DNA of 64,000 bases from Nitratidesulfovibrio sp. SRB-5 (GTDB lineage Bacteria; Desulfobacterota; Desulfovibrionia; Desulfovibrionales; Desulfovibrionaceae). A program made the translations under genes and the position numbers. Under the pieces are notes generated by a model. The model searched no databases. It was not told the DNA's origin and worked only from the letters and a program-made list of their open reading frames with translations. Within the stretch, counting starts at the first letter, position 1. Each line of letters starts with the position of its first letter. Shown one piece after another: positions 1 through 64,000 of this stretch. The DNA is taken from the NCBI RefSeq assembly GCF_019931275.1, contig NZ_JAIOTY010000002.1, forward strand, positions 372,001 through 436,000. Direction: 5' to 3'.

Positions 1-1
1 C

Positions 2-82
2 CTCCTTTTTGTCCGCCGTTACCAAAAGATGAGCGGCGTCTCAACGACGAACGGAAGAAAAGAACCTCCACCAGCGCCCTGA
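2..82 (+). CDS. 3' end of a gene upstream of the tape measure (partial, tail-assembly chaperone candidate)
   Basis: An open frame enters from the left edge and stops at a TGA at 80-82, 18 bases before the tape-measure start. Only 26 residues are visible (LLFVRRYQKMSG... then a Pro-rich end). In lambdoid tail modules the gene in this position is the G/T-type tail assembly chaperone. The assignment rests on position alone, and the fragment is too short to recognise by sequence. Another frame is also open for the first 29 bases, so the frame itself is uncertain. Confidence 0.3.
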   Translation, partial: LLFVRRYQKMSGVSTTNGRKEPPPAP

Positions 83-100
83 ATACCGAACGAGGAATTC

Positions 101-2929
101 ATGGCGAGGAAGATACCCGGCATCTACGTGCCGATCCGTCTGACGTACGAGCAGTTAAAGACGGACCTGGACCGTGCGAAGGCCCTTGCGCGCGAGCAGG
201 GACAGGCCATGTCGGACGCCATCAACGGGGCACTGTCTCCGCGCACGATGTCGAGCGGCCTGACAAGGCTGACCTCCGACCTTGCCACTGCGGGGCGCGC
301 GGCAACGGCCTCTCGTGGGGCGTTCAAGGGCTTGGTGGACGAGTTCGGGGAAATAGCCAGCGCCGCCGGGGTCAGTCGTTCGCGTATGGATGAACTGGCC
401 GCCTCCATGGTGCGCCAGTCCGCCTCGCAGGCTGCCGAGCGTGCCTTCGTCAATATCCAGCGCAGCACGGGGGCGAGTTCGCTGCAAATGGCCCGCCTGC
501 GCTTTGAACTGGGCGACACGAGCGGGGCGTTGCGCATGGCGGGCACTGCGGCCATGGCCTTTGCCCCGCACGTGGCGGCGGTAGGCCTGGCGGCGGGTGC
601 CGCAGCCATGGCCACCTTCAGGGCTGCCATGGAGGTGGAGAAGCTGAACCGGGCCTACACCACCATTTACGGCTCCACGACAGCCGCCCGCCAGCAACTC
701 CAGTTCATCTACGACACCACCCAGCGCCTCGGGCTTGAGTTCCGCTCCACTGCCGAGTCGGCCAAAACCTTCTTCGCGTCGGGCAAGGGCACCGCCCTTG
801 AGGCCGACATGAACTCCATCTTCACGGCAGTGTCCGAGGCAGGGGCCGCGCTGTCCCTGTCGCAGGCGGACATGCAGGGCATTTACCTCGCCATCGGGCA
901 GATGATCTCGAAGGGCAAGGTGCAGGCCGAAGAGTTGCGGGGCCAACTTGGTGAACGGCTGCCCGGCGCGTTCCGTCTCGCGGCACAGGCCATGGGCTTG
1001 ACCACCGCCGAGCTCGACAAGCTGCTGGAGCAGGGTCGGGTGACTGCCGACGATCTGCTGCCGAAGCTCGCCCGCGTGCTGCGGACCGAATATACCGGCG
1101 GGGCTTCCGAGGCGCAGAAGGCGACCAGCGGGCTCTCCACCGAGTGGGAGCGGTTCAAGGCCAGCGCCAGCCAGACCGGCGCCATGGTGGCCGGGATCAA
1201 CGCTGTGAAAGATGCCTTGAAGGGGGCGTCCGACGCGATGGAGGCTCACGCCCAACGGGCGGCCACTATCGCGGCCATGGAGAAAGCGGGCATCACCAAG
1301 CGCGTCAGCTACGACCCCATGACCGGGGATCGAACGGAGGGCTACGCGCAGGAGCAGATCGACGCCTATCTGGCTCGAATCGCCGCCGGGAACCGGCAGC
1401 GCGACGGGGCCTTTGCCGACCAGACGAACGCCGCCGAAGCGCTCGATGCCGCCTTGGGCAAGGCACGGCAGGCTGCCAACGCCTTTCTCAAGGACACGGA
1501 CGCTGCGAAAATCCAGAAGATCAATGATTCCTACAACGAGACCGAGACCGCCATCACCCGTGTCATCGAACGTCTCCGTGATGCGGGGGAAAGCACGGAC
1601 TATTGGGAGGGCAAGCTCACCGAGGCCGCCAAGGAGCGCGACCGGCAGCTTTCCTCCGTGGGCAAGAACGAGGCTGCGGCGGCGGGGCGCGCGGCTGCTG
1701 CGTTGCGCGAGGTCAACGAGGCGCTGGCAGGCATCACCGGCGATGAGGCCCAGGCCGCGCAGCTTCGGTTCAGCAAGAATTTCGAGAAGTGGAAGAAGGA
1801 CATCGGCTCGGTCACGCCGGAGATGGAACGCCTCAAGGCTGCGGCAGAGGAAGCGTTCGCCAAGGGCTTTGCCACGATTCAGGAGTACCGCAGCGCCCGC
1901 AAGGCGTTCCTTGACCAAGGGCGTGACCGGGAGACCGAGCTTTCGTTCTTGCGCAACGAGGTGGCGGTTCAGGCCGGGGGCAACCTCGACAAGTCCGAGA
2001 TCGACCGCGCACGCGCCTTGGCCGAACTCGAAAACAAGCGCCGCGACTGGGAGAAGGTGGGCTCCCGCGAGGAGGTGGAAAAACAGGTGGCGCTTGAGGT
2101 CGAGCGCATCCACCTGACCACCGCCCAGCGCAACATGCAGGTGGAGCAGCAGTTCTACCAGATGGCAGCCGGGCTGCTGAAGAACCGGGAGGATTTGCAG
2201 GCCCGCATCCTCGACCGCGAAATGTCGAACTACCGGAAGGTGGTTCAGGACAAGACTCTGCTCGCGGAAGTGGAAGCCCGGAAGATGCTCGAAATCTCGC
2301 AGGCCGGTAGCGACGGGGCCAAGCTGGCGTTCATCGAGTACGCCGAGGCCGCCAGCAACGCCGCGTCGCAGTGGAAGGAGGCCACCAAGAAGGCGCTGGA
2401 CGGCATGGCAGATGCCATCACCGATTGGGCCATGGGCGCGCAGGCCAACATCGAGGCGGTGGGCGAGGCTTTCGCGCGGATGATCATCAAGGCCCAGGTC
2501 GAGCAGAACATCACCGGCCCGCTGGCCAAGGCCTTCGGTAGCATCAACTGGGGCGGGCTGTTCACCGCGTCGGCGCAGGGGAATGTGTTCAGCGGCCCCG
2601 GCATCTCGGCCTACCGCAACTCTGTCGTGAACAAGCCCACCCTGTTCCCCTTCGCTCACGGCATCGGCCTCATGGGCGAGGCGGGCGAGGAGGCCATCAT
2701 GCCTCTTGGCCGTACCAGCCGGGGCGACCTTGGGGTGAAGGTGGCCGGAGGGACGGGGGGCATGCCCACGAAGTTCGAGGTCCGGGTGATCAACGAAGGC
2801 GGGCAGCCCGTGCAGGCCCGGCGCACGGAGATGCGCTTCGACCAGACCGCCGCCGTGATGACCATCTGGCTCAAGGGCTGGGCCAACAATACCATGGGCG
2901 TCCGTGACGCCGTGGCCAGCGGAGCGTGA
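101..2929 (+). CDS. Phage tail tape measure protein (lambda gpH-like)
   Basis: This 942-residue protein sets tail length and is ejected with the DNA in siphoviruses. It is long, Ala-rich and largely helical. Residues about 175-335 match the tape-measure N-terminal domain pattern seen in many prophages (GQMISKGKVQAEELRGQL... through TADDLLPKLARVL). Residues about 700-790 look like coiled coil. The C-terminus has the typical GLMGEAGEEAIMPL motif of gpH-like proteins near residue 855. A ribosome site (GAGGA) lies 6 bases before the ATG. The stop overlaps the start region of the next tail gene, fitting a single tail operon. Size and position (before M/L/K/J-like genes) agree with a lambdoid module. 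Confidence 0.93.
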   Translation: MARKIPGIYVPIRLTYEQLKTDLDRAKALAREQGQAMSDAINGALSPRTMSSGLTRLTSDLATAGRAATASRGAFKGLVDEFGEIASAAGVSRSRMDELAASMVRQSASQAAERAFVNIQRSTGASSLQMARLRFELGDTSGALRMAGTAAMAFAPHVAAVGLAAGAAAMATFRAAMEVEKLNRAYTTIYGSTTAARQQLQFIYDTTQRLGLEFRSTAESAKTFFASGKGTALEADMNSIFTAVSEAGAALSLSQADMQGIYLAIGQMISKGKVQAEELRGQLGERLPGAFRLAAQAMGLTTAELDKLLEQGRVTADDLLPKLARVLRTEYTGGASEAQKATSGLSTEWERFKASASQTGAMVAGINAVKDALKGASDAMEAHAQRAATIAAMEKAGITKRVSYDPMTGDRTEGYAQEQIDAYLARIAAGNRQRDGAFADQTNAAEALDAALGKARQAANAFLKDTDAAKIQKINDSYNETETAITRVIERLRDAGESTDYWEGKLTEAAKERDRQLSSVGKNEAAAAGRAAAALREVNEALAGITGDEAQAAQLRFSKNFEKWKKDIGSVTPEMERLKAAAEEAFAKGFATIQEYRSARKAFLDQGRDRETELSFLRNEVAVQAGGNLDKSEIDRARALAELENKRRDWEKVGSREEVEKQVALEVERIHLTTAQRNMQVEQQFYQMAAGLLKNREDLQARILDREMSNYRKVVQDKTLLAEVEARKMLEISQAGSDGAKLAFIEYAEAASNAASQWKEATKKALDGMADAITDWAMGAQANIEAVGEAFARMIIKAQVEQNITGPLAKAFGSINWGGLFTASAQGNVFSGPGISAYRNSVVNKPTLFPFAHGIGLMGEAGEEAIMPLGRTSRGDLGVKVAGGTGGMPTKFEVRVINEGGQPVQARRTEMRFDQTAAVMTIWLKGWANNTMGVRDAVASGA

Positions 2930-2931
2930 GC

Positions 2932-3285
2932 ATGAACGTCTGGCCTGACATCGCCGTGCCATCGTCCATGTCCGGGGGGATTTTCGACCCGCTGGACGAG
3001 GCGAACATGGAGACCGGGGACGATGCTGCCCGGCCGCGTTTCTCGGTGCCCCGGCAACAGCCCATGCGGTTGGAGTGGACGGCCATGAGCTACGCCGACT
3101 TCGACACCCTTGTGGCATTCCATGCCAACCAGCGGTCCACGCCGTTCCTGTGGGTGCGACCGCGCACCGGCGTGCAGTGGGAGGCCCGCTTCGTGTCCAA
3201 CGCCATCACGCACAACGAGTCGCGGGACACGCCCGGCAGGCTCGCCGTGCAATGCACTATCCAGCCTATCCGGCGCGTGGAGTGA
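2932..3285 (+). CDS. Phage minor tail protein (lambda gpM-like)
   Basis: A 117-residue protein directly after the tape measure. The ATG at 2932 is preceded by GGAG at 2921-2924 with seven bases of spacing. A GTG at 2926 in the same frame would overlap the previous stop but sits too close to that site, so the ATG is preferred. The sequence (PRQQPMRLEWTAMSYADF, TPFLWVRP, WEARFVS) follows the gpM-like distal-tail pattern of a compact beta-rich protein. It is followed after two bases by the L-like gene. Function is assigned from the gene order and the general family pattern; no catalytic motif is expected. Confidence 0.75.
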   Translation: MNVWPDIAVPSSMSGGIFDPLDEANMETGDDAARPRFSVPRQQPMRLEWTAMSYADFDTLVAFHANQRSTPFLWVRPRTGVQWEARFVSNAITHNESRDTPGRLAVQCTIQPIRRVE

Positions 3286-3287
3286 TC

Positions 3288-4193
3288 ATGGCCACGCTTG
3301 CCCAGATCATCGAACGCAATCGCCGCCACGGGGGGAGTCCTTACCTGCTGTTTCTGGAAGTGGGGCTGCCCACCGGGCGCACCATGCGTTTCGCGCGTGA
3401 TCCTCAGTCGTGGGTATGGCCCCTGACCGATGCGCAGGTTGGCGACTTGGCCCAGCCCGGCGACGAAGTGGCCTTTGACCTGTCGGAGGCGGGGGGGCTG
3501 ACCTTCTCCGTGGGGGATGGTGACTGGAGCGGTTCGGTGGCTCTGGAGCGCGCCGAGGGCGAGGCGTGGTTTGAGGTGGCAGTGTTCCACTGCCGCAGCG
3601 AGGACACCCTCCAGGGGCAGCCCGCAGGTGCATATCGGCTGGTGGCCCGGCCGGACTTCGGCGGCAAGGTACGCGCCATTCTGGGGCCGGAAGAAACGCG
3701 GCTCTGGCAGGCCATGAATTTCGAGCATGAGGACTGGGCCGAGGGCGAGGGCGCGCGTCGGGGTACGCTGACACTCACGGTGTTCAATGCTGGCGGGGTG
3801 CCCCAGAAGTACGTCGAGGAGTTGGAGGACTGGCGGAAGCAGCATGGCCGGGTGTCGTGCAAGGTTCGGGTGCTGGTGGTCAACACGGCTTTGCTTGATG
3901 ACCCGGAACCCACGCACGAGCTTGCCCTTGTTGACCTGGGTATTTCGATTCCGGCCCCCGGCGACAAGGTACACTTCACCTTGGGCACGCTCAACACCAT
4001 GGGCCGCATGGTGCCGAGGCGGCGCATCATGCGGGACTATTGCAGTTGGCTGCGCCCGGACGAGTGCCCCCATGTGGCCGCCTGTCGCCATACCGCCACC
4101 AACTGCAAGCTCATCGACCAGACGCTGGACTCTGGGCGGTTCGAGCGTTTCGGCGGGTTCCCGTTCATCGGGAAGGGGGCTCTCTTTGGCTAG
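3288..4193 (+). CDS. Phage minor tail protein L-like, with four-cysteine C-terminal cluster site
   Basis: A 301-residue tail-tip protein. The ATG at 3288 follows the previous stop at once; an upstream in-frame ATG inside the preceding gene is not needed. The C-terminal third contains Cys 252, 260, 266 and 273 (CSWLRPDEC, ACRHTATNC). This matches the four-cysteine arrangement of lambda gpL, whose C-terminal domain binds an iron-sulfur cluster; cluster binding here is inferred from that family. The last residues (RFGGFPFIG) are also typical of the family. The reading frame overlaps the start of the next gene by eight bases. Confidence 0.85.
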   Translation: MATLAQIIERNRRHGGSPYLLFLEVGLPTGRTMRFARDPQSWVWPLTDAQVGDLAQPGDEVAFDLSEAGGLTFSVGDGDWSGSVALERAEGEAWFEVAVFHCRSEDTLQGQPAGAYRLVARPDFGGKVRAILGPEETRLWQAMNFEHEDWAEGEGARRGTLTLTVFNAGGVPQKYVEELEDWRKQHGRVSCKVRVLVVNTALLDDPEPTHELALVDLGISIPAPGDKVHFTLGTLNTMGRMVPRRRIMRDYCSWLRPDECPHVAACRHTATNCKLIDQTLDSGRFERFGGFPFIGKGALFG

Positions 4194-4632
4194 CCTCGTG
4201 TTGCCTCAGGGACAGGCCGAGCAGTTGCGTCACGTTTTGTCCGGGCAGTTCCGGCGGCGCGGCCGGGGCGAGATGTGCCCGGTGCGCCGGGTGCCCCTGT
4301 ACGACTGCTGGGGCTTCGTGATGGCCCTGTCCGCTGTGTTCGGGCGTCGGGTGCCCAACATCGTTCCGCCTGCCTCTGCCGTTGATCGGCATGGCCTCTA
4401 CGAGAGGGCGTTGCAAAGCGGCGAATGGAAGGTGTTGGCGGGACCGGAGCCGGGGGCCGTCGTGGCCCTGCGCACCAGCCCCCGCCATCGGGATTTCGTG
4501 GACCATGTGGGCGTAGTGTTCGATTCCTGCCGGTTCGCGCACATCCAGCGCAACATGCAGGTGCATGCGGATCGGCTGGATACCTCGCCCTATGCCAGGC
4601 TCATCGCCGGGTTCTACGTATGGAACGGTTGA
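4186..4632 (+). CDS. NlpC/P60-type tail peptidase (lambda gpK-like)
   Basis: A 148-residue protein with an NlpC/P60 cysteine-peptidase signature: Cys 41 in LYDCWGFV and His 107 in DFVDHVGVVFD, with His 117 as a possible third residue. Such domains in tail proteins cut peptidoglycan during DNA entry. Unlike lambda gpK it lacks the N-terminal JAB/MPN domain and is only the peptidase half. The start is taken as TTG 4186, with AGGGGG about eight bases upstream and overlapping the L-like stop; GTG 4198 is the alternative. Position between the L- and J-like genes is exactly that of gpK. Confidence 0.8.
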   Translation: MASLVLPQGQAEQLRHVLSGQFRRRGRGEMCPVRRVPLYDCWGFVMALSAVFGRRVPNIVPPASAVDRHGLYERALQSGEWKVLAGPEPGAVVALRTSPRHRDFVDHVGVVFDSCRFAHIQRNMQVHADRLDTSPYARLIAGFYVWNG

Positions 4633-7427
4633 CCCCTGCCGACAACTCCGTCCCGTTCTTCCCGCCCGCAATGAGGGTGCGGGCGGACGACGTGCTGCTC
4701 GTGCTCCACCTGAATTGCCTCGATCTCACGCAGGTGGTGAGTGAGTGGGTGGAGTGGCGACCATGGCTGACTATTGCCGACATCCTTGATGCGCGGTGGC
4801 CCGAGGGCATGCTCATCGATGAGGGGCTGGACCTACTCTTTTCCGTGAGCGGGCGTCTCCTGTCCTTCGAGGAGGCGGAGCGCTACATCGTGCGGCCGGG
4901 TGACGGGTTATCCGTGGCCTTGGTGCCGGGCGACGGCGGTGGTGGGGGGTCGAATACCATTGCCGCAGTGGCGATGATGGCGGTGATGCTTGCCGCGCCT
5001 GCTGTTGGTGGCATGCTTGCACTTGGTTTTGAAAACGCCATTGGCGCATACGGTCTTGTTTCCACCTTGTCCGTGGGGACCATGACCGGGCTTGGCACTG
5101 CGGCTGTGGCCCTGGTGGGAGCGGTGGGGGTCAACGCCTTCATCCCTTCGGCCAAGCCGTCATTGGGGCAGGGGCTGGGTCAGAATCCGATGGACAACTC
5201 GCCCACATATGGGTTCAGCGCGCAGGCCAACCCCATGGAGCCGGGGCGACCGGTACCCGTGCTCCAAGGCGAGAAGCACAACTTCACCCCAACCAAGCTG
5301 ACGCAGCACCTTTCGACCTCGGGTGACCGGCGGTTGTGGAACGGTCTGTTCCTCATCTCCGAGGGCCCGGTGGATGAGGTTTTCGATGTCCGGATCGACG
5401 GGAACAAGGCTGGCAACTACGAGGGCCTCGAAATCGACATCCGGCTCGGAACGGAAGGACAGGACGTCCTCCCGTGGTTCAACGACGCGATCACCGAACG
5501 GACCGAAGGGGTGACGGTCAAGCTCTCCACGGACTGGCACGAGGTGGTGCTGGACGGCACCGGGGTGCGAAAGCTGGGCTTCGGCGTGCAGTGCGCGTCC
5601 GGCCTCGGGTACGCCAACGACAAGGGCGGGCTGGACCCGGTGACCGTGCAGGTGCAGTTCCAGCACCGCCTCCACGGGGAGACGGAGTGGACGGACCTGG
5701 GCACGGTGTCAATTTCCGGGGCCAAGCGTGCCGCGATCATGCGCTACTACGAGTTTGAGGTGCCCGAGGGGCGGCACGAGGTGCGCTACCGACACCCCGT
5801 CGCGCCTCCGACCGGTGACCGCTACATCTCGGACACCTGGCTCGAATACACACACGAGATCGTGCCGGATGACTTCCGGCTGCCGCACTGCGCCTTGCTG
5901 GCGATCAGGGCGCTCCCCACGGACAAACTCAACGGCAGCGCGCCGAAGGTCACGTGCAGCGCAAGGCGCATGACGGCCATGCTGCCGGATGGGCAGGGCG
6001 GGGCCGTCAGCCGCGACATCGGCAACATGGCGTGGGCTGCGCTGGAATTGATCACCAACACCCGTTGGGGCGCGGGCGAGCCCGTGGAAAGCATCGACGT
6101 TCCGTCGTTCGTGGAGGCCGCCGAGTGGTGTGAGCTCAAAGGTCTGAAAGGCTCGATGTATTGGGACACCCAGTGCACGCTGGAAACCGCGCTCGGGTAT
6201 CTGGGGCAGTTCGGGCGGTTCATCGTGGACAGGGTGGGTACGAAGATCGTGTGCATCAGCGACCGCCCCGTGGCCTTGCCGGATGCCGCGTTCCTGGTCA
6301 CCTCCGCCGACATCCTGCAAGGGACGCTGGGCCTCGAATACCCGAACTCGGATGACTTGGCCGACGGGTGCGAGATCACCTGGTTCGATCCGGAACGGGG
6401 CAAGCAGGTGGCTTTCGCCCCCGGCGACTTCTTCAACGCGGTGGTGGACCGACCGCCGACGGTGGCGCAGATCACCCTGTATCCTTGCAACAGCGATGAG
6501 GGAGCGCAGCGGGCCGGAGAGTACATCAACCGATGTAACCGCTACCTGAGCCGCCGCGTGGACCTCACGTTGCTTTGGCGTGCCCTTGGGCCGCACATCC
6601 GGCGCGGTTCGGTGATTCAAGTTGCGGCCGACCGGCTCATGGCCACGCAATCGGGCGTGGTGCTGTCGGCCACCGAGACCACGGTGAAGCTGAGCCGCCC
6701 CGTGCAGCTTGAGCCCGGAACGGCCTACGAGGTGCGGCTGGCGCATGTGGATGTGGCGGGCGACGTGGAGGGCGTGGAGAAGGTCGAGGTGAGGCCCCTT
6801 GCCTCCGTGGCCGAATCGACTCTGACCGATACGCTGACGCTCGCGGCTCCGTGGGGGCGGGTGCCGTCCCCCGGCTGTTCCGCCGCTGTGGGCGAGGTGC
6901 AGCGGGTGACGCGGTGGTACCGGGTGCGCTCGCTGAGTCGCTCTAGCGACATGCGTGTGACGCTCAAAGCGCTGGAGTACGACGAGGCGGTTTATGCCGA
7001 CGAAGGCGTGGCGCCACAAACCGACAGCGCGGCCAACCTGCCCGCAGTGGTGGGCCTCGTGACCACGATCATCGACGCCAACGAGGACTTGGTGAGCAAG
7101 AAGCTCATCTCCCTGGCATGGCGCGGAACGGCCCTGGAGTGGCGCGTGTTCGTGCGGAGGCTGGGGGCTGATGCCGACGAGTGGGTGTACCTCGACAAGA
7201 CCCCATACCCCTCGTTCCTCGCTCGCAACATCGAAGTGGGGCACATGTACCGCTTTGCTGTCACCCACACCGGCAGTGTGGCGGACGGCCTGACCGTTGA
7301 CGTGGACTACCAACTCAACACGCCCTCCGGGGCTATCCGACCGGTGACGGTGATCGAAAACGGCGTGGAGGTGCCGCTCTACGCGTTGGTGAATGGTGAG
7401 CCGCAGCAGGTCATGGGGGTGTTCTGA
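4620..7427 (+). CDS. Tail hub / host-specificity protein J-like, with an N-terminal gpI-like region
   Basis: A 935-residue protein starting at an ATG that overlaps the peptidase stop by 13 bases. Residues 1-105 resemble a small beta-grasp domain (ADDVLLVLHLNCLDL, FSVSGRLLSFEEAERY, VRPGDGLSVALVPGDGGGGG). Two hydrophobic segments follow at about 108-130 and 140-180, as in lambda gpI. The remainder carries J-type hub features (NSPTYGFSAQANPMEPGRPVPVLQG, WAALELITNTRWGAGEP, LTLLWRALGPHIRRGSVIQV) and ends in a fibronectin-like region. The protein therefore combines I and J functions. It probably forms the central baseplate hub and determines receptor binding. Confidence 0.88.
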   Translation: MERLTPADNSVPFFPPAMRVRADDVLLVLHLNCLDLTQVVSEWVEWRPWLTIADILDARWPEGMLIDEGLDLLFSVSGRLLSFEEAERYIVRPGDGLSVALVPGDGGGGGSNTIAAVAMMAVMLAAPAVGGMLALGFENAIGAYGLVSTLSVGTMTGLGTAAVALVGAVGVNAFIPSAKPSLGQGLGQNPMDNSPTYGFSAQANPMEPGRPVPVLQGEKHNFTPTKLTQHLSTSGDRRLWNGLFLISEGPVDEVFDVRIDGNKAGNYEGLEIDIRLGTEGQDVLPWFNDAITERTEGVTVKLSTDWHEVVLDGTGVRKLGFGVQCASGLGYANDKGGLDPVTVQVQFQHRLHGETEWTDLGTVSISGAKRAAIMRYYEFEVPEGRHEVRYRHPVAPPTGDRYISDTWLEYTHEIVPDDFRLPHCALLAIRALPTDKLNGSAPKVTCSARRMTAMLPDGQGGAVSRDIGNMAWAALELITNTRWGAGEPVESIDVPSFVEAAEWCELKGLKGSMYWDTQCTLETALGYLGQFGRFIVDRVGTKIVCISDRPVALPDAAFLVTSADILQGTLGLEYPNSDDLADGCEITWFDPERGKQVAFAPGDFFNAVVDRPPTVAQITLYPCNSDEGAQRAGEYINRCNRYLSRRVDLTLLWRALGPHIRRGSVIQVAADRLMATQSGVVLSATETTVKLSRPVQLEPGTAYEVRLAHVDVAGDVEGVEKVEVRPLASVAESTLTDTLTLAAPWGRVPSPGCSAAVGEVQRVTRWYRVRSLSRSSDMRVTLKALEYDEAVYADEGVAPQTDSAANLPAVVGLVTTIIDANEDLVSKKLISLAWRGTALEWRVFVRRLGADADEWVYLDKTPYPSFLARNIEVGHMYRFAVTHTGSVADGLTVDVDYQLNTPSGAIRPVTVIENGVEVPLYALVNGEPQQVMGVF

Positions 7428-8020
7428 TGACGACGATGCACGGAGGGTTGAAAGGCCCTGACAACATGCATGTGCCTTATGCGTGGGAGTTCGCCACCCA
7501 AGCGGCGCGCGAGACGGGCGTGGGCGTCGATGCCAGCGGCATCGGGAAGCTGGCCCGGCAGGTGGACGACAACAGTTTGTGGATGTTGGTGGGCACGGAC
7601 CCTGTGACGTGGAAAGCGGCCGGAGGCGGGGGCGGGTTTGAGCCCGGCACCCGGATGCTGTTCCAGCAATCCACGGCGCCCACGGGCTGGACCAAGGACG
7701 CCAGCCACAACGACAAGGCGCTGCGGGTTGTCAGCGGCGCAGTGGGGAGCGGCGGCAGCGTGGGCTTTTCCACGCTGTTCGGCAGGACGGCGACGGATGC
7801 GTTCACGCTGACGACGGCGCACATGCCAAGTCATGGGCACAGTACTAGTGTTCGTTATTATGGCGGGGGCGGCAATGCCGGACACGGTGTGTCCCAATAT
7901 TCTGATCCCTGGCTGGGCGGAATACTCTCAACAAATAATGCAGGTTCAGGCGGTGCCCATTCCCACGGGCTGGACATGCGCGTGAAATACGTGGACCTCA
8001 TCATCGCCCAGAAGGACTAG
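7427..8020 (+). CDS. Phage tail fibre / collar-like protein
   Basis: A 197-residue protein that shares a TGATG stop/start with the J-like gene. The C-terminal half (from about residue 80) has the tail-collar/fibre-tip pattern: PGTRMLFQQSTAPTGWTKD, then TTAHMPSHGHST and GAHSHGLDMRVKYVDLIIAQKD. These His-rich Gly-rich loops are typical of short tail-fibre tips that trimerise and bind metal ions; that role is known for the family and inferred here. The base composition dips near 7840-7940 (AGTACTAGTGTTCGTTATTATGG), suggesting an exchanged receptor-binding tip. Confidence 0.8.
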   Translation: MTTMHGGLKGPDNMHVPYAWEFATQAARETGVGVDASGIGKLARQVDDNSLWMLVGTDPVTWKAAGGGGGFEPGTRMLFQQSTAPTGWTKDASHNDKALRVVSGAVGSGGSVGFSTLFGRTATDAFTLTTAHMPSHGHSTSVRYYGGGGNAGHGVSQYSDPWLGGILSTNNAGSGGAHSHGLDMRVKYVDLIIAQKD

Positions 8021-8022
8021 CC

Positions 8023-8346
8023 ATGAAGAAGCAGGACAAGTGCCCGTTGAACGGGTTCAAAGCATGTAGGGATACGTGCCGCTGGTACATCCAGTTGCGG
8101 GGCAAGCATCCGCAAACGGGACAGGATATCGACGAGTGGGGGTGCGCGGTTGCCTGGCTGCCCATCCTGCTCATTGAGAATGCGCAAGAGGCGCGCCAGG
8201 GCGCGGCGGCGGTTGAGTCGTTCCGCAACGAGATGGTGAAGGCCAGCGGGGCGACCATGGCCGGGATCGGGGAGATCGTGCGCCTTGCCAGCATGAGCAA
8301 CCGGGAGCGGGTGATTGCAGGACATCAGCAGCAGGTGGAGGGCTAA
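8023..8346 (+). CDS. Hypothetical prophage protein with Cys-rich N-terminus
   Basis: A 107-residue protein starting three bases after the fibre gene. Cysteines at residues 7, 15 and 19 and a further one in EWGCAVAWLP form a possible small metal site (CPLNGFKACRDTCRWY). The remainder is a helical segment (residues 50-105) rich in Ala and Glu. Its fixed place between the fibre gene and the next small gene suggests a role linked to the fibre or to lysogenic conversion. I do not recognise the family and assign no function. Confidence 0.7.
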   Translation: MKKQDKCPLNGFKACRDTCRWYIQLRGKHPQTGQDIDEWGCAVAWLPILLIENAQEARQGAAAVESFRNEMVKASGATMAGIGEIVRLASMSNRERVIAGHQQQVEG

Positions 8347-8349
8347 TTC

Positions 8350-8850
8350 ATGCGACTGACCATCATCCGGGACGACAACGTGGTGATCGTGGACGGGCGC
8401 GCCCTGTCCGTGGACCTGTCCGGGTTGCCTGACAGCCTGCATGCCGTGCAGTGGGACGGGCAGGCGGGCCACGTGGAGTTCAACGACGGCACGCCCAACG
8501 AGAAGTTGGAGGACATCTCGGCTTGGCAGTCTGTGGTCGATGCGTGGGAGGCGGTGCGGCAAGTCGAAGATGCCCCGCCGTCGGAGGCGACGCTTGAAGA
8601 GGCCAGGGCCGCGAAGCTGGCTGAGATCGCCAAGGCCCATGACGCCGCCCTGGCGGGTCTTGTGGCGTTGTCGAACCCTGCGCCCACCGTGGTGGCGGTG
8701 GAGGCGGCTCTGTTGGCCGTCAGCGACCCGGAAGGGCTCGACTATGCGCGGCAGCGGTTGGCAGAACAGCAGCGCGACCTTGCGGCGGCTGTGATGGCCG
8801 TCGGTGCTGTGGAAGATGTGAGGGCGGTGGAGGTGGGGTTCTTGGTGTGA
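8350..8850 (+). CDS. Hypothetical phage protein, fibre-assembly-like position
   Basis: A 166-residue acidic protein with a GGAGG ribosome site nine bases before the ATG. Residues 1-60 form a small beta-rich domain that includes a phage-typical DSLHAVQWDGQAGHVEFNDG segment. Residues 75-165 are Ala/Glu-rich helices, probably coiled coil. The layout (a beta domain that reads a Trp-rich loop, then a helical tail) is common to proteins encoded after tail fibres and sometimes annotated as fibre-assembly or DUF4376-like proteins. The exact role is not shown by the sequence. Confidence 0.65.
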   Translation: MRLTIIRDDNVVIVDGRALSVDLSGLPDSLHAVQWDGQAGHVEFNDGTPNEKLEDISAWQSVVDAWEAVRQVEDAPPSEATLEEARAAKLAEIAKAHDAALAGLVALSNPAPTVVAVEAALLAVSDPEGLDYARQRLAEQQRDLAAAVMAVGAVEDVRAVEVGFLV

Positions 8851-8884
8851 GGCGTTTTGGGGTTGGCCCGTTGGCTAGAGGCGG

Positions 8885-8960
8885 CGACATGTCTTTGTGC
8901 CTCGGCTGTGCGCCACAAAGAGCGTTGTGTCTCGTTTTTCTTTGTTCGTGAGACGCAACG
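8885..8960. terminator. Two inverted repeats after the tail operon (weak terminator candidate)
   Basis: CTTTGTG and CACAAAG face each other at about 8893-8920. A second imperfect pair, GTTGTGTCTC (8924-8933) and GAGACGCAAC (8950-8959), encloses a T-rich loop. They lie between the last rightward tail gene and the leftward toxin-antitoxin pair, where a transcription stop is expected. No clean stem followed by a T run is present. Confidence 0.3.
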
Positions 8961-9023
8961 GATGAAGCAGGCAAGACCTCTGGTGTTCCGAGGCACATGC
9001 CGATGAGGTGCGGAAGAGCCAGG

Positions 9024-9362
9024 CTACAGGTCGAGCAACTCGACCGCCACGCCAAGGGCGGCAGCGATTTTGCGTCGGGTTGCGACGCGGAGCTTCGCGT
9101 CGCTGGCTTCCATCTGGGCATAGGCGGACTGGGTGACGCCCATGCGGGCGGCCACTTCGGCTTGCGTCAGCCCAAGATGCTCGCGCCATGCCCGGCAGGG
9201 GGAAACGCCATCGTTGACCACGCGTCCCACCACATCGTGCGGAACGGTGGGTTCCGGCCCGGCCTGTGGACCGAAGGCCCGAACATACTCCGCGTAGGGC
9301 ACCACGACGGCCACGGGCTGCCCGTTGTGCCGGATGATTTGGTGTTCAGTAGGTGCGTTCAT
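9024..9362 (-). CDS. Antitoxin with Phd-like N-terminus and XRE helix-turn-helix C-terminus
   Basis: A 112-residue protein. Residues 1-32 (HQIIRHNGQPVAVVVPYAEYVRAF) resemble the DNA-binding and toxin-wrapping start of Phd/YefM antitoxins. Residues 58-110 form an XRE helix-turn-helix (LGLTQAEVAARMGVTQSAYAQMEAS). It overlaps the upstream toxin gene by 17 bases, so the two are co-translated. Likely roles are neutralising the RelE-type toxin and repressing the pair's own promoter. The toxin-first order is like HigBA. Confidence 0.82.
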   Translation of the reverse strand: MNAPTEHQIIRHNGQPVAVVVPYAEYVRAFGPQAGPEPTVPHDVVGRVVNDGVSPCRAWREHLGLTQAEVAARMGVTQSAYAQMEASDAKLRVATRRKIAAALGVAVELLDL

Positions 9363-9603
9363 CGCGCTTTCTCACCTCGTCGATGTTGATGACGGTCAAC
9401 TCGCCATCGGGCGTCACATGGAACAGGACGCGGTAGCGCCCGACGCGCAGCCGATAGTCAACCCGGTTGACCAGCGCCTTGACGTTGCGCACGTCCGGCC
9501 ACTCGGCAAGGGCACCCACGGCGGCGTGCACCTTCACCTGCTCCGCCTGCGGCAGCTTGCGCAGTTGCTTTACCGCCTTCAGTGCCCATTCGATGCGCGT
9601 CAT
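9346..9603 (-). CDS. RelE/ParE-family toxin
   Basis: An 85-residue basic protein with the RelE/ParE fold pattern: a helical N-terminus (EWALKAVKQLRKLPQAEQVKV), then WPDVRNVKALVNRVDYRLRVGRYRVLFHV and a final strand, TVINIDEVRKR. RelE-type toxins cut ribosome-bound mRNA while ParE-type toxins hit gyrase; the sequence does not separate these. It is the first gene of a leftward toxin-antitoxin operon just inside the prophage end, a usual spot for lysogenic maintenance cargo. Confidence 0.85.
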   Translation of the reverse strand: MTRIEWALKAVKQLRKLPQAEQVKVHAAVGALAEWPDVRNVKALVNRVDYRLRVGRYRVLFHVTPDGELTVINIDEVRKRDERTY

Positions 9604-9771
9604 GAGTTTTTAATAAGTCGGAATAAGTTTTGTGGCAAGGAGGAAGACGAAAGCCCGGGAGGCTTTCACGGCTCACTCGTGACTCACCCGGACCACGGTG
9701 AATCATACTAGCCTGTGCGGTTTTTTGAAAATGGAAGTGTATTTAAAATAGGAACTTGGCAGCAATAATTG

Positions 9772-9819
9772 GGCCTTACAAGCCGAATGCCGGGGGTTCG
9801 ATCCCCTCACCGCCCACCA
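9772..9819 (+). other. tRNA-Val (TAC) 3' fragment: prophage attachment site
   Basis: The sequence reads as the 3' half of a tRNA: anticodon loop CTTACAA (anticodon TAC, valine) at 9775-9781, a T arm GGGGG-TTCGATC-CCCTC, acceptor ACCGCCC and CCA ending at 9819. The D arm and 5' acceptor are absent, and the bases just before 9772 do not pair as in a tRNA. This is what remains at one end of an element that integrated into a tRNA gene. The intact tRNA and the integrase should lie beyond the left edge. It is not a functional tRNA gene. Confidence 0.8.
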
Positions 9820-9829
9820 TTGTAACATC

Positions 9830-9859
9830 GAGAGCCAGATGCAAGTCTGGCTCTCTTTC
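9830..9859 (+). terminator. Rho-independent terminator of the original tRNA gene
   Basis: A perfect ten-base stem, GAGAGCCAGA and TCTGGCTCTC, with a six-base loop, followed by TTTCC. It starts ten bases after the tRNA fragment's CCA, so it is most simply the original tRNA terminator left outside the prophage. It supports 9819 as the element boundary. Confidence 0.8.
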
Positions 9860-9934
9860 CGTTTTCTGGGCGGGTAAGGTCGCACGATGGTCCGCACAGC
9901 CTTGGCGGCAGGTTTGAGGGATGTCGGCCTGCGG

Positions 9935-10153
9935 CTATGTGGAAAGGAAGCGCGTTGGGGGGCAACTCAACGCTTCGGCCAGCTTGCGGGCGTTCTGCGT
10001 GGCGATGGGACGGCGGTTGTTTTCCATCTCGCTGATGTGCCGTTGCGGAATGCCTGTGCGGCGCGCAAGCTCAGCCTGGGTCATGCCCTCGCGGTAACGC
10101 AGGCCGCACAAGATGGCGACAGGGGACATGTCGAGAATCGATTCGGGCAACAC
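9935..10153 (-). CDS. XRE-family helix-turn-helix protein of the hic locus
   Basis: A 72-residue protein made mostly of one HTH domain (GMTQAELARRTGIPQRHISEMENN, then NARKLAEALSCPPTRFLS). The GTG at 10153 lies two bases after the ancestral hicA stop, so it was translationally coupled. ATG 10129 is an alternative but has no ribosome site. Upstream in-frame codons belong to hicA remnants, so the longer open frame should not be used. It probably represses the locus or acts as a second antitoxin. Confidence 0.65.
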   Translation of the reverse strand: MLPESILDMSPVAILCGLRYREGMTQAELARRTGIPQRHISEMENNRRPIATQNARKLAEALSCPPTRFLST

Positions 10154-10155
10154 GG

Positions 10156-10366
10156 CTACAGGTTCTCTGGCGTCAGGCGGGTATGGCGGGCATGCGGGCC
10201 AGCATGCGGGGGCCGATTCTCCCTGGTCATGGAAGGAAAACACATGGTCAGGTCACCCGGAGCGTTCAAGGGTACGGTGGGAACCGGCGCGACGCTTTTC
10301 TTGCCAGCCGATGCGCAGCAACGCGGCCAGCAGTCTGCGGGCCTTAACGGAGGGCCAATGGCTCAT
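10156..10366 (-). pseudogene. hicA: hicA toxin pseudogene (nonsense codon plus two frameshifts)
   Basis: Reading leftward from ATG 10366 gives a HicA/YcfA-type start: SVKARRLLAALLRIGWQEKRRAGSHRTLERSG. A TGA then stands where the family has Trp (GWPDHVFSFHD...). After the TGA the same frame continues PDHVFSFHDQGE, then a shifted frame reads IGPRMLARM. A third frame reads HTRLTPENL and ends at TAG 10156-10158. All three pieces match one HicA-like protein in order, so this is a decayed toxin rather than chance. HicA is an RNase that cleaves mRNA; the catalytic His in GSH is kept but the C-terminus is lost. Confidence 0.82.
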
Positions 10367-10565
10367 TGCTGGTGGAGAAGGTGATCTGCTCGATGCCGGG
10401 CACAGAATCGCCGTATTCCAGCCGGTCGGCAATGGCACGCAGGGCAAAGGCCTTGGTGGCCGCCATCTCCGCCGATGGGGAATAGGGCATCACGCCGGGA
10501 AGTTCCATGACTTCGGCCAGCCAGCGCCCGTCTTCTTCCCGTTCGACTTCAATGGTGCAGTGCAT
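10344..10565 (-). CDS. hicB: HicB-like antitoxin
   Basis: A 73-residue protein with the HicB partial RNase-H-fold pattern: TIEVEREEDGRWLAEVMELPGVMPYSPSAEMAATKAFALRAIADRL. It starts at ATG 10565 (MHCTIEV); a longer frame exists but adds a non-homologous stretch. It overlaps the hicA pseudogene start by 23 bases, the antitoxin-first order of many HicBA loci. The antitoxin is intact while the toxin is broken, which is the direction of decay that a cell can tolerate. Confidence 0.8.
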   Translation of the reverse strand: MHCTIEVEREEDGRWLAEVMELPGVMPYSPSAEMAATKAFALRAIADRLEYGDSVPGIEQITFSTSNEPLALR

Positions 10566-10843
10566 GCGTGTTCTTTTCCTGTCGGGCAGCCGCGACAAGT
10601 TTCTCGGGCACATGTCCGGAAATGCCAATTCCGTAAAGCCCGCGTATAGTCATGAAAGCCCACAGGTGCAACAGCAATCAAGTGAAGAGAGAGCGTGCGG
10701 GTGTGCCGGGCTGGTTTTTTGTAGCCATGCCTGTGCGCGCGTTGACCGAACATCTCGCGCGCGTTTTTCACCGGGGGCAACGCACTCCACGGCATGCTTT
10801 GAGCCAGTCGTATTCTTGCGAAGAATGTCCTGATGCCGAGAAA

Positions 10844-10894
10844 ATGACTAAAAAAAGTTGCTTTAACAAGGTTAATGGATAATATTTTAGTCAT
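10844..10894 (+). promoter_or_regulatory. hipBA-like promoter flanked by a perfect 10-base inverted repeat
   Basis: ATGACTAAAA (10844-10853) and its exact reverse complement TTTTAGTCAT (10885-10894) flank a sigma-70-like promoter: TTGCTT at 10858-10863, a 16-base spacer and TAATAT at 10880-10885. The right half-site covers the predicted transcription start and the ATG at 10893. This is the expected layout for HipB-type autorepression; the operator sequence differs from the E. coli one. No ribosome site lies before ATG 10893, so the mRNA may be leaderless. Confidence 0.65.
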
Positions 10895-11234
10895 GAGCAC
10901 GGCAAAGAGAACGGACAGGTCATTGCCGCAGGAACTGGCGGCCCTGTGCGCGGAACTGGGACGGAACATCCAGATCGCGCGCAAGCGGCGTGGCCTCAGC
11001 GAGTTGCGGTTGGCCCGGCTGGCGCATACCTCGCGGCGGACCATCCAGCGTATCGAGGCAGGTGAGCCGGGCGTGGGGCTGGGCATTTTGGCCAGCGTGC
11101 TGTGGGCATTGCAACTGGAGGGCGACTTGCGGTTGGTGGCCGACCCTGACAGGGACGAGCAGGGCAAGTTCCTGGCGGAAACCAAGCTGCCGCAACGCGT
11201 TCGCGAGGCTCGGGACACCAGGTATGACTTCTAG
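10893..11234 (+). CDS. HipB-like antitoxin/repressor
   Basis: A 113-residue XRE-type DNA-binding protein (ELGRNIQIARKRRGLSELRLARLAHTSRRTIQRIEAGEPGVGLGILASVLWALQLEGDLRLV). ATG 10893 is chosen because it starts the family-like MSTAKRT sequence and lies next to the predicted transcription start. ATG 10875 in frame would add six residues but falls inside the promoter. The last 11 bases overlap the HipA-like gene. HipB homologues bind the kinase toxin and repress their own operon; the inverted repeat at the promoter fits this. Confidence 0.82.
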   Translation: MSTAKRTDRSLPQELAALCAELGRNIQIARKRRGLSELRLARLAHTSRRTIQRIEAGEPGVGLGILASVLWALQLEGDLRLVADPDRDEQGKFLAETKLPQRVREARDTRYDF

Positions 11235-12492
11235 CGGCGCTCCCATCTACGTCTTTGTCTGGCTGAAGGGACAGGGCTACGTGCCCGCCGCCCTGCTCAC
11301 GGACTACGCCGGGGGGCGGCGGTGTACCCTGGGCTATGGCCGCAATTACGCAGGCCGGCCCGATGCCATTCCCATAGATCCGGTATCCCTGCCGCTGTAC
11401 ATGGGGCACGTGGCCACAAGCCCTTCGGGCTCCGCCATTTTCCCTGCCCTGCGCGATGCCGCCCCGGACAAGTGGGGGCGCAAGCTGCTGGCGTTGCTGG
11501 CCGGTCGTCCGGCGGGCACCTTGTCCGAAGTGGAGGTGCTCACCGCAGCGCATTCCCGCAACCGGATCGGAGCGCTGGCTTTCGGCGGCACCCCGGCTGG
11601 GCCAGAGTCCATGGCTCCGTGGGCCACGGGCGAGATATTTTCCCTGAATGAAGGCGATCTTGCCCGGGTGGGCCGCGTGGTGGCCAAGGTTGACGAAATC
11701 GACGACGATGCGGACCTGGATGCGTTGCGCCGCACGCTGCCCGAGGATGTGTTCCTGCGGGCCCTGGCGTCATCCCTGAGCGTCGGCGGAGGTCGGCCCA
11801 AAGCCCTGGTGAACGTGAACGGCGTCGATTATATCGCCAAGTTCCCCAAGCGGGGGGACGTATGGGATGAGCCGCGCGTGGAACACGCCACCATGACCCT
11901 GGCCGCGCGGTGCGGCATTGCTGCCGCGCGGACCCGGCTGGTGGAGGCGGATGGCGTCGGCGTGTTGCTGGTGCGCCGCTTTGACCGGGACGATGCTGGC
12001 GAGCCGGTACACTTCGTTTCCGGGTTCACGCTCAACCGCAGGATCAGCGAGGATGGCGACTGGGGGGCGTATCAGGATCTTGCCCAGGTGGCGCGGCAGC
12101 ACGGCGACGAGCGGGCCGGGCACGAACTGTTCCGGCGCATGGCGTTCAACGTGCTGTGCCGCAACGTGGACGACCACCCGAGAAACCACGCATTCTTCGT
12201 GCGTCGCAACGGAATTGCCCTGACTCCGGTTTTCGACGTGGTGCCCGCCCAGATCCGGTTTGCCCGGCCAGAACTGGCGTTGGCCTGTGGGAGCAAAGGA
12301 CGCGAGGCATCCGTGGAAAACGTGTTGAGCATGCCCGAGCCGTTTGGCCTGCGCCGGGCCGAGGCCGAAGAAGTTGTGGCACTGATGCGGCACGAGATGC
12401 GCGGCTGGCGCGAGCATTTCGAGGAATGCGGCGTGTCCGGGGCGGATATCTCCAGGTTGGAAGAACGCTTTGCCCTGGTGTCCGGGCAGTGA
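11224..12492 (+). CDS. HipA-like serine/threonine kinase toxin
   Basis: A 422-residue protein of full HipA length. Visible kinase features are the Gly-rich nucleotide loop SLSVGGGRPKALV (about residue 180), the ATP-lysine strand YIAKFPKRGD, the catalytic motif NVDDHPRNHAF (about 318) and the metal-binding Asp in LTPVFDVVP (about 337). The start ATG overlaps the hipB stop. HipA proteins phosphorylate aminoacyl-tRNA synthetases and induce dormancy; which target applies here cannot be read from the sequence. All key residues are intact, in contrast to the neighbouring hicA. Confidence 0.85.
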   Translation: MTSSGAPIYVFVWLKGQGYVPAALLTDYAGGRRCTLGYGRNYAGRPDAIPIDPVSLPLYMGHVATSPSGSAIFPALRDAAPDKWGRKLLALLAGRPAGTLSEVEVLTAAHSRNRIGALAFGGTPAGPESMAPWATGEIFSLNEGDLARVGRVVAKVDEIDDDADLDALRRTLPEDVFLRALASSLSVGGGRPKALVNVNGVDYIAKFPKRGDVWDEPRVEHATMTLAARCGIAAARTRLVEADGVGVLLVRRFDRDDAGEPVHFVSGFTLNRRISEDGDWGAYQDLAQVARQHGDERAGHELFRRMAFNVLCRNVDDHPRNHAFFVRRNGIALTPVFDVVPAQIRFARPELALACGSKGREASVENVLSMPEPFGLRRAEAEEVVALMRHEMRGWREHFEECGVSGADISRLEERFALVSGQ

Positions 12493-12585
12493 TGCAAAGG
12501 CCTGCCTGACCTGCAAGGCGCGCATGCATCCGTCACCATTTCGATCAGGTGGCCGAGCCTGAAGGAATGGCTTGCCGCCACGCAA

Positions 12586-12612
12586 AAGGCCCCCGTTTCC
12601 GGGGGCCTTTGC
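12586..12612. terminator. Bidirectional terminator between hipA-like gene and chemoreceptor
   Basis: AAGGCCCCC and GGGGGCCTT form a strong stem with a six-base loop (GTTTCC). A short A run on the left and T run on the right let it serve both converging genes. Confidence 0.8.
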
Positions 12613-12637
12613 CATGTCTTTTTCTGCGCCATCACCG

Positions 12638-14968
12638 CTACGACTTCATGCCCTCGATGATGGCGCGCAGTTCCTCGGCCATGCGGGCCACTTCGGCAAT
12701 GGCCAGGGCCGACTGGTTCATGGCCTCTGCCGTCTCGCTGGAGATGACGTTCAGCTCCTCGGTGGCGCGGGCGATCTGCTCGCTGGTCGCCGACTGTTCC
12801 TCGGCGGCGGATGCGATGGACCGCACCATGTCCGCCGTATCCACGGAAACCCTGAGGATCTCGTGCAGCGATGCCCCGGCCTGGGCCGACCGTTCCGCCG
12901 AGGTGTTCGCGTCGGTTCCGGCAAGGCCCATCAGGTCCACGCTCTTCTGGGTCACCTGCTGGATGGCCCGGATGACCTGGCCCACCTCGCTGGTGGCGCT
13001 CATGGTCTTTTCCGCCAGCTTGCGCACTTCGTCCGCCACCACGGCGAACCCGCGTCCGGCGTCGCCCGCGCGGGCCGCCTCGATGGCCGCGTTAAGGGCC
13101 AGCAGGTTGGTCTGGTCGGCGATGTCCGAGATCATGTCGATGATGGCGCCAATGCCGTCGGCCTGCTTGCCCAGTTCATGCAGGCTGCCGCCCATTTCGG
13201 TCATGCGGTCGCGCAGGGCGCTGATGGAGCCCACGGTATCCCGCACCACCTGTTCGCCCTGTTCGGCGCGTGAACGGGCCAGGTCGGCATTTTCAGCCGC
13301 ATTGCCCGCGCTGCGCGCCACTTCCAGGATGGAGGCGTTCATCTGTTCCACGGCGGTGGCCGATTCGGAAACGCGGGTCTTCTGGTTTTCCGTGCCCCGG
13401 CTGGATTCCTCTATCTGCGACGCCAGTTCTTCCGCCGCCGTGGACAGCCGGGCCGAAACGTCCATGGCCGCGCGGGCCGCATCGGCGATGCGGTCACGCT
13501 GGGCTTCGATCTGGCGCTGCTTCTCCACCATCTCGCTGATGTCGTTCCAGAACGAGATGGAGCCAAGCAGTTCGCCGTCCATGTCGTAGAACGGAGTTGT
13601 CACCACGTCGAGGTGCACGGTGCGCGCGCCGTCCTGCGACGTCCACACCGTCTGTCCCGTCAGGGTGCGCCGTTCCTTGATGGCCTTGTCGGACAGCGTT
13701 TCGCGATTGGGGTCGAACCAGTAGAACTCGCCGGATTTCATACCGTAGTAGTCCGGGGGGGGCTTTGGCCTGCCCAGCAGTTCACAGACCTGGGTGTTGG
13801 CCCAGGACATGGTGAAATCGGGCGCCACGATGCCGCACGGGGTGGGAATGCCTTCCAGCACGCCCCGGGCAAAGCCCAGTTCGTGTTTGATGCTGTCCTT
13901 CATGCGCCTGGTGTTGTCGGCCAGTTCCGCCAGTTCGCAGCTGAAGTTGCCGTCCAGCGTGGTGCCGTAGTTGCCCCCGGCGATGTCCGCCGTGAATTGC
14001 CCCACGGCCTGCAACGGCAGCATCACCAGCCTGCGCAGCATCAGCACCACCATGGTGGCCAGCACCACGCAGACCAGCGCGGCAATGCCCGCCACCACGT
14101 AGCGCAGGGCGTACGCCTCCTCCAGCAGTTCCGATTCGTTCACGGTGCTGGCCATGATCCAGCCGGTCTGGGTAATGCGGCTGTAGGCCGCCAGCTTGCG
14201 ATCGCCCTTGAATTCGTACTGCAACGTGCCGCGCGGGCTGGCCAGCATTTCGCGCACGAAGGGCAGGTCCTTGCCCGGTTGCTGCAGCATGGACGGGTCC
14301 GGGTGGGCGATGAAGGTGCCTTCGTTGTCCAGAATGTACAGGTAGCCGGTCTGCCCGACCTTGATGGGCGAAATGGCGGCCTCGGTGAAGGCGTTGAAGT
14401 CGAACGCCACCTGCACCCCGCCGATGAGCGCCCCGGATGCGTCGCGCAGCGCGGTGGCCATGCGGAAGATCATCCGGTCGCCGTCCCCCCTGACCACGGT
14501 CTTGTCCAGGGCCATTTCACTGCCGTTCAGCACCTGCCGGACCACGGCGTAGCCGCTCTTGTCCCGGCCGCGCTCGTCGGCGCCGCCGTTGTTGCCCCCG
14601 GCCACCACCATCCCGCGCTTGTCAAAGGCGTAGGCCGACCAGATTTCCTTGTAGGTGCGCAGGTAGTCGCGCAGGCGGTTCTGGGCCACGTCGTTCTCGT
14701 CGTGGCCATCCACGACGGCTTCCACGATGGCCCGTTGCCGGGCCAGGGCGACGGCCAGCTTCTTCTGGTTTTCCAGCGTGATGTCGGCGGCTACCTGCGC
14801 CGTGTCCACCAAGCCCTGGGAACTGCTTTGCCGCAGGTGCAGCGCCAGGTTCGTGGTGGCGGAAGTGACGTACCAGCCCAGCCCGCCGAAACCGGTCGCC
14901 AGAAGCGCGACAACCAGCGCGCCGATCCGGGTGTTCAGCCTGTCGAAAAATCCCGTAGTGCCCCGCAT
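12638..14968 (-). CDS. Methyl-accepting chemotaxis protein with dCACHE and PAS domains
   Basis: A 776-residue inner-membrane chemoreceptor. It has a first membrane segment at 14-36 and a periplasmic dCACHE-like sensor at about 45-285 ([20 protein letters not shown]). A second membrane segment lies at 291-312, then HAMP-type helices, then a cytoplasmic PAS domain at about 365-490 ([34 protein letters not shown]). The conserved signalling hairpin tip comes near residues 620-660 ([20 protein letters not shown]). No CheR-tethering pentapeptide ends the protein. ATG 14968 has GGGAGG six bases upstream; the longer open frame before it is not coding. The ligand is unknown. Confidence 0.92.
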
Positions 14969-15344
14969 GATGCCTCCCTGATGATGCTTCCCTCTCTGTT
15001 TCATCGGCAGCAATGCCGAAGAAGTTAGTGAGTGGGGAGATATTTTACAATATTTTCCGTGGGATGGCAGCGGGGTATATTCTAATGAGGGCTGCATGTG
15101 GAGTGCCTGAATCCGAAATTCTTGCGATTTCAGGCAGCTGCGAAAAGGTACGCATTCTGGCAGGCGTGAAACACGGCGCGGCAGAGGGGGGCGGCGGGCC
15201 TTTGATGGTAGTGGGGCCAGCGTGACGGGCGGGTGCGCACAAGGCGCAATGCCGGGCGCGCGGCGAATACGCGCCTGTGGGGAGGGACGCGGGGAAAGGG
15301 GCGGGACACGCCGGGGTGCCCCGGTCCTTCGGGGTGGTGGTGGA
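14969..15344. other. Intergenic region upstream of the chemoreceptor
   Basis: No gene is seen in these 376 bases. The part next to the chemoreceptor start is AT-rich (ATATTTTACAATATTTTCC near 15041) and should hold its promoter. An inverted repeat GCCTGAA (15105-15111) and TTCAGGC (15129-15135) is a possible operator. The right part is GC-rich with only short imperfect hairpins before the kinase stop. Confidence 0.5.
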
Positions 15345-16925
15345 TTACGTGCGTTCGCGGTGCACGCGGGGCAGGTGCAGCAGGGCTTCCAGTCCGCCGC
15401 CCTCGCGGTTGGCCAGGATGATGTCGCCGCCGTGCTGTCGGGCGATGTTGCGGGCGATGGACAGGCCAAGGCCGCTGCCGCCGGTCTGGCGGTTGCGCGA
15501 ATGCTCCACGCGGAAGAACGGTTCGAACACCTTGTCCGTGCAGTGTTCCGGCAGGCCGGGGCCCCTGTCGCGGATGGCCACGGTCAGCGTGTCGCCCGTG
15601 TCCCGCACTTCCACGTCCACCTGTCCGCCGCCGTACCGCACCGCGTTTTCCAGCAGGTTGGACAGGCAGCGCTTCAGCGCCAGGGGTTGGGCCTGGATGT
15701 GGGTGGGGCGCCCTTCGGCGGTGCCGTGCACGGTAATGCGCAGCGGCGTCTGCCCTGCCTGTCCCGCCTGTATGGTCTGTCCCGTTTGCCCCGCATGCAG
15801 GTCCAGGCAGTCCTCGGCCAGGCTTTCCAGCAGGGCGGCCACGTCCACGGCGGCGGTGGCCTCGCGGCTGTCGGTGCTGCGCACGAAGTCGATGGTGGTG
15901 GAAAGCAGGTCCCGTATTTCGTCAAGGTCCGTCAGGAACCGTTCGCGCAGTTCCGGCGGCTCCACCTGGTCCGCGCGCAGGCGCATGCGGGTGACCGGGG
16001 TGCGCAGGTCGTGCGAGATGGCGGCCAGCAGCCGCCCGCGCTCGTCCACGAACTGGCGGATGCGGTCCTGCATGCGGTTGAAGGCCTGCGCCGCGCGGCG
16101 GATTTCCAGCGGGCCGCGCTCCGGCAGGGGCGCGCGCACCAGCCCGGCGCCGAATTCGTCGGCGGCGTCGGCCAGCATGCGCAGGGGACGGGTCATCCAG
16201 CCCACCACGATCAGGCCCAGCAGGGCCACGCCCACGATGCGCCAGCCCAGATCCCACAGCATGGGGTGGGGTATCCATGGCCGGTCACCACCGGGCAGCA
16301 CGTGGGTGAATACAGCCCACATGCCATCGCGCAGGCGTATGCCCACGGTGTAGCCGATGTCGTAATGGCCGTCGTCGGCGCGGCCCGGTGGTGGCGGCGG
16401 GCGGCGCCCCACGTCGCGGGCAATGCCGTCCACCCGGCAGACAAGCTGCATGTCCGGGGCCAGCAGCCCGCGCAGATGGTCCGCGAAGATGGCGGAATAC
16501 ACGTCGGCGGCCAGGGCGGGCATGCCCGGTGTGCCGGACGTGCCCGGCGTGCCCGGTGCGCCGGACACTTCGGACGGGGGCATGCTGCCATGGGGGGTGA
16601 TGGGCGGGGTGGCGGTCAGGGCGATGCGGCTGGCACCCTGCACCATCTGTCCGATCATGTCCGTCCGGACATCGGGCCGGGCGGCATCCAGCAGCAGGGC
16701 CTGCCCCGCAAGGCGCATGGCGGCCTGGCGGGCCACGGAACTGTAGACGAACGGTCCGCCGCGCGTGACCACGTACAGCATGCTGACGATCTGGATGAGC
16801 ACCATGCCGCACGCCAGCACCAGCACCACCCTGCCGCGCAGGGTGCGCGGGGGCAGTGCCGCCAGAAGCCGCGCGAAGGGGAACGGCGGCCTTGCGGCCG
16901 GGGGGGCGGCGTTGGCGGGTGTCAT
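15345..16925 (-). CDS. Sensor histidine kinase, EnvZ-like
   Basis: A 526-residue membrane kinase. Membrane segments at about 33-52 and 226-246 bracket a periplasmic loop. The loop holds a collagen-like Gly/Pro run at 121-136 ([16 protein letters not shown]) and a Pro run near 175. HAMP follows, then the phospho-acceptor His 305 in [13 protein letters not shown], the N box [12 protein letters not shown]1 DRGPGLPE and G2 [12 protein letters not shown]. Its ATG overlaps the regulator stop by four bases, so the pair is one operon. The divergent exporter operon is the probable target. Confidence 0.92.
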
Positions 16926-17749
16926 GCGTCTGCCGGGCCCGGGAAGGGACGAGGGGGCGTGCCGGGCCCGAAGCCCGTTGCGCCATCCGTTGCGCCATTG
17001 GGGGCACCATCGGTTCCGGCATCGCGTTCCACGTCGGTGGCCAGGTAGTAGCCGTCGCCGCGCACGGTCTTGATGATCTGCGGCTCGCGTCCGTTGTCGC
17101 GCAGCCGGGTGCGCAGGCGGCTGACCAGCACGTCTATGGACCGGTCAAAGGCTTCCGCCGCGCGGCCCTGGGTCAGGTCCAGCAACTGGTCGCGGCTCAT
17201 CACCCTGTTGGGATACTTCAAGAAAAACCGTAGCAGACGGTATTCCGCGCCGCTCAGGTTCACCACCACCCCGTCCGGGGCCACCAGGTGGCGCGGCACC
17301 GTGTCCAGCGTCCACCCGGCAAAGCGGATGGTGCGCGACATGGCCTCCGGCTCTGCCTTGGCGATGTTTTCGGGCAGGGCGCGGGCGCGGCGCAGCACGG
17401 TGCGGATGCGGGCCACCAGTTCGCGCGGGTTGAACGGCTTGGCCACGTAGTCGTCGGCGCCCAGTTCCAGCCCGATGATGCGGTCGGTGTCGTCGTCCAG
17501 CGCGGTCAGCATGATCACCGGCAATTCGGACCGGGCGCGCAGCTTGCGGCACAGGGTCAGCCCGTCGTCTCCGGGCAGCATCACGTCCAGCACCACGAGG
17601 TCGTAGCGGCCCACCTCGAGCATGCGGAACATTTCGCTGCCGTCGGCGGCGGATTCGGCGCGAAAGCCGTGCTTGTCCAGATAGCCTGTGAGCAGGGCGC
17701 GGATTTCGGGGTCGTCGTCCACGACCAGGATGTGTTCCGGGGTGTTCAT
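16922..17749 (-). CDS. OmpR-family response regulator
   Basis: A 275-residue regulator: receiver domain at 1-120 with acidic pocket DDD 11-13, phospho-acceptor Asp 55 (LVVLDVMLPGDDG) and Lys in VAKPFNP. An OmpR-type winged-helix domain follows at about 138-240 (RSIDVLVSRLRTRLRDN, IKTVRGDGYYLA). The C-terminal 35 residues are a low-complexity Gly/Asp/Pro tail. The start is ATG 17749 (MNTPEHILVVDDD); the much longer open frame upstream runs back into the divergent region. It probably binds the GCAAC repeats between itself and the exporter operon. Confidence 0.92.
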   Translation of the reverse strand: MNTPEHILVVDDDPEIRALLTGYLDKHGFRAESAADGSEMFRMLEVGRYDLVVLDVMLPGDDGLTLCRKLRARSELPVIMLTALDDDTDRIIGLELGADDYVAKPFNPRELVARIRTVLRRARALPENIAKAEPEAMSRTIRFAGWTLDTVPRHLVAPDGVVVNLSGAEYRLLRFFLKYPNRVMSRDQLLDLTQGRAAEAFDRSIDVLVSRLRTRLRDNGREPQIIKTVRGDGYYLATDVERDAGTDGAPNGATDGATGFGPGTPPRPFPGPADA

Positions 17750-17793
17750 GGGCCACCTATAGCGCCGCGCCGCAGCCCGTGCACGGGTTTTTT

Positions 17794-17875
17794 GCAACAC
17801 AGTGTTTCCGCCGCGCCGGGTGCAATACGCGGCAACACTTTGCCTGTTGCGGCAACGGAGCGGCAACGGGCAACA
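17794..17875. promoter_or_regulatory. GCAAC direct-repeat cluster in the divergent regulator/exporter region
   Basis: The motif GCAAC followed by A or G occurs at 17794, 17832, 17852, 17863 and 17870. The spacing includes 20, 11 and 7 bases. Same-strand repeats about one helical turn apart are the usual binding layout of OmpR-type regulators. The 349-base gap (17750-18098) separates the regulator from the exporter operon and contains no gene. Binding is inferred. Confidence 0.5.
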
Positions 17876-18098
17876 CATACACCGGTTACGCCGCGAGGCT
17901 AGAACCCCGGTCACGCGTCGTTCCTTTTCGCAGGGGAGGCAAACGGGCCGGGCGGTTTTCCCCCTTCCTCCCCGAATCGCCGGGATGGTCCCGGCGCAGG
18001 CCGTCGGGCGCCGCATGCAACGTCGGCGCTCCGGCTTCCCGTTTCGCTCTCCGCCCCTGCGAAAGGAATGCGCGGCACCAACAGCCATCGGAATCCGC

Positions 18099-19247
18099 AT
18101 GTACCAGATAGCGCTCAAGATGCTGCTCGCCAACCGGGGCAAGTACCTCGGCATGGTGCTGAGCCTGGCCTTCACCTCGCTGATAATGACCCAGCAGCCC
18201 GCCGTGTTCGCCAGCATTCTTGCCCGTACCTACGGCCTCATCGACGATATCGCCATTGCCGACATCTGGGTCATGGACCCGCAGGCCCAGTCGGTGGAGG
18301 AATCGAAGGCCATGCCCGACACGCGCCTGTCGCTGGTGCGCAGCGTCAGCGGCGTGGAATGGGCCGTGCCCCTGCACAAGGGCCAGCTGAAGGTGCGCCT
18401 GCCCGACGGCAACACCGTGGGCTGCGGGCTCATCGGCGTGGACGACGTGTCGCTCATCGGCGCGCCGGGCGTCATGCGGTCCGGCAGCATGGCCGACCTG
18501 CGCATGGGCGACGCCGTGGTGGTGGACGCCGAGGGGGCGTCAAAGCGCCTGGCCGTGCAGACGGACCACGGCCTGCGCCCCCTGGGCGCGGGTGACGCGC
18601 TGGAGGTCAACGACCGCCGCGCCGTGGTGGTGGGCGTGGTCAACGCCACCCCCACCTTCCAGTCGCAGCCCACTCTTTATACCACCTATTCGCGGGTGAA
18701 GATGTTCAACAAGAGCGAGCGCAAGCTGATGTCCTTCGTGCTGGTAAAAGCCCAGCCGGGGCAGGACCACCGCGCGCTGGCCGCGCGCATTGCGTCGGAA
18801 ACGGGGCTCACGGCCCTGACCGCCGACGATTTCCGCGCGCGGACGTTGCAGCACTTCATCAAGCGCACGGCCATCATCATGCACTTCGGCACCACCATTC
18901 TCATGAGCTTCTGCATCGGCGCAGTGGTCACCGGGCTGATGTTCCACAACTTCACCCAGGACGCGTTGCGCCACTTCGGCGTGCTGAAGGCCATGGGCGC
19001 CGACGACCGCACCCTGCTGCTGATGATCCTGTCGCAGGCCCTGCTGGTGGCGGGCACCGGCTTCGGCATCGGGGTGGGCATGGCCATGATCATGGGCAAC
19101 CTGCCCGGCGACCCCATGGGCATGCGCCTTTCGCCGCTGATTCTGGCGGTGGGCGGCGGCGCGGTGCTGTCCATCACCCTGGTTTCGGCGGCGCTCAGCA
19201 TCCGTCAGGTGCTGCGGCTGGAACCGGCCATGGTGTTCAAGCAGTAG
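18099..19247 (+). CDS. ABC exporter permease, FtsX/MacB-like
   Basis: A 382-residue membrane protein: one N-terminal membrane segment (about 18-38), a large periplasmic domain (about 45-255), then three C-terminal segments (about 268-292, 310-335 and 346-370). This is the four-segment FtsX/MacB/DevC pattern. The ending (LRLEPAMVFKQ) is typical of DevC-type permeases. The start is ATG 18099 (MYQIALKMLLANRGKYLG). It is the first gene of a rightward operon with ATPase, adaptor and outer-membrane factor, a complete MacAB-TolC-like assembly. Substrate is unknown. Confidence 0.88.
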   Translation: MYQIALKMLLANRGKYLGMVLSLAFTSLIMTQQPAVFASILARTYGLIDDIAIADIWVMDPQAQSVEESKAMPDTRLSLVRSVSGVEWAVPLHKGQLKVRLPDGNTVGCGLIGVDDVSLIGAPGVMRSGSMADLRMGDAVVVDAEGASKRLAVQTDHGLRPLGAGDALEVNDRRAVVVGVVNATPTFQSQPTLYTTYSRVKMFNKSERKLMSFVLVKAQPGQDHRALAARIASETGLTALTADDFRARTLQHFIKRTAIIMHFGTTILMSFCIGAVVTGLMFHNFTQDALRHFGVLKAMGADDRTLLLMILSQALLVAGTGFGIGVGMAMIMGNLPGDPMGMRLSPLILAVGGGAVLSITLVSAALSIRQVLRLEPAMVFKQ

Positions 19248-19274
19248 GCCGACAGGCAACAGGAACAGGTACGC

Positions 19275-20279
19275 ATGCAGGACAGGAACATGGATATCGC
19301 GGACCGCGGCTCCACCCCGCCATACATACATTACGGGTCCGGCATGCCCGGCATGCACCACGGGCCCGGCATGTCTGGCATGACCGACATGCCCGGGATG
19401 TCTGGCATGTCTGGCATGTCTGGCGACCCCGCCGTGGTCTGCGCCGGGCTGCGCAAGCGCTACGGAGAAGGGGCCACCGCCGTGCACGCCCTGCGCGGCG
19501 TGGACCTGACCGTGCAACGCGGCGAACTGCTCATGCTGGTGGGTCCCTCCGGCTGCGGCAAGACCACGCTCATTTCGGTCATGGCGGGCATCCTCGACCC
19601 CACGGAGGGCAGCTGCCGCATCCTGGGGCAGGACATGACCGCCCTTGCCCCCCGGCCCCGCGCGGCCTTTCGCGCCCGGAACATCGGCTTCGTGTTCCAG
19701 GCCTACAACCTCAATCCGGCCCTGACGGCGGCGGAGAACGTCTCCGTGCCGCTGCGCATCTGCGGCGCGCCGCTGCGCGAGGCCATGCGCAAGGCAGAAG
19801 CCGCGCTGGACATGGTGGGGCTGGGCGACAAGGCGGAATCCGCCCCCGGCGACCTTTCCGGCGGGCAGCAGCAGCGGGTGGCCATTGCCCGCGCCCTGGT
19901 GCACCAGCCGCAACTGATCGTCTGCGACGAGCCCACCAGCGCCCTGGATCACGCCAACGGGCAGCGGGTCATGGAACTGCTGCGCCGGGTGGGCACCGTG
20001 GATGGCCGGGCGCTGGTCATCGTCACCCACGATGCCCGCATCTTCGAGTTTGCCGACCGCATCGCCGAACTGGACGACGGCCGGGTGACCCGCGTGGGTA
20101 CGCCCGGCGCCCTGTCCGCGCCGTCGGGCGTGCCGGTGGCGGCGGACATGCCCGGCGACGCCCACGGCGCGAAACCCGATCCGGCCTGCGCCAAAGCGTG
20201 GTCACCCGAATGCGCAACCCCGCCCGGCGGCAATGCCACGGGCACGCCCGCGCGGATGTCTGGTCGCCGCGCGGACTGA
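19275..20279 (+). CDS. ABC exporter ATPase (LolD/MacB-like) with a Met/His-rich N-terminal extension
   Basis: A 334-residue ATPase: Walker A at 90-98 (GPSGCGKTT), Q loop VFQAYNLNP, signature LSGGQQQRVAIARAL, Walker B LIVCDEPTSALD and switch His in VTHDARI. Residues 1-50 are unusual: ten Met and three His in repeated GMSGM/GMPGM units, unlike any normal LolD-family start. Met-rich repeats of this type bind Cu(I) or Ag(I) in copper-handling proteins. That the extension senses or binds metal here is inference. A Cys-containing 45-residue C-terminal tail is also extra. Confidence 0.9.
   Translation: MQDRNMDIADRGSTPPYIHYGSGMPGMHHGPGMSGMTDMPGMSGMSGMSGDPAVVCAGLRKRYGEGATAVHALRGVDLTVQRGELLMLVGPSGCGKTTLISVMAGILDPTEGSCRILGQDMTALAPRPRAAFRARNIGFVFQAYNLNPALTAAENVSVPLRICGAPLREAMRKAEAALDMVGLGDKAESAPGDLSGGQQQRVAIARALVHQPQLIVCDEPTSALDHANGQRVMELLRRVGTVDGRALVIVTHDARIFEFADRIAELDDGRVTRVGTPGALSAPSGVPVAADMPGDAHGAKPDPACAKAWSPECATPPGGNATGTPARMSGRRAD
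19362..19424 (+). repeat. Nine-base tandem repeat encoding Met-Ser-Gly units
   Basis: The unit ATGTCTGGC recurs, three times without interruption at the right end (19397-19423) and in degenerate form to the left (ATGCCCGGC, ATGACCGAC). It encodes the Met-rich N-terminus of the ATPase and could change length by slippage. Confidence 0.75.
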
Positions 20280-20363
20280 GCCCCGCCGTCCACCCCTTCC
20301 CGATCACCCGCAAGGCCGCCCCGCCCGCATGCGGCGCACCCTGATACCCAGAAAGAGACACTC

Positions 20364-21515
20364 ATGCGACGCAACATCATTCTTGCCTACGTCCTTCCCG
20401 CCCTGGCCCTCGCGGGCCTCGCAGCGGGCGTCGTGCACGCCTCGCGCACGTCGGCGCCGCCCGCCCCGGTGCCCCCGGTGGCCGATCCTGCCGCGCCGCC
20501 CTACGAACGGTACATCAGCGGTTCCGGCATAGTGGAGGCGGCCAGCCGCGACGTGGGCGTGGCCACGCCCACGTCCGGAGTCATTGTGGAGATTCCCGTC
20601 ACCGTGGGAGACGCGGTGAGGAAGGGCGACATGCTGTTCCGGCTGGACGACCGCGAGCGCAAGGCGGCCCTGGCGCAGCAGAGGGCGGCCCTGGCGGTGG
20701 CCCGCGCCCGGGTGGCCGAGGCCCGCGTGGCGCTGGAAAAGGCCCGTGCCGACGCCGCCCGCGTGCGCAGCCTGCGCGACGGACGCGCCGTGAGCGCCGA
20801 AGAGGCGGCCCAGCGCGGCTACGCCGAGGACGCCGCCCGCACCGCGCTGGCTTCGGCCACGGCGGATGCGGCCCAGGCCGAAGCGGCGGCCCGGGCCATA
20901 GAGGTGGACCTGGACCGGCTGTGCGTGCGCGCCCCCATGGATGCCACGGTGTTGCAGGTGAACGTGAGCGAGGGCGAATACGCCACGGCGGGCGCGCTTT
21001 CCACGCCGCTGGTCATGCTGGGCGACGTCAGCCGCCTGCACGTGCGGGTGGACATCGACGAGAACATCGCCTGGCGCTACCGCGCGGGCATGCCCGCCAC
21101 GGTGTTTCTGCGCGGCAACCGCGATTTTTCCGCGCCGTTGCGCTTCGTGCGGGTGGAGCCCTACGTGCTGCCCAAGACGTCCCTGACCGGCGACACCACA
21201 GAGCGTGTGGACATCCGCGTGTTGCAGGTGCTGTACGCCTTCGACGTCCGGGATATGCCCGCCTACGTGGGTCAGCAGGTGGACGTGTATTTCGATGACA
21301 CCGGACCCCGCGCCGGGATCGGCCCGGCGGCGGGCGGCATGGCCCGCATGGGGGACGACGCGCCGGGTTCGACGGGCCGCGTCGGTGAGGCGGGCGCCGT
21401 GGCGGTGGAGCGGTCCGCCGTCGGAGGGGCCATGCCCGAAGTGGTGGTGCCGGTGCGCGACCTGAAAAAGGGCGCAGGCTCCCGGAGACCTGCCGACGCG
21501 GGGGTACGGGGATGA
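20364..21515 (+). CDS. Periplasmic adaptor (HlyD/MacA-like) of the ABC exporter
   Basis: A 383-residue membrane-fusion protein. The N-terminal segment at about 6-26 is an anchor or signal. The split biotinyl-lipoyl domain (VATPTSGVIVEIPVTVGDAVRKGD and LCVRAPMDATVLQVNVSEGE) flanks a helical hairpin at about 105-185. A beta-barrel follows, and then a low-complexity Gly-rich tail from about residue 310. It joins the permease in the inner membrane to the outer-membrane factor. The gene is 84 bases after the ATPase and overlaps the next gene by four bases. Confidence 0.9.
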   Translation: MRRNIILAYVLPALALAGLAAGVVHASRTSAPPAPVPPVADPAAPPYERYISGSGIVEAASRDVGVATPTSGVIVEIPVTVGDAVRKGDMLFRLDDRERKAALAQQRAALAVARARVAEARVALEKARADAARVRSLRDGRAVSAEEAAQRGYAEDAARTALASATADAAQAEAAARAIEVDLDRLCVRAPMDATVLQVNVSEGEYATAGALSTPLVMLGDVSRLHVRVDIDENIAWRYRAGMPATVFLRGNRDFSAPLRFVRVEPYVLPKTSLTGDTTERVDIRVLQVLYAFDVRDMPAYVGQQVDVYFDDTGPRAGIGPAAGGMARMGDDAPGSTGRVGEAGAVAVERSAVGGAMPEVVVPVRDLKKGAGSRRPADAGVRG

Positions 21516-23182
21516 CCGCGCCGTTGCGCCCGAGGTGCCGGGGTGCGGGAGGAATGTCCCCACGCCCCGTGTCGAACCGCCTTTCGTGGCTCCGGGGCGT
21601 GCCGTGCCGCCCATGCGTCCTGCCGGGCGTCCTGCCGGGCCTCCTGCTGTGCGCGGTGCTGGCGGCGGGCTGCGCCGCCGCGCCCGCCGCGCCGCGCCCC
21701 GACATGCCCGCCGCGTGGAGCACGGGGGCGTCCGCCCTGCCTTTCGCCACCGGGGCGGGCGGCCTGCCTTCCGCCACCGGGGCGGGCGGCCTGCCTTCCG
21801 CCACCGGGGCGGGCGCGCAGGCCGCGCACTCCGGCGCGACGCTGGCCCGCTGGTGGGGCACCTTTGGCGATCCGGCGCTGGACCGTCTGCTGGCCCGTGC
21901 CGCCACCGCCAACTTCGATGTGCGCATCGCCGCCGAAAAGGTGCGCGAGGCCCGCGCCGCCGCGCGCGAGGCCGGGGCCAGCCTTGGTCCCACGGTCACC
22001 GGTTCCGCCTCCGGCACCCGCATCCGCTCCGGCACGGGCGAGGCGCAGTCCTCCGGCTCGCGCGATGGCAACGTGTATGCCACGGGCCTGGACATGGCCT
22101 GGGAAATCGATCTGTTCGGGCGGCTGCGCGCCACCCGCGAGGCCCGCGTGGCCGATGCCCAGGCGGCGGAAGAGGACCGGCGCGACACCCTGGTCACCCT
22201 GCTGGCAGAGGTGGCCACCCAGTACGTGACCCTGCGTCAGGCCCAGAACGAACTGGCCCTTACCCGCGACATCGCGGCCAGCCGGGCCGAAACCCTGGCC
22301 CTGGTCACCGACCGGCGCGACGCGGGCCTTGCCGGGGACATCGACGTGGCGCAGGCCGCCGCGCTGTGGCATGCCGCGCAGGCCGACGCCGCCGAGTATG
22401 AAAACAACGCCTGGGCGGCCCTGGCCCGTCTGGAACGCCTGACGGGCGCGGCACCCGGCGAACTGCGGCCCGTGCTGGAGGTGGCCGCGCCCATTCCGGT
22501 GCCCGCGCGGGAGGTGCCCGTGGGCCTGCCCGCAGACCTGCTGCTGCGCCGCCCGGACATCCGCGCGGCGGAGCGCACCCTGGCAGCGGCGGCGTCGGAC
22601 CTTGCCGCCACCACGGCGGAACGCTGGCCCACGCTCAGCCTGTCGGCCACGCTGGGGTCGCAGGCGTCCACGGTGAACAGGCTGTTGTCTTCGGGCAGCG
22701 GGGTGTGGTCCGTGGCCCCGGCGCTGGGGCTGACCCTGTTCGATTCCGGAGCCACCACGGCGCGCATCGAACAGGCCGACGCCCGGCGCGAACAGGCCGC
22801 ACTGGCCTATCTTTCCACGGCCCGCACGGCGGTGGAGGAGGCGGAAACCGCCCTGTACGCCGTGGACCGCCAGCAGCGCAGGTTGCCCGATCTGGCCGCC
22901 GTGCTGGAGGCGGACCGTACCGCCCTCGTCCTTGCCCGGGACCGCTACCGGGCGGGGCTGACCGATTTTCTGGCCGTGGCCGATGCCGAGCGCGAACTGT
23001 CCACCGCCGCCCTGACCCACGTACGGGCGCGGGCGGCGCTGGCCACCCGCGCCATCACCCTGTACCGGGCGCTGGGCGGCGGCTGGGCCGCGACGCAGGG
23101 CGAGGAACGGGCCAGCGTTTCCGCCACGGGGCTTGCCCCCGCCCCCACGCCGCCTGCCGCAGGCGTGGACGCCGCATCATGA
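21512..23182 (+). CDS. Outer-membrane efflux lipoprotein, NodT/TolC-like
   Basis: A 556-residue outer-membrane factor. A long N-terminal signal ends in the lipobox LAAGC near residue 51, so the mature protein is lipid-anchored. Two OEP repeats follow, with NodT features WWGTFGDPALDRLLARA, GLDMAWEIDLFGR, LPADLLLRRPDIRAAE and LGLTLFDSG. The first residues after the lipobox include a 27-base tandem repeat. The start (ATG 21512) overlaps the adaptor stop. It completes a tripartite export channel across both membranes. Confidence 0.92.
   Translation: MTAPLRPRCRGAGGMSPRPVSNRLSWLRGVPCRPCVLPGVLPGLLLCAVLAAGCAAAPAAPRPDMPAAWSTGASALPFATGAGGLPSATGAGGLPSATGAGAQAAHSGATLARWWGTFGDPALDRLLARAATANFDVRIAAEKVREARAAAREAGASLGPTVTGSASGTRIRSGTGEAQSSGSRDGNVYATGLDMAWEIDLFGRLRATREARVADAQAAEEDRRDTLVTLLAEVATQYVTLRQAQNELALTRDIAASRAETLALVTDRRDAGLAGDIDVAQAAALWHAAQADAAEYENNAWAALARLERLTGAAPGELRPVLEVAAPIPVPAREVPVGLPADLLLRRPDIRAAERTLAAAASDLAATTAERWPTLSLSATLGSQASTVNRLLSSGSGVWSVAPALGLTLFDSGATTARIEQADARREQAALAYLSTARTAVEEAETALYAVDRQQRRLPDLAAVLEADRTALVLARDRYRAGLTDFLAVADAERELSTAALTHVRARAALATRAITLYRALGGGWAATQGEERASVSATGLAPAPTPPAAGVDAAS
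21734..21815 (+). repeat. 27-base tandem repeat inside the efflux lipoprotein gene
   Basis: About three copies of a 27-base unit encode GGLPSATGA; the first copy is degenerate. It lies in the linker between the lipobox and the first OEP helix, where length variation would be tolerated. Confidence 0.8.
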
Positions 23183-23256
23183 CCGACAAGACCATATGGC
23201 ACGACCATGGCGCCCGCGCGGAATCACCCGACGTGGCGCGTCCGGGAGAACCCGCG

Positions 23257-23667
23257 ATGAAAGAGTCCCGCATTCCCCTGATTACCGCCCTGTTCTGCGG
23301 CCTGCTGCTGCATACGGAATTCACGGCCATGGCGGAGCACGGTGTTGCCACCCCTGGCGACGCGGCCCCGGCGGTTGAAGCGCCGCCTTCGACCACGCCG
23401 GGTTCAGCGGCCACGCGAAAGGAGCAGGGGCATCGTTTCGACCTGGCCGACCGCGACCATGACGGCAGCCTGAGCCGCGAGGAGGCCGCCCACCCCGAAA
23501 CCGGCCTGCCCGTGGTGACCCGCGAATTTGCCAACATCGACACCAACGGCGACGGCAAGCTGAGCAAGGCCGAACTGCTGCGCTTTGCCCGTGAACGGCG
23601 CCAAGCCAATCATGCGAATCAGACCAATCATGCGAATCAGGCCCGGCGGGTCGACCCGAAGTCGTGA
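23257..23667 (+). CDS. Periplasmic EF-hand protein
   Basis: A 136-residue exported protein. ATG 23257 has GGGAG eight bases upstream and gives a clean signal peptide (MKESRIPLITALFCGLLLHTEFTAMA). An upstream ATG at 23179 overlaps the efflux gene stop but would bury that signal. Two calcium-type loops are visible: DRDHDGSLSREE and DTNGDGKLSKAE. The end contains a duplicated Asn/His/Gln unit (NHANQT). Its place as last gene of the exporter operon suggests a periplasmic metal or calcium-responsive accessory protein (inference). Confidence 0.78.
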   Translation: MKESRIPLITALFCGLLLHTEFTAMAEHGVATPGDAAPAVEAPPSTTPGSAATRKEQGHRFDLADRDHDGSLSREEAAHPETGLPVVTREFANIDTNGDGKLSKAELLRFARERRQANHANQTNHANQARRVDPKS

Positions 23668-23731
23668 CGGCGGTATGCCCGGCAGGCCGACCCTGCATCG
23701 TGACGGCGGCATGCCGGGCAGTTTCGACCCA

Positions 23732-23746
23732 GTAAAGAAATGTAAA
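23732..23746 (+). promoter_or_regulatory. Perfect GTAAA-N5-GTAAA box (CpxR-type) in a convergent region
   Basis: GTAAA, five bases (GAAAT), GTAAA. This is the direct repeat recognised by CpxR in enterobacteria. Here it lies between two converging genes (EF-hand gene and cpxA-like gene), with no start codon nearby on either strand. Its use is therefore unclear; it may be a relic or may serve a small transcript. Confidence 0.4.
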
Positions 23747-23778
23747 GACGCCACCCGGCAAAATTTGCCCGGCTTTGC

Positions 23779-23806
23779 CCGCCCCGCACACTGTTGTGCG
23801 GGGCGG
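23779..23806. terminator. Strong hairpin between converging exporter operon and cpxA-like gene
   Basis: CCGCCCCGCACA and TGTGCGGGGCGG pair perfectly around a four-base loop (CTGT). T-rich bases follow on the right (TCTGCTTTGG) and less so on the left. It is placed to end both converging transcripts. Confidence 0.65.
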
Positions 23807-23936
23807 TCTGCTTTGGGTGACAAGGGCTTTGGCTGCGGGAGCCAGCAAGGACTGGCGTGGCGGGCGGGGAAGGTGCCGGGGCATCCGGTCCGGCGGCGCA
23901 AGGCCGACGGGCGGAGCGGCGATGCGCACCGCGCCC

Positions 23937-25649
23937 CTAGGCGGGCAGGCGGATGGTAACCTGCAACCCGCCCGTGGGCAGGTTTTCGGCGGCTATGGTG
24001 CCGCCGTGCAGTTCCACGGCGCGCTGGGCGATGGCCAGGCCAAGCCCGGTGCCCGTGCCGCGCGGGGCATTGCCCGCCCGGAAGAACGGCACGAAAAGCA
24101 TGGGCAGGTCGGCTTCGGGGACGCCCGGCCCCTGGTCCCGGACGGAAATGACCACCTGCCGTTCCGGCCCGGAACCGTTGTCGGCTCCGGCTCCCCGGCT
24201 GGCGTCGCAGGTTTTCCGGCAGGTGTCGCGGCATGCGCCCACGGGGGTGCCGGACGGTTCTGCCCGGTCCGCCACGCAGGACAGGGTCACGGTTACCTGC
24301 GTATCCGGCGGCGAGAACTTCAGGGCGTTCTGCACCACGTTGTCCAGCGCGCCGTACAGCATTTCGCGCATGCCGTGAAAGGCCGCGCACGGGGTGTTCA
24401 CGCGCAGTTCCACCCGCTTGGCGTCCGCGCGGGCCTGAAAGTCGGTTTCGTCCGCCAGTTGAGTCAGCATGGCTTGCAGGTCGAACCATGCGGGCGGCGC
24501 CTCCTCTTTCTGCTGGTCCAGGTGCCCGGTGGCCAGCAGATGGGCGCTGAGGGTCGAAAGGCGTTCCGCATCGCGGCGGATGCGTTCCAGAAAGCGCTGC
24601 GATTCGGGCGAGACGGTGCGCGAGGCCATTTCCAGCGCCAGCGACACGCGCGAAAGGGGCGAACGCATCTCGTGCGACACGTCGTGCAGCAGGCGACGCT
24701 GGGTTTGCAGCAGTTCTTCGGTGCGCGCGGCCATGGTGTTGAAGTCGCGGGCAAGGCGCGCCAGTTCGGTGCCGTGGGTGGCCACATCGCCGGTGACGCG
24801 CGCCTGCAGGTCGCCCCGGGCAAAGCGTTGCAGCGCGCTGCCCACTTCGCCTATGGGCCTGCTGGCCTGGCGCAGCAGCAGGTGCAGCACCCCGCCCGCC
24901 AGCACCATGGCCACGGCCAGGGGCAGCACGAAGGGGGGCAGGCGCATGTCCGGCGGGGTGGGCATGTCCTTGCGCAGGGTCAGCACGCCGTGCGCGCCGC
25001 CGGGCAGGTCGATGGGGTCGGCCATCAGCACGGCCGGGCGCAAGGTGAACGGCTGCGGAAAGTCCAACTGGGTGGCCCCCGTGTCGCGTGCGTCCTCGGC
25101 CTGCTCGCGTGCCTCGGCCTGAATGGCGGCCTCCGTTTCCGGCGATTGCCAGACGGGTTCGCGGGGAGGTTCAGTGGGCGGGGGACCGGGGGGGATGCGT
25201 CCTTCCAGGGCGCCCAGGATGCGTTCCGACCAGGACAGTTGCGGAGGCGGCCCCATGGGCAGACCGGGAAGGGGGCCTGCCGGGCCGGTTCCGCCTGCCG
25301 CGACGGCGCGCGGTTTCGTGCCGTCCCGCTCATCCGGGAAGGGGGGCGGACCAAAGGGTACAGGCATCACCGGGCCGTTGTCGGCCAGCGGCTGCAATCC
25401 GGCGTCGTGCACCACCACGCGCACGCCGCGCTCGCGCAGCGTGCCCAGCAGGGCGTCCAGCTTGTCCGTGCGCCCTTCGGCCAGATATTCGGAAACGCGG
25501 TCGCCCAGCAGGTCCAGCAGCACGGCGTTCATCTCGAAGGGGCCGCGCCTGGGGCGCTCCTCCAGCCGGAACCGGACGAAGGTGCCCAGGGTGAAGATGC
25601 CGCAGCCGACCAGCAGCAGCACCAGCAGCCTAACCGGCCACGTTCTCAT
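23937..25649 (-). CDS. Sensor histidine kinase, CpxA-like
   Basis: A 570-residue kinase. Membrane segments lie at about 6-24 and 240-260. Between them is a long Pro-rich periplasmic domain (runs such as GPPPFPDER and PPGPPPTEPP). HAMP is at about 262-312. The phospho-acceptor is His 326 in LHDVSHEMRSPLSR, a CpxA-like H box. The N box is NVVQNALKFSPP, with DQGPGVPE and GTGTGLGLAIAQR after it. It overlaps the regulator stop by 20 bases. CpxA homologues sense envelope protein stress; the Pro-rich sensor domain differs from the enterobacterial one, so the signal may differ. Confidence 0.9.
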   Translation of the reverse strand: MRTWPVRLLVLLLVGCGIFTLGTFVRFRLEERPRRGPFEMNAVLLDLLGDRVSEYLAEGRTDKLDALLGTLRERGVRVVVHDAGLQPLADNGPVMPVPFGPPPFPDERDGTKPRAVAAGGTGPAGPLPGLPMGPPPQLSWSERILGALEGRIPPGPPPTEPPREPVWQSPETEAAIQAEAREQAEDARDTGATQLDFPQPFTLRPAVLMADPIDLPGGAHGVLTLRKDMPTPPDMRLPPFVLPLAVAMVLAGGVLHLLLRQASRPIGEVGSALQRFARGDLQARVTGDVATHGTELARLARDFNTMAARTEELLQTQRRLLHDVSHEMRSPLSRVSLALEMASRTVSPESQRFLERIRRDAERLSTLSAHLLATGHLDQQKEEAPPAWFDLQAMLTQLADETDFQARADAKRVELRVNTPCAAFHGMREMLYGALDNVVQNALKFSPPDTQVTVTLSCVADRAEPSGTPVGACRDTCRKTCDASRGAGADNGSGPERQVVISVRDQGPGVPEADLPMLFVPFFRAGNAPRGTGTGLGLAIAQRAVELHGGTIAAENLPTGGLQVTIRLPA

Positions 25650-26466
25650 GCCCCGTCCCGAGGCTCGGTTCCGCCGCGTCCTGCCCGCCGAAGGTGGATT
25701 CCGTGGGAGAAACGCGGAAGTAGTACCCCGACCCGCGCACCGTGCCCACGCGGGGTTGGCCGTCGTCGCAGGGGCCCAGCTTCTTGCGCAGGTTGCTGAC
25801 GTGCACGTCGATGGACCTGTCGAAGGGCAGGATTTCGCGCCCCAGTACCCCGCGCGAGATGTCCTCGCGCGCGACGGTTGCGCCTTCGGCCTCCAGCAGC
25901 AGGACCAGGATGGCGTACTCCACGGGGGTCAGGGGCAGGGGGGCGCCGTCGCGCAGGGCCGTGCGGGCCGAACGGTCCACGGTAATGCCCCCGAAGGACA
26001 GGTTGCGCTTGCGGTACGGCCCCACGCCACCGATGCAGCCCACGCCGCCCGAACCCGCGCCGGTCCCTGCTCCCGCCATTCCCGCCGCTGCCCCCATTCC
26101 ATGAACACGGGTGCGGCGCAGCACGGCGCGCAGGCGCGCCAGCAGTTCGCGTGGCACGAAAGGTTTGGGGACGTAGTCGTCCGCGCCCATCTCCAGCCCC
26201 ACGATGCGGTCCACGTCGTCGCCGCGCCCGGTCAGCATGAGCACGGGCAGGGCCGAACGGGAACGGATGGTGCCGAGCACGTCGAAGCCGCTGGCGTCTG
26301 GCAGGGCCACGTCCAGCAGGGCCGCGTCGTAGTCGCCCGAAAGGGCGCGCGCCAACCCCTGTCCACCGGTGTGGCAGGGTTCAACGGCAAGCCCTTCGGG
26401 AGCAAGATATTCGGTCAGTAATGCGCAGAGTTCCTTGTCGTCGTCGATCAACAAGACTCGATCCAT
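25630..26466 (-). CDS. CpxR-like OmpR-family response regulator
   Basis: A 278-residue regulator with receiver domain (DDDKE, Asp in ALLDVALPDASG, Lys in VPKPFVP) and a winged-helix DNA-binding domain (FDRSIDVHVSNLRKKLGP, TVRGSGYYFRV). A Gly/Ala-rich linker near 135-155 separates them. ATG 26466 follows GAGGGTG; the longer frame upstream crosses the divergent promoter. A GTAAA-N5-GTAAG repeat stands about 93 bases upstream, fitting autoregulation as in cpxRA. It is divergent from the ECF sigma gene. Confidence 0.9.
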   Translation of the reverse strand: MDRVLLIDDDKELCALLTEYLAPEGLAVEPCHTGGQGLARALSGDYDAALLDVALPDASGFDVLGTIRSRSALPVLMLTGRGDDVDRIVGLEMGADDYVPKPFVPRELLARLRAVLRRTRVHGMGAAAGMAGAGTGAGSGGVGCIGGVGPYRKRNLSFGGITVDRSARTALRDGAPLPLTPVEYAILVLLLEAEGATVAREDISRGVLGREILPFDRSIDVHVSNLRKKLGPCDDGQPRVGTVRGSGYYFRVSPTESTFGGQDAAEPSLGTGHENVAG

Positions 26467-26558
26467 GATGTCACCCTCTGGGCGGTGGCACATATTTCCC
26501 GGTTGCCGCTTGCGACCGGGTATACTGCAAGAATTGCGCCCGAATGATTTCCGTGAAT

Positions 26559-26573
26559 GTAAAACAATGTAAG
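26559..26573 (+). promoter_or_regulatory. CpxR-type box GTAAA-N5-GTAAG in the divergent cpxR-like/ECF region
   Basis: GTAAA (26559-26563), ACAAT, GTAAG (26569-26573). It lies in the 286-base gap between the cpxR-like gene (left) and the ECF sigma gene (right), so it could control both. The half-site spacing equals that of the enterobacterial CpxR box. No other gene is seen in this gap. Confidence 0.6.
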
Positions 26574-26752
26574 CTAGTGTGTCTGATGTTTTCAAAACCC
26601 TACCTGTCCTGAACGGACAATGTGGGTGGCCTGGCGTATGGATACTGACAGCCCGTCATGTACGGGACTTGGCTTTTCCACAATTTCCGGCGTGGTGCAT
26701 GGACCCGGTTGCCGCAATTCCGGCTCCACAGAACGCACGACTGGAGATGAAG

Positions 26753-27340
26753 ATGGAAGCCAATACAGGAACCACTACGGATATAGCGGCATGCATGACC
26801 GGCGACGGAAAGGCATGGCGCCGTTTCGTGTCTGTCTATGCCCCGGTGATCCACAAGGCCGTGCACTACACCCTTCAGTGGAACGGAGGGGATGCCGCGG
26901 GGCTCGACGCGCAGGACGTGACGCAGGAGGTGTTCTGCCGCCTGGTGGGCGACGGGTTCCGCCTGCTGTCCACCTACAATCCTGCCCGGGCGGGCCTGGC
27001 CACATGGCTTACCGTGGTGGCCAGGTCCACCGCGCTCGACTGCCTGCGGGCGCGCCGCACCGAACGGATGACACGGCAGGTTCCCTATACCCCCGAACTG
27101 GAGGAGGAACTTGCCGAACGGCTGTGGGCCGAGGCCCCGGCTTCGGTCCCGGACGACCGCGGGATGCTGGACCTGCCCCCCGGGCTGCTGAGCAGGCGGC
27201 AGGGTACCGTGCTGCGACTGTTGTTCCAGGATGACCTCGATACCGATGAAGTGGCGCGCACGCTGGACATCCATCCCAAGACCGTGCGCAGTCTGAAGCA
27301 GAACGCCCTTGCGCGGCTGCGCCATCACTTCTGCCTGTGA
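26753..27340 (+). CDS. ECF-type RNA polymerase sigma factor
   Basis: A 195-residue sigma factor. Region 2 is recognisable (WRRFVSVYAPVIHKAVHY, DAQDVTQEVFCRLV, TYNPARAGLATWLTVVARSTALDCLRARR). Region 4 follows (LLSRRQGTVLRLLFQDDLDTDEVARTLDIHPKTVRSLKQNALARLRH). ATG 26753 has GGAG at 26743-26746 with proper spacing; the open frame extends 58 codons further but without a start signal. No anti-sigma gene is adjacent; a zinc-finger candidate lies at the far end of the flagellar block. Target promoters are unknown. Confidence 0.85.
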   Translation: MEANTGTTTDIAACMTGDGKAWRRFVSVYAPVIHKAVHYTLQWNGGDAAGLDAQDVTQEVFCRLVGDGFRLLSTYNPARAGLATWLTVVARSTALDCLRARRTERMTRQVPYTPELEEELAERLWAEAPASVPDDRGMLDLPPGLLSRRQGTVLRLLFQDDLDTDEVARTLDIHPKTVRSLKQNALARLRHHFCL

Positions 27341-27356
27341 TGCCGCCGCGCAACGC

Positions 27357-27385
27357 AAAGGCCCGGAATGTTCCGGGCCTTTTCT
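27357..27385 (+). terminator. Terminator of the ECF sigma gene
   Basis: AAAGGCCCGGAA, TG, TTCCGGGCCTTTTCTTT: a perfect stem followed by a T run, 16 bases after the stop codon. Confidence 0.9.
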
Positions 27386-27411
27386 TTGTGCCAAAGGCAG
27401 GCGGCGCAGGC

Positions 27412-27431
27412 AATGCAAAGTAATGCAAAGT
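27412..27431 (+). promoter_or_regulatory. Perfect 10-base tandem repeat AATGCAAAGT upstream of flagellin
   Basis: Two exact copies give GCAAA-N5-GCAAA, the same spacing as the GTAAA boxes but with C for T. It lies about 155 bases before the flagellin start, between the ECF terminator and the flagellin promoter. A regulator-binding site is likely; which protein binds is inference. Confidence 0.5.
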
Positions 27432-27487
27432 TACTGTTATGAACGTTAATTGCGTGGCTTTTAGAGTGGTTATGGAAAATTGAAAAT

Positions 27488-27515
27488 TAAGAGAGCGGCG
27501 TATCTGCGTCGATAG
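27488..27515 (+). promoter_or_regulatory. Sigma-28 (FliA)-like flagellin promoter candidate
   Basis: TAAG at 27488-27491 and GTCGATAG at 27508-27515, separated by 16 bases. They resemble the FliA consensus TAAA-N15-GCCGATAA with two mismatches and one extra spacer base. The 5' leader to the flagellin ATG would be about 65 bases and carries GGAGG. Confidence 0.5.
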
Positions 27516-27586
27516 GATCAACAAGCATGCGCTGCATGCATGGCAGAGGCACACAAGGATAGTGCATTTTTCATGGAGGAAAAACC

Positions 27587-28474
27587 ATGTCTCTCGTCGT
27601 CAACAACAACTTTACGGCGCTCACAACGGCAAATACGCTCAACGCTACCTACAACAAGCTTGAAAAGTCCACCCAGCGTCTGTCGTCCGGCCTGCGCATC
27701 AATTCGGCAGCAGACGATGCCGCCGGTCTTGCCATCCGCGAACTGATGCGTTCCGACATCACGGCGTTGAACCAGGGCGTTCGCAACGCCAACGACGCCA
27801 TTTCGCTGATCCAGACGGCGGACGGCGCCATGGAAACCATCGACGAAAAGCTCATCCGCATGAAGGAACTGGCGGAACAGGCCGCCACCGGTACCTACAA
27901 TTCGGACCAGCGCCTGATCATCGATTCGGAATACCAGGCCATGGCCTCGGAAATTACCCGAATCGCCAATGCCACGGACTTCAACGGCATCGCGCTGCTG
28001 AACGGCAACCTGTCCAATTCGACCTACGATGGTTCGGGCCTGACTTCCACGGGGCAGTTGCACATCCACTTCGGCTCCGGCAACGACAGCGCGCAGGACT
28101 ACTACGAAATCCGCATCGGCTCGGTGTCGGCCAAGTCGCTGGGCCTCGGCAACACCGCCAGCGGCAACGGGTCCAGCATCTCCACCCAGCAGGCCGCCCA
28201 GGACGCGCTGGATGCCATCGACAACGCCATCATCTCCAAGGATCAGATCCGTGCCTCGCTGGGCGCCATGCAGAACCGGCTGGAAGCCACCATCACCAAC
28301 CTCGAGACCCAGTCCGAGAACCTTTCCGCCGCCGAATCACGCATCTCGGACGTGGACGTCTCGCTGGAAATGACCGAGTACACCAAGCAGCAGGTGCTGG
28401 CGCAGACCGCCGTGGCCATGCTGTCGCAGGCCAATTCGCTGCCGCAGATGGCGCTTTCGCTGATCGGCGGTTAG
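27587..28474 (+). CDS. fliC: Flagellin
   Basis: A 295-residue flagellin with the conserved N-terminal D0/D1 helices (NNNFTALTTANTLNATYNKLEKSTQRLSSGLRINSAADDAAGLAI) and C-terminal D1/D0 (ESRISDVDVSLEMTEYTKQQVLAQTAVAMLSQANSLPQMAL). The variable middle (about 150-200) is short, so the filament surface is small. GGAGG precedes the ATG. It stands alone with its own terminator and is transcribed opposite to the rest of the flagellar block. Confidence 0.97.
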   Translation: MSLVVNNNFTALTTANTLNATYNKLEKSTQRLSSGLRINSAADDAAGLAIRELMRSDITALNQGVRNANDAISLIQTADGAMETIDEKLIRMKELAEQAATGTYNSDQRLIIDSEYQAMASEITRIANATDFNGIALLNGNLSNSTYDGSGLTSTGQLHIHFGSGNDSAQDYYEIRIGSVSAKSLGLGNTASGNGSSISTQQAAQDALDAIDNAIISKDQIRASLGAMQNRLEATITNLETQSENLSAAESRISDVDVSLEMTEYTKQQVLAQTAVAMLSQANSLPQMALSLIGG

Positions 28475-28546
28475 TCCGTCTTTTCGGGGAGCGAGCCGGA
28501 GCGGGTTGCTGCCCGGCTATGGAACGACTGGGGAAACACCAACGGC

Positions 28547-28577
28547 AAGGGGCCGGGCATATGCCCGGCCCCTTTTG
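28547..28577. terminator. Terminator between flagellin and fliD
   Basis: AAGGGGCCGGGCAT followed at once by its complement ATGCCCGGCCCCTTTT. The stem is perfect with T residues on the right, ending the flagellin transcript. It can also stop leftward transcription past fliD. The rest of 28475-28771 shows no gene. Confidence 0.85.
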
Positions 28578-28771
28578 CGCGCGTGCTGCAAGGATGCGCC
28601 GCCTTTTCCCATGCGGACCGGGGGAAGTCCCTTGGCGCACGCCCGGCGCGAAGGGGGGATGCCGACGGGGTACGCTGGCTTCCGCGTGCTGCGCGAACCA
28701 TGCGCGAGGCAGATGCACTGGAGGTACGAGCCCGAGCGACGACTCCGAAGACGGTCGCGGAGGAGTGGCCC

Positions 28772-30511
28772 CTAGTCGCTGCTCAGCGAAGCCAGCAGGG
28801 AATCGATGGTGGAGGACAGGTTGTCGTAGCTGGTGAGCAGGGTTTCCAGACCGGAATAGCGGGAGCGCAGGCGGCTTTCCACCAGCCCCAGCCGTTCCTC
28901 CTCGCGCGAGATGGACTGCGCGTACTGGTCCAGGATGTCCTGAAAGCTGTCCTCCATGATCTGGAGGGAGCCTTTGCTGCTGGTCATGTCTTCCAGGGTG
29001 TCGATGAACTGCCCTATCTTGCCCTGCTTCAGGGAAACGGAGCCGGTGTAGGAGCCGTCGGACGTGTTGTTCACGGTAAGGGCAAGGCCCTTTTCGTCCT
29101 TTCCCGAGGCGCCGGTGATGGTCCCGCCCGAGATGGAGGCGGCGTTGCCGTTGATGTACGCCTCCACGATCTCGCCGTTCTCGATGCGGTACGAGACGTC
29201 GTATTGGCCCGCTTTGGTGGTGCCGGAGATGGCGCTGCCGAAGGAAAAATCGCCGGAATCGGTACTGCCCGCCACGTCGGCAGACAGCAGTTCGGCCACC
29301 GCGTTGGGGTCCTTCTTTATGGCCGCTTCCAGGTCGTCGTAGTCGATGACCAGCAGGCCGAAGGTCTCCGAGTCTTCGTCGGCGTCGGTGGAAATGCCGA
29401 TGGTGGAAAGGCTGGTGAACAGGTCGCCCGTTTCGCTGCCAGAATCGTAGTAGGAAAAACCCAGCCCCTTCGTGGACAGGATGCTCTTGAGCGTGCTCTG
29501 CACCAGCTTGATGCCGTAGTTGCTGGCCAGAACCGAAGCGGAGGTGGAATCGTCTTCGGCGTCATCCTCGTCGTCGGAGTCGGAAGCCGTGGACGTGGAT
29601 ACGGACGACGACACCGTTCCCTGGCTGCGCAGGTCCATCAGCAGTTGCAGCACCGTATTGATGCTGCCGACCACGGTTTCCACGGCCCCGACCATGGCGT
29701 CGGTATCCAGCGTGACGTCGATGTTCACGCCGTCGCTGCCGGTGGCTTTCTTGAGTTGCAGGGTCACCCCGTCGATGACGTCGTCGATGGTATTGGCGCT
29801 GCGTTCCATCCACTCGTCGGCGGCGGAGGGAAAACCGTCCACCTTGATCTGGGCGTTCTGGGCCTTCTGGGTGTTGGTGAAGGCGTCCGGCCCCATGGCG
29901 TCGAAGCCGGTGTCCTTTATGGTCACGGTGTTGTCCGCGCCAAGGTCCATGCCGCGTATTTGCAGGTGGTAGGCGTTGCCTTCGTTGATGATGCTGGCGC
30001 GCACGTCGTCGTTGTTGCCGCTGGCGCCGTTGATGAGGCTGGCGAACTCCGAAAGGGTGGTGCCGCCCGGCACGTCCAGGGTGTACGTCGTGTCGCCGTA
30101 AGTGAACGAAAAGGTCTGGTCGGTGTCGGTGATCACCGTGCTGGTGGCGGCGTACCCGTCGTCGCTGCTCCAGATGTCGTTCCTGGCCAGTTGGTTCACC
30201 ACCACGGTGTGCGAGCTTTCCTCCGCGTCGTTGTCGGCGGTGACGGTGACGCAGGTTTCGTCGGAAGAGGTGGCGCCCTTGGCGAGGAAGTCGGACACGC
30301 TGCTGTAGTCTTGCAGGGTCTGGTACAGCGTGGTCATCTGCGTTTGCAGATCCTGCACGGCGGCCAGCTTGGCTTCGTAGCTCGTCTGCGCCGAAAGCAT
30401 GGCGTTGTACCGGTATTCCTCCACGGCCATTTGGGCCTCAATGATTTCGTCCCAGTCGGTGCCGGTGTTCAGGCCGGTGAAGGTGATGGAGCCGGACCAG
30501 TATTCGGACAT
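28772..30511 (-). CDS. fliD: Flagellar filament cap protein FliD
   Basis: A 579-residue hook-associated protein 2. The N-terminal region (ITFTGLNTGTDWDEIIEAQMAVEEYRYNAML) and C-terminal coiled coil (EERLGLVESRLRSRYSGLETLLTSYDNL) are FliD domains. The middle has an acidic Ser/Asp run (STASDSDDEDDAEDDSTS, about residue 312-330). ATG 30511 has GGAGG seven bases upstream. It caps the filament and helps flagellin fold at the tip. It is last in the leftward flagellar block. Confidence 0.93.
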   Translation of the reverse strand: MSEYWSGSITFTGLNTGTDWDEIIEAQMAVEEYRYNAMLSAQTSYEAKLAAVQDLQTQMTTLYQTLQDYSSVSDFLAKGATSSDETCVTVTADNDAEESSHTVVVNQLARNDIWSSDDGYAATSTVITDTDQTFSFTYGDTTYTLDVPGGTTLSEFASLINGASGNNDDVRASIINEGNAYHLQIRGMDLGADNTVTIKDTGFDAMGPDAFTNTQKAQNAQIKVDGFPSAADEWMERSANTIDDVIDGVTLQLKKATGSDGVNIDVTLDTDAMVGAVETVVGSINTVLQLLMDLRSQGTVSSSVSTSTASDSDDEDDAEDDSTSASVLASNYGIKLVQSTLKSILSTKGLGFSYYDSGSETGDLFTSLSTIGISTDADEDSETFGLLVIDYDDLEAAIKKDPNAVAELLSADVAGSTDSGDFSFGSAISGTTKAGQYDVSYRIENGEIVEAYINGNAASISGGTITGASGKDEKGLALTVNNTSDGSYTGSVSLKQGKIGQFIDTLEDMTSSKGSLQIMEDSFQDILDQYAQSISREEERLGLVESRLRSRYSGLETLLTSYDNLSSTIDSLLASLSSD

Positions 30512-30578
30512 GATGACCTCCGTGAATGCCGGGGGGCGGGCAATGCGGGCGCCAGGGGGAATCGGGCCGGAGCCGGAG

Positions 30579-30618
30579 ATGCGCCGGACATGCGCCGGAC
30601 ATGCGCCGGACATGCGCC
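30579..30618. repeat. 11-base tandem repeat upstream of fliD
   Basis: The unit ATGCGCCGGAC occurs three times in a row from 30579, followed by a partial copy. It lies in the gap between flgL and fliD and encodes nothing evident. Confidence 0.8.
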
Positions 30619-30676
30619 AGCCCGGCGCCAGCCCGGCGTCGGGCTGATGCCGGAGCAGGGGCTGGCCGGGTCCGAA

Positions 30677-32170
30677 TCAGAGGTAATCGAGCAGGCTCAG
30701 CTTCATGACGGCGGCCTGGGTACTGAGCACCGCCTCGTAGACGGTGGTGAGCTTGGAAAGCTGGGTGGCCAGTTCGGTGGTGTCGGCGTCCACCACGTTG
30801 CTCACGGCATTCTTGGCCGTGGAGGTGAGCAGGGTGTTGGCCGTCTCGATATGCTCCAGACGCACCTCGCGCGCACCGATGTTGCTGGCGGCGGAAAGCA
30901 TCTTGGCCTGGCCTGCCGTGATGGCCTCCAGGCTTTCGGCAATGCCTTCGGCGTCGTTGGTTTCCAGGTAGCCGATGAACTGGCCGATGGCCTCGAACAG
31001 GTCGTCGTCCCCCGTGCCGGCGTAACTTTCGCCATCCGCGCTGTAGAGCCCGCCGAACACGTCCAGCCCGCAGCTGTTGATGGCGATGCTGGTGGAGGTG
31101 GAAACGCGGACCGTGAGGGCCGTGGAGTCGGAGGAGACGATAAAGGTGTCGCCCGCCGCAAGGTCGCTGCCGCTGCCTGCGGAAAGCGCCAGGGTGCCGC
31201 CGGGTACGGTCAGGGTGCCGTTGTCGGAACTCTGCACGTCCGACCAGTTGAGCCCCCCGTCCGTCGAATAGCTGTACGCGACGGGGCCGGTCACCGTGGT
31301 GTCGTCCTCCATGCGCACCACCACCGAGTTGCTGAAGGTGCCGGTGGGCGTGGCGGTGACGTCGGTGTTGCTCTGGGCGGTCACCTGGGCGCCGTCGTCG
31401 GCATCGCCGGTGTATATGGCCGCCGGGCGCACGGTGATGCGCGTGCCAGCGCTGGTGTCGTCATCCGACACGGCGGAGACGCCGGTGCCGTCCTGCATGT
31501 GCACCTGTATCCCGTCGCAGGCCAGGGTGGCCTCGCCTGCGGCCAGGGTGCCCTCCGTCCAGGTGTCGCCACCGTCGGAGGAATAGCGGTAGGTGATGTC
31601 GTCCGTGCCCACGGTGCCGTCGCCGGTGAATTCGATGCGGATGCTCTGGTCCGCCTCGCCCTCTACCGACAGCACCGCGCTGCCCGCGCCCGAGGCCAGG
31701 GTGGTGCCGCTCACCGTGGTCCCCAGGCCCAGGCTGTAGGCCGTGCCGCCGGAGTCGCGCCCGGCGAAGATGGACTGCCCGTTGTACCGGGTGCTGGCGT
31801 AGGTGATGAGTTGCTCGTACAGCCCCCGCGCCTCTTCGGCGATGGCCAGCCGGTTGGCGTCGGTCAGGGTGCCGGTGGCGGCCTGTTCCGCCAGTTCGAT
31901 GAGGCTGGCGAGCGCCGTGCTGGCATCGCCCAGGGTGTCGTCCGCCAGCGAGAGCCAGCCCTTGGCCGTGTCCACGTTGCTTTGGTACTGGGTAAGCTGG
32001 CTGATCAGCGTGGAATTGGTCAGGGCCACCTCTGTCCCGTACGGGTCGTCCGACGGGCAGTTGATGCGTTGTTGCGTGGCCATCTGGATGGTCAGCCTGT
32101 TGATGTTGGATTGCAGTCGAGTCATGTATTTCAACGAGTTGCTGTAGGTCATGTTTGTCGAGATGCGCAT
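30677..32170 (-). CDS. flgL: Flagellar hook-filament junction protein FlgL
   Basis: A 497-residue protein. N-terminal flagellin-like helices (MRISTNMTYSNSLKYMTRLQSNINRLTIQMATQQRINCPSDDP) and the C-terminal helix are FlgL features. It is far longer than the enteric protein (about 317 residues). An insertion at about 180-400 carries two Asp-box motifs, SSDGGDTW (197-204) and STDGGLNW (302-309). The insertion is probably surface-exposed. ATG 32170 begins the standard MRIS sequence; the longer open frame upstream overlaps flgK out of frame. Confidence 0.92.
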   Translation of the reverse strand: MRISTNMTYSNSLKYMTRLQSNINRLTIQMATQQRINCPSDDPYGTEVALTNSTLISQLTQYQSNVDTAKGWLSLADDTLGDASTALASLIELAEQAATGTLTDANRLAIAEEARGLYEQLITYASTRYNGQSIFAGRDSGGTAYSLGLGTTVSGTTLASGAGSAVLSVEGEADQSIRIEFTGDGTVGTDDITYRYSSDGGDTWTEGTLAAGEATLACDGIQVHMQDGTGVSAVSDDDTSAGTRITVRPAAIYTGDADDGAQVTAQSNTDVTATPTGTFSNSVVVRMEDDTTVTGPVAYSYSTDGGLNWSDVQSSDNGTLTVPGGTLALSAGSGSDLAAGDTFIVSSDSTALTVRVSTSTSIAINSCGLDVFGGLYSADGESYAGTGDDDLFEAIGQFIGYLETNDAEGIAESLEAITAGQAKMLSAASNIGAREVRLEHIETANTLLTSTAKNAVSNVVDADTTELATQLSKLTTVYEAVLSTQAAVMKLSLLDYL

Positions 32171-32205
32171 GGTTGGCTCCTGTGCGGCAGGGCGCGGGCG
32201 GGCGC

Positions 32206-34278
32206 CTAATCCCGTAGCGAAAGGATGGTGTCGAACATGGAGTTCGCCACCTGAATGAGCTGTGCGGCGATGCTGTACGACTGCTGGTACTTGGTAAGGT
32301 TGAGAAGCTCCTCCTCCGTGCTCACGCCGGAGATGCTCTGCTGCATGTCGTCGGCATTGTCGGCCAGGGTACTGTAGTAGGTGTACTTTCTGGCGGAAGT
32401 ATCCACGTCCGTGCCCACGGTGGACGCCAGGGCGGCCAGTTGCTTGCTCAGCGTCTTGGAGACGGAGCCGCTTCCGATGTTCAGCGTCACCTTGGTGTCC
32501 GCCAGGGCCGCAAGATTGTTGGCGCAGGTGCTGTCGCCGGAAAGGGCCTCGCCCGAGGCGTCCACCACGCCCGCGTTGACCCGGTTGGGGTCGTTCAGCA
32601 CGGAATCGGACACCGTGATGGTGCCCGCGTCGGACCCCGAGAAGAAGGTGTTGATGCCCAGCGCGGCGAGCAGCCCGGAGGTGTCGCCCGCGAACTGGAA
32701 CGACATGCCGTCCGTCGCGGCGATGGTGAGCTGCCCGTTGTTGATGGAGGCGGTGAGCTGGCCGGAAAACGTGGTGTTGATGGTGTCGGCCACGTCTTGC
32801 AGGCTGTCGGATGCGGGGTCGATGGCGATGGACGACAGCGTGGACACCTCTCCGGTGTCGTCGTCGTACACCGAGATGGACAGGGTGCCCGAGCCCAGTC
32901 GGTCGGCGTAGGCAAGGCTGCTGTCTGCCAGGGGCGTGGTGGCGCTGCCCGTGGAGTTTTCGGCGGTGACGGACGAGAAGCCGGTCAGGCCCGCGCCCTG
33001 GCTGTGCACGTAGTTGACCTGCCAGGCCAGCTCTTCCGCCAGGGCGTCCAGCGTCTCCAGGTAACTGCCCACGTATTGGTCGCGGGTGGCCAGCAGCCCG
33101 GCTAGGCTGCCGCCCGAAAGGCGGTTGTTGCTGCCCGACGCGGTGACGTCGACGGGGGTGACGTTCACCTTTCCGGAGGTGGTCTGGTACCAGTACACCC
33201 CCGACTTCGCCATGACGGCGAAGTCGTCGCCCACGGCCAGCGTGCCGCCCGCTGCCGCGCCGGAATCCGTCGCCGAACCGAACCAGATGGACACCCCGGC
33301 TACGGTCACCTTGTCGTCCGCGCCCGATGCCGTGAACAGCAGGGCATTGCCGGAATCGTCGGTGAGCCAGGTTTTCCCGCCGTCCAGCGAGACCTTGTAG
33401 GTGGCCGCACTGGCCGTACCGTCCGCAGAGCCGGAGGTGACGAACTCCAGGGCGATTTCGTGGCTGCTTTCGCCCTCGAAGTAGATTTGCCCGTCGAAGG
33501 TGGAGGCGGACGTCAGCGACTGGGTGGCCTGCGGCCCCTCGTAGGCCAGCTTGCAGGTGTTGCCGCCCTGCACCAGGGTCTGGCCCTCGCCGGTGTACAC
33601 GGTCACCTGGCCGTCGCTGTTGTACACCACGGAAAGGTCGAGGTAGGTGGCCAGATCGCGCAGGGTCGTGGCCTGGCTGTCCAGCAGGGTGGCGTTTTCC
33701 GGATCGCTGGCCAGTTGCGAGTTGAGGTCGGCCAGGGTGTTCAGCAGGTCGTTGATGTCGTCCACCTGCTGTTCGATCTGGGTGTTCAGGCTGGTCTGTA
33801 CGGCTTCCAGGCTGTCGCTGGTGGAATTGATGAGCGCGGTCAGGGTTTCGGCATACCCGGTCAGCTCGGTACGGGCGGCTTCGCTTTCCGGGTCCGCGGC
33901 CAGCGCATCGAGGCTGGTCCAGAAGGCGTCCAGCGCGGTGGACAGGTCGTAGCCTTCGTCGTCGCTGTCGTCGAACAGCGTCTCGATGGACGAAAGCGCG
34001 GAGGTTATGGTCTCCCACATGGAGGCATCGGAACTGTACGACAGGTACTGCGACTCCACCGTGTAGCTGAAGTGGCGGGTGATCTCGGCAACTTCCGCCC
34101 CGGAGCCGTAGGTGTAGCTGCCGCTGCTGACCGTGGGGCCGGTGGTGTACTGCACCGTTTGCCGCGAGTAGCCGGTCACGTCGGCGTTGGCCAGGTTGTT
34201 GCTGGTCACCGAGATGCCGACCTGCGCGTTGCTGAGCGCGCTGGCGCCGATGTTGAAAATGGAGTTGAGCGAAGACAT
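32206..34278 (-). CDS. flgK: Flagellar hook-associated protein FlgK
   Basis: A 690-residue HAP1 protein with the canonical start (SLNSIFNIGASALSNAQVGISVTSNNLANADVTGYSRQTV) and end (TEEELLNLTKYQQSYSIAAQLIQVANSMFDTILSLRD). It joins hook and filament together with FlgL. The central part holds an Asp-box (SLDGGKTW near residue 302) and a YWYQT-containing domain related to those in FlgL. flgL starts 36 bases after its stop, so the two are co-transcribed. Confidence 0.95.
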   Translation of the reverse strand: MSSLNSIFNIGASALSNAQVGISVTSNNLANADVTGYSRQTVQYTTGPTVSSGSYTYGSGAEVAEITRHFSYTVESQYLSYSSDASMWETITSALSSIETLFDDSDDEGYDLSTALDAFWTSLDALAADPESEAARTELTGYAETLTALINSTSDSLEAVQTSLNTQIEQQVDDINDLLNTLADLNSQLASDPENATLLDSQATTLRDLATYLDLSVVYNSDGQVTVYTGEGQTLVQGGNTCKLAYEGPQATQSLTSASTFDGQIYFEGESSHEIALEFVTSGSADGTASAATYKVSLDGGKTWLTDDSGNALLFTASGADDKVTVAGVSIWFGSATDSGAAAGGTLAVGDDFAVMAKSGVYWYQTTSGKVNVTPVDVTASGSNNRLSGGSLAGLLATRDQYVGSYLETLDALAEELAWQVNYVHSQGAGLTGFSSVTAENSTGSATTPLADSSLAYADRLGSGTLSISVYDDDTGEVSTLSSIAIDPASDSLQDVADTINTTFSGQLTASINNGQLTIAATDGMSFQFAGDTSGLLAALGINTFFSGSDAGTITVSDSVLNDPNRVNAGVVDASGEALSGDSTCANNLAALADTKVTLNIGSGSVSKTLSKQLAALASTVGTDVDTSARKYTYYSTLADNADDMQQSISGVSTEEELLNLTKYQQSYSIAAQLIQVANSMFDTILSLRD

Positions 34279-34324
34279 GGCGCGTCCTTACGGGCATGCG
34301 GGCAGGCCCGTGCGTTGCGGGTGG

Positions 34325-34372
34325 GGTATTCCGGCCCGTTCCCGGACGGAGACGGGAAGGGGCCGGAATACC
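34325..34372. repeat. Long hairpin between flgE and flgK
   Basis: GGTATTCCGGCCC and GGGCCGGAATACC pair perfectly. Inside them TTCCCG and CGGGAA extend the stem, leaving an eight-base loop. No T run follows on the minus strand, so it is not a standard terminator. It could cap or stabilise the mRNA between hook and junction genes, or slow transcription. Confidence 0.75.
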
Positions 34373-34492
34373 TGCCTTGGGCGGCTCCATCCCCCTGGCC
34401 TTCCGGGCGGGCGGGATGCCCGACAGGAGGCTGGCAGGACGGCAGGGCCGGTCGCGCCGGGGCTCGACGATGCCCCCGGCGCGCCGCGTGCC

Positions 34493-36070
34493 CTAGCGCT
34501 TCAGGCCAAGCGCGGTCTGGAGCATTTCGTCCACGGTGGTGATGACCTTGCTGTTGGCCTGGTAGGCGCGCTGCATCACGATGAGGTCGACCATCTCGGT
34601 AGAGACGTCCACGTTGGATTCCTCCAGCTTTTCCCCGTAGATGCTGCCGTAGATGCCCTGCCCGGCCCTGCCGATGTTGGCCGTGCCCGATTCGGTGGTG
34701 GCCGAGTACAGGTTGCCGCCTTCCAGTTGCAGGCCCTGGTCGTTGTTGAAGCTGGCAAGGGCCACGATGAACAGGGCCTGGGTCTGGCCGTTGGAGTAGG
34801 TGGCGTAGATGACCCCGCCCTCGTCCACGTAGTAGCTGGTCAGGTAGCCCGTGGCGTAGCCGTTCTGGCTGGAACTGTCGGTGCTGCTGGCCGAATCGTG
34901 GCTGGTGGCGCGGTCGGTGTCGTAGGCGGTGGAGGTGAAGCCGAACAGCAGCGTGCCGTCCGTGCCGATGTCCGCCGCGCTGGTCACGGTGGTGTTCCAG
35001 CCGTCGGTGATGGACTTGGCGGACAGGCCGAAGTCCAGTTCGACCTGGATGGCGTCTGCCTCATCGGTGGTGCTGGCGTTGGCCGACCCGGAAAAGTTGC
35101 ACGCGAACACCGGCAGGCCGTCGGTGGAAAGTTCGGCCAGGGTCCAGTTGGAAAGGTCTGTCAGGTCGCCGCTGGCGGTGGAGCTGAGCGTGAAGGCAGT
35201 CTGCGAGACCAGCGCGCCGGTGGCGTCGAAGGACAGCGTGCCCGCCATCAGCAGGCCGGCGGCGGATGTGCCCGACACGCTCTGGCCGCCGATGGTGCGC
35301 ACGTCCTCGCTGGGGTCCATGGTGACGATGTATTCCCAGGTGGTGGAGCCGGTGGTGGAGTCCTCCACCTGGTCGAAGTACACGGTCAGTTCATGGGCGG
35401 ACCCGGCCTCGTCGTACACGGTGATGGTGGTCTGGTACTCGTACTTGGTGGTGCCCAGGGGGTCGTCGGCGCTGCCGTCCCATTCCGTCAGCAGCGAGAA
35501 GTACGGGTCGGTGGTGGAGGTGGAGTTGTCGTCGCCGCCGGAATCCAGGTTCACCGTCAGGGTCACGTTGGTGGTGGCCGAAGCGGGCGAGGTGCGGCTC
35601 TTGAGCTGGATGTCGCCCAAGGCCCCGGTGGTGGACGGATCGGTGGAACTGGCGGTGTCCGGGTCCACGGCCCAGCCCTGCACCTGGTAGCCGGAGGAGT
35701 TCACCAGGTAGCCTTCGGTGTTGAACGTGAAGTCCCCGGCGCGGGTGTAGTATATCTGGCCGTCGTTCTGGGGGTCTTCCACGATGAAGTAGCCCACGCC
35801 CCCGATGGCCATGTTCATGGCCTGGGAAGTGCTTTGATACGAGCCTTGCGAGAAGTCTGTGGCAATGGCCGATATCGTGGAGCCATTGCCGATCTGGTCG
35901 ATGCCGCCGGACGTGGTGATGGAGGAATAGAACACGTCCTCGAACAGCATGGACATGGACTTGTAGCCCGTGGTGCTGGAGTTCGCGAGGTTGTTGCCGA
36001 TGACGCTGATGGATTCCGCAGTGCTCAGCAGCCCAGAAACGCTGGCATACATGGAGGAGGAAAGGCCCAT
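34493..36070 (-). CDS. flgE: Flagellar hook protein FlgE
   Basis: A 525-residue hook protein. The N-terminal SSMYASVSGLLSTAESISVIGNNLANSSTTGYKS and C-terminal NVDVSTEMVDLIVMQRAYQANSKVITTVDEML are classic flagellar rod/hook motifs. The middle D2-type domains are Thr/Ser/Asp-rich and longer than in enterics. It follows flgD closely (33 bases), so the two are probably one transcript. It forms the flexible hook assembled by FlgD. Confidence 0.95.
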   Translation of the reverse strand: MGLSSSMYASVSGLLSTAESISVIGNNLANSSTTGYKSMSMLFEDVFYSSITTSGGIDQIGNGSTISAIATDFSQGSYQSTSQAMNMAIGGVGYFIVEDPQNDGQIYYTRAGDFTFNTEGYLVNSSGYQVQGWAVDPDTASSTDPSTTGALGDIQLKSRTSPASATTNVTLTVNLDSGGDDNSTSTTDPYFSLLTEWDGSADDPLGTTKYEYQTTITVYDEAGSAHELTVYFDQVEDSTTGSTTWEYIVTMDPSEDVRTIGGQSVSGTSAAGLLMAGTLSFDATGALVSQTAFTLSSTASGDLTDLSNWTLAELSTDGLPVFACNFSGSANASTTDEADAIQVELDFGLSAKSITDGWNTTVTSAADIGTDGTLLFGFTSTAYDTDRATSHDSASSTDSSSQNGYATGYLTSYYVDEGGVIYATYSNGQTQALFIVALASFNNDQGLQLEGGNLYSATTESGTANIGRAGQGIYGSIYGEKLEESNVDVSTEMVDLIVMQRAYQANSKVITTVDEMLQTALGLKR

Positions 36071-36103
36071 GGCGTGCTCCCGCGACAGTGCGCGTGCTGG
36101 TTG

Positions 36104-36772
36104 TTATGCGTCGGAGGAGACGACGCTGTAGACGTCTTCGAGGTTCACCGTGCGGCCATCGGACAGGGTGAGCACCGTGGTGCCGTTTTCCACGGAGACG
36201 CCGGAAACCGTGCCCGCCACCATGGTGGAGACCTCCAGGCTGCCGCCGTCCTCGTCGTAGGCTTCGAACACCACGCTGTAGGTTCCGTTGGCCGCTTCGG
36301 CGCCGGTGTAGTTGGTGCCGTCCCAGCTGAAGGTGTAGGTGCCGCTGTCCGTGGCGCCGAGGGAGACGGAATTGATGATGGTGCCGCTGGAGTTGTAGAC
36401 GTGCGCGGTAAGGCTTTGCGCGTCCGACTCCAGGGTGAAGGAGACCACGGTGGTGGCGTCGTCGGTCTTGGATATGTCGTCACCCTCGGCCAGCACGGAC
36501 TGTCCGATGAAGCTCACGGCCGAGTTCAGGCTCATGGCCGTCAGCGAGTCGTAGATGGACGTGGCCGTGTCGTTGAGGGCCGACAGCTGCTCCACCGTGG
36601 AGAACGAGGCGATCTGGTTGATCATCTCGGTGTTGTCGGCGGGGTTGGTGGGGTCCTGGTTCTGCAATTCCGCGATGAGCAGTTGCAGAAAGGCGTCGGA
36701 ATCAAGCGTGGTTCCGCTGCTGGACGTCGATGACGTGCTGGCGGCGCTAGCCAAGGATGAGATAGTGGTCAT
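36104..36772 (-). CDS. flgD: Flagellar hook-capping protein FlgD
   Basis: A 222-residue protein. The N-terminal FlgD scaffold motif is clear (DSDAFLQLLIAELQNQDPTNPADNTEMINQIASFSTVEQL), followed by an Ig-like domain with YTFSWDGTNYTGAEAANGTYSV. FlgD caps the growing hook and controls FlgE insertion. The gene start overlaps the end of the upstream anti-sigma-like gene by 26 bases, suggesting translational coupling. Confidence 0.95.
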   Translation of the reverse strand: MTTISSLASAASTSSTSSSGTTLDSDAFLQLLIAELQNQDPTNPADNTEMINQIASFSTVEQLSALNDTATSIYDSLTAMSLNSAVSFIGQSVLAEGDDISKTDDATTVVSFTLESDAQSLTAHVYNSSGTIINSVSLGATDSGTYTFSWDGTNYTGAEAANGTYSVVFEAYDEDGGSLEVSTMVAGTVSGVSVENGTTVLTLSDGRTVNLEDVYSVVSSDA

Positions 36773-37094
36773 TGCCGTCCTCCGTGCCCTGATCCGTTCC
36801 GTGACCCGCGCCCGGTTGCGCTTCGTGTCGGCTTCCGAACGCCAGTGCCGCCTCGATGACCTCGAACGGCGTCTTCACTTCCGCAGCCTTCAGAATCTTG
36901 CGCAGTTCCAGAAGATCTTCCCTGCATGACCTGCACGCCGCAAAATGCGATTCAAGACGCTTGCGTTCTGCCGATGTGGCCGTCTTCTCCAGGTAACAGG
37001 CGATCATGTTTGCGCCGGGACATGGTGAAGTGTCCGTGCACAGTCCTTCCTCGATGGAATGGAGCACCGTCATGTGGTGCCGTTGCTGTCTCAT
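36747..37094 (-). CDS. Zinc-finger anti-sigma-like protein (zf-HC2 type)
   Basis: A 115-residue soluble protein. Residues about 32-75 contain the ZAS/zf-HC2 signature (ACYLEKTATSAERKRLESHFAACRSCREDLLELRK) with the H-x3-C-x2-C zinc ligands. Other Cys residues are at the N-terminus (GLCTDTSPC). No membrane segment is present, so it is of the cytoplasmic, possibly redox-sensitive kind. It is the first gene of the leftward flagellar operon and overlaps flgD. The ECF sigma gene at 26753 is the nearest possible partner. Start ATG 37094 is preferred over longer frames; the ribosome site is weak. Confidence 0.72.
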   Translation of the reverse strand: MRQQRHHMTVLHSIEEGLCTDTSPCPGANMIACYLEKTATSAERKRLESHFAACRSCREDLLELRKILKAAEVKTPFEVIEAALAFGSRHEAQPGAGHGTDQGTEDGNDHYLILG

Positions 37095-37186
37095 GGGCTG
37101 AACTTCCGTGCTGAGGTGTGAAGGCCCTGTTGTCCGTATGTACGGATGCGGCAGCACGAAATGCCCATCAAGAGACGGAAAGAGAT

Positions 37187-37202
37187 GTAAAGGTGGCTTT
37201 AC
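37187..37202. promoter_or_regulatory. Inverted repeat GTAAAG-N4-CTTTAC upstream of the flgD operon
   Basis: A perfect six-base palindromic pair about 93 bases before the anti-sigma-like gene start. It contains a GTAAA half-site as in the CpxR-type boxes, but inverted rather than direct. The surrounding gap (37095-37467) contains no gene; its right part holds the next terminator. Confidence 0.45.
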
Positions 37203-37340
37203 GAAGAAGGGGAGACGGGAAGGCGGGGCGGAAGGGCAGGTCGGTGAGGATGGCGGGCGAAGGGCCACCCGCAGGACAATCAAGGCAGGACGGCCCGGGG
37301 CGTTACGGGCCTTGGGACGACTGGGGCGGGCGCGGAAACG

Positions 37341-37370
37341 GCAAAGGGCCGGACATGTCCGGCCCTTTGC
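37341..37370. terminator. Perfect 30-base palindrome, bidirectional terminator
   Basis: GCAAAGGGCCGGACA and its exact complement TGTCCGGCCCTTTGC. It lies downstream of the leftward DUF2000 gene. The A and T bases at the edges are short, so termination strength is uncertain. Confidence 0.65.
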
Positions 37371-37467
37371 GGTGCAAGAGGGGGTCTGGGGGTGCAAGAT
37401 GGGATGGTGCGATGGCGGGAACCTTCCGCGCGCACCGGTAACACGGGAGGCGGCAGGGACGGGGCTT

Positions 37468-37881
37468 TCAGCGCAGCATGGGCAGCGCGCCGCACAGGCC
37501 GTCCACGGCGCTGCGCTCGCCCACGAGGGCTATGCCCACGAAGCTGAGGTCGTCGTGGCCGGTGGCGGCCATGCGTTGCGTGTAGGCGTCATAGCTGCGC
37601 GCCGTGCGCGCCGTGTGGGTAAAGGCCACGCAGTACAGTCCGCGTTCGGCGGCCCTGCGGCGCAGGTCGGGCAGGGCTTCGGGCGCGGCCTGCAGCACGG
37701 GAATGGGCAGTTGGGTGATGCCGGGGTGTTCGTCGCCGTCGCCGTCGGTGACGGCGGGGCCCACGATTTCCGGAAAGGCCCGGCCCACGGACAGGGACAG
37801 CACGGCGGCGGCGTTGGCGGCCACCCCGCCCGGCAGGTTGCCGTCGAGCACGATGGCGAATTTGGTGGCATCAAGGTTCAT
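37468..37881 (-). CDS. DUF2000 family protein
   Basis: A 137-residue protein with the DUF2000 pattern: KFAIVLDGNLPGGVAANAAAVLSLSVG, GITQLPIPVLQA and SFVGIALVGERSAVDGL. The family adopts a fold related to peptidyl-tRNA hydrolase 2, but no function is established. The start is ATG 37881. The upstream neighbour on the same strand is an AraC regulator; such pairing is common for DUF2000 genes, which suggests a regulatory or detoxifying partnership (inference). Confidence 0.82.
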   Translation of the reverse strand: MNLDATKFAIVLDGNLPGGVAANAAAVLSLSVGRAFPEIVGPAVTDGDGDEHPGITQLPIPVLQAAPEALPDLRRRAAERGLYCVAFTHTARTARSYDAYTQRMAATGHDDLSFVGIALVGERSAVDGLCGALPMLR

Positions 37882-38100
37882 GCGCGATCTCCCATGGGGT
37901 GCGGCATGCACCGTCCGGCAGACATGGACGAAGGGGTCTGGTTGCCCCAAGGCATCTGTCGGCGGGCATCCCGCGTTGCCGGATGAAGGTTGACGGCGTG
38001 CGGTCACGCCGGACCATGGCCTAGCATCGGGGGAAACTGGCGTATGGAAGGATTTTGCGGCGGTGGAACCCGGAGGGGCGGGAAGGGGGCGCGGCAGGAC

Positions 38101-38180
38101 CGAATGGGACCGAATGGGGCCGGACAGGACCGGACAGGACCGGACAGGACAGGGCAGGGAGCAGCAGGACAGGGAACAAC
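38101..38180. repeat. Ten-base tandem repeat between AraC and DUF2000 genes
   Basis: CGGACAGGAC is repeated three times exactly at 38121-38150, with degenerate GGACAG units continuing to 38180. The 322-base gap (37882-38203) contains no gene. The repeat may vary in copy number and so alter expression of the DUF2000 gene. Confidence 0.8.
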
Positions 38181-38203
38181 AGGACAGTACAGGGGCTGCG
38201 GCG

Positions 38204-39286
38204 TCAGGCGTCGGCGGTGGTTGCTCCGGCGTGTTGCGCGTCGGCCCCGCCCTGCTGGTACTGGCGGGGTGTGGCCCCGGTCAGGTCGCGGAACACGCGC
38301 GAGAAGTGGCTCTGGTCGGAGAAGCCGGTTTCCGCCGCCACATGGCTGATGGAGTGCCCTGCCGCCAGCAGGCCCTTTGCCGCCTCCACCCGCAGTTGGG
38401 TCTGGTAGGCGTGCGGGGGCAGGCCCGTGGCCTGCTGGAACATGCGCAGCAGGTGGCAGCGGCTGCGCCCGGCCAGACGGGCCAGGTCGTCCAGGCGTAC
38501 CGGATCGGCCACGTGGTCGCGCAGGTGGCGACGCACCGCGTCGATTATGGCCGTGGTTTCGGGAGGGACGGCGGTTTCGGGCCGGGGTGCGGCTGCGGCG
38601 GGCCGGGGCTGCGGGGGCGCGTCGGCGGGAAACGACGGGTTCGTGGCGGGGCCTGCACCGGATGCGGGCAGGCAGTGGCGGGCCAGCAGCAGTTCCGCCG
38701 CCTGCACCAGCAGCGACTGCTTTTCCAGCACCGAGTCGCCGCGCGACACCGCATCGTACAGGGCCGACCACGCGGCCATGGTCTGCGCGCAGTCCACCAC
38801 CGGAGCGCGGAAGCGGGGCAGCGGGGCCGGGCTGGCGCAATCGTCGGGGGTGCCGGAAGCACCGGGTTCGCCCGGCGCACCTGATCCCGCCCGTTCGCCT
38901 GATGCGCCCCGGGCATTGGCCGGGGCGAGGTGCTCCGGCGGCTCGGGCGCGGACGCCAGTTCGGCCAGTTCCGCCTGTCCGGCCAGCTCCGCCAGCCATG
39001 CCGGGTCCACGTAGAACATGCGGTAGGCGAAGAAGGTGTCGCGGTCGGGGTTGCAGGCGTGCACCCGGTCCGGCTCTATGAGCACCAGCTGTCCGGCCAC
39101 GGCCCAGTGCGATGCGCCCTCCAGCATGAACGAGGCGGCCCCGCCGTCCATGATGCCGATGGAATACGCGGCATGGGTGTGACGGCGGAAGGTTTCCTCG
39201 TTGTAGCTCGACCGGCGCACCTCCACCTCGGGCAGGTCCGGGTCGCGCCAGAAGCGGACGGCGGCGTGGCGTGGGGTGCGGCTCAT
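38204..39286 (-). CDS. AraC-family transcriptional regulator
   Basis: A 360-residue regulator. Residues 1-110 are a cupin-type sensor (SYNEETFRRHTHAAYSIGIMDGG, GQLVLIEPDRVHACNPD). A long Gly/Ala/Pro/Glu linker follows (about 115-165), then two helix-turn-helix motifs at about 255-350 (VRLDDLARLAGRSRCHLLRMFQQATGLPPHAYQ and ISHVAAETGFSDQSHFSRVFRDLTGATPRQY). ATG 39286 begins the conserved start; the long open frame upstream is antisense to nothing real and overlaps the FmdE-type gene. It probably regulates the DUF2000 gene in response to a small effector. Confidence 0.9.
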   Translation of the reverse strand: MSRTPRHAAVRFWRDPDLPEVEVRRSSYNEETFRRHTHAAYSIGIMDGGAASFMLEGASHWAVAGQLVLIEPDRVHACNPDRDTFFAYRMFYVDPAWLAELAGQAELAELASAPEPPEHLAPANARGASGERAGSGAPGEPGASGTPDDCASPAPLPRFRAPVVDCAQTMAAWSALYDAVSRGDSVLEKQSLLVQAAELLLARHCLPASGAGPATNPSFPADAPPQPRPAAAAPRPETAVPPETTAIIDAVRRHLRDHVADPVRLDDLARLAGRSRCHLLRMFQQATGLPPHAYQTQLRVEAAKGLLAAGHSISHVAAETGFSDQSHFSRVFRDLTGATPRQYQQGGADAQHAGATTADA

Positions 39287-39440
39287 GGGGCGAGTATCGG
39301 GGGGCTTGCCGGGTGCGTCAAGTGGGAGGGGACGGGAAGGAGCGGCGGCGCAGGGGAGCGCGGGCCAGACACGCCAGATTCCCGGCTCATCAAGTTCCAC
39401 AGGTACGGCAGTCCCACAGGTCCGGCAGGTGCGGGCCACG

Positions 39441-39471
39441 AAAAAACCGGGGCAGCGTTGGCTGCCCCGGT
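39441..39471 (-). terminator. Terminator of the FmdE/Mog fusion gene
   Basis: Read leftward, ACCGGGGCAGC pairs with GCTGCCCCGGT around a four-base loop and is followed by six T residues. It lies 30 bases after the fusion gene's stop. Confidence 0.9.
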
Positions 39472-39501
39472 GTCGTTGGCGGAACGGGTGTCTTGCAGGG
39501 T

Positions 39502-41145
39502 TTACTTCCCGAACGGGCACTTGGGATACGTGCAGCTCTTGCATTCCATGCACAGGCCGCCGTCGCCCAGCTTGGCCAGGTCGCGCCGGGTGATTTCCAC
39601 CCCGGCCAGCAGGCGCGGCAGCAGGATGTCCAGCGCGGTGGTCTTGAAGAACAGCGCACAGGCGGGCACGCCCACCACCTGTACGGGGTGGGGCGCCTGT
39701 TCGCTGGCAATGCGCCCCACAAGGCTCATGGTGCCGGGCAGCATGGGCAGGCCGTACAGCATGTCGGTAAGCCCCGCGTCCATCAGGCCCTTGCGGGTCA
39801 CGTCGTCCGGGTCCACGGACAGCCCGGCGGTGGTCACCACCAGGTCCGCCCCGGCGGCGATCAGGTCGCGCACGCCCTGGGTGATCAGGGCCGCGTCGTC
39901 GGGGGCGAACACGGTCTTCACCACCTCGCAGTTCAGGCGCTGGGCCTTCTGGGTGATGATGGGCGCAAACTTGTCCTGGATCAGGCCCTGGAACACCTCG
40001 GTGCCGGTGACCAGGATGCCGATCCTGGCGGCACGCATGGGCAGCACCTGAAGCAGCGGGCCGTCCTGCAACATGGCCGTGGCCTTGATGAAATTCTCGC
40101 GCGAAAGGTACAGCGGAATGGCCCGCGTGCCCGCCACCTTGGCGCCTTCCAGCACCATGCTGTAGCCCTGGCGGGTGGCGCACATCACGTCGGGCACCAG
40201 GTTGAAGCGTTCCAGCCGGTCGGTGTCCACCATCAGCAGGCCGTCGCGGGTGGCGGTAAGGTTGGCCTTGCCCTCGCGCGGGTCCGCAAGCATGGCCACG
40301 CCCTCGCCCGCCAGCATGGCGGCGAAGGTCTTGGCGGCCTCGTCCTCGTGCACCCAGGCGTCATCGGATTCGGCGGCGTCCTGCACGTAGATGGAGTTGC
40401 GCCCCATCATCTGCAGGCGGCAGATGTCCCCGGCGGTCAGTTCCTGCCCGGCGGTGAACTCCGCGTCCTTGTGCTCGCCGGGCACGATGCGGGTCATGTC
40501 GTGCAGGGCGCGCTTGCCCACGGCCTCGGCCACGGGCACGGCGTGCAGGGCTGGCTGGCCCTCGAAGGCGAAGCCGGGCCCGGCATGGTAGGGCGATTCA
40601 CCCTGGCACGAACGGCAGATGCCGCCCGAGGACACCGGATAGTATTCGCCGCACAGCGGGCAGCGGCCCACCAGCCCCTTGCCCTTGTGGCCCAGCCGGT
40701 CGGGCCGCACGGTGATGGGCCGGGCGGTCAGGATGTCCGGCCCCGCCTCCTTGATCTGCGCCTGCAACAGCGGCGTGTCCTGGTCCTTCTTGGGCTTCAG
40801 CTTCAGGAACCAGGTGCGGATTTCCTCCCACGGGCCCATCTTGTCCACGTCCAGGTGCACGCGCACGCCTTCGCCGGTGCGCTTGTCGAACAGCGACACC
40901 GCGTAGATGCCGAAGTTCATGATGCGCAGCCAGCCGTTGCCCACCGTGCAGGGGGTCAGCAGCTGCACCGCGTCGGGCAGACACTGTTCGGTCTCGGAAA
41001 TGGCGTCGAACAGGATGCCTTCCGGCAGGCCCCGGCGGGCCAGTTCGACCATGTAGCCCCCGATGATCAGGCCGGGTGCCGGATAGCCGTGGAAATTGCG
41101 CGCCACTTCCATGAATTCGTCGTGGGTGTGTGGACCGATGAGCAT
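39502..41145 (-). CDS. FmdE domain fused to a molybdopterin-binding (MoeA/MogA-like) domain
   Basis: A 547-residue cytoplasmic protein. Residues about 1-150 are FmdE-like (FHGYPAPGLIIGGYMVELARRG, ISETEQCLPDAVQLLTPCTVGNG). A zinc ribbon follows (CPLCGEYYPVSSGGICRSC, about 180-200). Residues about 330-500 form a molybdopterin-binding domain (RIGILVTGTEVFQG, DLVVTTAGLSVDPDDVTRKG). The C-terminus has four closely spaced Cys (CMECKSCTYPKC). ATG 41145 is used; the open frame before it lacks support. It is divergent from dmsA, so a role in cofactor insertion or modification for that enzyme is likely (inference). Confidence 0.82.
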   Translation of the reverse strand: MLIGPHTHDEFMEVARNFHGYPAPGLIIGGYMVELARRGLPEGILFDAISETEQCLPDAVQLLTPCTVGNGWLRIMNFGIYAVSLFDKRTGEGVRVHLDVDKMGPWEEIRTWFLKLKPKKDQDTPLLQAQIKEAGPDILTARPITVRPDRLGHKGKGLVGRCPLCGEYYPVSSGGICRSCQGESPYHAGPGFAFEGQPALHAVPVAEAVGKRALHDMTRIVPGEHKDAEFTAGQELTAGDICRLQMMGRNSIYVQDAAESDDAWVHEDEAAKTFAAMLAGEGVAMLADPREGKANLTATRDGLLMVDTDRLERFNLVPDVMCATRQGYSMVLEGAKVAGTRAIPLYLSRENFIKATAMLQDGPLLQVLPMRAARIGILVTGTEVFQGLIQDKFAPIITQKAQRLNCEVVKTVFAPDDAALITQGVRDLIAAGADLVVTTAGLSVDPDDVTRKGLMDAGLTDMLYGLPMLPGTMSLVGRIASEQAPHPVQVVGVPACALFFKTTALDILLPRLLAGVEITRRDLAKLGDGGLCMECKSCTYPKCPFGK

Positions 41146-41695
41146 GTGGTGGTTCTCGTGAAGGCAAGGGTTGCGTGAACGGCGCGGCGGCGGGAGCCGA
41201 CCGGGAAAGCCTGCGTCGAACGGCGTTCGCGCGCATGCCATTCCCGCTGTTGCGAGTGCGTGTCCGCGCGCGGTCGTGTGGGCGTATTAGCCCAAAATAC
41301 CAGTGTATTGCAGTGAAAAAACCCGCCCTGCGGCAGGACACTAGCAGGTTTTGGGGCGGCAGTCACGGAAGCGCGACTTGGCGTGACATTGGCACCATGG
41401 CGCACGCATGCGGCTCCGATGCTGCCCGTCGCTCTTCCCGGCGCTTCCCTTGTGGCTCTCCCGCCATCCTGCCGTGGCAACCCTGCCATGGTCACGGGTT
41501 GGATGCAAAGCGTGTAGGATACGCCCTACATCCGTCTCCGTTTTCCTACGTTCTTGCGGCGCACCGTGCGGTGGGGATAGGCGGCGGACAAGGGCGCGGT
41601 GCGCACCGCGCCTGAAGGCCGCCAGCGGCGGCCATCGTCAGGGTGCCTTGCGCGCGTCACGCCACGCGTCCCATCGCAACAGGAGAGGAACGTTC
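41146..41695. promoter_or_regulatory. Divergent promoter region of the dms locus, with a dyad at 41513-41530
   Basis: No gene is supported in these 550 bases. TGTAGG-N6-CCTACA (41513-41530) is a perfect dyad about 166 bases before the dmsA start and the best operator candidate, possibly for the NarL-type regulator encoded downstream. An A run next to a GC-rich imperfect hairpin lies near 41310-41360. Both the FmdE-type gene and dmsA must be driven from here. Confidence 0.45.
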
Positions 41696-44213
41696 ATGAA
41701 GACCACACACCAGCCGGCAACGTCCGGCATGGCCCGTGGCGGCTCGGCGGGGGGCGCTGGCGCAGTGCCCGCCGGGACCGGCCCGCAGGATTGCGCGGCC
41801 CGGGGGCTGGACCGCCGCACCTTTCTCAAGTGGTGCGCGCTGCTGGGCGGCGCGGCCATGCTACCCGGCGGCCTTGCCGGGCTGTGCCCCGCCGTGGCCG
41901 AGGCCGCCGGCGGCGGAGAGCCGCAGGATTTTGTCTGGAGTTCGTGCAATGTCAACTGCGGCAGCCGTTGCGTGCTGCGCGCCATGGTGCGTGATGGCGC
42001 CATCGTGCGCATGGACACCGACAACCTGGGCGCCGACGACTACGGCACCCACCAGATTCGCGCCTGCCTGCGTGGCCGGGCCATGCGCCAGCGGGTGTAC
42101 GCGCCGGAACGGCTGAAGTACCCCATGCTGCGCACCGGCAAGCGCGGCGAGGCCGCCTTCCGCCGCGCCACGTGGGACGAGGCGCTGGACGTCATTGCCG
42201 CCAAGATGAAGGACATCAGGGAACGCTACGGCAACGAGGCGTTCTACCTCAACTACGGCACCGGCAACCTGGGTTCGGTCATGTCCAAGTCGTGGCCCAC
42301 GGACCAGACGCCCATCACCCGGCTGATGAACTGTTACGGCGGCTACCTGAACCACTACAACACGTACAGCACCGCCCAGATCGCCACCAGCATGCCCTAC
42401 CTGTACGGCGGCGGGCTTGGCAACGCGCTGTCGGACATCGTCAACAGCAAGCTGGTGGTGCTGTTCGGCAACAACCCGGCGGAAACGCGCATGAGCGGCG
42501 GCGGGGTGGTCTACGACATCCAGCGCGCCAAGCGTGAAAGCAACGTGCGGGTCATCGTCATCGACCCGCGCTACACCGATACCGCCGTGGCCGTGGCCGA
42601 CGAGTGGATTCCCATCCGCCCGGCCACCGACGCCGCCCTGGCGGCGGGCATTGCCTACGTGCTGTTTACCGAAGGCATGGCCGACCGTTCCTTCATGGAT
42701 ACCTACTGCGTGGGCCACGACGAGGCGCACCTGCCCGAGGGCGTGCCCGCGGGCAGCTCGTACGAGGCGTACATCACGGGCAAGGGGCCGGACGGCGTGG
42801 CCAAGACGCCGGGCTGGGCCTCGGCCATCTGCGGGGTGCCGGTCGATACCATCCGAGATAGGCACCGCCAAGCCCTGCTGCATCAGCCAGGGCTGGGGGC
42901 CGCAGCGCCACCACAACGGCGAGACCAACTGCCGCGCCATTGCCGTGCTGGCCGCGCTGACCGGCAACGTGGGCATTCCCGGCGGCAACACCGGCGCGCG
43001 AGAGGGCGGCTATTCCATTCCCTTCCCCGGCTTTCCCACGCTGAAGAACCCGGTGGCCGCCAGCATTTCGTTCTTCCTGTGGACCGACGCCATCGTGCGC
43101 GGCCCGGAAATGACCGCCGAGCGTGACGGCGTGCGCGGCGTGCCCAGGCTGAACGTGCCCGTCAAGTTCATCTGGAACTACGCGGGCAACGCGCTGATCA
43201 ACCAGCACTCGGACATCAACCGCACCGCGCAGATACTGTCGGACGACACCAGGTGCGAGATGATCGTGGTGGTGGAAAACTTCATGACCCCCAGCGCGCG
43301 CTTTGCCGACGTGCTGTTGCCCGCCGTGACCAACCTGGAGGAAAACGACTTCGCCCACCAGGGCAGCACGGCGGAGATGGGCTACGTGGTCTTTGCCCAG
43401 AAGGCCATCGAACCGCTGTTCGAGTCGCGCAGCGTGTACGACATGTGCGCCGACATCGCCGAACGCCTTGGCGTGCGCGAACAGTACACCGAGGGCCGCA
43501 CCCGCGACGAATGGCTCCAGAAGATCCTGAACGATGCCCGCCAGAAGCTGCCCGACCTGCCCGCCACCCTGGAAGATGCGTGGAAGCTGGGCGTGTACAA
43601 GGTCAGGAATCCCGGCAAGCCCTTCGTGGCGTACAAGGCCTTCCGCGATGATCCGGTGGCCAACCCGCTGGCCACGCCGTCGGGCCGCATCGAGATATTC
43701 TCGAAGCGGCTGTGGGACATCGGCCACAAGTGGGAACTGCCCGCCGGTGAGCGCATCACCGCGCTGCCGGAATACGACGAGGCCGCGGAAGGCCAGGGCG
43801 ACCCGCTGCGCAGGAAGTATCCGCTGCAACTGGTCACCCACCACTACAAGCAGCGCACCCACTCCACCTACGGCAACGTGCCGTGGCTGAAGGAAGCGGC
43901 CCCCCAGACCGTGTGGGTGAACCCGCTGGACGCCGCCGACCGGGGCCTGGCCCATGGCGACATGGTGCGGGTGTTCAACGACCGGGGCGCCACGGTGCTG
44001 CCCGTGAAGGTGACGCCGCGCATCATGCCCGGCATCATCTCCATCCCGCAGGGGGCCTGGTACACGCCGGGCGCGGGCGGCACGGACTTCGGCGGCAGCG
44101 CCAACATCCTTACCTCGCTGCGGCCTTCGCCGCTGGCCAAGGGCAATCCGCAACACACCACCCTGGTGGAGATGGCCAGACATTCGGGAGGCAGCCATGC
44201 CAATGCCAGCTAG
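41696..44213 (+). pseudogene. dmsA: DmsA-like molybdopterin oxidoreductase, interrupted by a frameshift
   Basis: The N-terminal part (from ATG 41696, good ribosome site AGGAGAGG) has a Tat signal (LDRRTFLKW). It also has an Fe-S motif (CNVNCGSRCVLR ... ACLRG) and the usual DmsA/YnfE body. It reads in one frame up to VPVDTI at about 42853. The homology then continues in another frame from GAG 42855 (EIGTAKPCCISQGWGPQRHHNGE) to the stop at 44213. Relatives have about four to five more residues at the junction (of the type R-x-L-A-R), so a deletion of about 14 bases fits. The combined length (about 838 codons) is normal. Either the gene is inactivated or the assembly has an error. Confidence 0.85.
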
Positions 44214-44820
44214 ACCGGCGTTTCTCTTCGACTCGCGGCTGTGTACCGGCTGCAAGGCGTGCATGATCGCCTGCAAGGACAAGAACGACCTGGACCCTGG
44301 CGTGCGCTGGCGGCGGGTGACGGAATGCACCGGCGGCGAATGGACGCGCACGGCGGAAGGATACCGCCAGAACGTGTTCAGCTACTACCTGTCGGTGTCC
44401 TGCAACCACTGCGAAGACCCCATCTGCGTCCAGTCCTGCCCCACCACGGCCATGCACCAGGACAAGAACGGCATCGTCAGCGTGGACCCGAAGAAATGCG
44501 TGGGCTGCAAGTACTGCTCGTGGGGCTGCCCCTACGGCGCGCCGCAGTATTCGGAACGTCTGGGCCGCATGACCAAGTGCGACTTCTGCCGTGACGAGAT
44601 CGAGGCGGGCCGCCCGCCGGCGTGCGTGGCCGCGTGCCCCTCGCGGGCGTTGCAATGGGGCGACCTTGAGGGGCTGCGCGGCAAGCTGGGCCAGCCCATG
44701 GCCGTGGCCCCGCTGCCTGCCGTCTCGGCCACCCGCCCCGCCCTGTTCGTGATGCCGCACCGCAACGCGCGACCCGTGGGCTCCACCGCAGGCCTCAAGG
44801 CCAACCCAGAGGAGGTCTAG
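44197..44820 (+). CDS. dmsB: DmsB-like iron-sulfur electron-transfer subunit
   Basis: A 207-residue protein with four 4Fe-4S binding motifs: CTGCKACMIAC, CNHCEDPICVQSC, CVGCKYCSWGC and CDFCRDEI...CVAAC. This is the DmsB/PhsB arrangement. ATG 44197 has GGAGG six bases upstream and overlaps dmsA by 17 bases. It passes electrons from the membrane subunit to the molybdenum subunit. All cysteines are intact although the catalytic gene is broken. Confidence 0.93.
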   Translation: MPMPARPAFLFDSRLCTGCKACMIACKDKNDLDPGVRWRRVTECTGGEWTRTAEGYRQNVFSYYLSVSCNHCEDPICVQSCPTTAMHQDKNGIVSVDPKKCVGCKYCSWGCPYGAPQYSERLGRMTKCDFCRDEIEAGRPPACVAACPSRALQWGDLEGLRGKLGQPMAVAPLPAVSATRPALFVMPHRNARPVGSTAGLKANPEEV

Positions 44821-44824
44821 CTCC

Positions 44825-45700
44825 ATGTTTCACGAATGGTCGCTGGTTCTGTTTACCGTGCTGGTGCAGATGGCCGCCGGGGCCATGCTGCTGGCGCCCG
44901 TGGTGTCGCTGGCCTGCCAGGCCGGGGCTTCCGGGTCGGGCAATGCTGCCGCTCCCTCGCCGTGCCCCCGCGCCCGGCGCATCTCGCGCGGGGTGGCCCT
45001 GGTTGCCGCCCCGGTGATGGTGGCCTCGCTGCTCATCTCGCTGCTGCATCTGGGCTCGCCGCTCAATGCGCCCAAGACGCTGCTGCACCTCGGTTCGTCG
45101 TGGCTGAGCCGCGAAATCCTGTTCACCGGGCTGCTGGCGTTGTGCGCCGTGCTGCTGGCCGTGGCCGAAGGGCGCGGCAAGGGCGCATCCCCGGTGCTGC
45201 GCGTGGCCGGGGCGCTGGCCGCAGCCGCCTGCCTGCTGTCCATGACCAACGTGTACATGCTGCGCACCGTGCCCGCATGGAACGGCCCGCTTACCCCGCT
45301 GGCCTTCGTGGCGGCGGCGCTGCTGCTGGGCGCCGGGGTGGTGGCCGTTGCGGCCCTGTGGCCGCAGGCGGACGCCACGGAGGGCGAAGCACCGCGCCAT
45401 GGCGTGACGGCCCCGGCCCTTGCCGCGCTGGTGACCCTTGCCGCGCTGGCAGTGCACGCCCTTGCGCTGCTGGCCGCCATGCCCGGCCGCGTGGTGCCGG
45501 GCGGCATGGGCTTGGCCACGGCGCACCTGATCCTGCTGGCGCTGGGCGCGGGCGTGCTGCTGGCCGCGGCGCTGCGTGCCCGCGTGGCGGACATGCCCGC
45601 CGCGCTGCGTCTGGCGGGCCTTGCCCTGGCGCTTGCCCTGGCCGGTGAACTGGCCGGTCGGGTGCTGTTCTTCGGCCTGTATGCCCGAATGGGCCTGTAG
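44825..45700 (+). CDS. dmsC: DmsC-like membrane anchor
   Basis: A 291-residue protein with about eight membrane segments. The start (FHEWSLVLFTVLVQMAAGAMLL) and SLLHLGSPLNAPKTLLHLGSSWLSREIL are DmsC signatures. It anchors the reductase and oxidises menaquinol. The gene is four bases after dmsB. Confidence 0.92.
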   Translation: MFHEWSLVLFTVLVQMAAGAMLLAPVVSLACQAGASGSGNAAAPSPCPRARRISRGVALVAAPVMVASLLISLLHLGSPLNAPKTLLHLGSSWLSREILFTGLLALCAVLLAVAEGRGKGASPVLRVAGALAAAACLLSMTNVYMLRTVPAWNGPLTPLAFVAAALLLGAGVVAVAALWPQADATEGEAPRHGVTAPALAALVTLAALAVHALALLAAMPGRVVPGGMGLATAHLILLALGAGVLLAAALRARVADMPAALRLAGLALALALAGELAGRVLFFGLYARMGL

Positions 45701-45783
45701 GCCCGAAATCCTGTGGAACCGGTCGGACGGGGGGCGTTCGTGCTCCCCGGCCGGCCATGCCCCGCACCGTGCAAGGAGGCGTC

Positions 45784-46629
45784 ATGGCCCAGTGCAGGAA
45801 TGATATTGCCGCTTCTTCCGTCTCCGACGGCAGGCCAGTTGCCCCGAACATGCGTTCCGGCCCCATGCCGTTCATGGCCCACGCCGTGGCGTTGCGCTTT
45901 CTGGGGCAGGTGTTCCTGAATGGTCCGGTGGACGGCGGGCTGGTGCGCGCCCTGCGCGAGGGACTGTTTGCGGAATGGCCCGTGGCGTCTGTTGGCGCGA
46001 CCACCCGCCAGGCGCTGGAAATGCTGCGCGGCCTTGCCGGACCTGCCGTGGAGGCCGTGTACCCCGGCGGGGACGATGCCCGCTGGAACGCATTGGCGCA
46101 GGATCTGGAGCGCGACCACGCCCAGTTGTTCGTCGGGCCCGAAATTGCCGTGCCGCCGTGGGAATCGGTGTGGCGCGACAAGGACCGGCTGCTGTTCGGC
46201 GAATCCACCTTTGCCGTGCGCGCCGCCTACGCCCGCTTTGGCCTGGGGGCCGACCGCCCGGGCAACGAGCCGGACGACCATCTGGGGCGCGAATTCGGTT
46301 TTCTGGGCCATCTCGCCGGGCTTGCCGCGTCGGGGCCGGAGTCCCCCTCGTCCGAATCCCCCTCGTCCCCGGAGCTCGCAACGTCCCCGGAACTCCCAAC
46401 GTTCCTGCCGAACCCGCTTGACGCGGCCCGCACTTTTCTGGACGATCGTCTCCTGATGTGGGTGCCGATGGTGCGTGAAGCCATGCAGCGCGCCGCCCGC
46501 ACCCCCCACTATGTCGCGCTGGGCCTGCTGGCCGAAGGCGCGGCAAGGGACCTGCATGCGGATATCCACGCCCTGCGCGCCGCCAAGGCTGTTGCTCCGG
46601 CCGCCATCCCCCGCCCGTCCGGTGCCTGA
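45784..46629 (+). CDS. TorD/DmsD-family molybdoenzyme chaperone
   Basis: A 281-residue cytoplasmic chaperone. It has helical TorD features (LERDHAQLFVGPEIAVPPWESVWRDKDRLLFGESTF, DDHLGREFGFLGHLAGLA, FLDDRLLMWVPMVREAMQRAARTPHYVALGLLAEG). It has a Pro/Ser/Glu insertion at about 180-205 (SPSSESPSSPELATSPELP). ATG 45784 has GGAGG five bases upstream. It should bind the Tat signal of the DmsA-like protein until the cofactor is loaded. Confidence 0.88.
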   Translation: MAQCRNDIAASSVSDGRPVAPNMRSGPMPFMAHAVALRFLGQVFLNGPVDGGLVRALREGLFAEWPVASVGATTRQALEMLRGLAGPAVEAVYPGGDDARWNALAQDLERDHAQLFVGPEIAVPPWESVWRDKDRLLFGESTFAVRAAYARFGLGADRPGNEPDDHLGREFGFLGHLAGLAASGPESPSSESPSSPELATSPELPTFLPNPLDAARTFLDDRLLMWVPMVREAMQRAARTPHYVALGLLAEGAARDLHADIHALRAAKAVAPAAIPRPSGA

Positions 46630-48457
46630 TCCGCACCCGGACCACTTCCGCGAACGCGCACGCCAGTCGCGCCGCTCCCGTTGCGCGCGGGCGGCGCTGT
46701 CGGCGTTTTCGCCTTGCGTTTCGCGCATTCCCCGCGCTTCGCTGCCGCTGCTGCTCCGGCTGCTTCCTGCCCTGCTGGTGCTGCTGTCCGTCCTGTGCCC
46801 CGTCGCCCCGGCCCATGCCCGCGAGGTGGTGGTGGGCATCTACGACATGGAGCCGCTGTCCATGCGCGGCGCCGATGGCCGGGTGCAGGGCATCGTGGTG
46901 GACGTCATGGACGCCGTGGCCCGTGACGAAGGCTGGACCGTGCGCTACGTGTACGACGACTGGGACCGGCTGATGCCCATGCTGGAAGATGGCCGCATCG
47001 ACGTGCTGGCCCCCATCGCCTTTTCCGAGACGCGCACCGCCTACCGCTACAACCGCGACTATCTGGTCATCGACTGGGGGCAGATATGGGTGCGGCGCAG
47101 CACCCGCGTGGACATGCTGTTCGACCTGCAGGACAAGCTGGTGGGCGGGGTGTCCATGAGCATCTTTCCCGCCGGGTTCGAGGCCTTTGCCCGCCGCTTC
47201 GGCGTGCAGTACCGGCAGCGCGACTATCCCGATTACTCGGCCCTGCTGGACGCCCTGAACCGGGGCGAGGTGGACGCCGCCGTCATCCCCCGGTTCATCG
47301 GCACCCATCACGAGCGGCGCGGCACCGCAGAGCCCGCGTCCATCGTGTTCAGCCCGTTCGAGATGCGCTATGCCGCCATGCGGGGCCGGGCCGACGACGT
47401 CATGGACGCCCTTGACCGTCGTCTGGCGGCCTACAAGGCCGACAAGGATTCGGCGTACCATCGCAGCCTGAACCGCTGGATACGCGTCGACGCGCCGGTG
47501 CTGCCCGCCTGGCTGCCCTATGCACTGGGCGCCGCCGCCGTGCTGCTGCTGGCGCTGGCCGGGGTGAACAAGGCCCTGCGCGGGCAGGTGCGCCGCCAGA
47601 CCGAACAGCTGCGCGCCGCCAACGCGGACCTGGCCGTCTCGCGCGACCAGATCCGCACCCTGCTGGCCTACCAGCAGCAGGCGGCGGAAGACATCCGGCG
47701 GCGCATCTCGCGCGAGGTGCACGACGAACTGGGCCAGAACCTCACCGCCCTGAAGTTCGGGCTGCACCGGCTGGGGCGGGTGGTGCCGGAGGGAGACGGC
47801 CCGTCGCGCGAGCGCCTTCTGTCCATGACCCGCCTGACCGAGGACACCATAGAGGCGGTGCGGCGCATCTCGCGCGAATTGCGGCCCGGCCATCTGGACG
47901 ACATCGGCCTTTTGGCCGCCTCGCAGTGGCTGGTGCAGGATTTTTCGGCCAACACCGGCATTGCCGTGCACTTCGACGGCCCGGAACAGGGTGATGGCCC
48001 CAGGCAGGGGGATGGCCTCAGGCAGGGTGACGACCCCAAGCAGGGTGATGGTCCCGGACAGGGCGGCGATGCAGGCGCGGGCCGGGAACGGCAGGTGCCG
48101 GACGGGCGCGACCCGCTGGGGCCCATGGACCCCGACCGCGCCGTGGCGGTATACCGGGTGTTGCAGGAAGCCCTGACCAACGTGGCCCGCCACGCCGGGG
48201 CGCGACGCATCCACGTGACGCTGCGGCGCGAGGGCGGCTGCCTGCGCCTTGTGGTGGCCGACGACGGGCACGGTTTCGACGTGCACGGGCAGCGCCCCGG
48301 CGGCACGGGGTATCTGGGCATCGTCAACATGCGGGAACGGGTGGCCGCCTTCGGCGGGGAATTCCATATCGACAGCGCCGCGGGCGGCACCACCGTGCGG
48401 GTATGCGTGCCGCTGGAGCAGCCGGACGCGCAAGGGGGCGGGACATGCGGTTCCTGA
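46622..48457 (+). CDS. Sensor histidine kinase with periplasmic solute-binding domain (NarQ/DegS-type core)
   Basis: A 611-residue kinase. After a basic N-terminus and a hydrophobic export segment (about 40-62), residues 65-285 form an SBP_bac_3-type ligand domain (VVVGIYDMEPLSMRG, EDGRIDVLAPIAFSETR). The membrane segment is at about 296-318. The HisKA_3 phospho-acceptor is His 367 (ISREVHDELGQNLTALK). The ATPase domain starts near 395 and is interrupted at 455-484 by a repeated Gln-Gly-Asp linker. The GTG at 46622 overlaps the chaperone stop, so the sensor is in the dms operon. It probably senses a periplasmic electron acceptor or related compound. Confidence 0.88.
   Translation: MPDPHPDHFRERARQSRRSRCARAALSAFSPCVSRIPRASLPLLLRLLPALLVLLSVLCPVAPAHAREVVVGIYDMEPLSMRGADGRVQGIVVDVMDAVARDEGWTVRYVYDDWDRLMPMLEDGRIDVLAPIAFSETRTAYRYNRDYLVIDWGQIWVRRSTRVDMLFDLQDKLVGGVSMSIFPAGFEAFARRFGVQYRQRDYPDYSALLDALNRGEVDAAVIPRFIGTHHERRGTAEPASIVFSPFEMRYAAMRGRADDVMDALDRRLAAYKADKDSAYHRSLNRWIRVDAPVLPAWLPYALGAAAVLLLALAGVNKALRGQVRRQTEQLRAANADLAVSRDQIRTLLAYQQQAAEDIRRRISREVHDELGQNLTALKFGLHRLGRVVPEGDGPSRERLLSMTRLTEDTIEAVRRISRELRPGHLDDIGLLAASQWLVQDFSANTGIAVHFDGPEQGDGPRQGDGLRQGDDPKQGDGPGQGGDAGAGRERQVPDGRDPLGPMDPDRAVAVYRVLQEALTNVARHAGARRIHVTLRREGGCLRLVVADDGHGFDVHGQRPGGTGYLGIVNMRERVAAFGGEFHIDSAAGGTTVRVCVPLEQPDAQGGGTCGS
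47982..48072 (+). repeat. Repeated Gln-Gly-Asp coding unit within the sensor kinase
   Basis: About five imperfect copies of an 18-base unit (CAGGCAGGGGGATGGC and variants) encode QGDGP/LRQGDD and similar. They lie inside the ATPase domain, between the N box region and the dimer helices. Confidence 0.75.
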
Positions 48458-49164
48458 TCGTGGACGACCATGCCGTGGTCCGCAAGGGCATCATCGAGAT
48501 CGTGCACGACTTCGTGCCCGACATCGCGCCGGACCTGACCTTCGACGAGGCCACCACGGCGGCGGAGGCCCTGCGCCTTGCCGCGCGCCAGCGGCACGAC
48601 CTGATTCTGCTGGACATCTCGCTGCCCGACGACAGCGGGCTGGCCACCCTGGCCCGGCTGAAGGAAGAGGACCCGGAACGCCCGGTGCTGATCCTGAGCG
48701 TGCACCGCGAGGACGAGTATGTGGTGCACGCCTTCCGCAACGGGGCAGACGGCTACATCACCAAGAGCTCCGCGCCGGAGGAACTGCGCGAGGCGGTGAC
48801 CCGCATCCTGGAAGGCGACGTGTACATCAGCCCCACGGTGGCGGCGGCACTGGCCAATGCGGCCACGGGACGGCTGCGCGGGTCCGCCGGGCACGGGGGA
48901 CCGGATGGCGGCATGCCGTCGTACGGGGGCGGGTTGCCCAATGAGTTGGGCGGATTGGGCGGGCTGGCCGCACTGCTTTCGGCGCGGGAATACGAGGTCA
49001 TCGCCCGGCTGGCGCAGGGCGCCACGGTGGCCGAGATCGCCCGGGTCATGAACCTGAGCGGCAAGACCGTGAGTACCTACAAGACTCGCGCCATGCGCAA
49101 GCTGAACATCACCAACCAGGCGGAACTGTTGCGCTTCGCCATGCGGCACGGGCTGTCCATGTAG
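48445..49164 (+). CDS. NarL/FixJ-family response regulator
   Basis: A 239-residue regulator: receiver domain with Asp 7-8 and phospho-acceptor Asp 57 (LILLDISLPDDSG), Lys in YITKSSAPEE, and a LuxR-type helix-turn-helix (LSAREYEVIARLAQGATVAEIARVMNLSGKTVSTYKTRAMRKL). The linker is a Gly-rich stretch (about 148-176). ATG 48445 has a GGGGGCGGG site and overlaps the kinase end by 13 bases. It is the cognate partner of the kinase and the best candidate to control the dms promoter. Confidence 0.92.
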   Translation: MRFLIVDDHAVVRKGIIEIVHDFVPDIAPDLTFDEATTAAEALRLAARQRHDLILLDISLPDDSGLATLARLKEEDPERPVLILSVHREDEYVVHAFRNGADGYITKSSAPEELREAVTRILEGDVYISPTVAAALANAATGRLRGSAGHGGPDGGMPSYGGGLPNELGGLGGLAALLSAREYEVIARLAQGATVAEIARVMNLSGKTVSTYKTRAMRKLNITNQAELLRFAMRHGLSM

Positions 49165-49309
49165 CCGGCCGGAGGGGCGGCAGGCCTGCCGTCCGTCCGG
49201 TTTAACCTGTGGCGCCAGCCGTGCGCCTGCCTTGTTCGCGGATGACCGGGGGCGGCCTCCGCATTGCCTGCGGCACCTTTCCGTCCCCGTCCCGCACGGC
49301 CAGCCGCCG

Positions 49310-50485
49310 TTACTCCTTCCTTTCCCGCCGCTCCAGCTGTTCCAGCCGTTCCTCCAATGCACCGATGCGCACATGTTGGCGCTGGACGCACTGCATGAGC
49401 ATGGTGGCCACCTCCTGCATGGTCAGTTCGCGGTCGGGCCACCATGGCGCGTCCGGGTCGGGTGCTTCACGGAACAGCATGCCGTCCCCGTGGCCGTGGG
49501 GCGCGGGCATGCGCCGGGCCAGCCGTTCGTTGTGCGGGGCGTAGTGGGCCAGCACCGCTGCGCGCATGCCGGGCGACAGCAGCCCCACGTGGGCGAAGGG
49601 GGCAGCGGCGGCGCCGGGCAGCGCGTCGTACAGCATCGCGTAAGGGCCGTTGTCGTATATCCCGTCGAACATGGGGCGCACCGTGCGCAGCAGCTTGATG
49701 GCCTCCGGCGTGAAACCGTGGTTGGTGTTGAAGTTGGTGGCGGGAGGAAGGGGCAGATGGGCGATGGAGCCCACCCCCAGCAGGCCCAGCAGGTCGGCCA
49801 CCACGTCGCCGCATTGCAGGACGGAACGTTCGTAGGGGCGCACCACCATGTCGGCGGGGTCCGTGAAGCCCCACACCTCGTCCAGCCAGGCGTGCTCCAG
49901 CACGGAGACGGCGGCGCGAAAGAACACGTCGTCCAGTTCCCTGTCCATGAGGGCGCGGGCGAAGTCGTCCGGCGTGGGGTACTGGTCGTACTTCAGCCCC
50001 CACTGCTTCCAGGCATCCTCGATCCAGGTGTCCTGCCGCCGCACGTAGCACATGGCCACGGCGCGCAGGCCGGTGCGCTCCGTATGGCGGCGCACCATGT
50101 CGGCGTAGTCCGGCAGGCTGGGCGCCTCCAGGCTCAGCAGCAGGATGGGGGTATTGGTGGCGCGGCAGACGGCCACCGCCCGGTCCAGATAGTCGTCCTG
50201 CGCGTCGGGCTCCATGCCCATGATGATGGCCCCGTGGTGCGGCAGCACGAAATTCGGGTCGCCGGGGATGTCGGGGAACGCCGCGTCGGGCACGCGGTCA
50301 GGGTTCAGGGTGGGGTAGAGGATGCCGTACTGGCGGAACAGGGCGGTGCGGTTGTGGTCGCAGAAGGCCTGGATGGCGCTGCTGCCGGTCTTGGGTCCGC
50401 CAAGGTGGGCGACCAGCAGAGGGCCAGTTGTCGGGTCGGGCGTGATGGCGGCGCCGAGCAGGGCGGACGGGGCGTGTTCGGGCAT
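49310..50485 (-). CDS. Sulfotransferase-like protein
   Basis: A 391-residue protein. Near residue 26 it has VAHLGGPKTGSSAIQAFCDHN, the PAPS-binding 5'-phosphosulfate loop pattern (KTGSS) of sulfotransferases. Further on, TPILLLSLEAPSLPDY and RAVAMCYVRRQDTWIEDAWKQW match the 3'-phosphate-binding strand and Arg region. The C-terminus is a short coiled coil (ALEERLEQLERRERK). The likely role is sulfation of a surface polysaccharide or lipid. The neighbours give no clue to the acceptor. Confidence 0.72.
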   Translation of the reverse strand: MPEHAPSALLGAAITPDPTTGPLLVAHLGGPKTGSSAIQAFCDHNRTALFRQYGILYPTLNPDRVPDAAFPDIPGDPNFVLPHHGAIIMGMEPDAQDDYLDRAVAVCRATNTPILLLSLEAPSLPDYADMVRRHTERTGLRAVAMCYVRRQDTWIEDAWKQWGLKYDQYPTPDDFARALMDRELDDVFFRAAVSVLEHAWLDEVWGFTDPADMVVRPYERSVLQCGDVVADLLGLLGVGSIAHLPLPPATNFNTNHGFTPEAIKLLRTVRPMFDGIYDNGPYAMLYDALPGAAAAPFAHVGLLSPGMRAAVLAHYAPHNERLARRMPAPHGHGDGMLFREAPDPDAPWWPDRELTMQEVATMLMQCVQRQHVRIGALEERLEQLERRERKE

Positions 50486-50611
50486 GGCTGCGTCTCCGGC
50501 GGGTATGGCGCGGGGGATGGGGAGGGCAGAGAGGCAGCGCCCCGCGCGGATGCGCCCATGCTAGGTGAAGGTTGCGGTGCCTGTCGAGCGCGCCGCCCCT
50601 TTGCAAGTGTT

Positions 50612-50650
50612 AAAAATCCCCCGGTCCCGTTGTGCGGGGCCGGGGGATTC
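50612..50650 (-). terminator. Terminator of the complex I operon
   Basis: Read leftward, AATCCCCCGGCCCCGC pairs with the complementary GCGGGACCGGGGGATT-type arm, followed by TTTTTAA. It lies about 60 bases after the nuoN stop. Confidence 0.88.
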
Positions 50651-50710
50651 GTGTTGCAGAGGCCGGGAGCCAAGGCTCCGTCGGTGGTTTTCAGGGGCTG
50701 GTTTCCTACC

Positions 50711-52138
50711 TTATCCGAAAAGGGCCATGCCCGCCTGCACCGCCTTTTCGAACAGCGGCGAAGGCACGATGCCCAGCACCAGCGTGGCGGCGGCCAGCGC
50801 CACCGCGCCGCCCAGGCTGAACGCGCTCTGGTCGGGCGCGGGCAGCGAGGTGTTTTCGTCAGGCTCGGTGTAGGCGTGGCGCACCAGCGACAGGTAGTAG
50901 TAGATGGCGATGGCGCTGTTCAGGGCCAGGGCGATGACCAGCCAGTTGTAGCCGTGGTTCCACGCCGCCGTGATCAGGAACAGCTTGCCCATGAAGCCCG
51001 CCGTGGGCGGCAGGCCCACCAGGGCGAAGGCCCCCACCCCAAGGGCAAAGGCCAGCACCGGCGATCTGCGGTGCAGCCCGTTGAGGTCGGACAGGACCAG
51101 GTTGCGCCCGTCCACGGCCACGCGGGCCACCACCCAGAAGCACAGCAGGTTCATGACCACGTACACCAGCGCGTAGAACGCGGCGGCGGCAAGGCCTTCC
51201 GCCGTGCCGGACACCAGGCCCACGGTCACGTAGCCCGCGTGCGCCACGGACGAGAAGCCCAGCATGCGCTTCACGTCCTTTTGCACCAGCGCGCACAGGT
51301 TGCCGAAGGTCATGGAGATGACCCCCAGCCAGGCGATGGCCGTGGTTATTTCCAGGCCGGGGTGCAGCACGGCGGCCAGGCGCACCAGCACCACCACCGC
51401 GCCCAGCTTGGGCAGGGTGGCCACGTAGGCCGCCGTCTCGTTGCTGGAGCCCTGGTACACGTCGGGGCACCAGAAGTGGAACGGGAACAGGGCCAGCTTG
51501 TAGAACATGCCGCACAGGAACAGCGACAGGCCCACAACGGCGGTGGGGCTTGCCGCCCACGACCAGTCGCGCGCGGCCAGCGCCGCGATGTACGTGGTCT
51601 GGTGCGCGGCCATGATGTACGACAGCCCGTACAGCGAGATGGCCGTGGCCGCCGCGCCGAACAGGATGTACTTGACGCCCGCCTCCGCCCCCTCGCGGGT
51701 GCGCCCGCGCAGGGGAATGAGCACGTACAGGCTGTACGACGACAGTTCCAGCGCAAGGTACAGGGTCACCAGTTCGGCGGAGGACGCCAGCAGCATCAGG
51801 CCCCACGCCGATACCCCCAGGAACAGGAAGTAGTCGGCGCGTTTGCCTTCCTCCAGCGTGGGCTGGCGGGTGGCGTTGAGCACGGCGATGCAGAAGCCGC
51901 CCGCCACGCACAACTTGAAGAACTGCGACAGGCCGTCCACCTTGTAGGCGTCCCACAGCAGCATGCCTTCGGCAGGAAGCGCCACCACCGATGCCGCCAG
52001 CACCGCCAGCGCGCCCAGCGGCAGCCAGCGGTGGGCCGCAACCGAGGCCGGACCGGCGGACAGCGCCTGCACGAACAGCACGGCCACCAGCAGCAGCATG
52101 GCGCATTCGGGAACAAGCAGGGCAAGGTCGAGGTTCAC
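50711..52138 (-). CDS. nuoN: Complex I membrane subunit NuoN
   Basis: A 475-residue antiporter-like subunit with about 14 membrane segments. It keeps the functional Glu in TLYLALELSSYSLYVL and the Lys in MFYKLALFPFHFWCPDVYQGSSNETAAYVATLPKLGAVVVL. FSSVAHAGYVTVG is typical of NuoN. It overlaps nuoM by four bases and is the last gene of the operon. It forms part of the proton-pumping membrane arm. Confidence 0.94.
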   Translation of the reverse strand: MNLDLALLVPECAMLLLVAVLFVQALSAGPASVAAHRWLPLGALAVLAASVVALPAEGMLLWDAYKVDGLSQFFKLCVAGGFCIAVLNATRQPTLEEGKRADYFLFLGVSAWGLMLLASSAELVTLYLALELSSYSLYVLIPLRGRTREGAEAGVKYILFGAAATAISLYGLSYIMAAHQTTYIAALAARDWSWAASPTAVVGLSLFLCGMFYKLALFPFHFWCPDVYQGSSNETAAYVATLPKLGAVVVLVRLAAVLHPGLEITTAIAWLGVISMTFGNLCALVQKDVKRMLGFSSVAHAGYVTVGLVSGTAEGLAAAAFYALVYVVMNLLCFWVVARVAVDGRNLVLSDLNGLHRRSPVLAFALGVGAFALVGLPPTAGFMGKLFLITAAWNHGYNWLVIALALNSAIAIYYYLSLVRHAYTEPDENTSLPAPDQSAFSLGGAVALAAATLVLGIVPSPLFEKAVQAGMALFG

Positions 52139-53694
52139 TGGCGCACCTCCTTGGCGATGGCGGCGGATGCGAGGATGGCGGGCGGCTCATGCCGCACCGC
52201 GTCCGCATGATTGAGGGCCAGCGGCGCTTCCTTCACCGGGGCGCGACCACGCAGGTCGGCCAGCAGCCGGTCGATGGAAGGGTCGATCAGCCGCAGGAAG
52301 GGCGCGGGGGCAAGGCCTATCCACAGCACCAGCACGGCGGGCAGCAGCAGGTAGGCCCATTCGCGGCGGTTCAGGTCGTTCCAGGTCTTGGCCGTGGACG
52401 GGCTGCCCCAGGCCATGCGCAGGCTGACCCGGAACATGTACGCCGCCGCCAGCAGCGCGCCGGGCACGATGAGCGCGCCCACGGTCAGGCTTTGCTGGAA
52501 GGCGGCCACGAACACCAGCACTTCGCCCACGAAGCCGTTGGTGCCCGGAAAGCCGAACGAGGCCAGGGCATACAGCCCCCAGAAGAACATGAACGCGGGC
52601 AGATACTTGCCCATGCCCATGTTGTCCGCCACCTCGCGGCTGTGGCTGCGTTCGTACATGGCGCCGATCATCATGAACAGCGCGCCGGTGACGATGCCGT
52701 GGTTCAGCATCTGCAACAGCGCGCCCTGCACGCCGCTTTTCTGGAACAGGAAGATGCCCAGCGTCACGAAGCCCATGTGGGCCACCGACGAATAGGCGAC
52801 CAGCTTCTTGATGTCGGTCTGCCCCAGCGCCACCGCGCCCCCGTACAGGATGGACACCACCGAGACGCCGATCATCAGCGGGGCGAAGTGCACGCTGGCC
52901 TCGGGCGTCAGCGGCAGGCAGAAGCGCAGGAACCCGTAGGTACCCATCTTCAGCAGCACGGCGGCAAGGATGACGCTACCTGCCGACGGCGCCTGCACGT
53001 GGGCTGCGGGCAGCCAGGTGTGGAACGGGAACATGGGCACCTTGATGGCGAAGGCAAGGGCCATGGCCAGAAAGGCCCAGTACTGGAAGCGGAACCCGAA
53101 GGTCTGCTGCATCAGGTCGGGGATGGAGAAGGTGCCCCCGGCGATGCGGAAGGCCACGATGGCCACCAGCAGCAGGGTGGACCCGGCAAGGGTGTACAGG
53201 AAGAACTTGATGGACGCGTAGCGCCGCTCGGCCCCGCCCCATACCGCGATGAGCAGGTACATGGGGATGAGCATGGCTTCCCAGAACACGTAGAACAGCA
53301 CGAGGTCCATGGAGGTGAACACGCCGATGCAGGCGGACGTCATGAGCAGCAGGCAGACGTGGAATTCCTTCACCCGCTTGCCGATGTACGTCCACGAGCA
53401 CAGCACGCACAACGGCAGGGTGAACAGGGTCAGCCACACCATCAGGATGCTGATGCCGTCCACGGCCAGATGGTATTCAAGGCCCCAGCGGGCCACCCAG
53501 GTCATGCGTTCCACGAACTGGAACCCGGCGTCGGGGTTGAAGGCGATGAGCGGCCACCCCGCCGCAAGCCCCACGAGCGACGCCGCCAGCGACACGCGCC
53601 GCACGGTTTCGTCGTCGCGCAGGGGCAGCAGCAGCGCCGCCGCCACCAGAGGCAGGAAGATCAGGATGCTGAGGACCGGTATGTCAGGATACAC
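52135..53694 (-). CDS. nuoM: Complex I membrane subunit NuoM
   Basis: A 519-residue antiporter-like subunit. Functional residues are the Glu in LFYVFWEAMLIPMYLL and the Lys in AFAIKVPMFPFHTWLPAAHVQAPSAGSVILAAVLLKMGTYGF; SSVAHMGFVTLGIF is also typical. The start is a GTG at 53694 with GGAG nine bases upstream. A mobile-element-like repeat separates it from the preceding gene, so its translation is not coupled to it, unlike most genes in this operon. Confidence 0.95.
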   Translation of the reverse strand: MYPDIPVLSILIFLPLVAAALLLPLRDDETVRRVSLAASLVGLAAGWPLIAFNPDAGFQFVERMTWVARWGLEYHLAVDGISILMVWLTLFTLPLCVLCSWTYIGKRVKEFHVCLLLMTSACIGVFTSMDLVLFYVFWEAMLIPMYLLIAVWGGAERRYASIKFFLYTLAGSTLLLVAIVAFRIAGGTFSIPDLMQQTFGFRFQYWAFLAMALAFAIKVPMFPFHTWLPAAHVQAPSAGSVILAAVLLKMGTYGFLRFCLPLTPEASVHFAPLMIGVSVVSILYGGAVALGQTDIKKLVAYSSVAHMGFVTLGIFLFQKSGVQGALLQMLNHGIVTGALFMMIGAMYERSHSREVADNMGMGKYLPAFMFFWGLYALASFGFPGTNGFVGEVLVFVAAFQQSLTVGALIVPGALLAAAYMFRVSLRMAWGSPSTAKTWNDLNRREWAYLLLPAVLVLWIGLAPAPFLRLIDPSIDRLLADLRGRAPVKEAPLALNHADAVRHEPPAILASAAIAKEVRQ

Positions 53695-53721
53695 AGGCAG
53701 CTCCGTTATTTAGTAGGTCCC

Positions 53722-53870
53722 AGGGGCTGTTTCCAAATTAGGTTTTTTGTTCGTTGGCAAGGAAAACGAGCCTGACATTAGGGAGTATACTTTTGTTGTA
53801 TTCGACCGACATGACAGGCGAAGTTTGACGCAGCCAACGGGCAAAAGGACAATTTGGGGGGCAGCCCCCT
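53722..53870. mobile_element. MITE-like element inserted between nuoL-like gene and nuoM
   Basis: The ends are inverted repeats: AGGGGCTGTTTCCAAATT on the left and AATTTGGGGGGCAGCCCC on the right. A nested imperfect pair follows (CGTTGGC at 53752-53758, GCCAACG at 53833-53839, plus GCCTGACAT/ATGACAGGC). The interior is AT-rich compared with the flanking genes. GGGGCTGTTTCC-type ends resemble those of IS5/IS1182-related elements. No transposase is encoded, so it is a non-autonomous element. Its right end abuts the stop codon of the preceding gene. Confidence 0.7.
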
Positions 53871-55653
53871 AGCCGAGGTACCAGACAAGGCCGAACACGC
53901 ACAGCGCGAAGAAGGCGGCCAGTCCCAGGTAGTCCTGAAGGCTGCCGTTCTGCGTGCGCGCGCCCAGCCCGCCGATGCCCCGCACCGTGCGTGCGCTGCC
54001 GTCCACCACGCCGTCGATGGCCCGCCGGTCGAACCACACGGAGCCGAGGGCAATGCCCATCAGCCCGCGCAGGCCGCCCGTGCGGTAGGCCTCGGTCCAG
54101 CGGTCATCCAGGAAGGCCAGCGGGCGGCACACGAAGCGCAAGGCCCCGGTGCCCACCGCGCGGTAGGCGATGTCCACGTCCAGGTTCAGGCCCTCGTGCG
54201 GGGTGATCACCTTGCGCAGCAGGTAGAAGGCCAGGCCGGAGAAGCCCAGCAGCAGCAGCGACTGCAACACGTGCCACAAGGACCACGGCACGTAGGGGTG
54301 TTCCACCTCGAAGGGCAGGTAGGCGTACAGGATGGACGGGGCCACGCCCTGCAGGATGCACAGCACGGCCAGCACGGTCATGCCCGCGTACATGTTCCAC
54401 GGGATGGGGGCCAGCACACGGTCGTTGTCCGTGGGCTTGCCGCCCCAGAAGGCGAAGTAGGGCAGCTTGATGCCCACCGAGATGAACGTGCCCACCGCCG
54501 CGATTTCCAGGCCCAGGGCCACCAGCGTCCGGTGCGCTTCCGCCGCGCCGGTGATGGTCATGGTCTTGGAGATGAACCCGTTGAACACCGGCATGCCCGA
54601 GATGGACAGGGCCGCCACCATGTACAGCACCATGACCCACGGCAGCCGCGCGGCCAGGCCGCCCAGCTTGTCCAGCTTGGCCGTGCCCGTCGCGTACAGC
54701 AGGCAGCCGGTGCCCATGAACAGCAGGCCCTTGTACAGGATGTGCGCGTAGGCATGGGCCACCGCGCCGTTCAGCGTCATGGCCGTGCCAACGCCGATGC
54801 CCGCCACCATGTACCCCACCTGCGAAACGATGTGGTACGACAGGATGCGCCGGGCGTTGTTCTCTATGCACGCGTACAGCACGCCGTACACCGCCATCAC
54901 CGTGCCCGCCGCCGCCAGTATCTCCCACCCGGCAAAGCCGCGCGCCAGCACGTACACCGCCGTCTTGGTGGTGTAGGCGCACATGAACACGGAACCGGTC
55001 ACCGTCCCGCGCGGGTAGGCGTCGGGCAGCCATGCGTGCAGCGGCACCACGGCGGCGTTGACGCAGAACCCGGCCAGGATCAGCCATTCGTACAGGGGCG
55101 CGTTGGCTGAAGGGGCCATGGCCGTGAATTCCCACGTGCCCAGGGCCTTGTAGCGCAGCAGCAACCCGGCCAGCAGCAAGAGGCCGCCGGCGGTGTGGTA
55201 GAGAAAGTAGCGAAAGCCCGCCAGCACCGATTCGCGCGTGCGGTTCAGCAGCACGAGGAAGGTGGAGCCGATGGACATCAGTTCCCAGAACACGAACAGG
55301 GTCAGGTAGTCGCCCGCGAACACGCAGCCGAACCCGCCCGACACGTACAGGGCGGCGGCGATGTGCTGGCCCCGGTCCTCCACGTGCATGGCGTACAGCA
55401 TGCCCGCCACCGACATCACCGCGAACACCTGGGCGAAGACCAGCGACAGCTTGTCCACGCGGCCCAGCAGCAGGGTCTGCCCCAGCCAGTGCAGGGTCAG
55501 GTGGTCGCCGGGCGTCATGGTGAACACGGCGAACACGGCCAGCACGGCGGGCGCGGGCAGCAGCCAGTTCCACCATTTGCCCCGCAGGAAGGGCAGCACC
55601 GCCGCCAGGGCCAGGAAGCCGATGGCGGGATGCAGGAAGCTAGACGTCTCCAT
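53869..55653 (-). CDS. Antiporter-like complex I subunit (MrpD family, NuoL-like C-terminus)
   Basis: A 594-residue membrane protein. The fifth-helix Glu is kept (LFVFWELMSIGSTFL). At the usual seventh-helix Lys the sequence has Asn (GFCVNAAVVPLHAWLPDAYP); a Lys occurs in the next helix (AYTTKTAVYVL). The last 130 residues (WFDRRAIDGVVDGSARTVRGIGGLGARTQNGSLQDYLGL) resemble the end of NuoL, which carries the lateral helix. It therefore probably takes the distal NuoL position (inference). The start overlaps the 85-residue gene by 14 bases. Confidence 0.85.
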   Translation of the reverse strand: METSSFLHPAIGFLALAAVLPFLRGKWWNWLLPAPAVLAVFAVFTMTPGDHLTLHWLGQTLLLGRVDKLSLVFAQVFAVMSVAGMLYAMHVEDRGQHIAAALYVSGGFGCVFAGDYLTLFVFWELMSIGSTFLVLLNRTRESVLAGFRYFLYHTAGGLLLLAGLLLRYKALGTWEFTAMAPSANAPLYEWLILAGFCVNAAVVPLHAWLPDAYPRGTVTGSVFMCAYTTKTAVYVLARGFAGWEILAAAGTVMAVYGVLYACIENNARRILSYHIVSQVGYMVAGIGVGTAMTLNGAVAHAYAHILYKGLLFMGTGCLLYATGTAKLDKLGGLAARLPWVMVLYMVAALSISGMPVFNGFISKTMTITGAAEAHRTLVALGLEIAAVGTFISVGIKLPYFAFWGGKPTDNDRVLAPIPWNMYAGMTVLAVLCILQGVAPSILYAYLPFEVEHPYVPWSLWHVLQSLLLLGFSGLAFYLLRKVITPHEGLNLDVDIAYRAVGTGALRFVCRPLAFLDDRWTEAYRTGGLRGLMGIALGSVWFDRRAIDGVVDGSARTVRGIGGLGARTQNGSLQDYLGLAAFFALCVFGLVWYLG

Positions 55654-55897
55654 AGTGGTCCTCCCTGCGCACGATGACGGGCTGCACCATGCGCTTCATG
55701 ATCACCACCATCAGCACGCCCACCACAAGGCCGAACAGCGCCCAGAAGCCGGGGTAGGCATCAAGGCCGAAGTGCGGCTCGTGCGGGCCGACGAACAGGT
55801 TCAGCAGCACGAGGGCGGCCAACGCCCCGTACAGCGCCTTCAGCCATGCGCCGCGCAGTTCGCGCTGGCGTTCAAGGAATGCTCCGAGTCCGTTCAT
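55640..55897 (-). CDS. Small two-helix membrane protein of the complex I operon
   Basis: An 85-residue protein with two membrane segments (about 22-38 and 50-68). Its N-terminus is amphipathic and basic (FLERQRELRGAWLKALYG) and its C-terminus charged (QPVIVRREDHYGDV). It sits ten bases after one antiporter-like gene and overlaps the next. No standard Nuo subunit matches it. It may be an accessory subunit bridging the two MrpD-type subunits, as MrpB/C/G-like small proteins do in Mrp complexes; this is inference. Confidence 0.75.
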   Translation of the reverse strand: MNGLGAFLERQRELRGAWLKALYGALAALVLLNLFVGPHEPHFGLDAYPGFWALFGLVVGVLMVVIMKRMVQPVIVRREDHYGDV

Positions 55898-55907
55898 GAG
55901 CGCGCTC

Positions 55908-57410
55908 CTAGAAGTGGCCGAACGCCTGGATGAAGTTCAGGAACACCTGCGGATACAGGCCCAGCAGCAACGATATGGCCCCGGTCAGGCACAGCGGCAC
56001 CACCATGGAGGCGGGGGCTTCGCTGTACTGCTCTATGTTGGCGTCCGGGGCGGGCGGCAGCATGAACGCCCGGTAGAAGATGGGCACGAAGTAGCCCGCG
56101 TTGAGCAGGGTGGACAGCAAGAGGGCCACCAGCAGGGCGGTCTGCCCGGCCTGCAGCGAACCGTTGACGATGTACCACTTGGAGACGAAGCCGCACACCG
56201 GCGGCATGCCGATCATGGACAGGGACGCCAGGGCAAACGCCCCGAAGGTCCACGGCATGCGGCGGCCAAGGCCGTTCATCTGGCTGATCTTCTTGATGTG
56301 CGTGGCCACGTAGATGGCCCCGGCGCCGAAGAACAGGGTGATCTTGGAGAAGGCGTGGTGGGGGATGTGCATCAGCCCGCCCTGCACGGCCGACGGCGTC
56401 AGCAGGGCCACCCCGATGATGACGTAGGACAGCTGGCTGACCGTGGAATAGGCCAGCCGGGCCTTGATGTCGTCCTTGGTCAGGGCGATGAGCGAGGCCC
56501 CGATGATGGTGAACGCGGCCAGCCACGCCGTGGGAATGCCCAGGCCCAGCGTGTCCATGGCCTGCACCCCGAAGCCGGAAAGGATGATCCGGCTCACGGA
56601 GAACACCCCCGCCTTGACCACGGCCACCGCGTGCAGCAGGGCCGAGACCGGCGTGGGGGCCACCATGGCCGAGGGCAGCCAGTTGTGGAACGGGGCCAGG
56701 GCCGCCTTGGCCAGACCCGCGATGTACAGCACGTAGGTCACCCGCACCAGGTTGGGGTGCGCGGCGATGACGTCGGGCGGGAACATGCCGTTCAGCACGT
56801 CGCCAAGGCGCATGTCCAGCGTGCCGGTAAGCACGTAGGTCAGGATCATGGCGGGCAGCAGGAACAGCTTTGAGGTGCCCATGAGGTACACGAGGTACTT
56901 GCGCGCCCCGGCAAAGCCCTCTGCGTCCTGGTGGTGAGCGACGAGCGGGTAGGTGAAGACGGTGATCACCTCGTAGAACAGGTACAGGGTGAACACCGTG
57001 GCCGAAAAGGCCACGCCCACCGCGCCGAAGATGGCCACCGCGAAACAGGTGTAGTAGCGCGTCTGGGCGTGTTCGTTCAGCCCGCGCATGTACCCGATGT
57101 TGTAGCTGGTGGCGAAGCCCCACAGGAAGGTGGCGATGAGCGCGAAGATCATGCCCAGCCCGTCGGCGCACAGGGTCAGGCTGATGCCGGGCAGGATGGT
57201 GGTGACGGTGTAGGTGTAGATGGCCCCGCCGATCACCCCCGGCGCCAGTTGCAGCACCGAAAGGAAGGTGAGCGCGGCGGCGATGAACGACACGGCCTCG
57301 CGCCGGTTGGCGTTGCCGCGCGCCAGCATGATGGCGAAGGGCGCAACCAGGGTTATCAGCAGCGGAATGAGCAGGCTTGCGGATTCTACGGTGTTGGGCA
57401 CGGTCATCAC
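55908..57410 (-). CDS. Antiporter-like complex I subunit (MrpD family)
   Basis: A 500-residue membrane protein with about 14 segments. It keeps the Glu in FTLYLFYEVITVFTYPL and the Lys in AGLAKAALAPFHNWLPSAMVAPTPVSALLHAVAVVKAG. STVSQLSYVIIGVALL is typical of the family. It overlaps nuoK by four bases. It lacks the long NuoL C-terminal extension. With the 594-residue subunit, NuoM and NuoN it makes four antiporter-like subunits in one operon. Confidence 0.9.
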   Translation of the reverse strand: MMTVPNTVESASLLIPLLITLVAPFAIMLARGNANRREAVSFIAAALTFLSVLQLAPGVIGGAIYTYTVTTILPGISLTLCADGLGMIFALIATFLWGFATSYNIGYMRGLNEHAQTRYYTCFAVAIFGAVGVAFSATVFTLYLFYEVITVFTYPLVAHHQDAEGFAGARKYLVYLMGTSKLFLLPAMILTYVLTGTLDMRLGDVLNGMFPPDVIAAHPNLVRVTYVLYIAGLAKAALAPFHNWLPSAMVAPTPVSALLHAVAVVKAGVFSVSRIILSGFGVQAMDTLGLGIPTAWLAAFTIIGASLIALTKDDIKARLAYSTVSQLSYVIIGVALLTPSAVQGGLMHIPHHAFSKITLFFGAGAIYVATHIKKISQMNGLGRRMPWTFGAFALASLSMIGMPPVCGFVSKWYIVNGSLQAGQTALLVALLLSTLLNAGYFVPIFYRAFMLPPAPDANIEQYSEAPASMVVPLCLTGAISLLLGLYPQVFLNFIQAFGHF

Positions 57411-57721
57411 TGCTGCTCCCTCAGGGTTGCCAGGGCATCTGTGCGGGTGGTGCCGAAGCGGCGGAACACCACGACGATGGCGGCCAGGGCCACGGTGGCT
57501 TCAGCGGCGGCAAGGCCCATGACCAGCAGCGTGGCCAGTTGTCCGAGGGCGGGGTCCGCCCCGGTAAGCTGGGTGGCGGCCACGATGGACAGCCCCGCGC
57601 CGTTGAGCATCAGCTCCACGGCAATGAGCATGCCCACCAGCGTGCGCCGCTTGACCAGCCCCGCCAGGCCCGCGCCCAGCAGCACGAGGGAGGCCAGTTG
57701 GTAGAGCACGAGCGGTTTCAC
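57407..57721 (-). CDS. nuoK: Complex I subunit NuoK
   Basis: A 104-residue protein with three membrane segments. The two buried Glu residues of NuoK are present (VGMLIAVELMLNGAGL and MGLAAAEATVALAAIVVVFRR). It overlaps nuoJ by four bases. It links the quinone-binding region to the antiporter-like subunits through a chain of charged residues. Confidence 0.95.
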   Translation of the reverse strand: MKPLVLYQLASLVLLGAGLAGLVKRRTLVGMLIAVELMLNGAGLSIVAATQLTGADPALGQLATLLVMGLAAAEATVALAAIVVVFRRFGTTRTDALATLREQQ

Positions 57722-58224
57722 TTGTCCCTCCTTTCCCAGACGAGCAGCACGGCCCCTGCCATGGAGATGAGCAGGACCATCGAGATCAGTTCGAAGGGCA
57801 GCACGTAGTCTTCCATCAGCCTGCGGCCAAGCTCGGCCAGCGGCACTTCCGCCGGAATCATCTTTGATGCCGTGGGGTGCAGCATCAGGATGGGGGCCAG
57901 CAGCGCGCCGGGCAGCATGGCCGCCAGCACGCCCTTGAAGGTGCGCGGGGCCGGGGCGGGGTCCGCCTCGTCGCCTTCCGCGTCGGCCCGGGCCAGCATG
58001 AGCGCGAAGAAGATCAGCACGCAGATGGCGCCCACGTAGATGAGAATCTGCATGAAGGCCATGAACGGCGCGTTGAGCAGCAGGTACATGCCCGCCACGC
58101 CCAGCAGCGTGGCGACCAGCCCCACAAGGGCCCGCACCAGGCTGGCGCAGCCCACGGCCATGAAACAGCCGACCACGATGACCAGGAAGTAGAAGGCGAA
58201 GGCGAGGATTGCCGGTGTTTCCAT
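57718..58224 (-). CDS. nuoJ: Complex I subunit NuoJ
   Basis: A 168-residue protein with five membrane segments. The third segment (MAFMQILIYVGAICVLIFFALML) holds the conserved Tyr/Gly region of NuoJ that flexes during turnover. It starts one base after the nuoI stop. Confidence 0.94.
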   Translation of the reverse strand: METPAILAFAFYFLVIVVGCFMAVGCASLVRALVGLVATLLGVAGMYLLLNAPFMAFMQILIYVGAICVLIFFALMLARADAEGDEADPAPAPRTFKGVLAAMLPGALLAPILMLHPTASKMIPAEVPLAELGRRLMEDYVLPFELISMVLLISMAGAVLLVWERRDK

Positions 58225-58225
58225 G

Positions 58226-58849
58226 TCATGCCTCGCTTGCGGGGGTTGCTGCGGCGGTTTCGGGCGCGGGGGCCGGGGCCTCGGGTGCGGCCTCGGGCGC
58301 GACCTTCGCGGCGGGCTTCGGCTCCTGCTTGCGGGCCGCGGCCTTGCGGGCCAGGCGCGCCAACTGGTCGAACACGAAGTCCTCGCGTTTTGTCCCCACC
58401 ATGTAGATGTCGTGCGAGAAGCCGATGGAATCCACCGGGCAGGCCTCCACGCAGCTGCCGCACAGGCTGCACAGCGAGAAGTCGTAGGTCCAGGTGCCGG
58501 GCGCCTTGGGCGGCGCGGGCTTCTTGGGCTTTTCGCCGCGCGCTTCCGCCTCTGCCATGGCCTTCAGTTCCTCTGGCGTGGGCTTGGGCGTGGGGGCGCG
58601 GGTGACGGTTATGCAGTTGCTGGGGCAGGCGGACACGCAGAGCATGCAGGCGATGCACTTGGGCTTCGCCGGGTCCTTGTCCAGCCCGATGAGTTCTATG
58701 GGCCCGCGGAACGAGGCCGCCGCTTCCGGCGTTACCTCTGCCCGCGGGTAGTGCACGGTGACGCCGGGCTTGCAGAATTCCTTGCCGGTGATGCCAAGGC
58801 CCACCACAAGGCTCCACAGGTCGGCGATGGTGCGGAAGATCGATGCCAT
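58226..58849 (-). CDS. nuoI: Complex I iron-sulfur subunit NuoI, with an enlarged linker
   Basis: A 207-residue protein with two 4Fe-4S motifs, CIACMLCVSACPSNC and CSLCGSCVEACPVDS (clusters N6a/N6b). The segment between them is unusually long, about 40 residues rich in Lys, Pro and Glu (TPKPTPEELKAMAEAE). The C-terminal 35 residues are an Ala/Pro tail. Both are unlike E. coli NuoI. As no NuoG is encoded, NuoI would be the electron entry point to NuoB and may dock an external donor (inference). Confidence 0.93.
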   Translation of the reverse strand: MASIFRTIADLWSLVVGLGITGKEFCKPGVTVHYPRAEVTPEAAASFRGPIELIGLDKDPAKPKCIACMLCVSACPSNCITVTRAPTPKPTPEELKAMAEAEARGEKPKKPAPPKAPGTWTYDFSLCSLCGSCVEACPVDSIGFSHDIYMVGTKREDFVFDQLARLARKAAARKQEPKPAAKVAPEAAPEAPAPAPETAAATPASEA

Positions 58850-58861
58850 TATATCCTCCTT

Positions 58862-59012
58862 AGAGAGCGGGGGGCTCTGCCCCCCGGCCCCCCCGCAAGG
58901 GGACCGTGTCCCCTTGACCCCTTCATGCGGGTGTCCACCCTTATGAAAAGTTTGGGGGGATGGGGGTCCGGGGGAAGGAGACCCTTTTCAAAGGGTCCCT
59001 TCCCCCGCCGCC
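58862..59012. repeat. Multi-hairpin palindromic element between nuoH and nuoI
   Basis: Three hairpins occur in a row: GGGGGGC-TCT-GCCCCCC (58869-58885), AAGGGGAC-CGT-GTCCCCTT (58897-58915), and a 17-base stem with one bulge (58970-59006, arms GGGGGAAGGAGACCCTTT and AAAGGGTCCCTTCCCCC). The whole 172-base gap is occupied by it. It resembles dispersed intergenic palindromic repeats rather than an IS. Confidence 0.75.
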
Positions 59013-59021
59013 TTACCGCCT

Positions 59022-59996
59022 CTACAGCTTCATGACGAACGCGGTCGCCAGCAGGTTCAGCACGCCAAGGGGCAGCAGCCACCGCCAGTTCAGGTTCAGC
59101 AGCTGGTCGAAGCGCACGCGCGGGTACGTCCAGCGGAACCACATCATGGACAGCAGCAGCCCGTACACCTTGGCCAGGAACCACCACGCCCCGTCCAGGA
59201 ACGGGCCTTTCCACCCGCCCAGGAACAGCACGGTGCACACGCTGCACGCCACGATCATGTTGGCGTACTCGGCCAGGAAGAACATGCCGAAGCCCATGCC
59301 CGAATATTCGGTGTGGAAGCCTGCGGTCAGTTCCGATTCGGCCTCGGGCAGGTCGAAGGGGGCGCGGTTGGTCTCGCCCAGGGCGCTGACGAAGAAGATC
59401 AGGAACGCCAGCGGCTGCACGGCGATGTTCCACTGCCACGGCATGCCGCCCTGCCCGCCCACGATGGCGGTAAGGCTCAGCGTGCCTTCCTGAAAGGCGA
59501 TGGCCAGCACGGCCAGCAGCAGGGGGATTTCATAGGCCACGGACTGGGCCACGGCGCGGGCCGCGCCGAGCAGGCCGTACTTGTTGTTGGAACCCCACCC
59601 CGCAAGCAGCAGGGCCAGCACGTTGAACCCGGCAAAGGCAAGGATGAGCAGCAGGCCGAGGTTCACGTCCCACCCGGTGAGCAGCGGGCTGAAGGGAATG
59701 GGCAGGAACAGCAGCAGCACGGGGAAGAAGGCCAGCACCGGGGCCATCCAGAACAGCAGCGGGTCTGCCCTGTCCGGGCGCACCAGCTGCTTGCCGATCA
59801 GCTTCAGGGCGTCGGCCACGGCCTGCAATATGCCTTGCGGCCCTACTTCGTAGGGGCCGGGGCGGCGCTGGATGAAGCCCGCCACCTTGCGTTCGGCGTA
59901 GACGAGCAAGAGCCCGTTCAGCCCCACGAAGACGGCCACGCCCACCAGCGCGAGCACCACGTGCAGCACGGAATCGAAGGAGATGGTTGCATTCAT
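59022..59996 (-). CDS. nuoH: Complex I subunit NuoH
   Basis: A 324-residue protein with eight membrane segments that forms the quinone channel. Signature regions are VYAERKVAGFIQRRPGPYEVGPQGILQAVADALKLIGKQ, LGETNRAPFDLPEAESELTAGFHTEYSGM and MMWFRWTYPRVRFDQLLNLNWRWLLP. It starts six bases after the nuoD stop. Confidence 0.96.
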   Translation of the reverse strand: MNATISFDSVLHVVLALVGVAVFVGLNGLLLVYAERKVAGFIQRRPGPYEVGPQGILQAVADALKLIGKQLVRPDRADPLLFWMAPVLAFFPVLLLFLPIPFSPLLTGWDVNLGLLLILAFAGFNVLALLLAGWGSNNKYGLLGAARAVAQSVAYEIPLLLAVLAIAFQEGTLSLTAIVGGQGGMPWQWNIAVQPLAFLIFFVSALGETNRAPFDLPEAESELTAGFHTEYSGMGFGMFFLAEYANMIVACSVCTVLFLGGWKGPFLDGAWWFLAKVYGLLLSMMWFRWTYPRVRFDQLLNLNWRWLLPLGVLNLLATAFVMKL

Positions 59997-60002
59997 GGCG
60001 GC

Positions 60003-61223
60003 CTACCTGTCGATTTCGGGGATGACCATGTCGAGGCTGCCAAGGATGGCAACGGCGTCGGCCAGCAGGGTGCCCCGCGCGCATTCGGCGAACAGGGCCA
60101 GGTTGGAGAAGCCCGGCGCGCGCAGCTTGACGCGGTAGGGCGTCTTGCCGCCGTCACTGGCGATCCACACGCCGATCTTGCCGCGCGCCCCTTCCACCGC
60201 GAAGTACGATTCCCCGGCGGGCAGCTTGAAGCTGGGCTTGGGGGCCTTGGGGTGCATGTGCTCGCCGTCGGGCAGGTTTTCGATGGCCTGCTCGACGATG
60301 CGCAGGCTCTGCTCGATCTCGGCCATGCGCACCATGTACCGGGCCATGGAGCATTCCTCGTGGCGCACGGGAATCTCGTAGTCGAAGCGGTCGTAGACCG
60401 AGTACGGTTCCGCCCGGCGCACGTCGTAGGCAATGCCGCTGCCGCGCGCCACCGGGCCGCTGGCCCCGTAGCGGGTGACCATGTCCTGCGGGATGACGCC
60501 CACTTCCTCGATGCGGCGGCGCAGGATGATGTTTTCCGTCACCAGCGCGGTGTACATGGGCAGGCGCGAGCGCAGGTGCGGGATGAACTGGCGCACCCCC
60601 TGCACGAAGGCGGGGCTGGCGTCGGTGTACACCCCGCCGAAGCGGAACGAACTGTACGTCAGGCGCGATCCGGTCATGAGCTGCAACAGGTCCAGCAGCA
60701 TTTCGCGGTCGTCGAAGGCGTACATGATGGGGGTGAAGGCCCCCAGGTCCAGCAGGTAGGCGCCCCACCACAAGAGGTGCGACGAGATGCGGTTCAGCTC
60801 GCAGGTGATTACCCGCAGGTACTCGGCCCGTTCGGGAATCTCAATGCCCGCCAGCTTTTCCACCGCGCCCACGTAGGCCCAGTTCCAGGCCAGGGCGTGC
60901 AGGTAGTCCACCCGGCCCATGTTGGGCATGAACTGGGCGGGGGTTTTCACCTCGGCCATCTTTTCGTGCATGCGGTGCAGGTAGCCCAGCACCGGTTCCG
61001 CCCGGACGATGTATTCGCCGTCCAGTTCCAGAAGCACGCGCAGCACGCCGTGGGTGGACGGGTGCTGCGGACCCATGTTCAGGATGAGCGATTCCGGGCG
61101 GGCGCCCTGCTCGAAGCGGCAGGTGTAGCCGTCGCCCGCGATCTGGTCGTCGGCACAGCCTCCGTCCGCAGAGGCGGCGGGACAGGCGGTGCCGTGCGAC
61201 CGAAGGGTCTCGGTGCTATGCAT
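60003..61223 (-). CDS. nuoD: Complex I 49-kDa-type subunit NuoD
   Basis: A 406-residue protein. Quinone-site residues are present: His in LNMGPQHPSTHGVLRVLLELDGE and Tyr in VLGYLHRMHEKMAE. The end (LDMVIPEIDR) differs slightly from the usual VMGEVDR. An extra 30-residue Cys-containing N-terminus precedes the core. ATG 61223 overlaps nuoC by eight bases. NuoC and NuoD are separate genes, not fused as in E. coli. Confidence 0.95.
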   Translation of the reverse strand: MHSTETLRSHGTACPAASADGGCADDQIAGDGYTCRFEQGARPESLILNMGPQHPSTHGVLRVLLELDGEYIVRAEPVLGYLHRMHEKMAEVKTPAQFMPNMGRVDYLHALAWNWAYVGAVEKLAGIEIPERAEYLRVITCELNRISSHLLWWGAYLLDLGAFTPIMYAFDDREMLLDLLQLMTGSRLTYSSFRFGGVYTDASPAFVQGVRQFIPHLRSRLPMYTALVTENIILRRRIEEVGVIPQDMVTRYGASGPVARGSGIAYDVRRAEPYSVYDRFDYEIPVRHEECSMARYMVRMAEIEQSLRIVEQAIENLPDGEHMHPKAPKPSFKLPAGESYFAVEGARGKIGVWIASDGGKTPYRVKLRAPGFSNLALFAECARGTLLADAVAILGSLDMVIPEIDR

Positions 61224-61821
61224 TGTCGGCGCCCTCCTCGGTTGCGGCGGGTTTGGCCTTGGCCGGTTTGGCGGGCTTTGCGTCCTCTGCCGGTTCCAGC
61301 AGGGTGAACCCTTCGGCCTTGCGCAGCACGGTGTCCTCGCGCCCCGGCACGGCCAGCAGGGCGGCCAGCGGCGCACGGGCGGCGGCGTCCTTCAGCAGGG
61401 GGTGGCCCTGCATGCCTTCGGGCAGCAGCAGCGGCGCGGGGTTGGGATTGCCGGTGAAGGCGATGCCGTAGAAGTCGGCGGTTTCGCGTTCGTGCCATTC
61501 CGCGCCCTGATGGATGTCGGCGATGGAGGGCAGCACCGGGGCGGCGCGGTCCATCAGCACCCGGATGGCCAGGCGGCCCGGGGCGGTCATGCGGTCGAAG
61601 TGGTACACGGCCACCAGCCCTTCGCGCACGTCCAGGCCGCAGATGTCCTCCAGGTGCCAGCCTGCTTCCAGCAGCAGGGCGGCGGCGCGGGGCAGCACGT
61701 CGGCGGAGAGGAAGGCGGACCAGCGCAGGCCGGTGCGGGCCGGGTTTTCATCGGCCATGTAGGCGGGGTCCAGGGGGGCCAGCAGCACGTCGGGGGTGAC
61801 GGCAGGCGTTTCGGGCGTCAT
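61216..61821 (-). CDS. nuoC: Complex I 30-kDa-type subunit NuoC
   Basis: A 201-residue protein with the NuoC motif [24 protein letters not shown] followed by [15 protein letters not shown]. The C-terminal 25 residues are an Ala/Lys/Pro tail. ATG 61821 overlaps the nuoB stop by four bases; longer open frames upstream are out-of-frame nuoB sequence. Confidence 0.93.
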
Positions 61822-62381
61822 GCGCCACCCCCCATGGAGCCGGAGATTTCGGCGGGCACGGGCCACCAGCGGCGTCCCGTGATCTTGTGCTGGATCTGGA
61901 ACAGCCCTTCCAGCAGAGCCTCTGGCCGGGGCGGGCAGCCGGGCACGTACACGTCCACGGGCACCAGGTTGTCCACGCCCTCGACGATGGCGTACTGCCC
62001 CTCGAAGTTGAACGGCCCGCCCGAGATGGCGCAGTTGCCCAGCGCCATGACGTAGCGCGGCGCGGGCATCTGTTCGTACAGGCGCACCAGCGCCGGGGCC
62101 ATCTTGCGGGTGACGGTGCCCGCCACGATCATCAGGTCGGACTGGCGCGGCGAGGGGCGAAACACTTCCGCCCCGAAGCGCGAGATGTCGAACCGGGCCA
62201 TGCCCACCGCCATCATTTCGATGGCGCAGCAGGCCAGGCCGAAGGTCATGGGCCACAGCGACATGGCCCGGCACACGTCCAGGATCTTCTGCACCGGCGC
62301 CACGTTGACGATGGGTGCATCAACCCCGCCCGTGGCCGGAGCGATGACCGGGGGCCTTACAGGGCAATCTTGCGCGGCCAT
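61818..62381 (-). CDS. nuoB: Complex I subunit NuoB
   Basis: A 187-residue protein that carries cluster N2. Ligands are the tandem Cys in [12 protein letters not shown], the Cys in [12 protein letters not shown] and the Cys in [15 protein letters not shown] 62381 lies inside the nuoA end (25-base overlap) and has GGGGGTG upstream. The C-terminus ([15 protein letters not shown]) is a short extension. Confidence 0.95.
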
Positions 62382-62737
62382 GTGAACACCCCCTTGGCGC
62401 GGAAATAGACCAGGGCAAGCACGAGGAAGAACAGGAAGACGCAGATTTCGATGAAGGCGGTCCAGCCCACGGTGGTGTGGTAGTGGGCGGCGGCGGGGAA
62501 CAGGTACAGCACGTCCACGTCGAAGGCGATGAACAGCAGGGCGTAGACGTAGTAGTTGATGCCGAAGCGGGTCCAGGCGTTGCCGTGGGGGCGCATGCCA
62601 CATTCGTAGGACATGCCCAGGTCGCCGCCGCGCGCCCGTGGAGCCACGAGCATGGCGAGGATGAGCGGGCCGCCCGCGAACGCGAGCCCCGCAATGAGGA
62701 AGAGAATGATAGCAAGATGCAGGATGTCGAAAACCAT
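62357..62737 (-). CDS. nuoA: Complex I subunit NuoA
   Basis: A 126-residue protein with three membrane segments. [42 protein letters not shown] is the NuoA loop and second helix; the Cys lies in the loop near the quinone site. GGAGG precedes the ATG. It is the first gene of the operon. Confidence 0.95.
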
Positions 62738-62915
62738 CGGTCACCTCCGGAAACCAGTGAAACCGCAGCGCGGCTGCGGCATTGGATTGCCCGTTGCGTG
62801 CGCATGCCATGTCAGGAGCGCCTGACATGCGGTGCGCGCCGGCGGCGACCGTGTCCGCCGGGTTGGCGTTTGCCCGTCGATGGTGGGCGAAACGCGGAGG
62901 AAGTGGTGTTGTGGT

Positions 62916-62955
62916 GAGCTACCTCACGGTGTTACGTTTGTCAAATTAGTGTTAC
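62916..62955 (-). promoter_or_regulatory. Promoter and operator candidate of the complex I operon
   Basis: Read leftward, a perfect TTGACA (62939-62944), a 17-base spacer and TAGCTC (62916-62921). GTAACAC occurs twice as a direct repeat 20 bases apart (62929-62935 and 62949-62955), flanking the -35 box. GTGAG-N4-CTCAC overlaps the -10 region. A leader of about 170 bases precedes nuoA. Confidence 0.55.
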
Positions 62956-63765
62956 CGACTGAATCCTGATGCCATGGCCGGTAGTTGCACCGTGTCGTGT
63001 TCGCAGCCCCTGCGGAAGGAACCCCGGCGTCGGCGGTCTGCGGCGGTGCGGAGCCTTCCGCTGCCTGCATGCCCGATTCCGCCGCCAGTGAACGTGACCG
63101 GCATCACGGACCATGTCCCGTGCCCGCAGCCCCTCGCGAGAGTCTGACGGGAGCCTGACGGGAGCCGACGCGAAAAGGCCCGCCCGGCGAGGGGCGTGGG
63201 CAGGTTCGCGTACCGAACAGACTAATGGTCTATCATCCGTATATCACCCAATGTCAGTAACTGCTACCATGTTTGGAAATTCACGTGGAAATATTTGCGC
63301 TTCGCCGGGGGGCGGTGCGGCGCGGCGGGCAAAACCGGGGCAAGTGGCGAAAAACGGGGGCATGCAGGGGATGGGGATGAAACTGTCTGGGCAGCCAACC
63401 GCATTGGTTGAACGGCGAAAGAACTTTTTTCGGAACATTCCGCCAATACTGACTTTTTGAATCCGGATGCGTGAGGGGGGCGTTCGCTGGCCAGGGCGGA
63501 TGCCCGGCTGGCGGGAAAGGGCAGGGCGCAGGAAGGAGGGGGCGGAAGAGGCGGCGGGGCGTCAGGCGACCTCGGGACATGCCGGGTGCTGTTCGGAGAA
63601 GCCGAGGGATATCACGAGGTACCGGGGGGCCGGGGCGAAGGGCGCAACGGACGGGCCTGCCGCCGGTCACGGCAGGCGGGCGCAATGGCGGGGCACGGTC
63701 TGGCAGGGCCGCGCGGCGGGAAAGGGCGCGGCCACGAAGGGGAGTGCAGGGGGCGCGACGGCAGG
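62956..63765. other. Non-coding stretch between complex I operon and the next gene
   Basis: I see no supported gene here. Visible items are a ten-base unit CTGACGGGAG repeated at about 63143-63165, an AT-rich patch at 63210-63300 containing TGGAAAT twice 12 bases apart, and CGGAACATTCCG (63430-63441). A CDS starting at 63113 can be read but its composition is not protein-like. The AT-rich patch may hold a promoter or small RNA. Confidence 0.4.
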
Positions 63766-64000
63766 CTATTCGGCGGTCTGTTCGGCGTCGAGCATGGCGT
63801 CCATCCACAGTCCGGCCACGATGTCGCCGCCCTCGTCGGTGAAGTGGCATCCGTCGCGGCGGAAGGGCAGGCCCACCTCGTCGGTATCCGGCCCCAGGGT
63901 CACGTTGGGCACCTGGCGGGCCAGTTCCTGCTGGGCCTGGCGTACCGATTCGCTGCCGAAGCGGCGGCACAGCGAGGTCTGCGAAACCAGCACCGGGTTG
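63766..64000 (-). CDS. SGNH/sialate O-acetylesterase-like protein, C-terminal part (partial)
   Basis: The frame enters from the right edge; 77 residues are visible. NPVLVSQTSLCRRFGSESVRQAQQELA and LPFRRDGCHFTDEGGDIVAGLWMDAM match the end of SASA/DUF303-type esterases. The Asp-x-x-His pair of the SGNH catalytic triad lies in RDGCHF. An ATG at 63993 lies inside the frame, but the homology begins before it, so the true start is beyond the window. Confidence 0.7.
   Translation of the reverse strand, partial: NPVLVSQTSLCRRFGSESVRQAQQELARQVPNVTLGPDTDEVGLPFRRDGCHFTDEGGDIVAGLWMDAMLDAEQTAE

Follow-up and report, generated by a model that had tools for sequence, protein, structure and literature searches.

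Genes at the locus

The window, by which we mean the whole 64-kb stretch of DNA that was analyzed, carries a two-component system (TCS) whose genes run divergently from the genes for an ECF sigma factor and the flagellin FliC (Table 1). The response regulator combines a receiver domain with a Trans_reg_C winged helix, as members of the OmpR/PhoB family do, and retains residues D52, T79, and K101. The kinase has two hydrophobic stretches (approximately residues 3-29 and 236-262) that lie about 200 residues apart, and its H-box histidine is residue 326. With the regulator ATG at 26466 on the minus strand and the ECF ATG at 26753 on the plus strand, the two genes are separated by a divergent gap from 26467 to 26752. 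A second OmpR-family TCS is encoded at 15345-17737, upstream of an outer-membrane efflux gene (21512-23182). An Rfam search over the window at gathering thresholds gave no matches.

The ECF protein is 195 residues long, scored 60.1 bits against TIGR02937 (cut-off 42.9), and has sigma70 regions 2 and 4 but lacks the other parts of a housekeeping sigma factor. GGAG lies 6 bases before its ATG. The ECF frame also stays open, and is conserved, before the chosen start (26579-26753), a part in which one genus genome (G002) lacks 51 bases, a number divisible by three. An upstream in-frame start may give a longer ECF protein.

Table 1. Coordinates of genes and repeat elements in the window
Feature	Position	Strand	Description
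Box B	23732..23746	+	GTAAAGAAATGTAAA; perfect; convergent gap downstream of the kinase gene
Sensor histidine kinase	23937..25649	-	Membrane protein, CpxA-like cytoplasmic part; Pfam HAMP, HisKA, HATPase_c
Response regulator	25630..26466	-	OmpR/PhoB family, CpxR-like; Pfam Response_reg and Trans_reg_C over cut-off
Box A	26559..26573	+	GTAAAACAATGTAAG; direct repeat, 10-bp period, between regulator and ECF genes
ECF sigma factor gene	26753..27340	+	Pfam Sigma70_r2 and Sigma70_r4_2 over cut-off
fliC repeat	27415..27430	+	GCAAAGTAATGCAAAG; conserved 10-bp-period direct repeat upstream of fliC
fliC (flagellin)	27587..28474	+	Next gene after the ECF gene; Pfam Flagellin_N, Flagellin_C
flgK (hook-filament junction)	32206..34278	-	Pfam FlgK_D1
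flgE (hook)	34493..36070	-	Pfam FlgE_D2, LlgE_F_G_D1
flgD (hook cap)	36104..36772	-	Pfam FlgD, FlgD_ig
zf-HC2 protein	36747..37094	-	Putative anti-sigma factor; Pfam zf-HC2 23.7 bits, cut-off 22.2
Box F	37177..37202	.	GGAAAGAGATGTAAAG-GTGG-CTTTAC; direct repeat plus inverted half-site, box variant

A tandem repeat in the divergent gap

The first-pass annotation had placed a GTAAA-N5-GTAAG repeat between the regulator and sigma factor genes, and this sequence is present in the gap as box A, 92 bases from the regulator start and 179 from the ECF start. We searched for the locus in 39 related genomes, eight of which (the window's own included) belong to the genus. The ECF protein was found in seven of the eight, and a regulator orthologue in the same seven. 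Neither had an orthologue in G003 (93% complete, 820 contigs) at the thresholds used. Alignment of the orthologous gaps revealed a perfect GTAAA-N5-GTAAA repeat, GTAAAACAATGTAAA, in all six other genus genomes with the locus, from which the window copy differs in its last base (G). The locus also occurs in the named records N. liaohensis XJ01 and Desulfovibrio sp. A2. The surrounding sequence is also well conserved (33 of 50 columns), so the conservation of box A taken alone is modest evidence of function.

Other elements in the gap are also conserved. TATA(C/T)C, a -10-like sequence, lies about 34 bases from box A on the regulator side, where its position would suit a promoter for the regulator operon. 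A CTGAACGGACA...CGTA stretch lies nearer the ECF gene than box A does in the aligned gaps. A sigma-70 scan of 23600-27600 returned a single promoter-like candidate, which is on the minus strand and shares bases with box A through its second hexamer, TACATT; we set it aside and do not rely on it.

This arrangement bears on an alternative in which box A is the regulator's autoregulatory operator only, and the divergent ECF gene has its own promoter outside the regulator's control. Box A is indeed nearer the regulator start, the -10-like element would be suitably placed on that side, and the CTGAACGGACA...CGTA stretch could be a separate ECF-type promoter. We consider this explanation unlikely, though it deserves serious attention: the ECF gene and the TCS stay paired in four genera, and a variant of the box also precedes the operon of a putative anti-sigma factor (both described below).

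Rarity, spacing, and recurrence of the repeat

We examined how often the repeat occurs. The first-pass annotation had expected it to be rare in GC-rich DNA and had named a genome scan as its check, with a common motif showing no association with genes counting against it. The 4.12-Mb genome holds six matches to GTAAAN5GTAAR, five of them perfect GTAAAN5GTAAA, so the expected rarity was borne out. Judged by eye, four of the six are clearly intergenic (boxes A, B, and C and site L004), one (box D) is intergenic only if translation does not begin at the longest ORF start, and one (L001) sits at the leuC/leuD boundary. The proposed scan, read by eye in this way, did not refute the idea. When up to two mismatches were allowed, the window contained 11 matches against 5.09 expected, a number reached by 2 of 100 shuffles.

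The five-base spacer is strongly preferred. Across the eight genus genomes, GTAAA-N5-GTAAA occurs 38 times, whereas the twelve other spacings between 2 and 14 average 3.9 occurrences, with a maximum of 7; with identical sequences counted once, the figures are 15 and 3.4. The seven genomes with the regulator contain 4-7 N5 pairs each, and G003 contains one. Among pairs with spacings of 3-9 in those seven genomes, 37 of 54 have the N5 spacing (Fisher p 3.5e-10). The corresponding count from eight of the thirteen genomes of other genera (G011, G014, G017, G020, and G022 being left out) is 26 of 134 (p 0.11), though N5 pairs are also frequent in two of these genera (11/25 in G015 and 7/22 in G008).

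The raw N5 total does not carry the case alone, since the backward pattern AAATGN5AAATG is close in number, with 26 matches in the same eight genomes. The two patterns part when matches are clustered by their flanks. The backward matches gave a family of six genomes, a family of two, one overlapping pair within a single genome, and 16 singletons. For the box, 29 of the 38 exact matches fall in five orthologous families (A-E), and alignment and search added one further member of family D, which brings the count to 30 of 38. The other eight comprise two matches at the leuC/leuD boundary (L001 and L053, by eye) and six singletons. Five box families are therefore found in at least four genomes, against one for the backward pattern (6 of its 26 matches). 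Because families B-E were gathered by exact match, their half-sites are in part invariant by design, while conservation at A (found by synteny), D (by DNA search), and F was established without exact matching.

These comparisons leave very little room for a chance origin, in which box A would be an AT-rich intergenic stretch that happens to hold two GTAAA words. The nearness of the 38 and 26 totals and the accidental look of the matches at leuC/leuD and before a chemoreceptor-like gene are what such an origin has in its favor. The spacing preference (38 against 3.9), the contrast of five conserved families with one, and the sites conserved at A, D, and F independently of exact-match collection make it highly improbable.

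Conserved sites outside the gap

Box B lies about 2.8 kb from box A. Its half-sites are exact in all seven genomes with the locus and its spacer varies. The flanking genes are convergent, and no target is evident. A strong terminator-like hairpin (23779-23806) begins 32 bases after box B, and the block from 23732 to 23810 is kept in all seven genomes, even in G002, where the neighboring EF-hand gene gave no match. The block could possibly give rise to a very short transcript or play a role in looping. Two copies of a 24-base sequence, 92% identical, lie within 23662-23721, one at the EF-hand gene's end and the other immediately after it.

The remaining families lie near genes of other kinds. 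The family C box precedes, by 48 bases, a gene whose product is repeat-rich and GGxGxD-like (assigned by eye; no Pfam match). The family D box has a TauE-like gene (by eye) on one side and, on the other, a gene for a small exported-looking protein without a Pfam match. It would be intragenic if the longest ORF start of the latter were real, and indels among the genomes there argue against that start. A DNA search found the D locus in all eight genus genomes. The box is kept in the seven that carry the regulator, with six exact copies and a single change in G001, and has two changes in G003, which gave no match for the regulator or the ECF protein. Family E has four members near a family-2 glycosyltransferase gene, two of which we checked (L055 by Pfam, L057 by eye).

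Could a different protein bind these boxes? OmpR-family sites look alike, and the genome encodes four Trans_reg_C proteins, so we weighed PhoB and the efflux-linked regulator at 17021-17737 as candidates. The PhoB box of the related bacterium Desulfovibrio vulgaris (PMC3333781) is likewise a direct repeat with a 10-bp period (6 bases plus a 4-base spacer) to which an OmpR-family regulator binds. Its half-site is (c/t)GT(n)AC, in contrast to GTAAA here, and this repeat occurs in none of the A-E boxes. We rejected PhoB as the binder on this ground. The paper also credits strain Hildenborough with only two OmpR-family regulators (PMC3333781), from which the present TCS may be absent in that strain. 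G003 furnishes a further point for another binder: it keeps box C intact and has no regulator orthologue, its sole match to the regulator at E 1e-20 being a more remote member of the family. The same genome holds one N5 pair against 4-7 in the regulator-bearing genomes, however, and its D box is altered. With boxes A and B flanking the present TCS, we regard another OmpR-family binder as improbable.

Flagellar context of the ECF sigma factor

All seven genomes with the locus have a single copy of the repeat upstream of fliC, which is not found in G003, and a similar repeat precedes fliC in another genus (L029). The window repeat is a possible weaker site of the same regulator. Three other genera (G017, G021, and Halodesulfovibrio, L124) keep the TCS-ECF-fliC order, with kinase and regulator genes on one side and ECF and fliC genes on the other. 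In G020 and G014 the regulator gene is divergent to fliC, and the ECF gene, within about 2 kb of the CpxR-like regulator gene, stands directly before flgD-, flgE-, and flgK-like genes (named by eye). The order in G009 is ECF, a zf-HC2-like ORF, flgD, flgE, flgK.

We built a tree of 19 ECF proteins that included three of the six genus relatives. The window protein, these three relatives, and the proteins from G017, G021, and Halodesulfovibrio form a clade of seven rows with support of 99/98. Within it, the ECF genes of the window, G017, G021, and Halodesulfovibrio all adjoin a TCS and fliC. The G020 and G014 proteins fall outside this clade on long branches. A link between this ECF factor and the TCS is likely, and the factor probably serves a flagellar role and not one like that of RpoE.

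An anti-sigma-type ORF also comes after the relatives of the ECF gene in Planctomycetota, Fundidesulfovibrio, and two MAGs, one alphaproteobacterial and one leptospiral. The zf-HC2 domain of the ORF after the ECF gene scored over the Pfam cut-off in L125, L126, L128, and L123 and under it in L131; the corresponding ORFs in L129 and L130 gave no zf-HC2 match in Pfam. The next gene in L126 and L130 (over cut-off) and in L129 (under cut-off), loci from Planctomycetota and the alphaproteobacterial MAG, codes for a Metal_resist/LTXXQ-like protein.

A putative anti-sigma factor gene heads the hook genes

No anti-sigma gene adjoins the ECF gene in the window, and our earlier working view was of an ECF factor without an anti-sigma factor. 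We dropped that view once we found a zf-HC2 gene 9.4 kb away, at the head of the flgD-flgE-flgK run. It codes for a protein of 115 residues and overlaps the start of flgD. The start codon was chosen by eye, and the frame is open to 37397 (longest ORF 36747-37397). Searches of the genus genomes gave one zf-HC2 match each in six of the eight, the window protein being the sole match in its own genome at E 0.001, and none in G003 or in G002, which is 75% complete and has the ECF gene. A profile of the anti-sigma-like proteins encoded beside related ECF genes matched the window protein at E 5e-12, and the next match outside the training set had an E value of 0.34. The layout in G017 is alike: a zf-HC2-like ORF immediately precedes flgD, and about 9 kb separate this ORF from the ECF gene. 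These likenesses suggest that the ECF and zf-HC2 proteins would act as a sigma/anti-sigma pair.

Box F lies 82 bases upstream of the chosen zf-HC2 start and would be intragenic if the longest ORF were real. Its GTAAAG-N4-CTTTAC core is kept in six of six genomes, with variation in the four-base spacer. We found no box upstream of the zf-HC2 gene in G017. Because the box variant precedes a flgD-flgE-flgK run headed by the one zf-HC2 protein found in the genome, the ECF factor is best seen as flagella-linked.

A motif model in the window and in other genera

We built a 16-base motif model from families A-E and scanned the window with it. The five best scores belonged to box B (30.7), box A (23.7), box F (20.5), a site at 15043 (19.2), and the fliC repeat (18.8), after which scores dropped to 11.6. 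Boxes A and B had gone into the model, and box F and the fliC repeat had not. The near-box at 15043-15058, before a chemoreceptor-like gene, has lost key bases in all four relatives fetched, and we discarded it as not conserved.

The model was also tried on the gaps upstream of eight distant regulator genes. Three of the gaps gave a site: CTGAAGAAATGTAAAG in G021 (equalled in 0 of 1000 shuffles), CTTAAGAATTGTAAAG in G017 (3 of 1000), and GTTAAAAAATGTTAAG in G014 (36 of 1000). The other five gaps gave no significant model site, including that of Halodesulfovibrio, where the site was CTTAAGAAAGGTTAAG (177 of 1000). Measured from the regulator start, the site is 92 bases away in the window, and the distance is 88 in both G017 and Halodesulfovibrio. 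These distant sites place the motif in a wider OmpR-family class of repeats with a 10-bp period, a class that is not specific to CpxR.

Comparison with CpxRA and other systems

The first-pass annotation had described the box as a CpxR-type element shared by a CpxRA-like system and the ECF gene. According to two papers, the CpxR site in E. coli and Pseudomonas aeruginosa is GTAAA-N5-GTAAA, or a form with N4-8 (PMC12802237, PMC5063474). The present system resembles CpxRA of these bacteria in its GTAAA half-site, its five-base spacer, and the position of the box beside the TCS genes. CpxR is also the best-scoring family model for the regulator. CpxR-like regulation, with a direct repeat that prefers a five-base spacer and lies in an autoregulatory position common to the divergent ECF gene, is thus well supported as a mode of working.

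Membership in the CpxRA family is another matter, and here the earlier claim found no support in the form given. The best NCBIfam model for the regulator was CpxR (NF008199) at 194 bits, below the cut-off of 341. The kinase reached 170 of 486 and 191 of 800 bits against the two CpxA models. At E 0.001, Pfam assigned it HAMP, HisKA, and HATPase_c and no CpxA periplasmic domain, and no CpxP-like (LTXXQ) gene is present among the operon neighbors (the ECF and EF-hand genes). The present system further differs from CpxRA in having ECF and flagellar genes attached, and relatives in other genera carry CTTAAG-like half-sites. The TCS may work like Cpx, as judged from these sequences, without being a proven member of that family.

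We consider it unlikely that the TCS is a genuine CpxRA orthologue that drives the two-tier envelope-stress circuit of the first-pass annotation by means of an RpoE-like ECF factor. The box architecture does match that in the Cpx papers (PMC5063474, PMC12802237), and CpxR is the top NCBIfam model for the regulator and for four of the five distant relatives tested. In the fifth, CseB, a family that drives an ECF gene, and CpxR are level at 178.1 and 178.2 bits. The missed cut-offs, the lack of a Pfam CpxA periplasmic domain, and the lack of CpxP speak against orthology. The envelope-stress role that had been proposed for the ECF factor also lacked support, since the factor and several of its relatives are encoded among flagellar genes and the zf-HC2 gene heads the flgD run behind a box variant.

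In Streptomyces, the CseBC system is encoded beside sigE in co-directional order. TCS control of an ECF gene is known from SigE/CseBC and SigQ/AfsQ1/Q2, and a review gives a handful of cases (PMC8999054). As with SigE/CseBC, the TCS here stands beside an ECF gene, and control is proposed at the level of transcription. It differs in its divergent orientation, its Gram-negative host, the existence of a putative anti-sigma gene (9.4 kb away), and its flagellar context.

A flagellar ECF factor with an anti-sigma factor, RpoE6/Asf6 of Azospirillum brasilense, was reported in 2025 to affect a flagellin, and its abstract presents RpoE6 as the first alternative sigma factor in Alphaproteobacteria shown to do so (PMC12826043). 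The window likewise has its ECF and anti-sigma-like genes in a hook/filament cluster, with fliC next to the ECF gene and the zf-HC2 gene before flgD. The term "two-component" is absent from the main text of that report (PMC12826043), whereas the window ECF gene adjoins a TCS. No Azospirillum plasmid record matched the window ECF protein at E 1e-3, so common descent with RpoE6 is unsupported as far as plasmid records go. Among the matches listed from the Desulfovibrio and Nitratidesulfovibrio literature, titles and abstract starts included no report that joins a CpxR-type TCS, an ECF factor, and flagella in sulfate reducers.

A proposed model for control of the ECF factor

From the observed sites, their conservation and spacing preference, the gene order, and the homologies, we favor with moderate confidence a reading in which a Cpx-like TCS autoregulates, governs transcription of the gene for a flagella-linked ECF factor, and probably also controls the operon of the putative anti-sigma factor. 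Regulator binding, the direction of control (tentatively activation), and the signal are all predictions from DNA and protein sequence. The kinase would sense an envelope or surface signal and phosphorylate the OmpR-family regulator, a dimer of which would bind tandem GTAAA(G) half-sites 10 bp apart. At box A the regulator would control its own operon, and the same box would set transcription of the divergent ECF gene. The regulator would also bind a small number of other sites: behind the kinase gene, before genes of surface or envelope type, and, as the variant, before the flgD-flgE-flgK run. The supply of the ECF factor, and probably that of its putative anti-sigma factor, would in this way be set by the TCS. 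The recurrence of the box before other surface and flagellar genes suggests that the sensor probably tunes flagella and the cell surface.

A more specific form of this reading can be offered tentatively. The Cpx-like sensor may directly control both halves of a flagella-specific ECF sigma/anti-sigma pair, with the sigma gene under box A, the anti-sigma-hook operon under box F, and a related repeat before the flagellin gene. If so, the locus would correspond to FliA/FlgM with gating by the envelope. The anti-sigma gene, which neighbors the ECF gene at several related loci, would have been separated from it here, and a TCS would stand in its place.

Either way, the reading links an envelope-type sensor with two targets, a flagella-linked ECF factor and the operon that encodes the putative anti-sigma factor. 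It also supplies a testable motif and a short target list for a TCS of environmental sulfate reducers. Two of the listed sites have further conserved sequences nearby. The leader in family C (L005:1501-1566) contains a hairpin-like GTGAC...GTCAC just ahead of the start codon. A conserved TATATG lies 23 bases beyond box D (L006, L044) on the strand that points away from the exported-protein gene and toward the end of the TauE-like gene, where it may mark the promoter of an antisense or small RNA.
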